Assembly (NCBI GenBank): GCA_009829735.1
Contig: CM020620.1
Location: 24,092,020 to 24,156,019, forward strand
Source: Pyropia yezoensis
Lineage: Eukaryota > Rhodophyta > Bangiophyceae > Bangiales > Bangiaceae
DNA: 64,000 nt
Reading direction: 5' to 3'
Below are positions 1 through 64,000 of the stretch, piece by piece. Both the position numbers and the translations under genes were made by a program. How positions within the stretch are numbered: the stretch's first letter is position 1; each line of letters begins with the position of its first letter. Under the pieces are notes generated by a model. It was given only the letters and a program-made list of their open reading frames with translations. It was not told where the DNA came from and searched no databases.

Positions 1-151
1 CGCCCGCACTTCCAGTCCTTCTGGCTTGAGGGACCTCTAATCCCTCTGCGACCCCAGGTAAACCCACCTGTGTCTCACCAGTATTCAAAGGCACTGAAGT
101 ACGTGCGTCACCCGTGTACTCCCCGGACGATGGGGGGTCCGAACTAGCCAT
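1..151 (-). CDS. Family-B Ty3 element gag, N-terminal fragment (partial at window edge)
   Basis: Minus-strand reading frame starting at the ATG at 151-149 and open to the window edge (about 50 codons). It encodes the same Ser/Thr/Gly-rich start (Met-Ala-Ser-Ser-Asp-Pro-Pro) as the gag at 44458 and matches it almost codon for codon. It follows an LTR and primer-binding site in the expected order, so it is the start of the structural (Gag) polyprotein of a second family-B copy that runs leftward out of view. Its completeness cannot be judged from here. Confidence 0.75.
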   Translation of the reverse strand, partial: MASSDPPSSGEYTGDARTSVPLNTGETQVGLPGVAEGLEVPQARRTGSAG

Positions 152-249
152 GTTGGCTGACGATCCGTATGACACGGTCCAAGTCCACCGTTCCTCTGAG
201 ACAGAGGGCCCCCTACACCCGGGTGCACCCGGAGGTAAAGTCTACCTCT

Positions 250-268
250 GTCCCCTGCTGCTCCACCA
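250..268 (-). promoter_or_regulatory. Primer-binding site of family-B element
   Basis: Read on the minus strand this is TGGTGGAGCAGCAGGGGAC, starting two bases after the LTR end. It begins with TGG, the complement of a tRNA CCA end, as expected for reverse-transcription priming. The same 19 bases follow the LTRs at 44338 and 34113 and, on the minus strand, the LTR at 58869. The primer tRNA was not identified. Confidence 0.75.
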
Positions 269-270
269 AA

Positions 271-739
271 TGTGGCAAAAACCACTTGCACACACGACAC
301 CCAAACTGGGGCGGTGTACAAGGGCTGCCTCCCGTGTCGGGGGAACCGGAAGAAGTGCAAGTCGCACACACTCTGTCCCTGTTGTGGGGCAAACCCCCCA
401 CTGACAAACAAGAGGATGGTGTGTGGTCCAACAGTTTCTTGGTCGGGACGGGGACGCAGGGCCAAGCCCCGCTGTCCCTCCCCTTATCCCCCCAGGGTCC
501 CCTCAGAATCTCGCCACTCAGAATCTCCCACCCCAGCACCTGCCCACCGGGCCACACGAGAATTCAAGACGATGAATGCAGAAAACCCTCAAATCCAAGT
601 TGGATTTACTACTAAGCTAACTATCCCAAACTTAGGGAATATGGACCCAAATGCAGGGGGAGGAACGGATCAGGCTAGTGGCCTGTCGCCCCTTGCATGG
701 CACGTGTTGCCCCCCTACCTGGTGGTCAATACTGCCACA
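271..739 (-). mobile_element. 5' LTR of a family-B Ty3 element
   Basis: A 469-bp LTR on the minus strand, bounded by the inverted ends TGTGGCA and TGCCACA. It is nearly identical over its whole length to the 469-bp LTR at 43870-44338. The PBS and gag start follow at 268 and 151. Open frames crossing it on either strand are fortuitous. The sequence at 740 is unrelated host DNA whose reading frame is cut exactly at the LTR edge, so this is an insertion boundary. The matching target duplication would lie left of the window. Confidence 0.9.
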
Positions 740-2323
740 CTTGGCAGACCCGAAGTGCAATGGCAGCCAGCGCGAAGGAATGTCCTTGTGGACCATTGGA
801 AGGCCTGTGGCGACGAGGGCTTGGTTGAACGAGGTAGAAAAGGAAAGACGCGTGTCGTCGCTCCGAGTTGTCTCGCGCAGCACTGCCCACTTAGCGTCGA
901 GGTAGTACACGGCCCCATGGAACCGCCCATACTTGTCCGCAGTGCGGCAGGTTGGAGAGCGGTGCGCATGAACAAAAGCCAGAAACTGCTGCTGCTGCGC
1001 AACCTTCGTCCTGTTTGAGGGCATGCCAGAGAGTCCGTGCCCGGTTGGGCAGAAGATGTCAAACATGTACGTCATCGGGCACGACTGGAAGAACTTTCGG
1101 GTGGACAGTAGGCACTCAGATGGGCAGCGGATGCAGGAGATGAGCGTGTCCGCCATAGTGCTGGAGGCCACGTCGCTCTTGGACATCCGCCGCAAGGGCA
1201 CCTGCGCCATCTCAATCGCTCACTTATGGTACTTCGCCAGCCACCAGTTCGAGACATGGAAGTGCTCGCGAGCACAACGTTCGTGGACGACCCAGTTGCC
1301 TCTCCCGTCAAAAAGCACCGCGACAAAAACAGCACCCAGCCTTGCATAATTGTAGTCGCTCTGATGACGGTCGGTGCCCCCCCGTCGCCGCTTCTCATGC
1401 GCCGTCCGCTTGGCGGCGGCAAACTGCGCATCAAAGGATTTCATCACCTCCGCACAACGGCATGCTCCTATCGGCCCCATCACCGGCGTCGCGTGACCCA
1501 ATCCAGCGCCTGCCGCGGTATGAGAGGTGCTTCTCGGAGCACCATTGCTGTGTTTGGTCGGCAAGCGCAACCTCCCACTGCCTTTCGACTGCGACGCGCC
1601 AGCCAAGACCCTCTGCTTGAAGGATAGTCGAGTCGTCTTGCGCCGCTTCAACGCCGGCACCTCTGTCTCGGCGTGGCTCCCGCCAGTCCACTCAGGGTCA
1701 TCATCGCTCGCACTGTGGTCCCACTGGAGCGTGGATGACTTGTTGCTGCTGCTGCCTTGTCGCGCAGGTGCGCCACGCTCATGCCGTGAGCCATCTTCTT
1801 CCACAGCAGCACCCTCGCCATCACAGGAACTGTGCACAGCAGCGGTACCTTGTGATACGACAAGCACAGGAGGATTGTCGCCCAGGGCTTGGTGTGGCTC
1901 GCGACCCGGCCGCAGAGCGACCGCCGTCTCAGGTTGCGCCACTAAGGACGCAAAGCGTCGGGCCTGTATGGGCTTCAACCCCAACGCAGACAAATCAGCC
2001 TCGGTGACCAAGGGCAGGTCATCCACGCACTCCACCCCCAGCACGTCCGTGAATGCTGGAAGGAACTCCACAAAGCGGTGCTGCACCATCCAGGTCCGAA
2101 GGGAATCCATCGCGGCACGTCCGCAAGGACGGCACACAAGCTCTGGCTGATGACAGCGTGCACAACCGCTGAGCCGTCTCACCTTCGATGCACGGTCGCC
2201 TGCGGCGGCACCCAAGACGGGCTCGTCGACGACAACACCGTGTTGCCCCAGGCGGCGCGCTAGACAACCTCGGCCACGCCAAGCCACCCTCGCCGGTCTT
2301 GCACGCCACCCACGCTGGCACAC
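740..2323 (-). pseudogene. Zinc-ribbon plus SAM-domain protein gene, cut off by an LTR element
   Basis: One minus-strand frame runs from 2323 to the LTR edge at 740 with a single in-frame TGA at 1222-1220. Near residues 54-67 there is a Cys-x2-Cys-x6-Cys-x2-Cys cluster that looks like a zinc ribbon. Residues about 72-130 form a good SAM domain (starting MDSLRTWM; helices ending in an LGLKPIQARRF-type turn), a fold for protein-protein or RNA contacts. A Ser/Thr/Gly-rich linker follows, then a conserved-looking region with Trp-Trp and several Cys residues that carries on after the stop. The TGA lies in AAG-TGA-GCG; a CGA-to-TGA change is one explanation. The overlapping GTGAGC could be a splice donor, but no suitable acceptor was evident. 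The C-terminus is removed by the family-B insertion. The true start could be upstream or in another exon. Function is unknown beyond the SAM domain. Confidence 0.6.
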
Positions 2324-3640
2324 ACCTCCTCTGGTTTACAGCTTCCCCATGACTGCACCGCCGTCAATTGCGTCCGTGCCGACCCGCCTGTGAGAGCCCC
2401 ACCTCGTCAGCGGCTGCCGAGTAGGTGCTGGAAGGACAGCTGCGCAGTACATCCCACCTGCCTGCTGCCGCCGCCGTGCAGTGGCGCAGCTCCATACGTA
2501 GACAGAACTGGATGCCATGCGAAGCAGGGGAGCACAGTCAGCAGCCAAGGCAGTGACAGACCAAGACAGCAAGAAAGCGGTCCATCGTGCGTCAGTGGGT
2601 TAGGGTTTTCTCACGCGGGGCAGACTGTCAACAAGCCACCCAGCTGCGCGGGGGTGCCCAACGTTGGAGCCCTCCCCTCACAAAGAACGGCGAGGGTGCA
2701 CCAGCAAAGGCGCACGAGGGGAGCGTACCAGAAAAGGGGTGGAGGCCCGCGCGGGGCGGAGAAAGTCGCTGCTGGCTCCGGTCACGTAGCTCCAGCAGCC
2801 ACCAGGGGATGGCATCCTGACGCTTGGGCACAAACAGAAGCCAGGGCAGCGCAACGGCGAGAGGCACGCGGGCGGGTCTCTGGGGCGCACCACAAGCGAC
2901 TGCAGTGCAGCGCAACAGCGGACGCTTGGCACGGGTGCACGTCGGCGCCGTTTCTTCCGATCGACGGCGGGATCGGGCCTCCCCTCAGCGGCCCGGCGAC
3001 TTTAGAGCGCACATTTTTCAAACCCGTTTATCTCGGCTCCGCGATCTTAAAATTCTTAGGGTTCTATCGTCATGCGCCACATGTGTTCCAAATGTCGTTA
3101 ATATAATTAGATTTCATGTCATTCGTTGTTTTTTTTTGTGGTCGAGGTCATGAGGTGACAGTGTTATCCCAACGATTCTATAGGTTGATGCCCGAAGACC
3201 TTGCTGCGCTGTGTGCCATCCGTTAAGATGTGCGGCCAGGATAGGTCGAGAGCTCGGCACGAGGTTCCCATGTTAACAGAGAGGTCAGATTCTATTGGCC
3301 GGCTGAATTGGGCATTTCGTATGTGCATGGCACCTGAGCCGTTGGAACACGCGATGCTGCACGCTTGGTGCTTTGTGGTGGACGACCGTCCCGCGGATCC
3401 GCGATATTGGAGATGCGCACCGGTGGCGCAGCGGCTGCTTCCGTTTCTGCCTTCTTTTACGCTCCCGTCGCCACCAGCGGGAGTTGCCACGGCCACCATA
3501 CCGCGGTGGGGACCCGGGAGGCGCCCCCGAAGCGACCGCGCGTGGGGTCGGTCGAGGGCGCTGCAGCCAAGAAGTCCAGTTCCTCTTCACAATGTTTGTG
3601 AGTCGAGCCATATGTTGCACGAGCCACACTTGACTGGCGG
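2324..3640. other. Intergenic stretch, no convincing gene
   Basis: Open frames here are short, in several phases and lack recognisable motifs. An AT-richer patch with a T9 run lies near 3040-3145. A short plus-strand frame from the ATG at 3413 encodes a basic, Ser-rich peptide with a nuclear-localisation-like PPKRPRV and ends at a GTGAGT splice-donor-like sequence (3598). It could be a 5' exon of the gene at 3886, but I could not find an acceptor that keeps the frame. Confidence 0.4.
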
Positions 3641-3736
3641 GGAGGAGTTTCGTCAGGCGGGCGCGGAGGAGTTTCGTCAGGCGGGCGGGGAGGAGTTTCG
3701 TCAGGCGGGCGGGGAGGAGTTTCGTCAGGCGGGCGG
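3641..3736 (+). repeat. Tandem repeat, 4 x 24 bp
   Basis: Four nearly perfect copies of a 24-bp unit beginning GGAGGAGTTTCGTCAGG. Unit one differs in one base (GCGC instead of GCGG at its end). The period is a multiple of three, so the frame stays open through it and would encode repeated Glu-Glu-Phe-Arg-Gln-Ala-Gly-Gly. It lies about 150 bp upstream of the large NTPase gene. Whether it is translated is unknown. Confidence 0.9.
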
Positions 3737-3885
3737 TTCGGGATTGCGTGTCTTCTAGCTTTTGCGTCGTGCGGCTGATGAGATACTGACCACTGTGAAC
3801 TGAGGTGCCACACGGCTTTCCTTTGTATCGTATGTGGCTGGTCTTGCATCGGTTACCCTTTTTGTGTTGACACCACCAGTGTACT

Positions 3886-6800
3886 GTGGCGCTCCCCGCA
3901 GGTGCTGGCTCAAGAAAGATGACAATGGCGAACTTCATCGCCCTGCCGGCGCTCCCTTCACGCCACCGTCCAGATGCGGTTTCGACTGTATGCAGCGCTC
4001 CGCCAGGCACCGCCGCGAGTTCGACGACGCCTAGCCGTCACCTCCGACATGCAGCTTGGCTTGGTGCGGGCCCGTCTGGGATCGGCCGATGCAAGGACGC
4101 CTGCCAGTCTCGACGTCCTTTACATGAGCGTTCTGGCATGTTTCTTCCACCTGCTACCGGTGCAGGCTCCGCTTTTTTGATTGCAAATGCGGGAATGCGG
4201 AGCGATGCAGACTCGCCTCACCATCAAGTTCCGGAGGCGAGCCCGCCGACGCGGGCCCCCATATCAAGTGGCGGTGCGAGGCCAGGCGGCGATGCCACTC
4301 GCGACACCCCGGCGCATCCGACTCGTCGTGAGGTCCATCCAGCTGCTGAGGACGTCCAAGCGTCATCCGAGGCGGTCTCTGTCGACTTTTGTGCCAGTGA
4401 GGCGGTGTCCCTGGAACAGCAGGCGAAGGAGGCGTGGGCTGTTGCGGCGACTGCCATGTCTACCCTCGGTAGGCTGACCGACGCGACGGACGCCACCAGC
4501 ATGCTCAATATGGCAAGTGCGTTTCGCACCCGTGCTCAAGACCTGGAGCGGCGGGCTGCCATTGTGCGGGAGACGGGGCCTGTCCGTAAGGTCCTCTTGC
4601 TGATGCAGCGCCTGCGGCAACCTGGCGTTACGGCGAGGCGAAAGCCACCTGATTTTGACAAGGTCTTCGTGCCGTACCCCCCGCGGCCGGCGCTGCCGTC
4701 CGGGAAGGTAATGCATTCGTTTTGGGACGACACAGTCGGGAACGTCATCAAGAAGATTCCCCGATCCCACTTGCGTCGGCGCGGTCACAAGAAGGACCGA
4801 ATTTCCGCTGGGCGGATGCCACTGCTCTACCTGTCGTCGTCCTTCGGCCGCGGCAAGACGCGCTTCCTGCGCGAAGCCGCTAGGCACCTGCACAAGACTG
4901 TCAAGAGATCGGGCGCCGAGCGAGACGCAACGCCCCGCTTGCTTGGTCGTGGAATCGTCGTGCTGGCTGCAAACTTCAGCGGCGACTTCGGCGTCCAGGC
5001 TCTCGAGGAAGCAGTGCTAGCCGCGCGGTCGGACGAGGCCAACAACTTCTACTTGCTGCTGTACGTGCGCATTCTCTTTAACGAGCTGGCTGACTTGGGC
5101 ACGGACTCAGCTCAGGTCTTCGATGACTTCATCGTTGTGTTCTACGGGCAGTACAGGGACAAGAAGTTTAACTTTGCTGACGTCTACGCCGAGGCGCGGG
5201 ACCTCGTGGCCACCATGGCGGGCCGTGGCGCATCGAGCGACGTCGTGGTGCTACTCGTGGATGAGATTGGGAAGCTGCGGGTCAACCACGCCAGGCTGAC
5301 GTGCACGCGGCTGTTCATGGACATCTGCCATCCCATCCGGTCGGAGAGCTGCTCTCTGGTTCAAGCTGGCTCAGGTCTGGGGGTAGCGGTCATGACCTCA
5401 ATGGACTCCGCGCTGATGCTGGCGGAGCGCTCGGCCTCTGGTCGTCCGGCCATTCCGTTGGACTACATCCCGGACGGGGACCTGGGCCTCCAACGAGCTC
5501 GCCTATTTGATGCGATGAGCCTTGGCTCTTTGTCGGGCGTTAGCGTTGCGGAGTCCTCAGGCTCGTCCTATCGCATCTTGGGCATTGTCAAGAAACCCGA
5601 GCGATATGCCTCCTGCTTGGAGGCCCTTTGCGCAGCCGAGGTGTTTGCCCTATTTTGTGGCCTGCTCTGGCGCCCCGTGGAGCTGCTTGCAATTGAGCTG
5701 CAGCAAGGTCCAGCCATCCTCCCAGCAGCCATGCTGTCGGTCGAGGACGAGATGGTGACGGAGTCCGCCGGCAATGCGCTTGGCGTATCGGGGCTGTGGG
5801 CCGATCACAACGTCCTCCTCCGTGATCACGTGCTGGCCGCGACGATTTTACCTGACGAGGTCGCACACGATGCCGCAGTTCTTCCTGTCGCATGCTCTGT
5901 GGGAGCGGCAGCGACCCACTCGTCGGCGGAGGCGGACAAGGGCGTGACGGAGGACGAGTACAACAATCTCTCCTATGAGAAGATACTTGAGTTGCGCCAA
6001 GAGCAGGCATGTCGAGCGTGGGCGCGGACGGAGGCGCGTACGCTGTCCAACCTGACGTGGGGAGGTATCCTGGCCCTTGGGGTCATCACGGGCCGCTGCG
6101 ATTCGACCTTCTCACCTGAGATGATCCCTCTGACCTTGCTCAGGGCGCTTAACGAGCAGAAGCAATGCAAGTCGACGCCTCTGTGGGAGGCCTTGCGTGC
6201 CATCGTGATTGTGTCCATTAGCACTGCCAGTGGTACGCGCGACACTCGAGGCCGAGGACTCCGCGCGCAGACCAAGTTTGACTGGTGCGGCTGGGAGCTT
6301 TTTCTATTGTACTGGGAGCGCTTGGTGTCCGTGGCTCGTGCGCTCCGGCCTGGTCCGTGGGGATCTGTTACCCTGAAGCAGATGTATGGACCGAAGGGCC
6401 ACATTCCCTCGTTCGTGGGGCCAGGCACCCTTCTGGCCAACGTCTCGGTAGACGCTACGGTCGAGCGTACTAAAGTGGTCTTCCTTGCAGGTGCTGGCGA
6501 CCGAACGGATGTCGGGTGCGCTACCCTGTCGTTGCCCGACCTGCTCTCTGGACGTGTGCCCGTGGACGAGCTCTTGCGCACGGTGTACAAGCTGCCGAAC
6601 GGCGCTGCGTCCTTTGACGGATTGTGCTTCTACCGGGCGCTCAACAGCGTGCCAGGCGTTGTGCAGCAAGGCGAAGCCGTGGCCGTGTTTTACAGTTGCA
6701 AGCACTCCACTCCCATGGCCGCCACCAAGTCGGGGAAGGACGTTGAGCAGTCGTTGGACCTGATGTGCTCGGCGGACGGTGCCGCCACCAAACAGGCTGA

Positions 6801-7314
6801 GGCGATGTTTGGGGGACGTGAGGCCTTCACTAAATGGCGGCGGCGGTCGGTGTTTGTCTATGCGTGCATGCGTGAGGTGTCGTCCCCGCTGAACCTGACT
6901 GGCCATCTGGCTGCTACCACTCTGGTCCTGGACGAAGCTGATCTTGAGGTTGTGCTTGGTACCACCATGTACTGCATGGCACGAGGCCTGTATCTCCTTC
7001 TTCCTCCTGGACCTCGCTCTGTGATGGACCATGCAGCGGCTGATCAGCCTCAGTCCGTCATGCAGCCCACCGCGCTGCCAGACGCTGACGCGCCGAGGCG
7101 TTCTCCCGCTACATCTTCCTCTTCAGCTTCGTCTTCTATCGCATGCTTCTACGTATCAACATCCACGGTGTTTCACCTCAAGGCCGGTTGCACGCACTTG
7201 TCACGTACCCAGCGTGATATTCTGGTAGCGCCACTAGGAGCTCAAGCGCTGAGAGGCCGCCGCTGCTGCAAGACGTGCGACGAATCCAGTTCCATACAGA
7301 GCGCCGCCGCTTGA
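3886..7314 (+). CDS. Large P-loop NTPase resembling Crinkler/RHS-type proteins, with C-terminal zinc-binding motif
   Basis: An uninterrupted frame of 1142 codons ending in TGA. The first ~230 residues are low-complexity and Ala-rich. Residues 316-325 hold a Walker A loop (LSSSFGRGKT). Residues 452-460 hold a Walker B strand (hydrophobic run then DE), followed by an ATPase-like segment with HPIRSES and LVQAG. Around residues 905-945 there is an alpha/beta stretch with Asp911, Glu930 and Lys939 that resembles a PD-(D/E)xK nuclease core, but the spacing is not classical. Near residues 1096-1135 a His-x5-Cys ... Cys-x2-Cys pattern (FHLKAGC ... CCKTC) resembles the small Ada-type metal-binding module. 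This order, N-terminal tail, P-loop ATPase, possible nuclease, recalls the Crinkler/RHS proteins of eukaryotes that Zhang and Aravind linked to transposons. Assignment is by motif only. The initiator Met could be any of several near the 5' end or in an upstream exon. It is the only long host-type gene here without a break. Confidence 0.65.
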   Translation: MALPAGAGSRKMTMANFIALPALPSRHRPDAVSTVCSAPPGTAASSTTPSRHLRHAAWLGAGPSGIGRCKDACQSRRPLHERSGMFLPPATGAGSAFLIANAGMRSDADSPHHQVPEASPPTRAPISSGGARPGGDATRDTPAHPTRREVHPAAEDVQASSEAVSVDFCASEAVSLEQQAKEAWAVAATAMSTLGRLTDATDATSMLNMASAFRTRAQDLERRAAIVRETGPVRKVLLLMQRLRQPGVTARRKPPDFDKVFVPYPPRPALPSGKVMHSFWDDTVGNVIKKIPRSHLRRRGHKKDRISAGRMPLLYLSSSFGRGKTRFLREAARHLHKTVKRSGAERDATPRLLGRGIVVLAANFSGDFGVQALEEAVLAARSDEANNFYLLLYVRILFNELADLGTDSAQVFDDFIVVFYGQYRDKKFNFADVYAEARDLVATMAGRGASSDVVVLLVDEIGKLRVNHARLTCTRLFMDICHPIRSESCSLVQAGSGLGVAVMTSMDSALMLAERSASGRPAIPLDYIPDGDLGLQRARLFDAMSLGSLSGVSVAESSGSSYRILGIVKKPERYASCLEALCAAEVFALFCGLLWRPVELLAIELQQGPAILPAAMLSVEDEMVTESAGNALGVSGLWADHNVLLRDHVLAATILPDEVAHDAAVLPVACSVGAAATHSSAEADKGVTEDEYNNLSYEKILELRQEQACRAWARTEARTLSNLTWGGILALGVITGRCDSTFSPEMIPLTLLRALNEQKQCKSTPLWEALRAIVIVSISTASGTRDTRGRGLRAQTKFDWCGWELFLLYWERLVSVARALRPGPWGSVTLKQMYGPKGHIPSFVGPGTLLANVSVDATVERTKVVFLAGAGDRTDVGCATLSLPDLLSGRVPVDELLRTVYKLPNGAASFDGLCFYRALNSVPGVVQQGEAVAVFYSCKHSTPMAATKSGKDVEQSLDLMCSADGAATKQAEAMFGGREAFTKWRRRSVFVYACMREVSSPLNLTGHLAATTLVLDEADLEVVLGTTMYCMARGLYLLLPPGPRSVMDHAAADQPQSVMQPTALPDADAPRRSPATSSSSASSSIACFYVSTSTVFHLKAGCTHLSRTQRDILVAPLGAQALRGRRCCKTCDESSSIQSAAA

Positions 7315-7466
7315 GGCACGCCGGGGCCAACCGATGTTCGTCCTGGCAGATGTAGTCCGCTGGGTGTCAATTCTGGCCCTCTTGTGGCAAGCGCACCCGA
7401 GGGCGCCCACTTGTGCGAGCCTAGGCCGGTGGAGACCACCTAAATGCCGAGAGTGGTGGTGGTGGC

Positions 7467-7497
<31 letters not shown>

Positions 7498-9980
7498 GCG
7501 GATGGGTGCGGCCAGGTAGGTATCAACCTCGCTGTTGCCAAGTTTGACTCGGAGTGGGACGCACCCGCGCGGGCGGACGTTTACGCCCAGACATACCATC
7601 CCGAGTGGGTGGGCCTGGACTGCCTAGTGTTGGAGACCGCCGCCACCGCAAAGAAGACCCACGACGCGGTGCTGGCGGAGCGGCAGCTAGTTGACGCGCT
7701 CACAACGCGGAGTGCGGCAATGGGGGGGCAGGGCCGGGGCCGGGTGGCCCGCGTCACCCCCGCGGCCGCTGGCACCTGTAGCGGGGCTGGTGGGGGAGCG
7801 GCGGCGGCAGCGGCGGCGGCGGCGATGGTAGAGGCGGCGAGCGTGCTGCCCCCCTCACTTGGATGCCACAAGCCACCCACCATTCCCGGTTTGGTGCGAG
7901 TGCCAGGAAGACGGCGAGCGTGGACGTAGCGGTTGCCTGCATTTGTAAGGTTGCGCTCTGTCTCCCGTGCAACAACTTGCGTACACGCGTTGGCGTGTTT
8001 TTCTATGGCTCCCTCAAAATCGACTGCAATACCATCATCTGGGACAAGGAACAGTGCGGTTGCCTGTTCAGCCTCCTCCACACATATCCTCTTGGAAGAT
8101 GCAACCCCACCAACCGCCGTCGCCGGCGCCGCTTTGCCGCCCTCCCTGAACAAAGCGCAGCTTCCGTTCCGCCCTCTGGAGGGCGCCAACGACAATGGCG
8201 AATTCCACGCGCCCCGCGAAAAACTCTGCGGCACCTCCCCGCTCATCTCCCCTCATCCCCGCATCCGCCCCAGTGCCTCTCCACACGCCTCCGTTCAAAT
8301 TCACGATAATGCTGTCAACGCAGCGGCTACCGCGCTGTTGGACGCCATCCGCGGCAGCCCAATAGCTCAGAGTGGCACCCGCCGAGTCAGCCAATACCGC
8401 CCAAGCGCCGCACCCCCCCCCACCACCCCCCCCTGACGCCACAGCTCCGCGCCGGTGCCCCCTAGAATCCCCCAGAAGCCCGGCGGAGGCGGCTGTGGCG
8501 GCGGCGGCGGCGGCGGCGAGGGGGACCTACCCGTCGGCGCCGATGAGGAGAGAGGCGAAACAGCCAAAGGCGGGGGAGGCGATGCACCCCAGGCGGCGGC
8601 TCAGAGCATCCGCCACGACGGCAGTGGAGGCGGCAGCAGTCGTGTCTTCATCGCAGCGTCGGCTCCCCCCCCTCCCCCGGCCGAGCAGCCAGGCTAACTA
8701 CGCACGCGGCGCGGGCGGCCGGCGTCGCCGCAACCCTACAGGGCCCACCGCGCAATGGTGGCGGCGGGAGTGCCCGCGAATGTCAACGCCCTGCTGGCGA
8801 TAGACGCCGCCGCATCTGATGCCGCCCCCACCGCGGCGGCGCGCTCGACGGCTGGGAAGGCAGCTTCGGCGGGGGTATCATCGCCGCAGGCCACACCCGC
8901 CGCGCCGAGTGCGGCGCCCTGCTTCTCGGGGTAATCGCCGGCTGTGTCAGCCGTTGTGACCACGGCGCCGAGCGACGACAGGATTGGCCGTGGCGGTGGA
9001 GTGGCAGTAGACGCGGCCGCCCCCATCGTCCTCACGGCCCAACCAGAAGTTGCGAACCCCTTCCTTGGGGAAGGCGGCGGCGGCCGGCAGCGCCACGGTA
9101 GTCGCCCCTGCCGCGTCGGCGTCAGCGTTGTATGCAGCCTGCGCGCCCGCGTTCACGGCAATGGCCAGGTGCGCAAGCACCGCCTGCACCACCGCTGCCA
9201 CTCCCACCGCCTCAACCTCGTGGCGGCGCGGCACAGAAAGACCCACAGACCGAGGCAACTCCCGTCCTCCCGCCTCGTCGCCGCGGCGGGGCTGGTAGCC
9301 GATGCCGCCGCCGCGAAGACAACGCGATGGAGGCCGGCGCGTACCGTGCCGGCCAGGCGCTCGAGGAAGTTGCTGGGTACAGCCGCGGAGCTGGTGGAGA
9401 CCATGTCCACCGGCTTGAGGATACTGACTTGTGTAACCCGGCTCGTATCGCCAACGCGGCCTGCAGCTGCCCAGGCCTACAGCGCAGCGTCCTCGTCTGC
9501 GCTTCACGGCCACTGTCGTCGTAACGAACGCCGCGTCGACGGAGACAGGCGCGGCGAGGCTCTTCAGCGCCATCGCCCCTCTGTCGTGGGTGACAACATC
9601 CCCCGGGTGAAGGCGCTCCCCCGTGTAGGTGCGGACGTCATCAAAGACCACCCGGCACTGGCGGCGGCTGGGTCGGCGGCCGCGGCGGCGGCGTCGGCGT
9701 CGGCGGCGGCGGCGGTGGCGGCAGCGACACCGCCAACGGCGACGCTGCCGTCATGGCAGTGGTCGCGGCGATCGCGGCAGCGGCGGTCACACGAGGCCCT
9801 ATGTGGCTGCTGACCGGCGGGGCGCACCGGGATTCCGCCGAACGGCTAAGGGACTCCGCAGTCCCGAGGGCCTCCTCACCCGCCCGTCGCTTGTCCGACA
9901 GGGACGTGCTAGAGAGAGGCGGGGGCAGATTCGGCTCTCCCGCCACTTCGAACATTGGCCGACTTGGCGACGTTGAGAAC
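7315..9980. other. GC-rich stretch with triplet repeats, no supported gene
   Basis: Dense GGC/GCG triplet runs near 7456-7505, 7796-7830, 8490-8520 and 9660-9730 and C-runs near 8408-8432 keep many frames open on both strands at once, so open length means little here. A plus-strand frame around 7510-7740 and a minus-strand frame around 7900-8130 have somewhat more balanced composition and might be exon remnants, but neither shows a recognisable motif. Confidence 0.5.
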
Positions 9981-11260
9981 GAGGGGGGGGGATACGACCT
10001 GCTCCCCCTCCACAAACGCGGCGAAAACGAAGGCCCAACTTTGACGCCCACCCGGGGGGGGGAATGACCCCGCACCCCCGGGTACCTTGAGTAAGAAGGG
10101 AGAGGGGGCGAACACCGTCCCCACCAACGGCGGGAGACACCACCGCCGAACCGACAGTAGGCACGACGGGGGCAGACTGCAGCCCCAACCCACGGCGGGA
10201 GACACCCCCGCCGGACGACGACCGCGGGGAAGACACACCCCCCGCCGGACAACACCCACGTCGGGGGAGACACACCCCCGACCGAAGGAGACGCGGCAGG
10301 GCAACACGCACCCGCCGACGGGGGAACAGCAGACACCGCCCCCATCGACGGCGGGGAAGACCAACCCCTGCCGGAAAACGGCGACGGGACGACACGCGCC
10401 CGCCGGCCGAAGGGAAGGGAGGACACCGCTTTGACCCAGACGACAGAGCCGGGGCAGACAACACCCCGCACCGGCGGACGAGTACCGCCGCCGGCAGGCC
10501 AATACGGACGGGGGAGACACACCCCCGCCGGACAGCGGCGACGGGGCAAAGCACCCCCGCCGACCGACAACGAGGGTGGGGCGACCCCACCCCACCCCGG
10601 CGGGGCGACACACACCCGCCGGCTGGCGAGGGGAAGACATCGACCCGACCCGGGCGACGGAGGGGGCAGACACAGCCCCCGCCCCCGGCGGAAGACAACC
10701 ACCGCCGGAAACGACCGAAAGGAAGGGGAGACACACCCCCGACCCCGACGACGGACGGGGAGGACGCACCCCCGGCCGAGTGAAGAGGAGGGGGGAGAAG
10801 AAGACACAAACCCCGACCCGGAAGACGGAGGGAAGGACGGACACCGCCACTCCGACCCAGACGGGGAAAGGGAAGACACAAACCCGACCCGGACGGCCAC
10901 CAACGGCGGGGAAGACACACCCCCGCCGGACAACGGCGACGGGACGACACACGCCCGCCGGCCCAACGGGAGGGGAAGACACGAACCCCGACCCGGACGA
11001 CGGGGGGGGAAGGCATAGATCCACGCTGAGAGGAGAGACCAGGGGGGGGAAGACACAGACCCCGACCCGAAAGACAGCGTGGGGGAGACACAACCCCCGG
11101 GCGAGAAGCGGGGAGACACGACCCCGCACCGGCGGCCAACAACCGCCGCCGGCGACCAGGAGCGACGCCCCAACCCGAGGGTGCGCGCGCCCAGCAACCC
11201 GGACTGAGGGGGGGTGGGGGGAGAGACAGAAGAGAAGCACCGGCATAACACCGCGACACG
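9981..11260. repeat. Degenerate GC-skewed minisatellite-like region
   Basis: The plus strand consists of irregular repeats alternating GGGGAAGACAC-type purine blocks with ACCCCCGCCGG-type blocks, many differing by small indels. T and the stop triplets are almost absent, so three overlapping minus-strand frames of 469-591 codons and plus-strand frames up to 248 codons are all open at the same time. This is what skewed tandem sequence gives, so I annotate no gene. The unit length varies (roughly 30-50 bp). Confidence 0.6.
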
Positions 11261-11399
11261 CGGCACTCCCGCGTGTACCCTCGTTTGCATCTCGACTCGA
11301 GAAGCGCAATCTCTCCACCTAATCACTGCAACTCGCAGCTGACTGGACGTCCGCCGGGACGGCTGGGCTCTTGCGGAGGCGGAATTGTGGAACATTGGG

Positions 11400-11928
11400 C
11401 CGGAATTCAGTACCAATTTTTCGGACTCTCGGGCTGAGTAGGCCCGACCGAAAGTCGAAGTTCACTCGACCCACTGAGGTAAAACTCTTTGACTTTCGAA
11501 CGGAAATTCGGCTTGGACTTCCGACATGCTCGTGCAGAGTATTGCAGCTGGTAATATGTTTCTCGGGATTCTTGTGTCGGGGCGAGACGGGCTTTCTACG
11601 CTTTGTATGCTCTGCGTGTGGAGTGTTTTGGTTGGCTTGTTTGAGTGTGCGTATTTCTGAGTGTTTTGAGGGGTTTGCGTGAGCGTGTGAGGAGGGTTGA
11701 TCAGGAGGGCCAGCAAGGTGGAAAGGCTCCACCTTGGCTGGCCAAGCAAGTAAACACCGTGTGGCTCCGACACGTCTTGTTCGTGCCCTGGTTAGTCGAC
11801 CCACTCACCACACGCAAGACGCGTGCTGGGTTGTTCGAGGTGCTTGCTTTCGGAGTCCCCAGTTGGGATATCGGCAGTATTCGTCCTCCTTCCCTCACTC
11901 GGGGTCGGTGGTTGGGAGTACTGCTACA
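11400..11928 (+). mobile_element. Probable LTR remnant of another Ty3-type element
   Basis: The right edge is clear: the sequence ends TACTGCTACA at 11928 and is followed after two bases by TGGTGGATCAGCGGGGGAG (11931-11949), a variant of the PBS used by families A and B. A 15-16-nt inverted repeat (GGCCAGCAAGGTGGA at 11708-11722 with its complement at 11728-11743) could form a strong hairpin, comparable to the one in the family-A LTR. The left edge, expected to start TGTAGCA, was not found, so the start given is approximate and the LTR may be truncated. Confidence 0.5.
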
Positions 11929-12290
11929 TTTGGTGGATCAGCGGGGGAGAGGATATCGACTGTTGTACCTCCCTTGGCTGGGGAAGGGACCGAGCTTTCC
12001 CCTCTCCCTCTTTGGCACCGGGACTTCCGGTGACACGATCGACTCCCCTGTGATCTTTGGGTTCGCGAAGAGACGAAGTTGGTCACCGTAAGTATGGGTG
12101 GGAGACCCAGAGCTTCGGGAAGCCTCACCGCCTTCGTTGAGGTAGGTGGAGGGGCCGACCGCGCTTTGAGGACTACCAAGCTAACGATCCCCGTCTCTGG
12201 ACACCGTTTCGTTGTTTTGGTTGACTCCACACAGAGAAGGAACAGCTTGGTCGGTCCCAGGAGTTGAGACCTCCAGTGGCCCCGTGCAGC
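11929..12290 (+). mobile_element. PBS and leader/5' coding fragment of the same element
   Basis: Starts with the PBS-like sequence at 11931-11949 and continues as a leader to about 12290, where it meets an oppositely oriented element fragment. A short plus-strand frame from the ATG at 12094 (about 57 codons) contains a VLVDS stretch faintly reminiscent of a retropepsin, but it is too short to name. CCGTAAGTAT just before this ATG also resembles a splice donor. Confidence 0.35.
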
Positions 12291-12293
12291 CAG

Positions 12294-12855
12294 TCACAGC
12301 CGTGTCTCCAGTAATGGTAGCGCCCACAGGAAGGGGCGTGCATACCTAGTTGCCGTGTGCAGGTCCAGCAGGAAACACGCCAGGGAGTATCCCTGGCAGT
12401 TCAGGAGTTGAACTGACAGGAGGGCGCCATCCGCTTCGGGCGGACTCAAACGCCGTTGAGCCCGGGGTGGCTGACACAGGAGGGACAGCCGGAGGGACCG
12501 GAGCAGGAGGTACTTGGCCGCCTGTGAGCTCCAGCCCGCTACCGGGTGTCGTGCCCGGGTCTGCTTCACCCGCTGGGACAACGCCGGGTTCGACACCGGC
12601 CCCCGCGGTGACCAGGGATGCGTCAAGGGACGCAGGGTTCACCCTTTCGGGCACGTTCGTGGCAGGTGGGGTGTCCACGTTGGTCTCTTGACAGTCACAA
12701 TCCAGTTGCGTGCGTGTCCAAAGATCGTCAGACCAGAACAGAGTGGATGGAGAGCCAGGAATGGGTTCCCGTGAATGGCGGCGAATAGCTCCCAAACCGC
12801 TAAAAAAGACAAAACAAGAACAACCCAACCGCTCCTCCCAAGTGCCTCTCTTCAA
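12294..12855 (-). pseudogene. Gag-like N-terminal fragment of a family-C element
   Basis: Minus-strand frame with a Pro/Gly/Val/Thr-rich composition like the N-terminal parts of the other gag genes in this window. It lies just downstream, in the minus-strand sense, of an LTR that matches the family-C 3' LTR at 23662. That position is where gag should start. There is no nucleocapsid or capsid motif, and the fragment ends where it meets the plus-strand element at about 12290. The opposite strand is open too, so strand is inferred from context. Confidence 0.35.
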
Positions 12856-12897
12856 TCACTCCAATCCCCTGCTGCTCCGTCGAATATGGTGGTATCG

Positions 12898-13470
12898 TGT
12901 GGTACAAAACTCGATCCGCTCCAGACACGTATCAGTATCCCTCGGGTGAAGGGGACAGGTAACACAGAAAGGGGAACTACGAGAGTGGTGTGCCTGTTGC
13001 CTCACGTGCCTGTCGGCAGGGCCGACAGATACGCACGGTAGTGCACACGGGGAAGAGGAAAGCAAACGCGCAGGTGTCTTCCTCCCTGAGTGCGCGGGCC
13101 ACGGGCGCCTCGCTGTCTCTCTTCACGTGCATCTGGGGTAGCCTCGGCACGTTGGCCTGGTAGTCCCCCCCTAGCCCTGAGTGGCCCCAACCCGAGTCTT
13201 GCCTCGTCAGGTCGGGGGCCACTATCACTACTAATTCTATTCCCACTCACTAATCTCACACTCAAATTCTCTCGAATCAAGTCCCTCACAAATATGCAAA
13301 AACTCATCAAGAGTCCCTCTCTCACGTGTGCGTAGCGTAGTCCATCGCATCCCAGTGGTGGGCACGCGCCACGGGCACCAACCATCCCCACACGGCGGGC
13401 GTGTTTTGGCACCTGGTTTCCCCTAGCCGCCATCCCGGGTCGTCGCCAAGCCAGGGCCAGGGATGCTACA
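12898..13470 (-). mobile_element. Family-C LTR (5' LTR of a truncated minus-strand copy)
   Basis: This 573-bp segment is the inverted counterpart of 23662-24232. The two agree through most of their length, including a run of near-identity around the Cys-rich open stretch and the shared ends (TGTAGCA-type at one side, TACCACA-type at the other). Outside these limits the copies diverge at once, which defines the LTR edges. A GGAGCAGCAGGGG motif lies about 20 bp beyond the inner edge and may be part of a primer site. The rest of this copy is reduced to the gag fragment to the left. Confidence 0.75.
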
Positions 13471-14234
13471 GGGGGGTGGGCCGTCGCTGGGTCCCCCAAG
13501 TTACGGGGATCGGGAGGGGTTGGGGGTTGGTGGGGGGGGGGAGGCCGACCGGGTTGCCATGGCTGTCCAGCGTCTCCCTCCCTCCCCACCTCTTTGGCAG
13601 CAGCGCTGTTGCGCCGGCCCCCGCGCCCAGCATCTGCCGCCTCCAAAGGGGTGTGTGGGTCCTTCCCCTCCCCGGTTTGGACTTGAAGGGCGGGTGTCCG
13701 CGCTGCGACCGCGAGCCATCTCCCCGGCGTGCGGGCGGAGGGGGGGGGGGGGGGAGATTGCCGCAGCCGCTGACGGGCCCACTGCGCACGTCGCGGTTCG
13801 AGGCGAGCCAGGCGGGGGGGGGGGGGGGGGAGAGGGCAGGAGATCATCGGCCTGCCTGGAGGGAAGCATCAAAGAGTAGAAGAGAGCAAGTAAGACACCG
13901 ACGTCAGATCACCGAAGATCCAATCACGTCGCGCGCCCCCTGCTCCACCGTGGGTGGCAAACAGGGGATCAGAGGTCAGGGGGGACGACGCATGCCGTAC
14001 CACCCGAGCTCTTCTTCAGAGGATCCCCCAGAGCCACAACTCACTCCTGCCCCCCCACCCCCTCCCGCAGCCCCAATTGCCATCTCTGCCAAGCACGCGG
14101 AAGAGCTCGAGCACGAACAGCTCCTCGGTCGACCTTGCCTCGACATCGCAGGCCGACCACCTCCCCTTTCCCCCCGACGGGTCCACCCCCCAATCCCCCA
14201 CACGGCCCCCGCGTTGTCCCCTTTTTGTATCGCC
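13471..14234. other. Upstream region of metalloprotease gene with poly-G runs
   Basis: Contains G14 and G18 runs near 13741-13754 and 13813-13830. The plus-strand frame continuing into the downstream gene is open from 13401, but its composition before 14235 is not protein-like and it begins in the LTR. I see no promoter element I could defend. Confidence 0.4.
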
Positions 14235-17200
14235 ATGGACGCCACCGCCCCGATGGGTGGCGGCGGCAGCCGCCGCCTCTGCCGCCGCCCGTGCTGGGAG
14301 GCCGCGGCTGCCGCTGCCGCCGTCGTCACGGCCTTGGCCATGGTAACGGGGGGCGCTGCGGCGGCAGCCGCCTCTGCCCGGAGGGCTCCCGCCGCTGCGG
14401 GCCCGCAAACGGCTGTCGTCCATGCCACGCCCGCCGCGGCGGATGACGCAACGCCCGCGCAGGCCGCCGCGGCCGGCGACCCCATCACGGCGGCGTGGCT
14501 GGGGCAACTCCAGAAGCGGGCCGCAGGGTCGCTGCGGCCGCTCCCGACGGCGTACCCCTTCCGCCGCCACGACGGCCTCTCAACCCTTGACGCGGGCGTT
14601 GGCCTGGCGGCGGGGCAAGTGCTGCTCGAGGTTGGCCTCGACTGCCTGTACCAGCCATTCCTGCTCGCCACCAAGTACGCGACGCTGACGGCCGGCGCGG
14701 CGAAGCTGGTCCGCTTGCTGGACGCCATGGGCGTCCACGCAGACCGGATACACACATTTCGGCTGGCACCCAACACGGACCCGCCGACGATGCTGCTGCA
14801 CCGCCCACCAGTGGACAGACGGAGCGTGGCGCCTACCACCGCTGTCGGCCGCCGGGCGGTTGCCGGCATTGCAGGGGTGACGCTGATGGCCTTTACCGGC
14901 TGCCCGACCGCCGACGGGCGATGGCTGCTCATTGACTTGGGGCCGTGGGTGGCGGCGCTGTTGCAAAACCCGCTCACAATAACCTTCACAAAGTTCGTGG
15001 CCCATATGAGTGTGCCTCTCGTAACGTTGAGAACCGGAAGAAGTGCAAGGCCCACCCACGCTATCCCTGCTGTGGGGAAGTCCCCCTACCACGAAACAAG
15101 AAGATGGTGTGTGGGCCAACACTTTGTTGGTCGGGACGGGGAAGCGAGGCCAAGCCCCGCTGTTCGTGCCCTTATCCCCCCAGGGTCCTCTCAGAATCTC
15201 GCCACTCAGATTCTCTCACCCCAGCACCTGCCCACCGGGCCACACGAAAATTCATGATCAAAAAGTGCAGAAAACCCTCAAATTCACGTTGGACTTACTA
15301 CCAAGCTAACTATCCCTAACTTAGGGAATATGGACCCAAATGCGTGGGGAGAAACGGGCCAGACTAGCTGCCTGCCGTCCCGTGTATAGCACCTGTTGCC
15401 CCCTACCTAGGGTCACTACTGCCATAGGTGGGTTTCTTCTTGCCCGAGTATGAAGACGCCCGCATCAATTTTGTGGGCGGCGCCGGCCATCCGGGGCACG
15501 TGACCTTTTCCATTAACCTGTCGGCAGAGGGCGGCGAGGGTGGGTTGGTCAAGGTGTCGGCCGTGGGCTTGCCACTGCAGATGATTGTGCCCCCGCTGCA
15601 GGACGACCGAATCAGCTATGTCGCCACTGTCTCTTCTTGGGTGCACGCGGCGTGCCGGCCCGCATCGGGTGCCCACAACATGGAGTGGGATATCGCGAAG
15701 CACCCCACCTTCACGTTCTCAGTCGATCCGGCGGGGCCGCGGGCTTACTGGCCGGCGGTTGTGACGGGGGTTGAGCGGTGGAACCCCGCTTTTGCCGCGG
15801 CGGGCCACGGTCGCGGCCTCCTCTTCCGGGCGGTCCTTCCCACCACGCAGACTGGCCGGCCGCCTATGCCGCGGACGACTCGCGCATCAACACCATCTCC
15901 TTTGTGGCCTGGGCGGAAGCGTCTGCCGCGGTGGGCATCAAGGCCGACCCGCGGACGGAGGAAATCCTCAACATTGACATTGTTGTTGGTAACGCCTTGC
16001 TCTGGACATGAAAGGACATGTATCGGGTGTGGCTTGAGAAGGGCTCTGCCGACGCACACGCCGCGCGCCCACCGGGAAGCCTGCCGGCGGGAGCGGGGTC
16101 GCCGCTGTCTGCTGACTCGCCAGCGGCGAGCTCCCCCAGCAGCGGCCCCGTGCTGGGGTCGGAGGAGGACGTTGTGTACCAGCAGGTGGCGGACACGATA
16201 GCACACGAGGTTGGCCACGCCATTGGCTTGCGCCGCAACTTTCGCGGCAGTGCCAGCATTCCGTGGTCTCAGCTGACCAACACGTCATTTGCCGAGACGA
16301 ACGGCTTCATCACCAGCATCATGGCCTACCTGCCATTGGAGCCGCTGCCATCTGCCTCGGATGGCACACCGCAGCGCAATTTTGCGTCGCCCGTCCTGGG
16401 CGCGTACGACTTCGCGGCCATCCGCTTTAGCTACGCCGACTGGCGCTCAGAGGAAGACGCCGCTGCGTTTGGAGACCTGGTGGCTGACGCGAGCCTGGCG
16501 CTGGGGGTGGACGAGGACGGCACCTTTGACGCGCTGTCGCAGCAGTACGACTACAGTGCGACGCCCCTCGATTGGCACCGCCACCTCGTGGTCGTCGTGC
16601 GGCGGCGGCTGCAGGAGTTGGTGAACACTGCCGGCTGACGTGGGAGCGTGTCAGCGTCTGACTTGGGCACTGACGCGAACGCCCTTCTCTTCAGCGGCGT
16701 CGGCCCCCATGTGGCGGCTGCCGGCCTTGTCGGCGCCACAGTCACCCACCGCCGCCGCACCAGCCGCACGCGATGCCTGGTGCCGCTTGACGGCGCGATG
16801 GAGGTCGCCGCCGCCCAGTGGGTGGCGTCCGAGCTCGACCCCGAAACGGGCCTGCTGTCGGCAGCCACCGCCGCCGCCCTTACGCCGGCCGTGTTTGTCG
16901 AGCCCGTGTCAGACGAGTGCTTTCGGGGCGACAGCTGCCTCGCGCGGCAACTCTTTCTGCTCGCCTTGAGCCCTTCCAACATGCGCGACAGTGTACTGAC
17001 CGCCCTCCTCGATCCCATCCGGCTGCTCTCGCTGCGCCCCAACGTGGCTTCCGCGGCGGCGGCAGGGGAGGACCCGTCCCGCCGCCTGTCGGTCGAGAAG
17101 CTTTTTGGGCTCCTGAGTGACACGCTCCTGGGCGTTGGCGGCAGCCGCCTTCCGCCGCCGGAGGTGGCGTCGGCGGGCTCCCTCTTTCGGGACGAGGCGA

Positions 17201-17400
17201 TGAATCCGTGGGTGGGGATGCTCAGCGCCGTCGCCACAGCCGACTTTGAAGACGAGGGAAACAACTCTGCGGCGGTACGGGCGGCCGCCGCGTGGGAGCT
17301 GTCCCGCATCGCTGAGGCGGTTGCCGGGGCGCTCGCTGCGGCGCCAGGCAGCGTGCCTCTGCGGGGTCTGAGGATTCTTACAGCCGCGTTTTTGGTCTAG
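14235..17400 (+). pseudogene. Secreted zinc-dependent metalloprotease (DUF5117/DUF4953-like), disrupted
   Basis: Starts at an ATG in a good context (GCCATGG) and begins with an Arg-rich stretch and an Ala-rich hydrophobic segment that look like a signal peptide. Segment one (to about 15000) matches the N-terminal part of these bacterial-type proteases (GLST... LLEVGL... WLLIDLG). After an inserted LTR remnant, segment two from 15427 has the DDRISY motif and a PAVVTGVERWNPAFAAAG-type block. A one-base shift near 15840 moves to a third frame with DPRTEEILNIDI and the zinc site HEVGHAIGL (HExxHxxG at 16204-16227) followed by RRNFRGS. That frame runs to 17400 with two in-frame TGA codons (16009-16011, 16636-16638). 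The domain order matches the family, so it was one gene. The LTR, frameshift and two stops argue for a pseudogene. Unrecognised introns could explain part of this. The active-site residues are intact. Confidence 0.75.
14996..15426 (-). mobile_element. Diverged solo LTR, family-B related, inside the metalloprotease gene
   Basis: About 430 bp resembling the family-B LTR on the minus strand: shared blocks include the stretch around 15028-15130, the CCCAGGGTCC region near 15180 and the ACTGCCATA end (TGCCACA in the intact LTRs). It is clearly older than the other LTRs here, with many substitutions and a shortened left end. It lies exactly between two parts of the protease frame. CGTGG at its left and GGTGG at its right may be a mutated 5-bp target duplication. 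No internal element sequence remains, as expected after LTR-LTR recombination. Confidence 0.7.
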
Positions 17401-18828
17401 TTGACATGGGTGGGGGGGCGGGGGCAAGCTCGCAGACGGGTGGCGAGGGCCGGTAGAGGGGGTTGGGAGGCGAGCGACTGCAGGGCGGGACGCCCGAGGG
17501 CGCTCCTGCTTTGGAGATTTGCAGGGTGCCCTTGAAGCGACTTCCGCGGCCTTAGAAGGTACAGCGGTGCGGTGGAGGGTCGGTCCCCCGCAAGGGTTGC
17601 TTCTTAAGCAACTGTCTTGCATCCTCTGAAACACTTGGAACAAGGTAGACGGGTGGGCACTCTCCCTTGGCAAGTCGTCACGCCCACCGTCGCGACCGCC
17701 ACAGCCGCCGCCGCGCGTCGCCGCGACCGCCCCGATCTTAGTGGAGAGAGACTGGCCGAGACAGACGCTGGTGGCGGTAGACAGGAGAGCAGACCGCGTG
17801 CCCTGGCGTCGGCGCTATCTGAGCCCCGCCGCAGCAGCAGCCGTCACCACCCGCGAGCAGCAGCAGCGGCAGGAAGTACCTACGGCCACGAGCGCCTCCG
17901 ACGCCACCGACGGCCGTCCGTCGGGCTCTGAAGAGAAAAACGTGCGCCCCTGCCCGTGCGGGGGATGACCGGAAGTGCTGTGCCCTGCACTGCGTTGGGT
18001 TGGCCGGTGAGAAGGGGCACGCCTTGACCACCGTTGCCGCAGCGGTCGTTGCCGCTTCCCCTGTCATGGACATGACGCCGGGCGCGTAGCGAAGGCGGTG
18101 CTCGTGTCTGTGTGACAAGACGGGTGGCCGCGGCTGTGGAGAACACCTACGCCGCGCCGTGACGGCGGGCGTGCGGCGGCCGACGCCACCACCGCGCGCA
18201 GGCGTTCACCACGTGCCCGTCGGTCTTGCAGGCGACCGCGTGAGGACGAGCGGCGGTCGGCGGTGGCAGCGGCGGCGGTGGCGGCGGTGGCGCCACCCCG
18301 CAGGCGGCGACGAAGACTTGTTCTCCACCGGCGGCGACGCAGACGCGTCCTCCCCACGGGCAGCCGGCGGCAACGCGGATGGTCGCGATGCGCCGCAGGC
18401 GGGTGGCGGCGGCACTACCCCGCGACCGTGGTGGCGGGCGTCCGCAGAAGGGGGAGGTACGGTAAAGGGCGAGAGACGCGCGCCACGACCGCGCCCCGTG
18501 CGCCACCATTGTGCTACAAGCACATACCTGGCCCCACCCTCGGTCACCGCCGTTCACCCGCCCTTGACCCTCCTCCCCCTCCCCACTGCCCAGCACCCTC
18601 CCCTTCTCGTCCACCCCCCCACCGACGGCTGGAGGCGGCCGCCCCGCCCGTCCCCGGGGTGGCCAACCAACCGCGCGCGACACAGAGGACAGCGGCTAGG
18701 CGGGGACTGCCGTTGGGTAGACAGCCTCGGCGGCGGCAGCGGGCGGCGGATATGGCGGCGGTAGAGCAGCGGCTGCGGCAGCGCGACGGGGACCGAGGCG
18801 TCGCCGGTCAGGCGGGCGGCAGGCTTAC
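17401..18828. other. GC-rich intergenic region, no supported gene
   Basis: Contains short GGC-type runs (about 18255-18300) and frames open on both strands with Arg/Pro/Ala/Gly-rich translations. No motif, start context or conserved-looking block was found. Confidence 0.5.
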
Positions 18829-19524
18829 AACTGGTCACCCGATGCGGTCACGACGTACTCCACATTCTTCCTGAACTGTGAGTTTGAACCAGGGACGGTA
18901 CCTGTGGACATTCTCGACGGCAAGGAATCGAAACTACCAGCAGTCTCAGATTTGCTAGGCAGACTGCAAGACGCTCAGGAGACTGCCATTACCGCCATCA
19001 AGAAGCCAAATGGGACACGCTCGGCGTACGCTAACCGCCGACGCCGACCATGTGCGATCACTGTCGACGATCTCGTGCTTCTGAGCACCAAGAACCTTAT
19101 GCCGGACGCCTTCCATGGCGCTCCCAAGTTGACGTCCAAGTTTTCGGGACCATAACGAGTCACTGAAAGCATCAACGATGTTACGTTCCGTCTGGATTTT
19201 CCTCAAGCAGTCCTTGATCAAAAGGTGCACAACGCCTTTCGCGCCAGTTTACTGAAGCCGTACAGCGCTGATTCGTATGGTCGACTTTTTCCCACTTCAC
19301 CACCGGTAGCATTTCCGGACGGTTCGGTTGAGTACGAAGTGGACTCCATCATATGGTCGCGAAAACGCCGGGGACGACTGCAGTACCTGGTCAAGTGGAG
19401 AGGCTGCGATGTCAGTGAAAACATCTGCCTACCCAAGCAAGACCTCGGTAACGCACCTGAGGTACTCGACGCTTTCCTCCTACGCACGTCAAAAGGGGGG
19501 GAGGTGCAAGGATTTCCCCCCTGA
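18829..19524 (+). pseudogene. Family-E Ty3 integrase C-terminus with chromodomain (truncated)
   Basis: The frame starts abruptly with an integrase C-terminal pattern (Ala-Tyr-Asn-Trp ... Phe-Leu near 18830-18880), passes through the basic linker and a VDDLVLLS-type SH3-like region, and ends in a chromodomain of the chromovirus kind (YEVDSIIWSRKRRGRLQYLV then KWRG). A single in-frame TAA at 19153-19155 breaks the linker. Everything upstream, including the catalytic integrase core and RT, is missing. Unlike families A-D, the stop lies inside the 3' LTR with no space for another gene between pol and LTR. Confidence 0.75.
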
Positions 19525-20165
19525 TCCCATGCCTCATGCCTAGGGGATAATATCCGGGACCTCTCGTTACAGATCCTGCCCAACCAACTCCCGGCAGCAT
19601 GGATCAATTCCTTGTATTGTGGGGCATGAAGCAGTGTACCTTCCAGATTCAAGATGAGTCAGCCGCTGTCTCACGGTGTCTGCTGGCCGCACGACAGCAG
19701 CCATCGACAACCCATCACGGCCTGTCGAAAGGCGCCACCGTCAGCACCCATGACGAGCCACACCTGCCACAGCTGAAGATTCCGTTAGAATGCCCTCGAT
19801 GCAGCATCGCAGCGATGTGACTGGCGAGCCGGCTTGCAGATTCGGTCGACTCGACCGAACCCTGCTTACATGCCTCACGGACCTTTGGACCGACTGGCGT
19901 TTGGGGCCGGCTGGGACGGCGCACTAAGCGCCGCACACCGGACCTCCTCGTTTGGGGAAAACTGGGGCTGCACTTCTCCAGTGCGCACGCCCGCCCATGC
20001 TTTGTTCTGAGAGCCATGCTTTGTTGTTGGGCCGTATTGTGCCTACCGGCGGCGCGACGGGGAAACGCATTCTTTTCGGCACCTCGGGTGCCCCGACGCG
20101 AGTATATAGTGCGTGGGTGTCGGCGCCACCGGCGGAGACCGGACGGGCAACCACAGACACATACC
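19505..20165 (+). mobile_element. Probable 3' LTR of family E
   Basis: A purine tract with a G7 run (about 19491-19504) ends just before TGCAAGG, the typical polypurine-tract/LTR junction. A TATA-like GAGTATATAG lies near 20098. The right end is not defined because I found no second copy for comparison, and the family-C fragment begins soon after. Confidence 0.45.
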
Positions 20166-20249
20166 AAAGACGACCTTAACCCTTTGAACCCCCCTCGATC
20201 ACCACCGACGTCGCGCCGTCTTCTTCGCCAGACCCATCACCGTCACCAT

Positions 20250-21083
20250 CTTCATCCTCTTCCCCGCACCCTGTCGTCCTATTGGCTGGCACTGTTCGCT
20301 GACACCATCACGAGTACGTTGAGGGCTGCTCAAGTGTGGGTGGCTCCTCACACCCCGGACTCCGTCTTCACCGACAACGGTCCCCAGTTTGCAGCTCTGT
20401 TCTTCCAAGGAGTCTGTGACCTGATTGGTATCAAGAACTTGTTCATTACGACGTATCACCCACAAATGAATGGCCAGGTGGACCGATTCAAACGGACCCT
20501 GGTGGACATGCTTCGGTACAACGTTGAAGAGCATCAAGGAGACTGGGAAGAGCTCCTTGCCGTCCCCACTTTAGCCTGCAACTCTCGTGTTCACCGGACA
20601 ACAGGGGCAGCTCCACTAGACTTTGTCACCCCAAGGCGGCTGACGAACTTCTCCCTGGAAAGAGTACCGGACAGTTTCCAGCCTGCCCTGAAGCCGGGCC
20701 TTTATGCAAAAGACGAGTTCCTGGAACAACTGAAGCTCCTTCTCCCACGAGTCAAGAAGTCAATCGCGAAGACCCACGAGCGATAAAATCGGGACTACGA
20801 TGTCAGTGTCCGGGAACAGAACAAGGAACTGGGTGATGGCGACTGGGTTTTCGTGGTCAATCACAGCAAGACTCGGGGAAAGCTGGACTCCAAGACGGAC
20901 AGGCCCTATGAAATCCTGAGCACGGACTGCTGGGCATTGCTTCTAGACGTGGATGGCTCCCCATACCGAGTGAGCAGCGACCACGTCACTCGAGCTCCAC
21001 CGCCAAGCAAGCGGGACTTGACCCGGCGTAAGCGCGCCGCAGTACCCTGGCTATCCCGACAACAAGGTCGAGAATACGTCTAG
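20250..21083 (+). pseudogene. Family-C Ty3 integrase fragment
   Basis: Begins part-way into the integrase core, just before the second catalytic Asp (TDNGPQFAALFF). The usual Glu after HPQ-x-NGQV is Asp here (QVDRF), which should impair catalysis. The C-terminal linker and SH3-like region follow (DGDWVF ... SSDHVTRAP). A TAA at 20784-20786 interrupts the frame, which otherwise continues to the TAG at 21081-21083. No chromodomain is visible in frame; an acidic continuation exists in another phase just beyond. RT, RNase H and the first catalytic Asp are gone. Confidence 0.75.
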
Positions 21084-21348
21084 TAGCCAGAGCTGGTAGG
21101 ATCCTGGAGTCGGACTCGGAGGATGACGAGCAGAAAGGAGCTTGTCACGGTTTGCGGGACGAGGCAAGCTCGGCCGCAACGGACGCGGAACGAGAAGCTT
21201 AAAAAAAAGGAACGGGTGTATCACGAAAAACAAGCAATACAAGCATGGAACTACCAGAAGACAAGCAAGCACCCGTTCTAGCAACCCTTCTCTCCGCCTC
21301 GTCCCTCCTCCCTTCTCCCTCGACTCTCACCCTCCTTGGCCTGAAGTA

Positions 21349-23511
21349 TTACTGCTGGCGCGTGCGCTGCGCTGCGGGAGCGTCCTCCAGCGCCGCGTAA
21401 GAGGCTCGACGGGACCCAGAGGATGACGGGATGACGTAGTGAGGCCGCCGAGACGCCTCGACATACTCCGCCACCGGAGCAGCACTAGAAGCCTCTGGAC
21501 GCTCCGGCTCCTCCAGGTACCCCCGCCGACGCTTCTGAAAACTCGTGAAGGTCCCCGGCCAACGCTGGGCCAAGGCATGCCGGGTCAAGATTGCAAGGAG
21601 CTCACCAACCACCGAACTGTCCGACACCTGGCCGCTATCCGCGCAAGCAAACACTCGGTCAACCACGTCGTTCGAGACGCTAGCATACGTGCCCAGCACC
21701 ATGGAAGACCCGACGCCCCCAACCTGCACGGGAAGTCGGCCCAACTGATCCTCGATCATGCCCACCTCGTACTGGCCGCACGCCGGGCCACCTTCAGTCA
21801 GGTACCAGTAGGGTACCCGGAAGCGGGAAAGGCGTAGAGTCGGCGCCAGAATCTCAATCCGACCTGAGGATGCCACAACCGGACGGCTAGCACCGACGCC
21901 GGAAACAGGAGTACCCAACTCCAGGGTGGGCACTGAGCCGCCACCAGCCGTGGAAGTCGCCCGAGGACGAACGGCCGGAGTAGTAAGCGACCGGACGATG
22001 CAGCCGAGAGCGACGTCAAGAGCAGCAGCAGGAACACGCGGTGCCGGAGGAGCCTGCAGCACCAGTGGAGAAAGAGTCTGGTGCGAACGCGCCGGTAGCG
22101 GCGAAGGCGAAGCTACCAGTGCAACAGGAGCAACTGGAGAAACTTGAGCAGCTGCAGACGCCCGATCAAACGCGGCAGCCCACCCCGACCCTTGTACAGG
22201 CGGAACAGAAGGCAGCAGGTCCAGAGCGACCGGCACAGGAAGACCTCCCAGCTGCGGCTACGCCGGCAGCGGCGTCGCCAGCTGCACCTTGGCCGGAGAA
22301 GTCTTGTAGGCCACCTGCACCAAATCCGAGCCATCTCGGCGCGGGCTATTCTGGTCGGCAATCATGTTCAAGAAGGTCCGGTCGTGTACCGGGAGTTCAC
22401 GCCGGAAGTCGATCATCGCCTGGAAGAATTCCGTGTACTCCTCATCCTGACTTCACAAGGAGTCGACGGTCAGCTTCTCGACAATCCAGACCATCATCAA
22501 GTCCGAGAGAAGCCAGAGCCGGTTGGATACAAGGACCTCTTCAAGCCAGTGGTTGGCGGCCAAGACCGTCATCTCGAAAGTGTATATTATGTACGGGATG
22601 GAGTGGAAGAAGCTCTTGATTCACGGCTGTGTAAGAGCGTCCAAGATGTACCAGGTGAAGGGGATGCTTGACGCTGCATACCCGACCGGGATCTCGACTT
22701 CCTGCTGCTGCAGGATGACCTTGGGGCAGTACGTCGCCCGGTTGGCCTTGACCAGCTTCCAGAACTCTTGGTGGTTGCAGCTCACGATGTAGTCCCGCTG
22801 GCGCCCCCGCCGCTCGCCTTGCTCCCGCGCCGACGACAACATGGAGTACTGCCGGGTCAAGAAGGGCGGCTCCGGAGCGACCATATTCGGACGGAAGCCG
22901 CAAGTCAAGCTCCCCGGCCCCTTGAGCGCCTCGTCCCAAACCTTTAGCGCCGGGCGGACGTAATCCTCGTCCTCCGGCCACCGGAGCACGGACGCAGACA
23001 CTCGGCGCTCGGTCAAGGGAAGATCCAGCACCTGCGCAAAAGAAAGATCCTCGAGGCTGGCAACCCATGACGAATCGGAAAAGCTCTGGAAGCGGTCTAG
23101 AGCCAGGCGCATCTGATCTGCCGTGTAGGGACGCGTCTTGTCCATCTCGGTCAAGACCCCGTGCTGGAGCTCCTTGCGCCAGATCGCCACGCAGTCCTGC
23201 TGGCACCCGTCCGCGCTGGCTTTCTCGACCACCGTGGTGTCGCGCCGTGCCGGCAGGATATTGAGACCGAGAAGCATCTCCGGAAGACCCACAGAGGGGG
23301 TCTCGAACGGGCGCGACGCCGGAGCCGGGGGCACTTGATCCGCCTCCGCCGCCGTGCCGACCGGCGTCCGCGTCGACACCCGAGGATCCGGAGGCAGGAG
23401 AGGGCCACGGCCACCCGAGTTCTTCTCCGCGACACTCGCCACCGTAGCTACGGGCCCAACTAGGATCTCGGAGCTGGCCGTACCGTCCGGAGCTGAGGGG
23501 AAAGGGAAGGC
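21349..23511 (-). pseudogene. Family-C antisense accessory gene (aORF-C), with three stops
   Basis: A single minus-strand frame spans 23511 to 21349 between the pol end and the 3' LTR and converges on pol. It contains three stop codons: TGA just after an LTQP segment at 22623-22621, a second TGA and a TAG further on, each one C-to-T step from CGA or CAG. The protein shows VWDE-x3-KG, then HQEFW, then 20 residues, then VEIPVG-x10-Y, then an L-W-rich helix, blocks also found in aORFs B and D. The C-terminal part repeats a VQVG-x7-VLG pattern similar to aORF-A. No ATG fits the start; the first clear codons follow a TAG at 23514. Function is unknown. Confidence 0.65.
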
Positions 23512-23661
23512 CTAGGTGAAGGAGGGGGGGCGGGGCTGGGGGAAGGTGATCACGGCTCAGGGTCAAGGCCCTCAACCTCGGCACCGGTGTGGGCGTGCTC
23601 GAGGCTGTGCACGGTGGCACCTTCTACGGCCGGAGGACGTGCTGGACTAGGGAGGGAGCTA

Positions 23662-24232
23662 TGTAGCAATCCTGGCCGTGGCTTGTCGTCGACCCGGAAT
23701 GGCGACGGGGGGCACCAGGTGCCAGGACACGCCCGCCGTGTGGGGATGGTTGGCCGCCGTGGCTCGTGCCCGGCACTGGCATGCGGTGGACGACGCTACC
23801 CACACGTGAGAGAGGGACTTCTGATGGGTTTTTGCATATTTGCGAGGACTTGATTTGAGAGAATTTAAGTGTGTGATAAGTGAGTGGGAAGAGAATTAGC
23901 AGTGATAGTGGCCCCCGACCTGACGAGGTTAGACTCGGGTCGGGGCAACTCGGGGGTGGGGGGGAGGGTACCTGGCCAACGTGCCGAGGCTCCTCCAGAT
24001 GCACGTTAGGAGGGACAAAGAGGCTCCCGTGGCCCGCGCCCTCGGGGAAAAAGACACCTGCGCGTTTGCTTTCCTCTTCCCCGTGTGCATGACCGTGCGT
24101 ATCTGTCGGCCCTGCCGAGAGGCACGTGAGGCAACAGGCATACCACTCTCGTAGCACCCTTTCTGTGTTACCTGTCTCTTTCCCCCGATGGGGTGTTGAC
24201 ACGTGCCTGAGAGGATCGAGTTTTATACCACA
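23662..24232 (+). mobile_element. 3' LTR of family-C element
   Basis: A 571-bp LTR starting TGTAGCAATCC immediately after a purine-rich tract (AGGGAGGGAGCTA, 23649-23661) and ending TATACCACA. It matches 12898-13470 in inverted orientation, and the match stops exactly at these edges. Its 5' partner is missing because this copy is truncated near 20.2 kb. Confidence 0.8.
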
Positions 24233-24829
24233 GTTGGGCGTGGCGCGTGTGAATTCAGGTGTGGTGCGGGCGGGCGCTGCTGGCGGTCTAGCGGGCGGCC
24301 ACTGCTGGCGGCATTGCGGGCGGGCACCGCTGGCAACTGTGCGGGAGGCTGGCGCTGGGGGTGAGGTGAACGGAAACAATCAAGAGCAGTGGGGGCGGGC
24401 AGTGTTGGGCGTCGTGACAGCGCCCGGCGTTGCTGGTGTTGCGGGCAATCAGGTTTGTGAGTGGCGGGATTGTATGGTGATGGAAGTGGCGCAGGTAGAC
24501 AACGGGCGGGCTCTGGCCGCCGCGCATGCTGGCCTGGCCTCACGCTTAGCTCCCGCAAGAGAAATCGTAATGTAATAAACGAGGCACCATAGGCGGGGAC
24601 GGACCCTACAGATGCATGGAACGGCGTGCCCTCCCTTCAGCGAAGACAGCAGTCTATGCAGACATCCACAGGTCTCGCCCACAAGGCGCTCAGGGCGACA
24701 AGAGGAACACTATGCGTACGCAAAACAGGAGTCAAGTGCCGCGTGAAGAGCAGCGCAAACGGCATGGCCACCGTACAGTCAGTGCAAACGAACAAGTGCC
24801 ACGCGAACACCGCCAACGCAGACCTGCCC
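24233..24829. other. Short intergenic stretch
   Basis: A plus-strand frame is open from the LTR to 24575 and ends in a fairly balanced stretch before TAATAAAC, but it shows no recognisable motif. The minus strand of 24600-24829 reads as the probable 3' untranslated part of the gene fragment to its right. Confidence 0.35.
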
Positions 24830-24940
24830 TCAAACATCCATCTCATCCAGGGAGGCCATGATGTCGGGTTCCAGGCCCGCAAGGTCGAGAACCTCGTCCT
24901 CCAGGTACTCTTCATACAGGCCGTCGTCGACGACGTCCGG
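24830..24940 (-). pseudogene. 3' end of an unknown host gene, cut by the family-D element
   Basis: About 35 codons on the minus strand ending in TGA at 24830-24832, with an acidic tail (YLEDEVLDLAGLEP...). The frame is lost exactly where family-D RNase H coding begins on the plus strand (24943). I read it as the last codons of a host gene separated from its body by the insertion or by rearrangement. Too little remains to name it. Confidence 0.35.
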
Positions 24941-24942
24941 CT

Positions 24943-26884
24943 GAGTGTAACTACAGCACCACGGAACGTGAGTGTCTTGCCGTTGTTTGGGCTCTGTTCC
25001 TGTTACGACCGTACCTTGAAAGGACACGCTTTGTGGTAGGAACAGACCATACGGCACTGAAGTGGATGTTACATATGGACGCCGACCATGGACGTTTGCC
25101 CGCTGGCGCCTTCGGCTGGCAGAGTTCCAGTATACCGTTGAGTCCCGTCCCGGGCAACATCATCACGCAGCGGACTTTATGTCACGCTTGGATACCACGG
25201 GATACGACAGGGGCCCTATACCTGATGAGATCCCTCGTTATTGACCTTGGCTAACTTTGTTACTGGTTGGACCCGGCCGAACTTTAAGACCGGCACACGG
25301 CACCATCCTCTGACAATCGACAGGATCGTCGAGGCCCAAGGTCAGGACCAGCGTTGCCAGGAACAACGGAAAGAGATGGACCAGAACGTGAACTCAAGGT
25401 ACGGGGAAACGCCAGAAGGGTTACTGGTACGATTGGCTCCTCTTGACCGAACGGTCCGGATCGTGGTCCCAAAGGCCCTACAACAAGAGGTCCTGAGCTT
25501 GGAACATGAACCGGGACATGCAGGGCACCCAGGCATGAACAAGATGTATACTTCTTTGAGGCGGGTATTTTACTGGGAGTCTATGGTGGCAGATCTGCAC
25601 GCCTAGTTTCCAACAGTACCTCGTGTTCCAGGAGCAGGGTCCAAGGGAGACGGCGGACCAACCCGCTCGAACTGTTCCCTGCACCGGAGCCCTTCAAGGA
25701 CGTGTGCCTTGACCTCTTGGGCCCCTTACCCTGGACCGTCAGCAGGAACCGGTACCTTCTTGTCATTGTGGACCGGTTTACTAAGCTGACCCGAGTGGTT
25801 CCCCTTAGCAGCCAGGACGCGGCAGTGGTGGCCTCGGCTTTTCTGGATACGTGGGTGGCTTCCTATGGTCCCCCGGAGACCCTACTAACGGATAATGGGC
25901 CCCAGTTAGCGTCCACATACTTCCGTGGCGTTCGCGGGCTCCTTGGGATCAAGCATGTTATCTCCACCACGTACCATCCCCAGACCCAAGAACAAGTGGA
26001 ACGGTTTATTCGTACCATAGTGGCCCAGCTCCGCACGTACGTTGAGGACCACCAAGACCATTGGGACGAGTTGGTTTCCGTGCTCACGGTTGCCTATAAC
26101 ACGAGGCCCCAACAGAGTGCCGGTGTGGCCCCGTTTGCGTTCGTGATCCCTGACCGGGTCCGTACCTTTGCCCTGGACAAGCTCCCTAGTTCCCCGTATC
26201 CTAAGGAGTTCACTGGTACCGCGCGACAGGTCCGAGAGGCGAGACGGGCCCATCTAAGGAACTTGGCCTTTACGGTACGAAAGAACCTGGACCTGGCACA
26301 GAAGAGGTACAAGAGAGGGTACGACAAGCGGGTCACTCCGGTCAACGAGGCCCTTCGTATCGGGAACTGGGTCTACATTGATGCCAATGATGACAGCCGG
26401 CAGAAGTTGTACCAGAAAATCAAGGGTCCCTATCGTCTCGTGGACCGGGACGGGCACACATTCACGGTTCTGGTCGAAGAGATCCGTGACGGGGTAAGCA
26501 GTGACCATGTGGCCCGGGCACCCAGGCCTGATGGATACACTGACTTCACGCCCCGTTTACACGGGCCACAAGACCCGGTTGTACCTCTGGACTACGAAGC
26601 CTCAGGCACCCCTTCTTTTTGTCTGGGAACGTTTTGTAAGGCACGACCGGGACAGTAATGGAAATCTATGGCTCCTGGTCCGCTTGTGGGGGTACGCAGA
26701 GTCCGAGAACACATGAGAACCGTGCCATAAGTTCGACAGGGCTAAGGTTGTTCAGTACTGTGAACGTGTTGGTACCCAACCCCCACTGCGGGAGGAAAAG
26801 ACCGTGGCACTACTGGAACCCGTTAAGGCTTTCTATGCCCTGTGGCCAGGGACCCTTGAACCGGGTGCGGATCTGTGGTCCCTT
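24943..26884 (+). pseudogene. Family-D Ty3 pol fragment: RNase H, integrase, chromodomain
   Basis: Starts inside RNase H (TERECLAVVWA, then TDHTALKWML), with frame shifts near 25095 and 25245. The zinc-binding integrase N-terminus follows (HEPGHAGHPG) with a stop near 25604. The integrase core is intact in one frame from 25702 to 26658: DLLGPLP, LTDNGPQLAS and VERF supply the D, D and E catalytic residues. The SH3-like region ends with SSDHVARAP. A chromodomain in the next frame (about 26605-26884; FVWERFVRHD ... LVRLWGY) carries TGA where the fold normally has Trp. No RT, protease, gag or 5' LTR is present. Confidence 0.8.
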
Positions 26885-27405
26885 TATTGACCCTGAAGGG
26901 GAAACACAACGGCAGGCCTGATGGTCCGTCAATGGAACGAACTATGGGACAAGTCATTGGGAGGAGTCAACAAGGACATCAGGGGTTCAACCCGGGTAGG
27001 TTAGGGAAAACATCTAATCCACGGGAGGAGTTTTATTGATAATAGTTTTTTGAATGGAGATTTTCTTCTTTCCCCTTGGATATGAACCCCCCCGTTCCCT
27101 CCATTTAGTTCCCCATTTTCCCGTCTGGGCTGGTATGGGTCCCTTTGAACCAGTTATGCGGCTAAGTCGGAAGGAGGTCCCTATGGTCAACATTGAAGAA
27201 GGGCTCCCAAGGGAGCCGACAAATAACGAGACTTTATGCCTCCTTGGATCAACATCACATGCAAGAACGATCCATGGTCCCTCGGGTCCCTCCCCTCGGT
27301 GTGACTCACTGGTAACGGGCCCGGCTCTCGGCACGAGGGTCAGTGTCTTGGTCCATATCGTCCCGACCTCGGACCCGGGATCCTTCACGAACCCCATGCC
27401 AACTC

Positions 27406-29085
27406 TTACGGGCCTCCTCCTCGGCCGTGGCCAACTCTGACCCTAGGTCCCCACGGATACCAGTACGGTCCACGATCGCCAACAGGCCCTTGTAGTCCGG
27501 CGTCGAGGAACCCGCCTGGACCCGGGTCCATTCGGCTACACGGGACCCAATGTTGACCGTAGTATGGAGGGAGGCCGAGAGCAAGGGCCCCACGTGAATC
27601 CTCACTGGGCCTAGACGTCCGCGGACCCGCCCAAGAAACTACGGAGCCCCAGAACTGTCGAGGTAGCAGGTTGCCCTCAAGGTCCCGAAGTTCCTCATCA
27701 GGTACCTCGCCATGGGCCAACAAGTTGGCCACGTAGACGGTACGGCTTCCCAGCGCAGGGTCACGTTGAACCAGGGAGCCCGACGACCGGGCACCAGGGG
27801 CACCGGGTGCACCAGGACCACCGGACCCACTCCCGGGCACAATCTCGTCCGACTGACCCACGTTCCCGTCCTTGGGCCCGTTTAACTCCCGCGCGTCCAG
27901 GATGTCCGTCGAGTAAGGAAGGTCCAGGGGAGCCAGGTCCTCATCCACGAGCGCCGCCCAGGTCCCGTCCCGGGTCACGAACCGTACAAGGATGGAGGAA
28001 GTACGGTCCTTGCGGTTGGAAGCCGCCTGACCCAAACGTGTACGGAGCCCAGGGGCCCCGACCACCCGGTCACTAAGAACCATGAGTGCTTTGAGGTCCC
28101 GCGCCGTTCCCTCGTCCACGCCACCTGGACCCTTGCAGATATCGGGGACCCCGACACGGTCGATCCAGGTCCGAAGGAGACGAGGAAGAAGGCACATCTC
28201 ACCGAAACCACGGGCCCGCTCCAGGGTATAAAGGGCACAGTTCGTGGCCCACTCGGTCCGGAACACGAACCAGGAAAAGGGGTCCAAAGCACGAAGGAGG
28301 TCCCCGAAGTAGCACTGGACCGGATGTAGTTCCATCAGGGCCCCAAAAGGAACCTCGACGTGACCGAACCAGTGGGGTACCCGGAGGTAGTGGAGCACAC
28401 GGAGAGTAGCCGGGCAACTCGGGAACTCTTGCTGGTGCCAGCCGACAAGGATCCCGTTACTGTCCCGATGGAGCCGACTGATCACCAGGTCCCCATGGGA
28501 CGGCTTGAAGGAAGTAGGGTCCAAGTAGGGAGATGGAAGCACGATGTAGTCGGGACCCGGGGCCGCAGGCAGGGTCCCCTTGGTAACCTCGTCCCAGATA
28601 CTATTGAACCGCTCCACGTACCCAACTTCTCCCGCGTGCCGGACCACCGTTATCGACTGGGACCTATCGGCCTTGAAAGAGATCCGAGCTTGGACCATAG
28701 CGGTCATCTGCTTCCGGAACGCGTTCCCGGGACAGGACCTGTCCACGACACGAAGGACCTTGTGAACCAGGGTACCAGTGACCCAACCGCGGGCCTCTTT
28801 CCGGCGCCAAGCGGTGACCGTCTCAGGACCAAAGTCTTCGCGTACCATGCCATGAATCGTCACGTACGCTTGACCCGCACCACGTTCCTTTTGTTCCATG
28901 TAGTCCCCGCCTGATCCCACGACCGGTACGCCTTGACCTCCGGGAGCCCCTGGACCCGCTGCACCTTGACCGAGGGGACCGCCCTGGGCCCCAGGTACCG
29001 CCGTACCCACAGGCTTGCTGGGACCGTCAGGAACCGTCGAGCCCTCGCCAGCCGTCGCGCTTGTCGCGGCGCGGCCGAACTCCAT
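27406..29085 (-). CDS. Family-D antisense accessory gene (aORF-D)
   Basis: A 559-codon minus-strand frame from the ATG at 29085 to 27406, converging on the family-D pol (the frame is open upstream to 29349). Residues 1-70 are Gly/Pro/Ala-rich. Shared blocks then appear: IWDEVTKG, WHQQEFP, 20 residues, VEVPFG (243-248), ten residues later YFGD, a CLLPRLLRTW helix and GTARDLKALM. The last ~60 codons look frame-disturbed: a different frame (27605-27306) carries RIHVG-x7-L and a helical tail similar to the ends of aORFs A and C, so the original end was probably near 27306. No similarity to known enzymes was recognised. There is no signal peptide or membrane segment. Confidence 0.7.
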   Translation of the reverse strand: MEFGRAATSATAGEGSTVPDGPSKPVGTAVPGAQGGPLGQGAAGPGAPGGQGVPVVGSGGDYMEQKERGAGQAYVTIHGMVREDFGPETVTAWRRKEARGWVTGTLVHKVLRVVDRSCPGNAFRKQMTAMVQARISFKADRSQSITVVRHAGEVGYVERFNSIWDEVTKGTLPAAPGPDYIVLPSPYLDPTSFKPSHGDLVISRLHRDSNGILVGWHQQEFPSCPATLRVLHYLRVPHWFGHVEVPFGALMELHPVQCYFGDLLRALDPFSWFVFRTEWATNCALYTLERARGFGEMCLLPRLLRTWIDRVGVPDICKGPGGVDEGTARDLKALMVLSDRVVGAPGLRTRLGQAASNRKDRTSSILVRFVTRDGTWAALVDEDLAPLDLPYSTDILDARELNGPKDGNVGQSDEIVPGSGSGGPGAPGAPGARSSGSLVQRDPALGSRTVYVANLLAHGEVPDEELRDLEGNLLPRQFWGSVVSWAGPRTSRPSEDSRGALALGLPPYYGQHWVPCSRMDPGPGGFLDAGLQGPVGDRGPYWYPWGPRVRVGHGRGGGP

Positions 29086-30293
29086 GGGGACGGGGTATCG
29101 GGACACGGTGAGGAGAGGTGGGGTACCAGGTGGAACGGATGCGTGGGAACGTTGGGTAGGGAATCGGGTAGAGGGAACATTTGAGGAGCCCACGGGGAAG
29201 CGTAGCGCGGATGATGGTGCGTTGGGGTCCCGGTCGCGGGGAACGAGGGAGCCCGTGAGGGCCCCTTTATCCCTGGGACCCCACTCTAACAGAACCCAGG
29301 CTGCGCCCGTGTGCCGCCAGCCCCCGTCCGCATCCCTACGCCTCCTCACCCACCCCAGGGGCCGAGCGCCATATGGGAAGGGCGAGGGGAGGAGGAAGGC
29401 AGGCGGACGGCCGGCGGGGGCTGCGCCACACCCCCGTCGTTACCCTGTGCGTGGCCCTCGCCTCTCCCGTACCGCCCTGGTCAGTCTGCCCGGGACCCTC
29501 TGCCTCGACACACTTGTCGGGGGGGGACCCTGTTCGCAGACACTGGCCCCACGTCCCGTTCGTTGTGACCCTGGTGTTACTCTGTCGGACCCTTTCCAGT
29601 CCCTCTCCCCGGTTTCCCTGTTGGCCGGCGGGACGCTCGGCCCTAGTGAGGGGGCCAGGTAACTTTGTGGCCCTCAGGTACCGATGGGACCCGGGAGGCT
29701 GACTTAGGACTCGGCTGGCAGCGTTACGTGGACCCACGCGCTGGCTTGGGATCCCTGCATCGGTGGCCCGAGGCAGTGGCGACACGCCCGGTGCCCTGAT
29801 TGGTCCCCCCGGAGCGGAGGACTTGCCCGGTTGGGGCATACTGACCTTCGGGTTATTTGTTTGATTTTTCGCATTTACTTTCCTTGCGTCATTTCGTGTC
29901 TTTCCCCTTTTTCCCACTGGGTCTCTTTTGGGGATTGACATTTGTGTGTGGGGGGATTTCGCTTGCTTTTCGTGTGTTGGCCCGGTGAGCGGCCGGTGCC
30001 TTGCTGGCACTTGGCCCGCTGGGGGCGCCCTCTGGGGGCCTCGTTCTGGGCCCCTGGAGGGGCCAGGGGGGGGAGGTCCATGAGGGGTGCTCCAGGGTTC
30101 TCCCCGGGGCCATCTTGTAAAATCAACAGTGCTTTGGGTTCCTTCTCCCTCGGGCTTTTGTCCTGTTTACCTATGCCTCGTATCGTGGCGGGCGAGAGGA
30201 CCAGCAGGGGCTCTTACCTGTTCCTTCCTGGGATTCGGAATGTGGTCTCTGTGTGTGTGGTTGTGGTTTGTGGTTTCGGGAACCTCGGTTCCA
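29086..30293. other. Family-D 3' region and flank, LTR not resolved
   Basis: By analogy with families A-C the 3' LTR should start within a few hundred bases of 29085. Purine tracts occur at about 29375-29400 and 29523-29532, but no TGTRGCA start follows and there is no second copy to compare. A T-rich stretch (29840-29960) would suit an LTR promoter. I leave the boundary open. Confidence 0.35.
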
Positions 30294-32120
30294 TTACGCT
30301 ACAACCAGGTCCAAGAGGTCTGCGGATGCCGAACGCTTGCGCTGGCCGCACCCCTTGCCCGATGACGGCGTGAAGGCGCCAATGGCCTCGAAGTGGACGG
30401 AGATGAGCACATCCTTGTACCCCTTGAGAGTGTGGGAGCGGCTCCGCATCAGCACCGTGCGGACGCGTGCCGTCCTGGTCTTGCTCTTCCTGCCAGGGTA
30501 TACCTTGCGGCTCATGGCGTACTCGCACGCCTCCTCCTCTGTCAGCATCAGCTCGTCCTCAATGGCCACATGCATCTGTTCCATCGTATCATCTGCGTTC
30601 AGGCACACTCGGCGTGTCTCGACCGTGGTGGCGGTCTCCGACTCGGAGTACGACCGCAGGCGGTTCCGGATGCGCACAAACTCACGCTCAATGTCCTTGT
30701 CGCGCTTGAACACCTCCTTGATGGCGTCCATGTCGCCACGGTCCAGACAGACCTTCTGATTCAGCTCGCTGACGCTGGTGGCCATCTCCGCCTTGAACAA
30801 GTGGATGGTCTTGGCCATCGGCTCCAAAATCTTGCCCTGCGTGTCCAGGTGCTTGCGATACTCCGCCACCTTTTCTGTCAGCCCCTCGACGTTGGATGCA
30901 GTACTGTTGACGTCAAGCCGCATCAGCCGAAGTCCCGCAGACACAGAGTGCGCTAGCGCTTGCTCCGACTGTGACAGGATGGGCGTCTCGTCATGGAGCT
31001 CGTCAGCGGCCAACGTCAGCACCATAGCGTAAATCTGCCCGCCGCGCGCATTCGAAGCTGCCCCCGACGGCTGAGACGCCCCCTTCCGCCCCTTTCCATT
31101 CTATGAAGCTGAGCCCGGGGTGGCTGCGAGACGCTGCTGAGTGAGAGAGCCGCCTCCTGCCAACAACGACGTACCTGCCACACAATCTGGGCGCGTGATA
31201 GCGCACGCCGGCGATAAAGCGGCCGACAACGGGACAGGGGATGCGAGACAAGAGGCGCCAGCAGCGGAAGGCGCCGCAGTGCGCGCATCTGGCGGCGCCG
31301 CTGGAAGAGCACCGTCAAGGCCGCCCAGGGGTGCGCCGTTGCGGCCTGCCTGAGCAGGCTGCCGGCCGTCAAGCGGCTGACGCGCCGTACGGGCACGTAC
31401 AGAGGACGCGAAATCGGACGTGCCGCGCCCACCCGACCACGGAGCGGTAGCCAGACCGACTCGGATGGCTGCTGGAGCACTTCCCCGACGGCGACCCGCA
31501 GCAATCATCGGCGGCCTCGGAAGCGGCGGCGGGGCTGCCGTATTTGTCGGGCCGCGCGCGATGGGCGTGGATACGCCAGGCAGAGTGGCAAAGGGAGTGC
31601 GCACAAAAGCGCGAGTGGTCGGACGCGGCGGCTCGCTGCGCGTCGCCGGTGCAGGGGCGGTCGATGCAGTAACGTCGTTCAAGAGATGGCGCAGGGGGTC
31701 AGGGCCGTCATTAGCAACGACTGGCGAAAGGAGGGCCGTGCTCATCCGCCCCTGCTGGGTAGGGTCCATCGAGGCAACCACGCTGTCCGAAAACACCCGC
31801 GACTCAAACTCATTGGGCACGCCAGCCCCGGCGTGGCCAGTCGCCAGCGGCTCCACGTCCGGTGCAGGGCCAAGAAAGGCCGGGCGGAAAGGCGCCCCGA
31901 ACTGGATGGTGTCCGCTGGCGGAGAGAATGGGAGAGAGCCAATCAGCTGCGGTGGGGCCGGAGGCGCTCCAGGAAGTACAAGAGGAGAAAGCAGAGCCGC
32001 ATAAGGGTCGGGCATGAGGCCCACCGCGCGCTGGCCGACGGGTAGGGGCATCGTCGAGGTCGAAGGGTGCGAGAGAGCGGCAGGAGAGGTCGTACGGTCG
32101 ACAGTGGCGCCGTTACTCAT
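30294..32120 (-). pseudogene. Coiled-coil host protein gene with one in-frame stop
   Basis: Minus-strand frame from an ATG at 32120-32118 to TAA at 30296-30294, about 608 codons, interrupted once by TAG at 31103-31101. The N-terminal half is Pro/Ala/Ser-rich and probably disordered. After the stop comes a 243-codon segment with heptad-like helices (LTEKVAEYRKHL ... ELNQKV), then an acidic helix (EDELMLTEEEACEYAM), a basic stretch (YPGRKSKTRTARVR) and the C-terminus. Composition and codon use look like a real protein, unlike neighbouring shadow frames. It may be one gene with a nonsense mutation or unspliced intron, or two. No family was recognised. Confidence 0.5.
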
Positions 32121-33751
32121 GAGGGGCCATCTTGTCCGTGACATTCGCGCGCTTGGCCCCCGAGAGAAGGCCGGGCGAAACGGGACACACAAAAGCAATA
32201 TCGCAGCTGGTGGGAGAAGGAAGGCTGCTCGCAGTGAAATCGGCGAGAGCAATGGCGTGAGTGGGTGGCGACGGCGGGTGTGGCGAGCAGAGCGGCAAAC
32301 GGGAGCTCCTGGTGGCAGCGAAGAGGCATTACGGCCAGTCGACGTCGCCCCGGCCACGCGCAGAGTACGCGGACGTGCCCAGCGTTCTGACGCGCAAGGG
32401 TGCCGGCGGTCGCTAGCAACGGCCTCGCAGCACGCCCTGAAGCACTCTGATGCCACGCGCCCGCCGTGCCTTGACTCCCAACACCCATCGAAACGGCCGC
32501 ATACAGTCGATCGCCAAGCGGAAAGAGAAGGGTCGGTAGTGCACACGAGGTCAGGGTGAAGCAAAGCGGCCAGGTCACCCCACTCACGGTCCGTGAAATC
32601 GACGGCCAAGTCACCCCACCCGCGGTCCTTACGACTAACACGCACGCAGGCATGCGACGGGAGCGCGCCCACACAAAACTCGATCTCCAGCTCAAGAAAC
32701 GCCCATCGCACGAGCATGCGAGCGGATACTCACCTGATGGAGGCACACGATTCAGCTCGTGCTCCCGAGCTGTTTAAACACGCCCCGCGTAGAAAGGCGG
32801 AGCACAACTCGCAACGCTTACACCATCGGAGAGCGACGGCGTCATGGCCTCCAGTTGACCCGTCACGCTGGTCCAGTTGTCGCGTGCGGGCCACTGCCAA
32901 CCCTCCCGGACAGTGCGCCACGCGGCCGGAAATGGCCCCCGCCCCGTCTCATGCCGCGACTTGAGTCTTCTGCCGTGCCTGGCGCAGAGATCTCTCTGCA
33001 CAAGGCACACCCAGATTCCGAAGGCCACGAGTAGAGTGTTGCCGGGTGCAAAGGACGACAGCGTATCAACACGCACTGACAAAGGGCGGGCAGATCGCCG
33101 CTTCACATTCCTGAGGCGGGGCAGAGGGTGAAAAAAAAAGGCGCTCCCACGGCACAAGATTACAAGTCGCAGCGCGATTGAATATTTACGCCCGAACATA
33201 TCATCGCAGACCTGACTAAATGCCTTAGTAACTTGCAGACAGCTGCAAATAGTGCCGAAGTTAAGCTTACACACCATGCATGAAGTGTGCGATTGCATTT
33301 CGAAGCGCTAGTCGTCCGCAAGTGGGCGTCACTTAGTGTGAGCTTGCCTGCGTGTGTTTGAAGCGAGATCGGTGGCGGCGCTTTTCCACCGCTGCTCTGC
33401 AGCGCGCGCCCGCGCGCGCCTCCCCGCACGGTGGGGCGGATTCGCGGCCGCAAACCCCACGCCGTGGTCTGCCTTCAGCTGCAAAACCAGAGCCCTCCGT
33501 CGCCGATGCTGCCGATGGCTTTGACCGGCGCCACACTCACGCTCGACGCTACGGTGCGCCGCCAAGCACCTACCCGTTGGGCACGTCTCGAGTGAGTGCC
33601 GGCTGTCTGTGTCGGCCCAGTAATGGTTGTGCGCTAACACAAGACCTGGTAAGTGCTCTTTTGCAGCACCTGGACGGCTCTTGGGAGCTCCACCCGCTGC
33701 CTCTCCCCGCCTGGTCGCCCCCCGCTGGGACTCGCTCCTGTGCAGGCCACG
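32121..33751. other. Intergenic region left of family-A copy 1
   Basis: Short frames on both strands without motifs. A somewhat AT-richer stretch lies at 33130-33330. A GT-AG-like exon might exist at 33350-33750 on the plus strand, but nothing identifies it. It ends at the insertion point of the LTR at 33752, where the five flanking bases are CCACG. Confidence 0.4.
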
Positions 33752-34113
33752 TGTAGCAATATGGTTGACCGTATTGTAACCCTATACTCGGGGGGCTACT
33801 TCTAACCCTTAACTTTCAATTTGGGAGTCCGTATTGGTCACGGTATCTATAAGTTACGTATGACCAGAGGGACTTGCATCTTGGGGTGGAGGGTAGTTAG
33901 TAGTGTCTCCGAGGGTTTATAACGAGGGGGCCGGCGGCGAATCCACCGCCGGCCAAGGTGGAAAAACAAACTCCTCCCATTTGGGCTCCCATCTTGGTCC
34001 CGTGGCTTGCGCTCCAAGGACAGCAACCTGGGCCTCCCGGTGACGTTGGTGCCGATCCCCCTTGGTGAGTGTTCCCTGAGAGTGGACGTGCAGCGGATAC
34101 CGATTGTGCTACA
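33752..34113 (+). mobile_element. 5' LTR of A1
   Basis: A 362-bp LTR with ends TGTAGCA and TGCTACA. It differs at a few percent of sites from the A2 LTRs. It has a TATA-like GTTTATAACG near 33916 and a perfect 9-bp-stem hairpin (GGCCGGCGG with its complement, about 33930-33955) just downstream, likely in the transcribed leader. Confidence 0.9.
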
Positions 34114-34114
34114 T

Positions 34115-34133
34115 TGGTGGAGCAGCAGGGGAC
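34115..34133 (+). promoter_or_regulatory. Primer-binding site of A1
   Basis: TGGTGGAGCAGCAGGGGAC one base after the LTR, identical to the site in family B. Confidence 0.8.
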
Positions 34134-34338
34134 GGGTTCCGGTCACCCTTGTGGTGACGCCGTCTTCGGCCCTGGCACACGGATAGGGATCCGGTCCTTT
34201 TCTTGTACTCGTGGGGCTGCGATCTGTTTGATTGTGTTCAGTGGTTGCGTTTGACTGCGATCTACGGTTACTTTCCCCCAACTACCCCCTCGCTCTCTTA
34301 TTCGTGGTGACTGTTACGTCGGTTGACTGATTGTGATT

Positions 34339-36735
34339 ATGTCTACCCAAGAGACGGGGAACGTGCAAGATGACGGATCGGCGTCGACGCCGACCCCGGA
34401 GCTGAACCCGAGAACCGGGATCGGTAACTCGATCGACAACATTGAGACGCCGATGCTCTCCGGTGCCGGATCGATGTTTGGTACGGCACGGACGGCCGGG
34501 GGCGGCGGACCGCCGCAACTGTCCTCTGCCGACCTCACGCCGCCGCCACCTTCACCAGGGGATTCCCTGATGGCATCATTGGCTCGCATCGAGACCCGGT
34601 TCTCCGGACTCGACGCCCGTCAAGAGCGTACGGAGGACGCAATGGCTGTGCTGATGTCAACACGCCACACGACGGTACCCCGTCGTGTTCCTCCCACACC
34701 GGTACGGTTCCAACCGACCGTGTGGCAGTATCGCGACTGCCACGTATAACGGACCCAGCGATCGGTGCTGTAAGGATTTGGGGTGAAAAGCCCATATCTG
34801 GCCCAAGATGTCAAGGATTCAACCCGTGGCGCAGTGGTCCTCAACGCCTGGGTAACATATGTTCCATAGCGTGGGTTCGATTCCGGGCATCCAACATCGA
34901 TTTTTCCGGCGATTTCAAGGTGACTTCTGCTACAGACAGGACTACTTTCGGAGTCCACCAGGGTCAACCCCGGTGTTGCTATTCCTGGACAACCCCCGGA
35001 CACGGCGGGTTATGGATCCGACTCCTCAGCCGAGTTGGAACGTAGCCATACGGAGCGCTACGCTCGGAGCACCCAGAGCGGGCCCCGCGGACATGATCCG
35101 GCGGATACTTACGCCGGAGCAGAGTCGGCGATGGGGGGAGGCGGTACTGTCTCGCAGCATCCCATCAACAGCGGAAGCCAAGCAACTCGGGTACCCGAGG
35201 CGCCGACGCCGGAAGTTCCAGCGTCACTGGTGCAAGCGATGACAGCCCAGGTTACTGCGAGCTTACTGAAGCGGATGGAGTCCAATGAGTTAACTCATTA
35301 ACTGGCCAAGCGACTGGACACCCAGGACGCGGACACGGAGATTGTCAACAAAGTCTTCAGGTCGGTACTGACTCCTGAACGTTATCGTTTGGAGGACCGA
35401 TCCACTACCGTATCGGAATCGATGCGTACGACCTCACACCGAGCGATCCGCTCTATGCAGACCCTCATGAAGGGAGTACCTATGTTCGGGGGCCCAAACG
35501 GACGACCGTTGGCAATCATTGGCTTCCTGACTAGCTTCAAGGCAGCCGCGGACACGGCACTCGTCAACGAGGGGCTGACGCTGGAGATCCTCCCGTTCTT
35601 TGTTGATGAACGGGTCCGAGGCATCCTCCGCCAGGCATCCTCGATGCCAGGAATGAGGGTCGCAGCCACCCCCATGGATTACCGTGGGATATTGAAGGAT
35701 CTGCTTAGCAGCTACCTCAGTGAGGACAAGTGCGAAGACCACTATCGGGCCCTTCGCACCGCCACCGCCCAGTCCTGGGAGGATGAGGAGATGTTTGGAC
35801 GCCGGATCCAAGAGCTCGACTACGAGCTGGGTAAGCTTCTCGGCGAAGGGGAGCTACGAGCCATCCTGTTCGCAGGAGTACCCAACTCTGTGCGGATATC
35901 CGCACGGGGAGCCAATACGGCCCGGACGAACTTCAGTCGACTGATGCATATGTGCAAGTCCCTGGGGGACGCCTACCGGGTGCTACACCCGGAATGCGCC
36001 TTGGCCCCGAAGCCCAAGGGTGAGGGAGGCAAGCCCAGTCTTACCCCGGTACCGAGGCAAGAGAAGGCGGAACGTAAGGCCGCTCCAGTACTGGTGGCGA
36101 CCGAACATACCCCTACCGGTGAGGGTGAACCTCTAGTCGACCAACGGGGCCACCTGTTGCTACCGGCGACGCCGGTGATTGATGAGCATGGTACGGTAGC
36201 GTACATCGCCCAGGATGGGACCCAGTTCCAGGTTAACGAGGGAGCGGGACGGCGCGTTCCGTATGTGCGGACTACGGGGTATGCCCCGGCTACGGGTAGC
36301 CCCCACCAACCCCTGCCGACATGGGCAGTGCGTACGGAGGCACCTCCGCACGTCGCTGGTAGAACCAACCGGCTGGGGGAGTCCATGTTCCGGCTGGCAC
36401 CGGGACCCAAGGCCTACCAAGGGGCAGGCACTCGGGCTCCCGAGGCAGGCAACCGGACCTACGGAGCCAACCCGACGCGGACGCCCGAGACGGCCGGCAC
36501 GTCCGGATGTATGTTGTGCGGAGACCCCCAACACTGGGTGTCCGCATGCCCGCTCATCCCGAAGGAGTCTCGACGGGCAGCGGCGCAACGCAAGGCATCC
36601 ATGAGTGGGTACCCGGCCAGAGGCCCGGCACCGGGTAGGCAGCAAGCGCCAGGAGGAGTACTGGCAGTCGTGGAGGCACCTCCCCCCCCGGGTGTCCCGG
36701 AAGATAGTACCCGGCCGAGCACGGGAAATGAGTAA
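34339..36735 (+). pseudogene. gag of A1 (capsid and nucleocapsid), disrupted
   Basis: Starts at the same ATG as in A2 (Met-Ser-Thr-Gln-Glu). A 219-bp insertion at 34720-34938 breaks the frame, and TAA at 35299-35301 replaces CAA of A2. From 35389 the frame is open to 36735 (448 codons) and contains the capsid-like helical region (GFLTSFKAAAD ... RGILRQAS ... DYELGKLLGEGELRAILF) and a CCHC zinc knuckle (CMLCGDPQHWVSAC) near the end. It would bind and package the element RNA. A1 could not make this protein as a single product. Confidence 0.85.
34720..34938 (+). repeat. Inserted short element with tRNA-like pol III boxes (SINE-like)
   Basis: Present in A1 gag but absent at the same point of A2. 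It contains TGGCGCAGTGG (34827-34837), matching the box A consensus, and GGTTCGATTCC (34874-34884), matching box B, at tRNA-like spacing, followed by a T5 run at about 34900. The sequence does not fold into a good tRNA (T-stem and acceptor are mispaired). The 5' part carries an 8-bp inverted repeat (GTGGCAGT/ACTGCCAC). No clear target duplication was found. Confidence 0.6.
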
Positions 36736-36818
36736 GAGGAAGGACGACAAGGGGTCGCTGGGGTAACCCTAGCAGGCCACCCCGGACTGCCGCGGGGAAA
36801 GCCCCACGGAGAGCGCAT

Positions 36819-39800
36819 TTGAGCCGATGCCGCATGAACCCCCGGGTACACCTTCCGGCCCCGACGACACGGCGTCAGGGGATGGATGACCAACCACCAA
36901 GGTTGGGAGGAGAGGACGGGAAGCCCCGTCACATTGAACCAGACAAGGGCCCTGTTCGGGATGCCCGAGCTACACCGGATATCGGTGTAGGCCACGTACT
37001 ATTCACCTTGGAGAACTTCGAGGTATCAGCCACACTGGGGGTTGACCCCCATTCGACCAGATCGTATTACCTTGTGCTGGACACAGGGGCTGGACCTAAC
37101 CTGATCCGGAAGGATACCCTCCCGGACAAGTGGCTCCCGCGAGTCAGAGTTGCTCGGGGACCCACGATCAAGGATGCGAATGGTCGTCTCATTCGTACGA
37201 CCGCAGCGATGTCGCTGCTGGTCACCATCGGGGAGCTCACTACGGAAGTTGACTTCCTGGTGTGTGAGACTCTATCTGTGCCCTGCATACTGGGGTGCAC
37301 CTTCATCAACGTTCACGTTGATGCCATCCGGCCGGGCCCGAGGACCGTCGAGCTGCAAGAGGCCGACGGGACTAAGAGAGGACGGACAGCTATCGTCAGG
37401 GACCTGACATTACAAGGGAGCCACGTTAACGTGGCTGAGGTATATGCCAACGTAGAACCGAAGACACTCCGGCTCGCCAAGCGGACTCGCTTTGAACCGC
37501 TATCGGAGACCGTCCTCCCGGTTAACTGTGACCTCGCAGGCATCTGCAGAGTCCAGTCCAACCTGCGAACCTACAAGCGCCATGGGTTGACCATGGCCAA
37601 CGGTATCGTAGACCTCCCAGCGAGGAGGTCATCACTGCTCGTGATGGCGAACTATCGCCGTAAGGCAGTCACCCTCCCGAAAGGAACTATCCTCGGGATT
37701 GCCGAGCTCTACGAAGGAGACATCCTTACCCCTGACAAGGAGGGTCAAGTGGAACCACTTGGGGTACTGGCGGTCACCGAGACCGCCGAGCGACAGCAAC
37801 CCGATGACGGGAAGCCTGACCCATCAACAGCTCCGGCGGACATTCCGCCAAAGGACCAAGAAGCCTTGAAGGCACTGGCCAAGGCTGACCTCGACCATCT
37901 TCCCCCTTCGGTAGCTGAAGGGGTATGACGGATGCTAAGAAAGCATGACGTCATGTGGACCGGCGGGGCGCTGGGTACCACTGGGGCAACCCAGCACCGT
38001 ATAGACCTGGTACCAGTTGCTCGACCAGCGCGGTCGCGACCGCATCGCGCGGGACCTATGCAACGAGACATCGTTGATGGAGAAGTGAAGAGGATGAGCG
38101 AAGCTAAGGTGATCCGACCTTCGATGTCGGAGTGGGGCGCCCCAGTCGTTATCGTACCGAAGAAGGATCAAACCCCTCGGTTTTGCATCGAGTATCGACG
38201 CCTCAACTTGGTTACCAAGAAAGACTCATACCCTTTACCAAGGATGGACGAGTGCATCAACTCGCTGGGGGAAGCCACAGTGTTCACCACTATCGACTGC
38301 AATGCCGGGTACTGGCAGATCCCAGTTGCGGAAAAGGATATCCCCAAGACGGCGTTCGTCTGTCACAGTGGCGTGTACGAGTTCCTAAGGATGCCCTTCG
38401 GTTTGTCCAACGCCCCCGCCACATTCCAACGGGCCATCGACATTATACTGTCGGGAGTCAAGTGGCGTAACTGCCTGGTGTACCTGGACGACGTCATCGT
38501 CTTCTCGCGTAACATGGATGACCATGTGCAACATGTCGACGAGGTACTCACCCTCTTGCGGAACGCCGGGGTAACCCAGCGACTCAAGAAGTGCGCCTTC
38601 TTCCAGCAGACCGTCGAGTATCCGGATCACCAGAACACGCCAGGTAAACTGGGCGTGCTCGAAGCTAATACCCGGGCACTCCGGGACGCGCGATACCCGA
38701 CCACCCAGACACAGCTGAAAAGCTTCCTGGGGATGTGCAACGTATACCGACGGTTCGTCAAGGACTTCGCTCGTATAGCCAAACCGTTAACGGTTCTGAC
38801 GAGCAGCGCCTTGCCAAAGGTACTTCATCCTCCCTCGCCCAGCGAGTGAGAGGCATTCGAGCTGCTCAAGCAAGCTCTGCTAGCCCCACCCGTGCTTGCG
38901 TTGCCGCATAGACGGGGGACCTTCGTCATCGACGTCGATGCCTGCAACACCCAAGTGGGATGCACCCTGCTACAGGAAGAGACCATCATCGGCACCGATA
39001 ATGCTATCCCGGACGTACATCCGGTAGGGTACTTCAGCCGGACACTCAACCCGGCTGAGCGTAACTATAGTGCCACCGAGCGCGAGTGCCTCGGAGTCAT
39101 ATGGGCAGTACAACTGCTCCGGCCATACCTGGAAGGATCCAGGTTCATCGTAAGGTCCGACGACGAATCTTAACGATAGCTTCTCAACCTTGGTGACAAG
39201 GATTCCGACAGCCACGGTCGGCTATCCCGGTGGAGGCTGAAGATGGCCGAGCACGATTACCGGACCATACATAAGGCCGGGTCCACCAATCATCTGGGGG
39301 ACGCGCTGTCGCGACTCGATACACCGAGCGGGGATACCCGACAGGTGGACGAGGACATCCCCGTGGTACCAGTTTGCATGGTGGGTAATACCACCCAAGG
39401 TATGGTTGACCATACCATGGCACACCTTGCGTTCCCACTGACCCTCGCGGACTTCCGCGAGGCACAGGCCAGTGACGATGACTGTAAACGCCATCGTGCT
39501 AACCTCCTGGCCGGCACGGCCGGCATCTTCTCCGAGAACAAGGACGGACTCCTATACCGGCAGGCACCCGCCGATGGACGGCATCAGGTCGTGGTTCCCG
39601 TGTCCTTACGGCAGGCCGTCATGGAACGAGAGCACGAGAACCCCACAGCCGGACACCCGGGGGGTTCGCGCATGGTCGCAGCAATGCGAAGGTTCTGCTA
39701 CTGGCCAGCAATGGCCGTCGACGTAGTCGACCACGTGCGGGGATGCCACCCGTGTGCACGGAATCGCATGAGTCTTCATAGGCGGGCATCCGCTATGAAA

Positions 39801-40910
39801 CTATTCGCCCCGGATGGGCCCAACGCGCAAGTCGCTATCGACATACTCGGGCCGCTTCCGGTAACGGAAGAAGGGAACAGGTACATCCTGGTCATGTCGG
39901 ACCGCTTTACTAAGCTGTCACGGGCAGTAGCGATCCCGAACGATACAGCCTACACGATCATGGGCGCAGTGGCTGACCACTGGATCAGTGCTTACGGAGT
40001 AATAAAGCACCTCCTCTCCGATAACGCAGCAAACCGTACGTCAGCATTCTGCACTCAGGACCTGGGCATGTTCGGCATCGAACCACATCGGGCATCCGAC
40101 TACCACCCGCAATCCAACGGGCAGGTGGAGCGGTTCAACCGCACCATCGTCAAGATGCTCCAATGCTATGTGGCGGAGCACACGATGACGTGGGACAGGC
40201 TTCTGTCCGTCTTGACCCTGGCATACAATGCCAGGCCCCACCGGAGTACAAACATTGCACCACTGGAAGGGGTCATGCCAATGGGCGTCGGGAACCTGAC
40301 GCTGCCACCGAGCAGATGCACTCGGTATGACATACCGAAGGGCCGACCGGCCGAACGGATCCACTTAGCTTGGTTGGCCAAGCTATCGTGGATGATACCC
40401 AAGCTCAAGGGTGCCCTTGACCGTACACAACTTCGATACAAGAAGAACTTTGACGCCCGGTTACGGGTACGCAACGCAACCCTGGTAGCAGGTGACTGGG
40501 TCTACATCAGACACCAGAAGCTCCGGGGGAACAAGCTTATGCAACCGGTCAAGGTACCGTACCAGATCTTACACATAGATGATCACTCTGTGATTCTGCA
40601 CTCCGATACGGAGATACAACGCATCAACCTCAATGATGTGACACCTGCTCCGAAGCCGGAACATCCTCAGCCGGTACCAGCTGGGTTGCTACATGAAGCT
40701 CTTACAACCCACCGGTCAGATGACCCGGTGGGACCGGATGGGATTCCATACCAAGCAGAGAGCGTGGTCGGACACACCGACCCAGACCTACCAGGACCCT
40801 GGTACGTCAAGGTGATGTGGGTCGGATACGACTCACCCACCTGGGAACAGGCGGCGAATATACCCCGCCAACTCCTCATGCCTTACATGAGGCGACGACG
40901 CCTACTGTAA
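36819..40910 (+). pseudogene. pol of A1: protease, RT, RNase H, integrase, chromodomain
   Basis: One reading frame throughout with stops at 37926-37928 (TGA; CGA in A2), 38847-38849, 39171-39173 and 39177-39179. Order: retropepsin (LDTGAGPNLIR), RT with FTTIDCNAGYWQI, MPFGLSNAPATFQ and the catalytic YLDDVIVFS, RNase H (DVDACNTQVGC, TERECLGVIWA), integrase zinc finger (HENPTAGHPG ... CHPC), core with DILGPLP, LSDN and VERF, then a chromodomain (ESVVGHTDPD ... MWVGYDSPTWEQ) ending in TAA. The domain order and chromodomain place it among the chromovirus-like Ty3 elements. Nonfunctional because of the stops. Confidence 0.9.
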
Positions 40911-41360
40911 CAGCCCAACCGACACCGACTTCGGCTGTTGGGGGGTGAGGCTTATACCTACTAAGTAGGGTGTCACATGGACTCGGCAAGACTTAGGTTG
41001 ACTAAGTTGGAGCGGGCTTAGGCGAACTAAGTAAGCTACTGACTTTTACAAGATTACTTGAAGGAAGTGACTAACTCCGATAACTTCAAAGTAACCTGAG
41101 GCTTACACCAAGGTAAACCTTCAGCCATGAGGCAAGTGACGGACCAAGGAAGGTTGACCTTCATGAGTATTAACCAACCAGGATGGGTTGGGTGGCGCGG
41201 GAAAGAACCGAGGCAGGCCACGGCTAAGTCAGACGGGGTACTCCCCAATGGCAGACAGTGGTATCATGCACACGCCCCAGCGGGGGATGAGTTATACTCA
41301 CTACTACCCGGCCACCATAAAGGTCACCGGGGCCCTCTCCCTCACAAACAATAGCACTCC

Positions 41361-43730
41361 TCAGTGGGTAGACCCACTGCACGAGGGAGGCCACTCACGC
41401 GTAAGCGCGTACATCTCCATGCTCCACCGGTCGGCCATCTCACGACGGTCAATCACCCGAGTTACCTCGGTGCATAGCTGAACAAGGGTGCTGCGGCCGG
41501 CCTCCACGTCCGCCAGAGCGGACTGGAGACGGTCCAGCACGCCACCGAAGCAACGCGCGGACCCAACCAGCGCAGCACCTGGGGGGATATCCCCCCAGCT
41601 AACAGAGAGATCCTCCCGCATCGCGCGGGCAACAAGGGCGTCAACGCCCTCATACCAGAGACGGGGACCCCCGTCATGCATGACAGGGGCGAGAGGTGAC
41701 ACTGGCGGAGCCAGAGGAGCCACAGGAGCCGACACGGCTACCACCGGAGCCGGTGGCACCTGATACGAGGCCCGGCAGGACCCTACTGAAGGAGCTCCAC
41801 CGTAAACCCGGCGGGGCTCTGCCCGACGACGGGACACCTCACGCTCCCCACCCGCAGAGCCCCACTCTCGGGGACGACGGCCAACCGCCACAGGTATCGG
41901 GTTACCGAACCATGGGGCGAGGACCTGTAGAGGGTCATGGATAATCATGGGAAAACCCAGGTCAGCAACAGCCTCGGTGGATGCCCACCAACGGTAACTG
42001 GGCTCACCCGGCTGAGTACGCCGGATACGCAACGAGTGACGAGGCAAGGGGGAAGCCCCAGCCTGCGGGTCCCGGTACGGGGGAAGGGCCAACACCCCAG
42101 CCCAGTTCACGGCATCGTGAACAGCCAGGAGGGCCTCGAACTCCCGGGCCACCCCGGTCTTGGCGGCTATCATGTCCACGCCCAACTGCTCGATGTGCCG
42201 ACGGACACCCGTCGGAAGATGAAACAGGCGCCCCTGCCGGCGGACGGACAGCAAGAAGGAGGAAGCCTGCCCGAGGGTAACCTCAAGGGTGAAGGTCCCC
42301 TGCAACGGATGGACCGGCCGGGAGGCCAACACACTCCCGAAGTATCGGAGGCAGGAGCCGGCGTCAAGCCGGAAAACAGGGGCGGGTTCCCACCCCTACT
42401 GCCACGGAGGCGGGCGCACGGCAGTGTACACCGGCGCACGACCGTTACCGGTCTGCAACGCACACGTTATATCGGTGCGGAACGCATCCGCCATGACACC
42501 ATGGTTACGTCGCCAGCTCGACGCTGACTTCAACCCCGCCATAGGCGGGCACGGGGCCGTCAACGTCAAATACGGGGATACCCCCGGGAAGTACTCGAAC
42601 TCGGGATACCGGCCAGTATCACCCACCGTCTCCCCGAACGCAAGCGGCTCCGCCGCCGCCGCAATCCCCCGAGCACTAGCCGGGTAGTCAACCTCCCGCG
42701 GCAATGCGGGGGCAATCAAGTCGCATATCCCGAAGTTGGGGTCGAGGTAGACCTCACCCCGTCCCATCCGGGTGCGCCAGAGCTGCGCATGCCGGTCGTC
42801 CGGCTGGCTCAGGATCCAATGATGTTCCACCCGGACCGCGTTCGGCTGGTTGACCAGCCGCACCAACTCCCGCTCCCAACTCGGGTCCACCTTGACGCCC
42901 CGGGAGGTCTCTCCAGGAAGACGCGGCTGGTGGAAGTCCACCCGCATCCGCCCAGCGGACTCCATCGACTCCTGCACAGTCATGCCTCGAACCCGAGCCA
43001 CCAAGTCGGACATCGACATGGCGGGTTGACCCGCCGCCAAGGCGACGCCGCCACCCAACGGGGCAACCCGGGCAGGACCAGGAAGAATAGGGGGCGCCGG
43101 GGGAAGCCCCACCGGCAGATGGGCCGGCCCCGGCCGAGCACGGGGCCGAGGAGGAAGAAGAAGGGCGGGCGCCCGCCCGGAGTAACTCCCGGAGTCCACT
43201 GCCATCGGGGAAGATACTTCTTGACCACCCAGCGTCCGCGGCACCGCGGGCAACGCATCGCCGCCACCCGGGCCCGACGGGGGCACCACGGGGGCAGCAG
43301 GGGTAGACCCGTTACCCGCCGCCGGGGATACACCAATCGGGCGGGCAACCGCGCCGTCTTGACCCGCCGACCCGGCCGGGGTGCCGCCACGACCTTCCGA
43401 CACGCCGGCGACACCGTCTTGAGGTAGAGACCCGCCGGCATCGGCGACAGAAGCCATCCGTACCGCCGGAGGAGTAAGGGTAGAGGCCACCGCTTCACGC
43501 GGTTGCCCGCCACCCGACAGAGCCGTCGTGCCGCTGCACACGGACGACAATCGGCCCGGCGCACCTTCCGGGGCCACACGAACGGTCACCCGGTCGCCCT
43601 CGTCCTCCGACGAGCTCGCCAGGAAGCACTCGGCGGCGGTGGCAGAGACGGGAACGTCGTCCACCATCACCTCTTCCTCCTTCTCAAGCGGGAGGTCGTC
43701 CTCGCCCCCGGGTACCTGGGGGTCCGCCAT
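41361..43730 (-). pseudogene. Antisense accessory gene of A1 (aORF-A1), one stop
   Basis: Minus-strand frame from ATG at 43730-43728 (Met-Ala-Asp-Pro-Gln-Val) to 41361, about 790 codons, with one nonsense codon, TAG at 42398-42396, where A2 has GAG. The N-terminal half is acidic then Pro/Gly/Ala-rich and differs from A2 by in-frame length changes. The C-terminal half from about 43060 downward is highly similar to A2, including RYFGSVL, GRLFHLP and AREFEALLAVHD. It converges on pol, leaving about 450 bp between the two 3' ends. Confidence 0.75.
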
Positions 43731-43869
43731 GGTGAAGCCGGGGTAGCAAGGGCGCCCCGTGCCAGAAAGCCGCAACCGGCTTGACCCGGTACGAGGAACG
43801 CTCGCGCAGACGAGCCAGGGAAGCGCGGGCACCCGCGCTTATAACCACACAGCTCAGCACGAGCGATAC

Positions 43870-44338
43870 TGTGGCAGTATTGACCACCAGGTAGGGGGGC
43901 AACACGTGCCATGCAAGGGGCGGCAGGCCACTAGCCTGATCCGTTCCTCCCCCTGCATTTGGGTCCATATTCCCTAAGTTTGGGATAGTAAGCTTAGTAG
44001 TAAATCCAACTTGGATTTGAGGGTTTTCTGCATTTATTGTCTTGAATTTTCGTGTGGCCCGGTGGGCAGGTGCTGGGGTGGGAGATTCTGAGTGGCGAGA
44101 TTCTGAGGGGACCTTGGGGGGGTAAGGGGAGGGACAGCGGGGCTTGGCCCTGCGTCCCCGTCCCGACCAAGAAACTGTTGGACCACACACCATCCTCTTG
44201 TTTGTCAGTGGGGGGTTTGCCCCACAACAGGGACAGAGTGTGTGCGACTTGCACTTCTTCCGGTTCCCCCGACACGGGAGGCAGCCCTTGTACACCGCCC
44301 CAACTTGGGTGTCGTGTGTGCAAGTGGTTTTTGCCACA
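43870..44338 (+). mobile_element. 5' LTR of B1
   Basis: 469 bp with ends TGTGGCA/TGCCACA, matching 271-739 (inverted) along its full length. It includes the short internal duplication GATTCTGAGTGGCGA/GATTCTGAGGGG near 44087-44113. Confidence 0.92.
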
Positions 44339-44340
44339 TT

Positions 44341-44359
44341 TGGTGGAGCAGCAGGGGAC
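44341..44359 (+). promoter_or_regulatory. Primer-binding site of B1
   Basis: TGGTGGAGCAGCAGGGGAC two bases after the LTR. A palindromic CCGGGTGCACCCGGG lies about 20 bp downstream in the leader. Confidence 0.8.
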
Positions 44360-44457
44360 AGAGGTAAACTCTATCTCCGGGTGCACCCGGGTGTAGGGGG
44401 CCCTCTGTCTCAGACGAACGGTGGACTTGGACCGTGTCATACGGATCGTCAGCCAAC

Positions 44458-46404
44458 ATGGCTAGTTCGGACCCCCCGTCGTCCGGGGAGTACACGGGTG
44501 ACGCACGTACTTCAGTGCCTTTGAATACTGGTGAGACACAGGTGGGTTTACCTGGGGTCGCAGAGGGACTAGAGGTTCCTCAAGCCAGCAGGGCTGGAAG
44601 TGCGGGCGGGCAACAGGCCACCCCGACCTCGTCGGGAGTTCACTCGGGTGACACTTCTGATGTGGGTGGGCCGAAGTCTGGCCACCGTGTGGTACACTCA
44701 ACGGGAACGTCCCAAGGGGTGAGGACTGTCCCCGCGGGTTCCACTCGGGTTGGAGCCAACTTTGGCTTGGAGCCGTCGCCAACTAGGCCTTCGGAGGACG
44801 GCGGACCTCTGTTGGTCGGCGATGGGCTCGCGCCCACGCCCCCGGTTGAGACCCCTGAGGAACGTGGTTACCCCTCAGGTGGACTCCCGGAGGCGGACCG
44901 AGACTCAACTAGCGTCGTCAATCCACTCGTCGCGGAAACTGTCCGTCGGGAGGCGACCAATGTGTTGCGGCAGACTTTGCCGGACCTGGTGGTCACGATG
45001 ACGAATACAATTCTGAATCAAATTGTGGCGAGTTTGCCAGATGGCCTTAATGTCCAGACCGGATCGGGGCTTTCGAGCCCGCAGGCGCCGGGGGAATCCC
45101 TCCTAACGCCTACCTCTGGTCGCCCCGAACAGGGGGCGACACCTGTGACTCCCAACGAGGGAGCCACACCATACTCGGTGGGGCGTACGCCCTTCATGGG
45201 CGAGTTCCCCCCGGAAACGCCGGCGGCTACACCAAGCGCGCCGCGCCGGACTACAGGCACTGAGGGTGAACTTACCCCAGTGCCACAGCGGCTGTTCCCT
45301 CAACGTGAGGTGCCGCCCAAGATCCAGGTAGCCAACCCGGTCTAACAGAGGATCTTTGACTGTGAGACCTACGCCCTCCACAACAAGTCGGTGGCGTATG
45401 GTCCTGACCAGGCCCGAGCCATGGGCCGTGCCAAGAAGAATGCATTTCACTCTTTTGGGCACAAAGCGGAGTGGGATGGAACTCCCCCCCTCCGTGTCTT
45501 TGAGTTCCTACGTCGTTTCACAAAAGCCTGTGACGACAATGCCATAAGTGAAGGCATGGCTTTCTACATGCTACAGGAGTTTACGAAGGGAGACCTGCGG
45601 ACAGAACTTATGTCCGTCATGCCCAGCTCCTCAAGTGGAGGCGCTGGTGAGGTGACGTCCTATTTGGAGCTCGTCAACTGGTTGTTGAGAGCCATGGTTG
45701 ATGAAGCGGCGCTGGCTTCTCAAGTCGAGGAGTTTACGCAAGCCCATCAGGAAGAGGCGGAGGACGAGTTGTCCTTTGCTGAGCAAGTCCGTAAGCTCAA
45801 CAATCTTTGTGGGTTTCTTCATAAACAAGCTGTGGTGAAGCGTCGGTTTGTGGAGGGACTCCATTGTTCAGTCCGGATGGAGAACCGGGAGCATAATACT
45901 GCCCGGGGGACACTGGCCGAGTTGGATAGGCTCGCCTACCGCAGAGGTGAGGCCTACCGCAAGTTGCGGGAGGAACAACGCCAGGAGCGTCAGTCCGAGT
46001 TGGCCAAGGAACGGGAGGAGGCGCGCCAGGCCAGAGAGTTGAGAGAGGCACGCCGAATCCGCAAGGAGAGGGTGGTAGCTGCCGTGGGAACTTCCCAGGA
46101 TATCTCTTCGTCTTCCCCAGTTGGGAAGACCCCTCCGGGAACTGACAATCGGTGTTGGAACTGCAACTCCGATGGACACTGGGCATATGATTGCCCCAAG
46201 TTGAGTAAACGCATCCAACAACTTGTTAGGAATGCGAGTAAGAAGTCGGCTACGAACGAAGTACGTTCACGCCGCGAGGGTGGGTCTCGACCGGTGGTGG
46301 CGGTCGCCACACCCTCGGCGAAGGGGGCGGACACGTCGTCCTCTGACTCGTCGTCTTCCCCTTCGTCCTCAGATTCGGACGCCAAGTCGGCGGGAAACGA
46401 ATGA
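44458..46404 (+). pseudogene. gag of B1 with one in-frame stop
   Basis: 648 codons from ATG at 44458 to TGA at 46402-46404, with TAA at 45343-45345 in the middle. The first half is Ser/Thr/Gly/Pro-rich. The second half holds a capsid-like region (VFEFLRRFTKACDD ... MLQEFTKGDLRTELMS), a long charged helix rich in Glu/Arg (about 45930-46080) that may be a coiled coil, a CCHC zinc knuckle (CWNCNSDGHWAYDC) and a Ser/Asp tail. The gag stop overlaps the pol ATG as ATGA. Apart from the TAA it is intact, and the stop could be recent or a sequence error. Confidence 0.85.
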
Positions 46405-47872
46405 CCGTTGGAGCTGGTCGTCCGAAGCTCACAACGGCAGCCTCGGCCAAGTGGGTCAAGAGGACGAATCAACCGTGCCGGATACTGCGGCGACCTAAGG
46501 GAGTCCGCCCACCTCGTGTAGGACTCCCCAAGAACGTAAACCCACGTCGGGTCATCGCGGTGCTGACGGGTGAGAACTTCCAGGTGGCTGGACGGGTGCA
46601 ACTTGCCCCCGGCCGCGCCTGTCGTGCCCGTATCGTACTTGATACCGGGTCAGGAGCCTCCTTGATACGCAAGTCGCTATTGACAAAGGAGATGGAGCTC
46701 CAACGCTGGAGGTCTAAAGCTGACCATCTGATCGATATCAATGGCGGGGTACTTCCCATCGTTGGTGCCGTGACCCTACCAACTAGGTTGGGGACCCATG
46801 AGGTCGACGTGACCTATGGTGTAGTTGAGAATATATCGGTACCCCTGCTTCTGGGTACCCCTTATGTCGTAACACAAGTGCCTTTGATTTGTGGCCCTGA
46901 GTACTGGGTCAAGTTGATGAATGGGGAGACTATCCCCATCCTTGGTAAGGGAAAGTCTGTGGCTCCTGTGACAGTCTCACAGTCGAAGCCTGTTTGTTCT
47001 GTGAGGGAAGGGTGTACTGCTACCCTGCGTTTAGCCCGTAAAGTCACGTTGCCCCCCAACTCGGTGGCGCACGTTGATGTTGTAACTGATTATACGGGGA
47101 ACAGGTTGGTGCACCCTTACCCCCGTCTTGCTCGAAAGCACCAAGTGCATGTTGCCCTTGGCACGATGGACTCCAAAGCCGGAGTCCCGTGGAGGATCCA
47201 GGTGATGAACCTGAGCTCGTCGCCCAAGTACTTCAAGTCGGGAGCCAAGTTCGGCTATATCGACCAACACGAGGGACCGGTAGTAGCGGTCACCCTCGAC
47301 GCGGGCGCAAGTAGCGACCCGAAGTCCGGAAAGGAGAAGCGTCAAGCCAAGTCGCCCGCCTCTCCTCGGCCCCATGTGAACATGGAGGGTGTTCCACCCA
47401 GGTTGAGGGTTCAAGTTGAACGCCTCTTGGACCAATATCACAAGTTGTGGGATGGTCAATTGGGACTCATGAGAGCTACCCAACACCGGATCGAGTTGAA
47501 GCCCGGTGCACTTCCTATACGCCAACAACCGTATAGGGGAGGACCCCGTTCAAGGGCCCTCGTTAAGGAGCAAGTTGCTCGCATGGAGGCCCTCGATGTG
47601 ATCGAGGCCAGTAACGCCGAGTGGGCGAGTCCGGTGGTTATCGTCCCCAAAGTTGATGGGACCCCCCGGTTCTGTATCGACTACCGTAAGCTCGACGAGA
47701 GCACGGTGAAGGACAGTTATCGCCTACCTAGGATGGACGACTGTCTAGACTCTCTGGGGGAGGCGAACGTGTTCTCTACCCTGGACTGTAACGCGGTGTA
47801 CTGGCAAATTCCCATTGCCCCGGAGGACAGGCATAAAACTACGTTTACCTGTCACTGTGGTACCTACCAGTG
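46401..47872 (+). pseudogene. pol of B1, 5' part: protease and RT start
   Basis: Begins with an ATG overlapping the gag stop (ATGA). Contains the retropepsin site (VLDTGSGASLIR) with the downstream ILG-like flap region, a linker, and the RT fingers and first palm segment (EWASPVVIVPK, RFCIDYRKLD, FSTLDCNAVYWQI with the first catalytic Asp). The frame is interrupted at 47872 by A2 and resumes at 59232 in the same phase. Confidence 0.88.
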
Positions 47873-48235
47873 TGTAGCACAATAGGGATCCGTCGCGCGT
47901 CCACTCTCAGGGAACACTCACCAAGGGGGATCGGCACCAACGTCACCGGGAGGCCAAGGTTGCTGTCCTTGGAGCGCAAGCCACGGGACCAAGATGGGAG
48001 CCCAAATGGGAGGGGTTTGTTGTTCTACCTTGGCCGGCGGTGGATTCGCCACCGGCCCCCTCGTTATAAACCCTCGGAGACACTACTAACTACCCTCCAC
48101 CCCAAGATGCAAGTCCCTCTGGTCATACGTAACTTATAGATACCGTGACCAGCTCGGACTCTCAAATTGGAAGTTAAGGATTAGAAGTAGCCCCCCTAAT
48201 ATTAGGGTCACAATACGGACAACCATATTGCTACA
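47873..48235 (-). mobile_element. 3' LTR of A2
   Basis: 363 bp, TGTAGCA...TGCTACA. It includes the GC hairpin at 48032-48057 and, read on the minus strand, a TATA-like GTTTATAACG before it. Confidence 0.95.
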
Positions 48236-48248
48236 TATCCCCCCCTTA
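48236..48248 (-). promoter_or_regulatory. Polypurine tract of A2
   Basis: Minus-strand TAAGGGGGGGATA directly abutting the 3' LTR, the usual plus-strand priming site of LTR elements. Confidence 0.75.
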
Positions 48249-48716
48249 GATTCGGCCCGTCCTCGGGTCGAGTTGCATTCGGGTTACCGAATGTAAGTGG
48301 GTCGCGTGACTGTTTACCCGTCGGGTGGGGCTTTGCGCCCCGTCGCGACAGACACCCCTTTTCGAGGTTGTCCGAGGGGGGTGCCCCCCTTTGTGTGGTA
48401 CACACACACGATCCGTTTTCCGGACCGTTAAATTCCCGATGCGGGTTGCTGTTCGCGCCCCCCCTTTCCGAGGGGTGGTGCAAGCGGATCCGCCACCAGG
48501 TGCCTGGTGGTAGGGGGGCCCCTCTCGTGTGGACGATTGAGTGGGGGGCGGGGGCTGCCCGCGTTGCGTGGGGGCGGTTGGGGGTGACCCCCCTTACTTA
48601 CCCCGTGTGTGGGTGTGGCCCCGTCCCGCCCAGGTGCCTGGGTGGAGCGCGGTCGTAGCCCCGTGGGGCGCGGGTCGACCCGCGTGCCTGCGGCGCTTCT
48701 CGTGGCCGTTTGTGGT

Positions 48717-48737
48717 CATAAGCGCGGGTGTCCGCGC
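48717..48737 (+). promoter_or_regulatory. Candidate promoter/leader hairpin of the antisense gene
   Basis: A CATAAGC (TATAAGC in A1, 43837-43843 minus strand) sits directly beside a GC palindrome GCGCGGGTG(T/C)CCGCGC, about 90-110 bp upstream of the antisense ATG in both family-A copies, in a region that otherwise diverges. Its role as a promoter is an inference from position and conservation. Confidence 0.35.
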
Positions 48738-48822
48738 TTCCCTGGCTCGTCCCGGTTATCCCACCGTACCGGGTTGTAGCCGTCGACGGCTTGTGGGCGC
48801 GGGGGACTCCGCACCCGTTATC

Positions 48823-51270
48823 ATGTCCTATCCCCAGGTGCTTGAAGAGGAGGAAGACCTCCTGATCGGGGAGGAGATGGAGGACGACGCGCCTGTCGGT
48901 CCCGACGCCGCGCGTTACGGGGTGAGCTCGTCTGACGACGACGGGCCTGCGGTGTCCGTCCGTCTGTCGGCCGGAGGACTGTCGTCCGTGTGCAGCGGCA
49001 CGACGGTGCCGTCGGCCGGAGGTCAACCCGGCGGTCAACCGCGCGTGGCGGCTTCTACCCCCTCTCTGCCGGCTGCCCGGATGGGGCCTGGTGCCGGTGC
49101 CGGCTCACCGCAGCTACCTCAAGATGGTCCGCCCTGCGGCGGAGGTCGCGACCCGCAGCCGACTCCGGCTGGTCAAGGTGGTCCGGGTGTCCGGGCGGTG
49201 ACTCCTCGAGGTGGTCCCGACGTTGACGCGGGTGGTGGTGGCGGTGCGACACCCGGTGCGGTGGGTCAAGACGGTGCGGGTGTCCGCACGGCCGGGGCTC
49301 CGGCTCCGGAGGCTGTCCCAGTGCCTTCCACTTCCGAGGCGGGGGCTACGCCGACGGGTGGTGCCGGCGCCGGTGCCGTACCTGCGGTGCCGCGGGCGTC
49401 GAGCGGTCAAGACGCTCCTTCTCCCATGGCGGTTGACACCGGGAGTTACTCCGGGCGGGCGCCCGCCCTTCTTCTTCCTCCTCGGCCTCGTCCATCTCCG
49501 ACGTCGGCCCCTCTGCCGGTGGTGCGTCCCCCGGCGCCCCCGATTCTTCCTGGTCCTGCCCGGGTTGCCCCGTTGGGTGGCGGCGTCGCCGTGGCGGCGG
49601 GTCAACCCGCCATGTCGGTGTCCGACTTGGTGGCTCGGGTTCGAGGCCTCACGGTGCAAGAGTCGATGGAGTCCGATGGGCGTATGCGGGTGGACTTCCA
49701 CCTGGTGCATCCCCGTGGAGAATCCTCCCGGCGCGTCAAGGTGGACCCGTGCTGGGAGCGGGAGTTGGTGCGGCTGGTCAACCAGCCGAACGCGGTCCGG
49801 GTGGAACACCATTGGATCCTGAGTCAGCCGGACGACCGGCATGCGCAGCTCTGGCGCACCCGGGTGGGACGGGGTGAGGTCTACCTCGACCCCAACTTCG
49901 GGGTCTGCGACTTGATTGCCTCCGCGTTGCCGCGGGAGATCGACTACCCGGCTAGTGCTCGGGGGATTGCGGCGGCGGCGGAGCCGGTTGCGTTTGGGGA
50001 GACGGTGAGCCGTACCGGTCGGTATCCCGACTTTGACTACTACCCGGGGGTACCCCCGTATCTGTCGTTGACGGCTCCCTACCCGCCCATGGCGGGGTTG
50101 AAGTCGGCGTCGAGTTGGCGACGTAACCATGGTGTCATGGCGGATGCGTTCCGCACGGATATAACGTGTGCGTTGCAGACCGGCAACGGTCGTGCTCCGG
50201 TATACACTCCCGTGCGCCCGCCGCTATGGCAGGAGGGGTGGGAACCCGCCCCTGCTTTCCGGTTTGACACCGGCTCCTGTCTTCGCTACTTCGGGAGTGT
50301 GTTGGCCTCGCGACCGGTCCACCCGTTGCAGGGTACCTTCACCCTTGAGGTTACCCTCGGGCAGGCTTCATCCTTCTTGCTGTCCGTCCGCCGGCAGGGT
50401 CGTCTGTTTCATCTTCCGACGGGTGTCCGTCGGCACATCGCGCAGTTGGGCGTGGATCTGATAGCCGCCAAGACCGGGTTGGCCCGGGAGTTCGAAGCCC
50501 TGCTGGCTGTTCACGATGCCGTGAACTGGGCTGGGGTGTTGGCCCTTCCCCCGTACCGGGACCCGCAGGCTGGGGCTTCCCCCTTGCCTCGTCACTCGTT
50601 GCGTGTCCGGCGTACTCAGCCGGGTGAGCCTAGTTGCCATGGGTGGGCGTCCACCGAGGCCGTTCCTGACCTGGGTATTCCCATGGTTATCCATGACCCT
50701 CTTCAGGTCCTTGCTCCGTGGTTCGGTAACCCGATGCCGGCGGCGGTTGGCCGTCGTCCCCGAGAGTGGGGCTCTGTGGGTGGGGAGCGTGAGGTGTCCC
50801 GTCGTCGGGCGGAGTACCGCCGTGGTTACGGTGGAGCCCCTTCGGTAGGGTCCTACCGGGCCTCGTATCAGGTGCCACCGGCTCCGGTGGTAGCCGTGTC
50901 GGCTCCTGTGGCTCCTCTGGCTGCGCCAGTGTCACCTCCCGCCCCTGTCCTACATGACGGGGGTCCCCGTCTCTGGTATGAAGGCGTTGACGCCCTTGTT
51001 ACCCGCGCAATGCGTGGGGGTCTCTCTGTTAGCTGGGGGGATATCCCCCCAGGTGCTGCGCTGGTTGGGTCAGCGCGTTGCTTTGGTGGCGTGCTGGACC
51101 GCCTCCAGAAAGCTCTGGAGGACGTGGAGGCTGGCCGCAGCACCCTCGTCCAGCTATGCACCGAGGTAACTCGGGTGGTCGACCGTCGTGACATTGCCGA
51201 CCGGTGGAGCACGGAGGTATACGCGCTTACGCGTGAGTGGCCTCCCTCGGGCAGTGGGTCTACCCACTGA
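48823..51270 (+). CDS. Antisense accessory gene of A2 (aORF-A2), intact
   Basis: 815 codons plus stop, from ATG at 48823 (Met-Ser-Tyr-Pro-Gln-Val) to TGA, on the strand opposite gag-pol and converging on it. The frame is open upstream to 48541, but A1 shares a start at this Met. Residues ~8-25 are strongly acidic, ~40-270 are Gly/Pro/Ala/Val-rich, and from ~265 (VSDLVARVRG) a folded-looking region begins. Marks include HHWILSQPDD, MADAFRTDITCALQ, WRRNHGV, RYFGS (YFG at 489-491), GRLFHLP, GLAREFEALLAVHD and a C-terminal helix after SVSWGDIPPG-type residues. The YFG(S/D) and HLP blocks occur at similar spacing in aORFs B and D. There is no zinc knuckle, catalytic triad, signal peptide or membrane span that I recognise. 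Function is unknown; an accessory role in the element life cycle is possible. Confidence 0.8.
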   Translation: MSYPQVLEEEEDLLIGEEMEDDAPVGPDAARYGVSSSDDDGPAVSVRLSAGGLSSVCSGTTVPSAGGQPGGQPRVAASTPSLPAARMGPGAGAGSPQLPQDGPPCGGGRDPQPTPAGQGGPGVRAVTPRGGPDVDAGGGGGATPGAVGQDGAGVRTAGAPAPEAVPVPSTSEAGATPTGGAGAGAVPAVPRASSGQDAPSPMAVDTGSYSGRAPALLLPPRPRPSPTSAPLPVVRPPAPPILPGPARVAPLGGGVAVAAGQPAMSVSDLVARVRGLTVQESMESDGRMRVDFHLVHPRGESSRRVKVDPCWERELVRLVNQPNAVRVEHHWILSQPDDRHAQLWRTRVGRGEVYLDPNFGVCDLIASALPREIDYPASARGIAAAAEPVAFGETVSRTGRYPDFDYYPGVPPYLSLTAPYPPMAGLKSASSWRRNHGVMADAFRTDITCALQTGNGRAPVYTPVRPPLWQEGWEPAPAFRFDTGSCLRYFGSVLASRPVHPLQGTFTLEVTLGQASSFLLSVRRQGRLFHLPTGVRRHIAQLGVDLIAAKTGLAREFEALLAVHDAVNWAGVLALPPYRDPQAGASPLPRHSLRVRRTQPGEPSCHGWASTEAVPDLGIPMVIHDPLQVLAPWFGNPMPAAVGRRPREWGSVGGEREVSRRRAEYRRGYGGAPSVGSYRASYQVPPAPVVAVSAPVAPLAAPVSPPAPVLHDGGPRLWYEGVDALVTRAMRGGLSVSWGDIPPGAALVGSARCFGGVLDRLQKALEDVEAGRSTLVQLCTEVTRVVDRRDIADRWSTEVYALTREWPPSGSGSTH

Positions 51271-51584
51271 GGAGTGCTATTTGTTTGTGAGGGAGAGGGT
51301 CCCGGCAACCCTTATGGTAGCCGGGTAGTAGTGAGTATAAACTCATCCCCCGCTGGGGGCATTGCTTGCCTCTGTTTGCTGCCCTGGGGAGTACCCCTTC
51401 TGGCTCAGTGGTGCCTTGCCTCCCGTCCAACTTCTTCCGGTTGGTTCATGCTTGGGGAGGTTATCCTCCCTCACTTTGTGTCTTGGCTTTGGGAGGTCAT
51501 CCTCCCGTGTAAGCCTCCTAGTTACTTCGATATTATCGGAGTTAGCCTTTACCTTTAAGTTACCTTATTAAGGTTCAGGTTTTT

Positions 51585-51680
51585 ACTTAGTTACCTAAGC
51601 TTAGCTCTACTTAGTTACCTAAGCTTGGTTCGACTTAGAAACCTAAGTCTGATTTGACTTAGAAACCTAAGTCTGCTTTA
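51585..51680. repeat. 4 x 24-bp palindromic tandem repeat between convergent genes of A2
   Basis: Four consecutive 24-bp units, each with a CTTAG...CTAAG inverted repeat (units 1-2 ACTTAGTTACCTAAG, units 3-4 ACTTAGAAACCTAAG). They lie between the 3' ends of aORF-A2 (51270) and pol (51752). A1 has two diverged units in the same interval (about 40990-41035). RNA from either strand could form hairpins here, suiting a two-way 3' end or terminator, but that is inference. Confidence 0.8.
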
Positions 51681-51751
51681 ACCATGTCACACCCTACTTA
51701 GTAGGTATAAGCCTCACCCCCCAACAGCCGAAGTCGGTGTCGGTTGGGTTG

Positions 51752-54700
51752 TTACAGTAGGCGTCGTCGCCTCATGTAAGGCATGAGTAGTTGGCGGGGT
51801 ATATTTGCCGCCTGTTCCCAGGTGGGTGAGTCGTATCCGACCCACATAACCTTGACGTACCAGGGTCCTGGTAGGTCCGGGTCGGTGTGTCCGACCACGC
51901 TCTCTACTTGGTATGGAATCCCATCCGGTCCCACCGGGTCATCTGACCGGTGGGTTGTAAGGGCTTCATGTAGCAACCCAGCCGGTACCGGCTGAGGCTG
52001 TTCCGGCTTCGGAGCAGGTGTGACATCATTCATACTGATGCGTTGGATCTCCGTATCGGAGTGTAAGATAACAGAGTGGTCATCTCTGTGGATGATCTGG
52101 TACGGTCCCTTGACCGGTTGCATAAGCTTGTTCCCTCGGAACTTCTGGTGTCTGATATAGACCCAGTCACCTGTTACCAGGGTTGCGTTGCGCACCCGTA
52201 GTCGGGCGTCGAAGTTCTTCTTATACCGAAGTTGTGTTCTGTCAAGGGCACCCTTGAGCTTAGGAATCATCCACGATAGCTTGGGCCAACCAAGCTAGGT
52301 GGATGCGTTCGGCGGGTCGGCCCTTCGGTGTATCATACCGAGTGCACCTGCCTGGCGGCAGCGTCAGGTTACCGACGCCTAGTGGCATGACCCACTCCAG
52401 CGGAGCAATGTTTGTGCTCCGATGTGGCCTGACATTGTATGCCAGGGTGAGTACGGACAGAAGCCTGTCCCAAGTGTTCGTGTGCTCGGCCACGTAGCAC
52501 TGTAGCATCTTTACGATGGTGCGGTTGAACCGCTCCACCTGCCCGTTGGACTGCGGGTGGTAGTCGGATGCCCGACGTGGTTCGATACCGAACATGCCCA
52601 GGACCTTAGTGCAGAATGCCGACGTAAGGTTTGCTCCGTTATCGGAGAGGAGTTGCTTCATGACTCCGTATGCACTGATCCAGTGGTCAACCACTGCGTT
52701 CATGATCGTGTATGCCGTATCATTCGGGATGGCTGCCGCTCGTGACAGCTTGGTGAATCGGTCAGACATGACCAGGATGTACCTGTTCCCTTCTTCCGTT
52801 ACCGGAAGTGGCCCGAGTATGTCGATAGCGACTTGCTCGTTGGGCCCATCGGGTGGGAATAGCTTCATGGCAGACGCCTGCCTATGTAGACTCATGCGGT
52901 TACGCGCACAGGGGTGGCATCCCCTTACGTGGTCGACCACGTCGACGGCCATTGCTGGCCAGTAGAAGAACCTTCGCATTGCTGCGAACATACGTGAACC
53001 CCCCGGGTGTCCGGCTGTAGGGTTCTCATGTTCTCGTTCCATGACGGCTTGCCGTAAGGACACGGGAACCACGACTTGATGTCGTCCATCGGCGGGTGCC
53101 CGCCGGTATATGAGTCCGTCTTCGTTCTCGGAGAAGATGCCGGCCGTACCGGCCAGGAGGTTAGCACGATGACGTCTACAGTCATCGTCGTTGGCCTGTG
53201 CCTCGCGGAAGTCCGCGAGGGTCAATGGGCACGCAAGGTGTGCCATGGTATGGTCAGCCATACCCTGGGTAGCATTACCCACCATGCACACCGGTACTAC
53301 CGGGATGTCCTCGTCCACCGGGCGGGTATCCCCGCTCGGGGTGTCGAGTCGAGACAACGCGTCTCCGAGGTGGTGGGTTGACCCAGCCTTATACACCGTG
53401 CGGTAGTCGTGCTCGGCCATCTTCAGCCTCCATCGGGCTAGCCTCCCATGGCTATCGGAATCCTTGTCACCAAGGTTGAGGAGCCATCGTAGGGGTTCGT
53501 GGTCGGACCTCACGATGAACCTGGAGCCCTCCAGGTATGGACGGAGCAGTTGCACTGCCCATATAACTCCGAGGCATTCACGCTCGGTGGCACTATAGTT
53601 CCGCTCAGCCGGGTTGAGTGTCCGGCTGAAGTACCCTACCGGACGTAGGTCCGGGATAACGTTATCGGTACCGATCAACGTCTCTCCCTGTAACAGGGTG
53701 CATCCCACTTGTGTATCACACGCATCGACATCGATGACGAAGGTACCCCGTCTATGCGGTAACGCAAGGACGGGTGGGCTAGTAGGGCTCGCTTCAGCGA
53801 CTCGAATGCCTCCTCTTCGCTAGGCGAAGGGGTTGGAGTACCTTGGGTAAGGTACTGCTCGTAAGAACCGTTAACGGTTTAGCTATCCGAGCGAAGTCCT
53901 TGACGAACCGTCGGTATACATTGCACATTCCCAGGAAGCTCTTGAGCTGCGTCTGGGTGTTAGGGAACCGGNNNNNNNNNNNNNNNNNNNNNNNNNNNNN
54001 NNNNNNNNNNNNNNNNNNNNNNNNNNNNNNNNNNNNNNNNNNNNNNNNNNNNNNNNNNNNNNNNNNNNNNNNNNNNNNNNNNNNNNNNNNNNNNNNNNNN
54101 NNNNNNNNNNNNNNNNNNNNNNNNNNNNNNNNNNNNNNNNNNNNNNNNNNNNNNNNNNNNNNNNNNNNNNNNNNNNNNNNNNNNNNNNNNNNNNNNNNNN
54201 NNNNNNNNNNNNNNNNNNNNNNNNNNNNNNNNNNNNNNNNNNNNNNNNNNNNNNNNNNNNNNNNNNNNNNNNNNNNNNNNNNNNNNNNNNNNNNNNNNNN
54301 NNNNNNNNNNNNNNNNNNNNNNNNNNNNNNNNNNNNNNNNNNNNNNNNNNNNNNNNNNNNNNNNNNNNNNNNNNNNNNNNNNNNNNNNNNNNNNNNNNNN
54401 NNNNNNNNNNNNNNNNNNNNNNNNNNNNNNNNNNNNNNNNNNNNNNNNNNNNNNNNNNNNNNNNNNNNNNNCCAGGAAGCTCTTGAGCTGCGTCTGGGTG
54501 TTAGGGAACCGGGCATCCCGGAGTGCCGGGTATTGGCTTCGAGTACCCCTAGTTTACCAGGGGTTATCTGGTGGCCCAGATATTCGACCGTCTGTTGGAA
54601 GAAGGCGCACTTCTTCAGACGCAGGTTACCCGGCGTTCCTCAAGAGGGTGAGTACCTCGTCAACATGTTGTACATGGTCATCCATGTTACGCGAGAAGAC

Positions 54701-56451
54701 GATGACGTCATCGAGGTACACTAGGCAGTTACGCCACTTCACCCAGACAGTATGATGTCGATAGCCCGCTGGAATGTAGCGGGGCGTTGGACATCCGAAG
54801 GGCATCCTTAGGAACTCGTACACTCCACTGTGACAGACGAATGCCGTCTTGGGGATATCCTCGTCCGCCACCGGGATCAGCCAGTATCCGGCATTGCAGT
54901 CGATGGTGGTAAACACCGTAGCCTCCCCCAGGGAGTCGATGCATTCATCCATCCTTGGTAAAGGGTATGAGTCCTTCTTGGTAACCAAGTTGAGGCGTCG
55001 ATAATCGATGCCAAAACCGAGGGGTTTGATCCTTCTTCGGCACAATAACGACTGGGGCACCCCATTCCGACATCGAAGGTCGGATCACCTTAGCTTCACT
55101 CATCCTCTCACTTCTCCATCAACGATCTCTCGTTGCATAGGTCCGCTCGGTGCGGTTGTGACCGGGCGGGTCGTGCGCTGGTACCAGGTCTATACGATGT
55201 TGGGTTGCCCCAATGGTCCCCAAGGCCCCGCCTGTCCACATAACGTCATGCTTTCTTAGCATCCGTCGTACCCCTTCGGCTACCGAAGGGGGAAGGTGGT
55301 CGAGGTCAGCCTCGGCCAGTGCCTTCAAGGCCTCTTGGTCCTTTTGTCGGCAGGTCCGCCGGAGCCGCCGATGGGTTAGGCTTCCCGTCATCGGGTTGCT
55401 GTCGCTCGGTGGTCTCGGCGACCGCCAGTACTTCAAGTGGTTCCACTTGACCTTCCTTATCAGGGGTAAGGATATCTCCTTCGTAGAGTTCGGCAATCCC
55501 GAGGATAGTTCCCTTCGGGAGGGTGACTGCCTTACGGCGGTAGTTCGCCATCACTAGGAGGGACGACCCTCCTGCTGGGAGGTCTATGAGACCGTTGGCC
55601 ATGGTCAACCCATGGCGCTTGTACGTCCGTAGGTTGGACTGGACTCTGCAGATGCCTGCGAGGTCGCAGTGAACCAGGAGGACTGTCTCTGACAACGGCT
55701 CAAAGCGAGTTCGCTCGGCCAACCGAAGTGTCTTCGGCTCGACGCTTGCGTACACCTCAGCCACGTTAACGTGGCTTCCTTGTAGCGTCAGGTCCCTGAC
55801 GATAGCCGTGTGTCCTCGCTTCGTCCCGTCGGCTTCTTGAAGCTCGACGGTCCTCCGGCCTGGCCGGATTGCATCAACGTGAACGTTGATGAAGGTGCAC
55901 CCCAGTATGCAGGGCACCGATAGCGTTTCACATACCAGGAAGTCAACTTCCGTGGTGAGATCCCCGATGGTAACCTGCAGCGACATCGCTGCGGTCGTAC
56001 GAATGAGTCGACCATTCGCGTCCTTGATGGTGGGTCCCCGAGTCACTCTGACTCGTGGAAGCCACTTGTCCGGGAGGGTATCCTTCCGGATAAGGTTGGG
56101 TCCAGCCCCTGTATCCAGTACAGGGTAGTACGATCGTGTCGACTGGGGGTCAACCCCCAGTGTGGCTGATACCTTGAAGTTCTCCAAGGTAAACAACACA
56201 TGTCCTACACCGATATCCGGTGTAGCTCGGGCATCCTGAACAGGGCCCTTGTCTGGTTCAACGTGAAGGGGCTTCCCGTCCTCTCCTCCCAACCTCGGAG
56301 GTTGGTCATCAATCCCCTGACGCCGTGTCATCGGGGCCGGAAGGTGTACCCGGGGGTTGATGCGGCGTCGGCTCAACCGCGCTCTCCGTGGGGCTTTCCC
56401 CGCGGTACTCCGGGGTGGCTTGCTTGGGTGACCCCAGCGCCCCCCGGTCAT
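51752..56451 (-). pseudogene. pol of A2: protease, RT, RNase H, integrase, chromodomain (frame breaks, assembly gap)
   Basis: Starts at ATG 56451, eight bases after the gag stop and in a different phase. Protease (LDTGAGPNLIR) is intact to about 55330. Compared with A1 there are single-base differences near homopolymers at about 55340 and 55110, an extra G near 55014, and four to five missing bases in 54630-54830, so the RT (IDCNAGYW, YLDDVIVFS) is spread over several phases. A 500-N gap follows. RNase H to chromodomain is one intact frame, 53708-51752: TERECLGVIWA, HENPTAGHPG with CHPC, DILGPLP, LSDNGANLTS, VERF, then ESVVGHTDPD and WVGYDSPTWEQ. Some or all frame breaks may be sequence errors. 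Confidence 0.88.
53972..54471. other. Assembly gap of exactly 500 N
   Basis: Flanked on the left (53931-53971) and right (54472-54512) by the same 41 bases. A1 has this sequence once and without interruption, so the gap most likely joins two overlapping contigs and no bases are missing. Confidence 0.95.
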
Positions 56452-56459
56452 CCTTCCTC

Positions 56460-58643
56460 TTACTCGTTTCCCGCCCTTGGTAGGGTGCTGTCCGCCGGGA
56501 CATCCGGCTGAGGAGGTGCCCCCTCGACGGCCAGTACTCCACCTGGAGCTGGCTGCCTACCCGGTGCGGGTCCGGGTGCTCGGGCGGGATACCCCCCGGT
56601 GGATGCCTTGCGTTGCGCCGCTGCCCGCCGAGACTCCTCGGGGATGAGTGGGCAGGAAGACACCCAGTGCTGGGGATCCCCACACAACATACATCCGGAC
56701 GTGCCGGTCCCCCCTTGAGGTCGCATCGGGGTAGCTCCGTAGCTACGGTTGCCTCCCTCGGGCGCCCGAGTGCCTGCTCCCTGGTAGGCCTTGGGTCCTT
56801 GGGTCAACCGGAACATGGACTCCCCCAACCGGTTGGGTCGGCCCGCAATCTGCGGGGGTGCCTCCGTGCGCACCGCCCATGTTGGCAAGGGTTGGTGAGG
56901 GTTACCCGTCACCGGGGAGTACCCCGTAGTCCGCACATACGGGACGCGCCGTCCCGTTCCTTCGTTGACCTGGAACTGGGTTCCAGCCGGGGCGATGTAC
57001 GCTACCGTACCATGTTCATCAATCACCGGCGTCGCCGGTAGCAACAGGTGGCCCTGTTGGTCGACTAGAGGGTCACCCTCACCAATAGGGGTATGTTCGG
57101 TCGCCACCAGTACTGGTGCGGCCTTACGTTCCACCTTCTCTTGCCTCGGTACCGGGGTAAGACTGGGCTTGCCTCCCTCACCCTTGGGCTTCGGGGCCAA
57201 GGCACACTCCGGGTGTAGAACCCGGTAGGCGTCCCCTAGGGACTTGCACATATGCATCAGTCGACTGAAGTTCGTCCGTGCCGTGTTGGCGCCCCGTGCG
57301 GATATCCGCACGTAGTTGGGTACTCCTGCGAACAGGATGGCCCGTAGCTCCCCTTCTCCGAGGAGCTTCCCCAGCTCGTAGTCGAGCTCTTGGATCCGGC
57401 GTCCAAACATCTCCTCATCCTCCCAGGACTGGGCGGTGGCAGTGCGAAGGGCCCGATAGTGGTCCTCACACTTGTCCTCACTGAGGTAGCTGCTCAGCAG
57501 CTCCTTCAATATCCCACGGTAATCCATGGGGGTGGCCGCGACCCTCATTCCCGGCATCGGGGATGCCTGGCGAAGAATGCCTCGCACCCGTTCATCAACA
57601 AAGAACGGGAGGATCTCCAGAGCCAGCCCCTCGTTAACGAGCGCCTTGTCTGCGGCTGCCTTGAAGCTAGTCAAGAAGCCGATGACTGCCAACGGGCGTC
57701 CGTTCGGCCCCCCGAACATAGGGACTCCCTTCATAAGGGTCTGCACAGAGCGGATCGCCCGATGCGACGTATTACGCATCGATTCCGATACGGTGGTAGA
57801 GCGGTCCTCCAAACGATAACGTTCCGGAGTAAGAACCGACCGGAAGACCTCGTTGACGATCTCCGTGTCAGCGTCCTGGATATCCAGTCGCTTAGCCAGT
57901 TGGTGAGCGAACTCATCGGACTCCATCCGCTTCAGTAGGCTCGCAGTTACCTGCGCGGTCATAGCTTCCACCACTGAGGATGGTACTTCAGGCGTCGGCA
58001 CCTCGGGAACCCGAGTTGCCGGGCCTCCTTCGTCGTGGGGGTACTGCGAGAGGGTACCTCCTCCCCCAATAACCGACTCTCCCCCGGCGTACGTATCCGC
58101 CGGGTCGTGTCCGCGGAGTCCGCTTCGGGTGCTCCGAGCGTATCGCTCCGTGTGACTCCGTTCCAACTCTGCCGACGAGTCGGACCCATACCCCATTGTG
58201 TCCGGGGGTTGTCCAGGAGTAGCAACACCGGGGTTGACCCTGGTGGACTCCGAAAGTAGTCCGGCCGGTTCGAACCGTACCGGTGTGGGAGGAACACGAC
58301 GGGATCCCGTCGTGTGCCGTGTTGACATCAACACTGCCATTGCGTCCTCCGTCCGATCTTGACGGGCGTCGAGCCCGGAAAACCGGGCCTCGATGCGGGC
58401 CAATGATGCCATCAGGGAATCCCCTGGTGAAGGAGGCGGCGGAGTGAGGTCGGTCGACGACAGTTGAGGCGGGCCCCCGCCTCCTGCCGTCCGAGCCGTG
58501 CCAAACGTCGATCCGGCACCGGAATGCATTGGCGTCTCAATGTTATCGATCGGGTTCCCGATCCCGGTTCCCGTAGTCACCTCCGGGGTCGGCGTCGACG
58601 CCGATCCGTCATCTTGAACGTTCCCCGTCTCTTGGGTAGACAT
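56460..58643 (-). CDS. gag of A2, intact
   Basis: 727 codons from ATG at 58643 to TAA at 56462-56460. The N-terminal ~230 residues are Pro/Thr/Ser/Gly-rich with two predicted helices (SLMASLARIEARFSGLDARQ). The capsid-like domain spans roughly residues 270-480 (GFLTSFKAAADKALVNE ... GILRQASPMP ... DYELGKLLGEGELRAILF). A CCHC zinc knuckle (CMLCGDPQHWVSSC) lies near residue 665. This is the only complete gag in the window. It should assemble particles and bind element RNA. The pol ATG lies eight bases past its stop in another phase, so pol expression needs reinitiation or frameshifting. Confidence 0.92.
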   Translation of the reverse strand: MSTQETGNVQDDGSASTPTPEVTTGTGIGNPIDNIETPMHSGAGSTFGTARTAGGGGPPQLSSTDLTPPPPSPGDSLMASLARIEARFSGLDARQDRTEDAMAVLMSTRHTTGSRRVPPTPVRFEPAGLLSESTRVNPGVATPGQPPDTMGYGSDSSAELERSHTERYARSTRSGLRGHDPADTYAGGESVIGGGGTLSQYPHDEGGPATRVPEVPTPEVPSSVVEAMTAQVTASLLKRMESDEFAHQLAKRLDIQDADTEIVNEVFRSVLTPERYRLEDRSTTVSESMRNTSHRAIRSVQTLMKGVPMFGGPNGRPLAVIGFLTSFKAAADKALVNEGLALEILPFFVDERVRGILRQASPMPGMRVAATPMDYRGILKELLSSYLSEDKCEDHYRALRTATAQSWEDEEMFGRRIQELDYELGKLLGEGELRAILFAGVPNYVRISARGANTARTNFSRLMHMCKSLGDAYRVLHPECALAPKPKGEGGKPSLTPVPRQEKVERKAAPVLVATEHTPIGEGDPLVDQQGHLLLPATPVIDEHGTVAYIAPAGTQFQVNEGTGRRVPYVRTTGYSPVTGNPHQPLPTWAVRTEAPPQIAGRPNRLGESMFRLTQGPKAYQGAGTRAPEGGNRSYGATPMRPQGGTGTSGCMLCGDPQHWVSSCPLIPEESRRAAAQRKASTGGYPARAPGPAPGRQPAPGGVLAVEGAPPQPDVPADSTLPRAGNE

Positions 58644-58848
58644 GGTCACAATCAGTCAACCGACGTATCAATCACCACGAACAAGAGAGCGAGGGGGTAG
58701 ATTGGGGAGAGTAACAGTAGATCACAGTCACAGGTAAAATCTCAACACAATCGATCAGGTCACAACACCACGAGTACAAGAAAAGGACCGGATCCCTATC
58801 CGTGTGCCAGGGCCGAAGACGGCGTCACCACAAGGGTGACGGAAACCC

Positions 58849-58867
58849 GTCCCCTGCTGCTCCACCA
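58849..58867 (-). promoter_or_regulatory. Primer-binding site of A2
   Basis: Minus-strand TGGTGGAGCAGCAGGGGAC one base from the 5' LTR. Confidence 0.8.
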
Positions 58868-58868
58868 A

Positions 58869-59231
58869 TGTAGCACAATAGGGATCCGTCGCGCGTCCAC
58901 TCTCAGGGAACACTCACCAAGGGGGATCGGCACCAACGTCACCGGGAGGCCAAGGTTGCTGTCCTTGGAGCGCAAGCCACGGGACCAAGATGGGAGCCCA
59001 AATGGGAGGGGTTTGTTGTTCTACCTTGGCCGGCGGTGGATTCGCCACCGGCCCCCTCGTTATAAACCCTCGGAGACACTACTAACTACCCTCCACCCCA
59101 AGATGCAAGTCCCTCTGGTCATACGTAACTTATAGATACCGTGACCAGCTCGGACTCTCAAATTGGAAGTTAAGGATTAGAAGTAGCCCCCCTAATATTA
59201 GGGTCACAATACGGACAACCATATTGGTACA
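58869..59231 (-). mobile_element. 5' LTR of A2
   Basis: 363 bp. Identical to 47873-48235 except G for C near its outer end (GGTACA in place of GCTACA on the plus strand). Confidence 0.95.
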
Positions 59232-61484
59232 CAGTGCAAGCGTCTACCGTTTGGTCTGTGTAACGCGCCGGCAACTTTCCAGCGCGCTATGGACATGATT
59301 CTGGCCGGAGTACAGTAGCAGATCTGTCTTGTGTACCGACGTTTCACCAAGGGCTTCGCCAATGTGGCGAAGCCGTTGAATGAGTTAGTGAGCTCAACGC
59401 TACCGAAGAACCTGCCTCCCCCAAGTCGGGTGGAGCAGGAATCCTTTGAGACTCTTCGGGACCTTCTGCTGAAGCCCCCTATCCTGGCTATTCCCAGATT
59501 GGGAGGCCACTACATCCTGGATGTGGACGCTAGCTACGACCAACTTGGTTGTGTATTGCTTCAGCAGCAGCCGGACAAGGAGTACTTGCCGGTGGGGTAC
59601 TTCAGCAAGGGGCTGAACTCGGCCGAGAAGAACTACGGAGTCACCGAGTTGGAAGGACTCGCAGTTGTGTGGGCGGTGACGTCACTTCGTCACTACCTAG
59701 AGGGTGAGAAGTTCCTCATCCGCTGTGACCACCGCGCGTTGCAGTTCATCTTTAAGACGGACTGTACGAACACTCGTCTCAATCGGTGGAGGGTGCGACT
59801 GGCACCCTTCAACTTTGATATTGAGTACCGACCTGGCAGGCAACATGCCCTTGCCGACGGCCTTTCTCGGGTACCTACAGAGGGGCTGGACACTAACCCA
59901 GTCGATGAGGACATCCCCATCGTGGGGGTAGTCACGCGCTCGGGTCAGGTGTTGAACCCCGAGGCGCCAGGGAAGAAGAAGTACTTGCCCCTGTCCCTGG
60001 ACGAGGTGGTGAAGGCCCAGGCCGAGGATCCCTTCTGCAAGTCGCAGAGGGATACACTGGATACAGTGGCGGTGACGCGGCTCTTTCTGGGAGACGATGG
60101 CCTCCTCATGAGGAGGGGGGTATTCCAGGGGACCGAACAACTTGTCGTCCCCGCATCCCTCAAGGACAGTATCCTTGAGAGGGAGCATAACGCTCCCACG
60201 GGTGGACACCTGGGGTCTAGTAAACTGTACCAGACCCTGAGGACCAGGTACTACTGGCCGTCCATGGTGGTGCACATCTACATTTGGGTGGCTGCCTGCA
60301 CAAGTTGTGCACAGAACCGTCTGATGGAACGGCGGCCTACTACGGCTATGCTATTGTTCCCGGCCAAGGAGCCCTTTGCCGCGTTGGCGATGAACATCCT
60401 TGGGCCACTGCCAGTGACCGAGGAGGGCAACCAGTACCTCCTGGTCATCTGTGACCGCTTCACGAAACTTACGCGAGCGATCCCACTGGCAGAGATCACG
60501 GCCATGTCGGTCGTGTCAGCCTTCCTAGATCACTGGGTTGCCGCGTATGGCATTCAGGATAGTACACTATCGGACAATGGACCGCAATTTGCGTCTGTAC
60601 TGTTTCAGGAAGTGCTGGATATGTTGGGGGTTAAGGCAAACTATGCCACCCCCTACCACCCACAAACTAACGGGCAGGTGGAGCGCTTCAACAAAACTAT
60701 TGTTCGGCAGCTGCGCCACTATGTGAGTGAGCATGTGAAAACGTGGGACCAATACATTTCTATTCTTACCACTGCCTACAATTCGCAGGTTCACTCATCT
60801 ACCGGGGAAGTACCCCTCGCTTTTGTGACCCCCCGACGCGTGCGGTCTATTGCCGTGCGGCGGCCGCTCCCAACTAGGGAGGAGGGTGGCAGTACGCCTA
60901 CTCCTACTGAGAGTAAGGCGGAGTTCGCTGCTAGGCTTGAAAACCTCATCCCTAAAGTCAGGGCTGAGATGGACAAAGCACAAAAGCGCTATAAGCGTAC
61001 CTTTGACGAAAAGGTGCGCAATGCTAAGCATGTCCCCGAGCAGGGTGACTGGGTGCTGGTACACTCACACACCCCAACTGGGGGTAAGTTGGTATTCCAG
61101 ACAAAGGGGCCGTACCAGGTCCTTCGTACTGATGGGCGGTGCTTCACCATCGAAAGTGACGATGGGGTCCGCACAGTGAACGGACAGGACGTGGTCAAAG
61201 TTGCACCACCGCCTGCAGGCGACCCAGCTTGGGCGCGTGCGTTGGAAGCGTGGCGCCTCCCCTCGCTGCCTGCGGCCAAACAGGGCCCGCAGGAGTACGT
61301 GTTCGATAAGTTCATCGACCACGGCTGGGATGAGGACACTGACCGCCTCATGTTGAGGGTCCGTTGGTTTAGCTACAAAGCCAAGGATGATACGTGGGAG
61401 TATGTGGAGGACCTTCACGCTGAGAAGGTCCGGGCTTACTGTGCCAGGAATGAGATAGACCCTAACAGCCCTCCCTCAACGTGA
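59232..61484 (+). pseudogene. pol of B1, 3' part: rest of RT, RNase H, integrase, chromodomain
   Basis: Resumes in phase after the CAGTG duplication with RLPFGLCNAPATFQ. TAG at 59316-59318 stands where Trp is usual. At about 59333-59337 the frame jumps from the strand before the YLDD catalytic loop straight to the RRFTKGF connection, a deletion of roughly 265 bp relative to family A that removes the RT active site. RNase H is complete (LDVDASYDQLGC, TELEGLAVVWA, RCDHRAL, LADGLSR). Integrase has the HNAPTGGHLG zinc finger with CTSC, LSDNGPQFAS and VERF, but the first catalytic Asp is Asn (MNILGPLP, codon 60393-60395). A chromodomain ends the protein (EYVFDKFIDHG ... LRVRWFSY ... DDTWEY). Dead as it stands. 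Confidence 0.9.
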
Positions 61485-61595
61485 GGGAAGGCCGAGTAAC
61501 AGTGCCAAGAGAGTGCTTCAAGTCGAAGTGGTACGCAGAGTGGCTTTTAACTACAGCCCTAACCCTCACACTCTCACAACCAAGGCAGCTGCCAA

Positions 61596-63539
61596 CTAGG
61601 TATGCATGCTAGAATCTCCAACCCCACGGCCCTCGCCCTCACGTGGAGACGAGCGGCGAGACCCACGGAGATAACGCTCCCCACCAGTCGGCGGGGCCGG
61701 CGGCTCCAAGTCGGAGCCGCCGCGCCCCTCACGGTCGCGCAAGTGGCGACGACCGCGGCTGCCCTTCTGTTTAGTCTTGCGCGCAAGTTGGCGACGCAGA
61801 CGCCGGACCGACTCCGACTCTGACGGAGTCAAGGACTCCGAGACGGAGTAAGACAACTCTTCTTCCGACACGGAGGGAGAGCGCCGCGAGTGTCGGCGGC
61901 GACGGCGAGGAGGCGAGTATGCCCGGCTCGCGCGACGTTTGCCACACCCAAGTGGGGCTGGCTGGGGCATAATAGCCCCAATGCGAGCCAACTCGGCCGT
62001 CATAAACTCCGCCACCGACTCGCAACTCGCGGTCGCCACTGCAGTACGAACGCGCTCCTCAAGTTAAGGAGTCTCGGAACTTTGAAAGGTTGCGGTCGAC
62101 GCGGCCAACCAGGAAATGGTGCGCACCAACGTGGTGATCATCATCTCTGAGGTTAGAGGCGTGGGCGGTAACACCAACTTGGGGTATACCGTCAGGAGGG
62201 TGGCCCCCAAGTTGGGGGACACCGGGGTGGACGACTCAACGGCCACGCTAATCGGAATGTCCCCGTGCGGTTGGTAGGGGACAGGAGGAAGCGGAGGGGC
62301 ACGCCGAGGTGGCGGGACCCGGGTGTAACTGCGACCCCGACTTGGGGCCCCCGCAGTGGGTTGAGTCATACGGTCATCATATGAGGGCACGGCCATAACT
62401 ATGGCCTTGTCCGGGGGTGGCGCAGTGTGGCGATCCACTCCCGGGGCATACGGGTAGTCCCCGATGCCCAACCCCTCTCGTAGGACCACACGGCCGTCGT
62501 GAAGTTCACGAGCGACCCACACGAACTGGCGAAATGCGCCATCGTCCTTGGGCCCACGAGTGGGGCGGCGCAACTTGTGCTCAATGCTCTCCCACTCGAT
62601 AAACGTGTGGAGGCGGAGCATCTCCTCAAGCAGAGTGAGTTGTCCTGATGAGCACCCCTCAGCAACTAGCTGAGGGGTGAGCTGTTCCAAACCTTGGATA
62701 AGCCGGAGGGGGAGATGCCAGAGCATCCCCCGCCGCTGAACACAAGACACCCAGGTCGACATGACCCCGAGGAGCCACTGGGTGGCCAACATAGCCCACA
62801 CCAGGTGATCAGGGCCAGCCGTCAACATGACGGAGCCGAAGTGGTCAAGCAACCGTGGCAGCAACGCCGGGAACCCGTAGGGGACCTCTACTTGAGGCCA
62901 CCACTCGGGCTTCTTCGGATAGTACTGCTCCTTCCTGGCAGCAGACTGCTGAGGAAACTCAAGTTGAGCCGAGGTCACCAAGTAGGGACCTCGCCGGAAG
63001 TCCTTCTCCATCCGCACATCAAAGTGATGAGTGTGCGGATCGGCCTCGTGAATGTACGGGGGGCGAGTTGCCACAGCGTCCCACGTAAAGGTCGGCAAGT
63101 CGCCGGGACCCGGGATAGTTCCCCCGCGGTCCACCATGGCCTTGGCACGCTGTACGTCTTCGACCTCCTCGTCGTCCAGGAAGGCAAACTGGTCCGTCCT
63201 GAAGCCGGCAGGGAACCCGACCCTACGGGGATACTTCTCCCGTAGGCGGTCCCATACCCGACACATCGCTGCGCCAAGTCGGCCACAGCGAAGAACAGGC
63301 AACCCCTCCTCATATAGAGGCCAAGCGGGGTAAAACTACCGCCCCAAGGCCTCACGCGGGACAACTTGTCCTGCCTCCGGGGGAGATCCCGCCGTCAACC
63401 CAAAGCCGGGTGACGCGGGAGTCCCATCCCCCGGAGCGATCGCGGAGCCCCCGCCGGAAGTCCCGGCGGGCGCTGCACTGTAGGAGGTGTCCTCCATACG
63501 CTCGTCGAGAGAGTCCGTCTCCACTCCCGGGGTCGCCAT
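61596..63539 (-). pseudogene. Antisense accessory gene of B1 (aORF-B), two stops
   Basis: A single minus-strand phase from ATG 63539-63537 to the stop at 61596, 648 codons, with TAG near 63336 and TAA at 62066-62064. It converges on pol, whose stop is 110 bp away. After a Gly/Ser/Pro-rich start it has FTWDAVATRPP, QLEFP, 20 residues, VEVPYG (residues 217-222), HFGSVM ten residues later, then MLWHLPLRLI and a helix. The C-terminal ~110 residues are very basic with SR-like repeats (PPRRRRRHSRRSPS). Both stops could be one-step changes from CAG/CAA. Function is unknown. It shares blocks with aORFs C and D and weaker ones with A. Confidence 0.7.
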
Positions 63540-63865
63540 GGCTCTCCCCAAGTTGAAGAGAGACGCCCTGGCTACAGCGGCACGAGACCCGCCTCGAGTT
63601 GAGGGGGACTCGGATCGTGGGTAGACGGGTGGCCTCCCCAGCGTGGGGCGGCCCCGTGGAAGGTGAAGGGGAGGTGGTGGTGATGGTGAAGTGTGAACCG
63701 GGGAGAGCAAGCTGCCGAGTGGGCAAGCTTGAGGAGAGGGGCGGTCAACGTGACCGCCTCCACATCCGCGTTACGTACTCAAGGGGGGGACAGCAAGTCG
63801 CGCCCCCAACGCCGAGACGTGCGTTTACGCACCCCCTCACAGGGCCGACCGGGTCGGTCGGAACT

Positions 63866-64000
63866 GAGGAGAGGGGAGTGTGGCAGTATTGACCACCAGG
63901 TAGGGGGGCAACACGTGCCATGCAAGGGGCGGCAGGTGCTGGGGTGGGAGATTCTGAGTGGCGAGATTCTGAGGGGACCCTGGGGGGATAAGGGGAGGGA
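63866..64000 (+). mobile_element. Polypurine tract and start of the 3' LTR of B1
   Basis: GAGGAGAGGGGAG (63866-63878) precedes TGTGGCAGTATTG at 63879. The first 57 bases equal the 5' LTR. Then 143 bp present in the 5' LTR (43927-44069) are absent, and the match resumes to the window end with two substitutions. GGCAG occurs at both ends of the missing piece in the 5' LTR, so the deletion probably arose between short direct repeats. Confidence 0.88.

Follow-up and report, generated by a model that had tools for sequence, protein, structure and literature searches.

In the red alga Pyropia yezoensis, a long open frame lies between pol and the 3' LTR of a Ty3 retrotransposon on the strand opposite to gag-pol, raising the question of whether such antisense frames are genes and what their products might do. 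The frame was analysed within a window of 64,000 nucleotides (contig CM020620.1, positions 24,092,020 to 24,156,019), in which an earlier note, made from the sequence alone, had claimed a conserved antisense gene between pol and the 3' LTR in elements of four Ty3 families, here called A (copies A1 and A2), B, C and D. This claim is borne out by open frames in many genomic copies, by purifying selection and by profile matches between the families (none between A and B). We regard the antisense frame of A to D as almost certainly a genuine protein-coding gene. The wider reading preferred here, for and against which the case is evenly balanced, is that it may be an accessory gene of a Bangiales Ty3 lineage, driven by a promoter of its own close to the 3' LTR and encoding a nuclear regulator.

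Elements and antisense frames in the window

The P. yezoensis genome has been described as having a GC content of 65% and LTR retrotransposons as its predominant repeats (PMC7423979), and GC in the window is 56-70% in every 2-kb step except one. Element A2 (47873-59231), whose sense strand is the minus strand, has a pair of 363-bp LTRs that are 99.7% identical (3' LTR at 47873-48235 and 5' LTR at 58869-59231, both on the minus strand); it is flanked by a 5-bp target duplication, CAGTG (47868-47872 and 59232-59236), and the purine run AAGGGGGGG precedes its 3' LTR. Pfam matches follow in the order protease, RNase H, integrase, while the Pfam search gave no match for the RT, whose region was seen through similarity to D, the D frame matching RVT_1. 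By its LTR pair, its target duplication and its protease-RT-RNase H-integrase order, with the RT placed by similarity to D, A2 is a Ty3/Gypsy LTR retrotransposon. Its pol is split over several frames, one of which carries RNase H and integrase (52260-53819, minus strand), and pol similarity extends as far as about 51.76 kb in a different frame. In the RT region of A2, about 500 bp (53960-54472) are missing from A1, which we read as an insertion or a foreign piece; GC falls to 44% over 54001-56000. Across 48-58 kb, A outnumbers T on the sense strand of A2, and the excess is largest over the antisense gene.

The elements are nested. Since the D frame with the start of the RT is cut near 47885 and D pol resumes at 59319, A2 lies inside the RT of D. 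The A1-A2 match ends at around 43.3 kb, and an LTR of the D type begins at about 43870, from which we infer that D in turn interrupted A1 (window 43870-64000). The 3' part of D pol (59319-61484, plus strand) contains RNase H, integrase and a weak Chromo match (PF00385, E 0.003, under the curated cut-off). The A1 pol tail (39180-40910, plus strand), which is convergent with the antisense gene, has Pfam integrase matches and gave no Chromo match in the Pfam search; the pol tails of A and C resemble a chromodomain at their end by eye only. Pol pieces of at least 175 residues are 27-44% identical between families (short pieces up to 67%) in a comparison that set B and C against A and D only, and A to D are therefore treated as separate families. 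Two further long stop-free frames, at 3871-7314 (1147 aa) and 31101-32729 (542 aa), had no Pfam match at E 0.01.

The A2 antisense gene (48823-51270, plus strand) runs from ATG to stop over 815 codons, inside a 909-codon stop-free frame at 48541-51270. The others, all on the minus strand, are at 41361-43730 (A1), 21349-23511 (B), 27406-29085 (C) and 61596-63539 (D). The earlier note had the coordinates and strands of all five right; as to their being long frames, only those of A2 and C are stop-free, the latter within a 677-codon frame at 27406-29439, and the window copies of A1, B and D carry one, three and two internal stops, respectively. The A1 antisense region is 90.7% identical to that of A2 across 2063 columns. 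A 724-codon open frame is present in 26 of the 29 other D copies fetched. The window copy of C tracks most of its relatives only up to about codon 596 of 677, its tail probably being a frameshift.

The claim that the antisense frame is the longest in each pol-3' LTR interval also holds when measured by stop-free run within interval bounds defined in this analysis: the longest run was antisense in all five (480 versus 299 codons in A1, 909 versus 369 in A2, 360 versus 210 in B, 677 versus 230 in C and 423 versus 191 in D). When each interval was simulated 300 times with a second-order Markov model, the observed run was never reached for A1, A2 or C; it was reached twice for D and 13 times for B, so that the window copy of B taken alone is weak evidence.

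Open frames and selection in other copies

Relatives of the antisense genes were searched for in the 107.5-Mb assembly that contains the window, with three main contigs of 43.6, 34.3 and 29.4 Mb. Match counts were made by hand from tables and include the window copies; they are lower bounds, and "no stop" refers to the matched stretch. Homologous antisense frames, whose absence from other copies the earlier note had set against its own claim, are often open: among the matches listed, no stop was found in 47 of 50 for A (98-100% identity), in 98 of 99 for D (97-100% identity), in 111 of 130 for a 302-aa C-terminal piece of B (69-100% identity) and in 33 of 69 for C (42-100% identity, some being pieces of one copy). 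The stop in about half of the listed C matches counts against our reading. Of the loci with 1.5-kb flanks, 60 in all, 50 had pol on the opposite strand beyond the antisense gene (C, 20 of 30; D, 30 of 30); eight of the remaining ten had no pol in the flank and two had their best pol hit on the same strand. No pol was found at seven short loci. In one D copy (L034, 3237-3352), the stop codons of pol and of the antisense gene are about 115 bp apart.

Selection on the antisense frame was estimated as dN/dS by the method of Nei and Gojobori. In C, dN/dS was 0.26-0.41 between subfamilies and 0.27-0.59 within them, with 0.22-0.24 for the core between subfamilies; in B it was 0.30-0.51 (three copies), and A1 against A2 gave 0.51 and 0.36 in two pieces. 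Among 29 copies of D, 183 distinct variants comprised 115 synonymous changes, 67 nonsynonymous changes and one stop, giving an N/S of 0.25 of expectation. A dN/dS near 1 between copies, which the earlier note had likewise set against its own claim, was thus found in none of the four families, A, B and C being below 1 and D at the N/S given. The pol tail was compared in the same way. In D its N/S was 0.62 of expectation in 27 of the 29 copies, two with more than 120 differences being left out; the value of 1.00 from all 29 copies was probably spoiled by indels. Seven C pairs gave 0.05-0.28 for the pol tail versus 0.26-0.53 for the antisense gene and 0.22-0.40 for its core. The C pol tail is therefore more constrained than the antisense gene, which counts against our reading.

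When five C pairs were read in six frames, the antisense frame alone was stop-free; the same-strand shifted frames had dN/dS of 0.89-2.27, and one opposite-strand frame had 0.38-0.59 but 13-19 stops in the pairs examined. In the 29 D copies, N/S was 2.30 and 2.44 in the same-strand shifted frames and 1.82, 0.30 and 2.07 on the opposite strand, and in one D copy every frame but the antisense one held 12-24 stops (12, 24 and 18 in the opposite-strand frames). The low value in a single opposite-strand frame (0.30 in D, 0.38-0.59 in C) is due to shared third positions, and this frame is excluded as the coding one only by its stops. These comparisons bear on the idea that the antisense frames result from high GC, which lengthens chance frames, or mirror a coding frame of the sense strand. 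It could draw on that opposite-strand frame and on the simulations for the window copy of B, but the runs of A1, A2 and C were beyond the reach of all simulations and the mirror frame is broken by stops in both C and D; the other-strand stops together with the third-position excess refute this idea, which we consider extremely improbable. Noncoding antisense transcripts are known in other retroelements (PMC7264820), and the functional product could accordingly be an antisense RNA rather than a protein. However, the excess of synonymous changes and the open frames require translation, making a purely RNA-based function very improbable, while an action of the RNA may be additional to that of the protein.

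The antisense proteins

The apparently complete antisense proteins have about 546-815 residues counted from the first ATG, of which about 330 form a conserved core. Comparison of profiles with hhalign gave probabilities of 98.1% for C and B (E 9.5e-14), 95.8% for C and D (E 7.7e-9) and 87.4% for A and D (E 3.7e-6), weak matches of 59.1% for C and A (E 9.2e-5) and 51.1% for B and D (E 1.5e-4), and no match for A and B (0.4%); each E-value refers to one pair only, and the underlying alignments are shallow. The one control, C against the gag of A2, gave 0.2%. Matched ranges were mutually consistent along the core. By these profile matches, the proteins of A to D share a collinear homologous core, seen in five of the six family pairs, two of them weakly, and not between A and B. 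Since A and B have no direct match, the place of A in the family depends on its match to D and the weak match to C. Most likely, the antisense gene was inherited with the elements as A to D diverged.

The earlier note recognised no known family in these proteins, and no significant match was found for them in Pfam, PDB, NCBIfam or PHROGs. Six database relatives were found, two for A (P0001 and P0002), three for C (P0003-P0005) and one for B (P0006). P0001 is 69% identical over 74% of A; P0002, a hypothetical protein of Pyropia vietnamensis, is 40% identical over 33% of the A query and 46% identical in a full alignment.

The N-terminal part is rich in proline and glycine in A, C and D: these two residues make up 35% of the first quarter in A2, 26-32% in three C types and 25% in D, with 12-16% in B. 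Simple patterns picked out basic clusters in one C type as well as in A2, B and D, the strongest lying close to the C-terminus of D, and none in the C-type proteins of loci L005 and L064. Two structure models were poor (mean pLDDT 35 and 44). Both low-confidence models have a mainly helical core followed by a strand pair, and no fold match stood out, so that they give no evidence of a nucleic-acid-binding fold. By Kyte-Doolittle hydropathy, the best 19-residue mean was 1.59-1.99 in B, which is borderline for a transmembrane segment, and 0.98-1.37 in the other three families, in which no such segment is strong. An Env-like 3' ORF was considered and rejected, the orientation being opposite to the sense strand and a strong transmembrane segment being absent (borderline in B).

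Known antisense genes and possible functions

Genes in this arrangement have been described elsewhere. Antisense ORFs occupy the position between pol and the 3' LTR in angiosperm Retand elements, where the TRP28 domain was found in 97% of clusters (PMC11963269). The frames of A to D share this place and orientation with those of the Retand/Tat group (maize Grande gene23, rice RIRE2, Silene Retand). The earlier note's comparison with Tat-type elements of plants therefore fits in position but not in domain content: TRP28 (PF04195) had no match among 21 proteins in a search whose HMMER filters discard most hits weaker than E 0.1, and the two may still be remotely related. Moreover, Retand elements are angiosperm non-chromoviruses, whereas the present elements are from a red alga and the chromodomain match of D pol is under the cut-off. 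Chromodomain elements occur in red algae (PMC3605345), and a 2012 survey with limited data listed none in Porphyra yezoensis (PMC3350952). The fungal element Boty has an additional antisense gene, brtn, between pol and the 3' LTR (PMC7264820), which is alike in position and orientation as judged by its description. The CERV protein of Cer1 in C. elegans, also compared by description, is an additional retrotransposon protein on which the export of genomic RNA from the nucleus depends (PMC10309623); the word "antisense" is absent from the main text of that source.

Because antisense genes at this position are known in angiosperms and fungi, the red-algal gene is a variant rather than a first case, and what is new is the protein family and its occurrence in red algae. 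The literature searched, largely outside subscription journals, did not mention antisense ORFs in elements of red algae; "alga" was not found in the available text of PMC11963269, nor "algae" in that of PMC7264820. Antisense 3' genes, described for angiosperm and fungal elements in the sources available, are now extended to red algae, with four Ty3 families in one genome, and the case raises the question of whether the arrangement arose repeatedly or once. That the red-algal gene and the angiosperm TRP28 gene descend from one Ty3 antisense gene older than the split between red algae and green plants seems quite improbable; if they do, a 3' gene in reverse orientation would be no peculiarity of plants but an old component of Ty3 biology maintained by selection. 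The many recent copies of A and D offer material for testing what the antisense genes do.

The earlier note had offered roles in RNA control, particle function or evasion of host defence as speculation only, and speculative they stay. HBZ, a bZIP protein of HTLV-1, acts in the nucleus on element transcription, chromatin or genomic RNA, and an action of this kind has been proposed for maize Grande gene23. HBZ serves here as a model of possible action and no homology is claimed, the antisense proteins having no bZIP or other significant Pfam match. HBZ is nuclear and critical in the virus life cycle (PMC11963269) and its antisense promoter lies in the 3' LTR (PMC7264820); the Grande gene23 product is likewise nuclear and transcribed antisense from its own promoter (PMC7264820, PMC11963269). 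By analogy with these two, the red-algal product would most likely be nuclear and act on transcription, chromatin or genomic RNA of the element, a mechanism that we put forward tentatively, as somewhat short of probable. An unlikely competitor is a structural or particle-associated accessory protein, such as a Gag partner or a helper in assembly or transfer, that is antisense by chance. Selection tells only that the protein matters and the models give no fold assignment, both of which leave room for such a protein, but the C family has no similarity to the gag of A2 (hhalign control) and the hydropathy of A, C and D, with B borderline, speaks against an Env role. Rather unlikely, too, is an anti-silencing factor that blocks host silencing through chromatin or small RNAs, possibly provoked by the convergent antisense transcript itself. 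Convergent transcripts could form double-stranded RNA, as discussed for plants (PMC7264820), and A and D have many near-identical copies; however, Pfam searches found no silencing-related or RNA-binding domain.

For the regulator that we prefer, transcription of the antisense gene would probably start at a promoter that lies within the 3' LTR or immediately inward of it and does not depend on the 5' LTR, and such a promoter would allow the protein to be made even when transcription from the 5' LTR is low. The antisense ATG is 587 bp from the inner edge of the 3' LTR in A2 and about 340 bp from the apparent LTR edge in one D copy. Between two C subfamilies (L005, 393-1100, versus L028), the LTR-side end is mostly 93-98% identical across roughly 600 bp, whereas elsewhere the same two are about 68% identical in the antisense gene and about 80% in pol. 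Identity drops toward the antisense ATG, and it is about 50% in the stretch of roughly 400 bp that separates the antisense gene from pol. The similarity on the LTR side suggests that LTRs were exchanged or that control sequences common to both are under strong constraint, and either would explain it.
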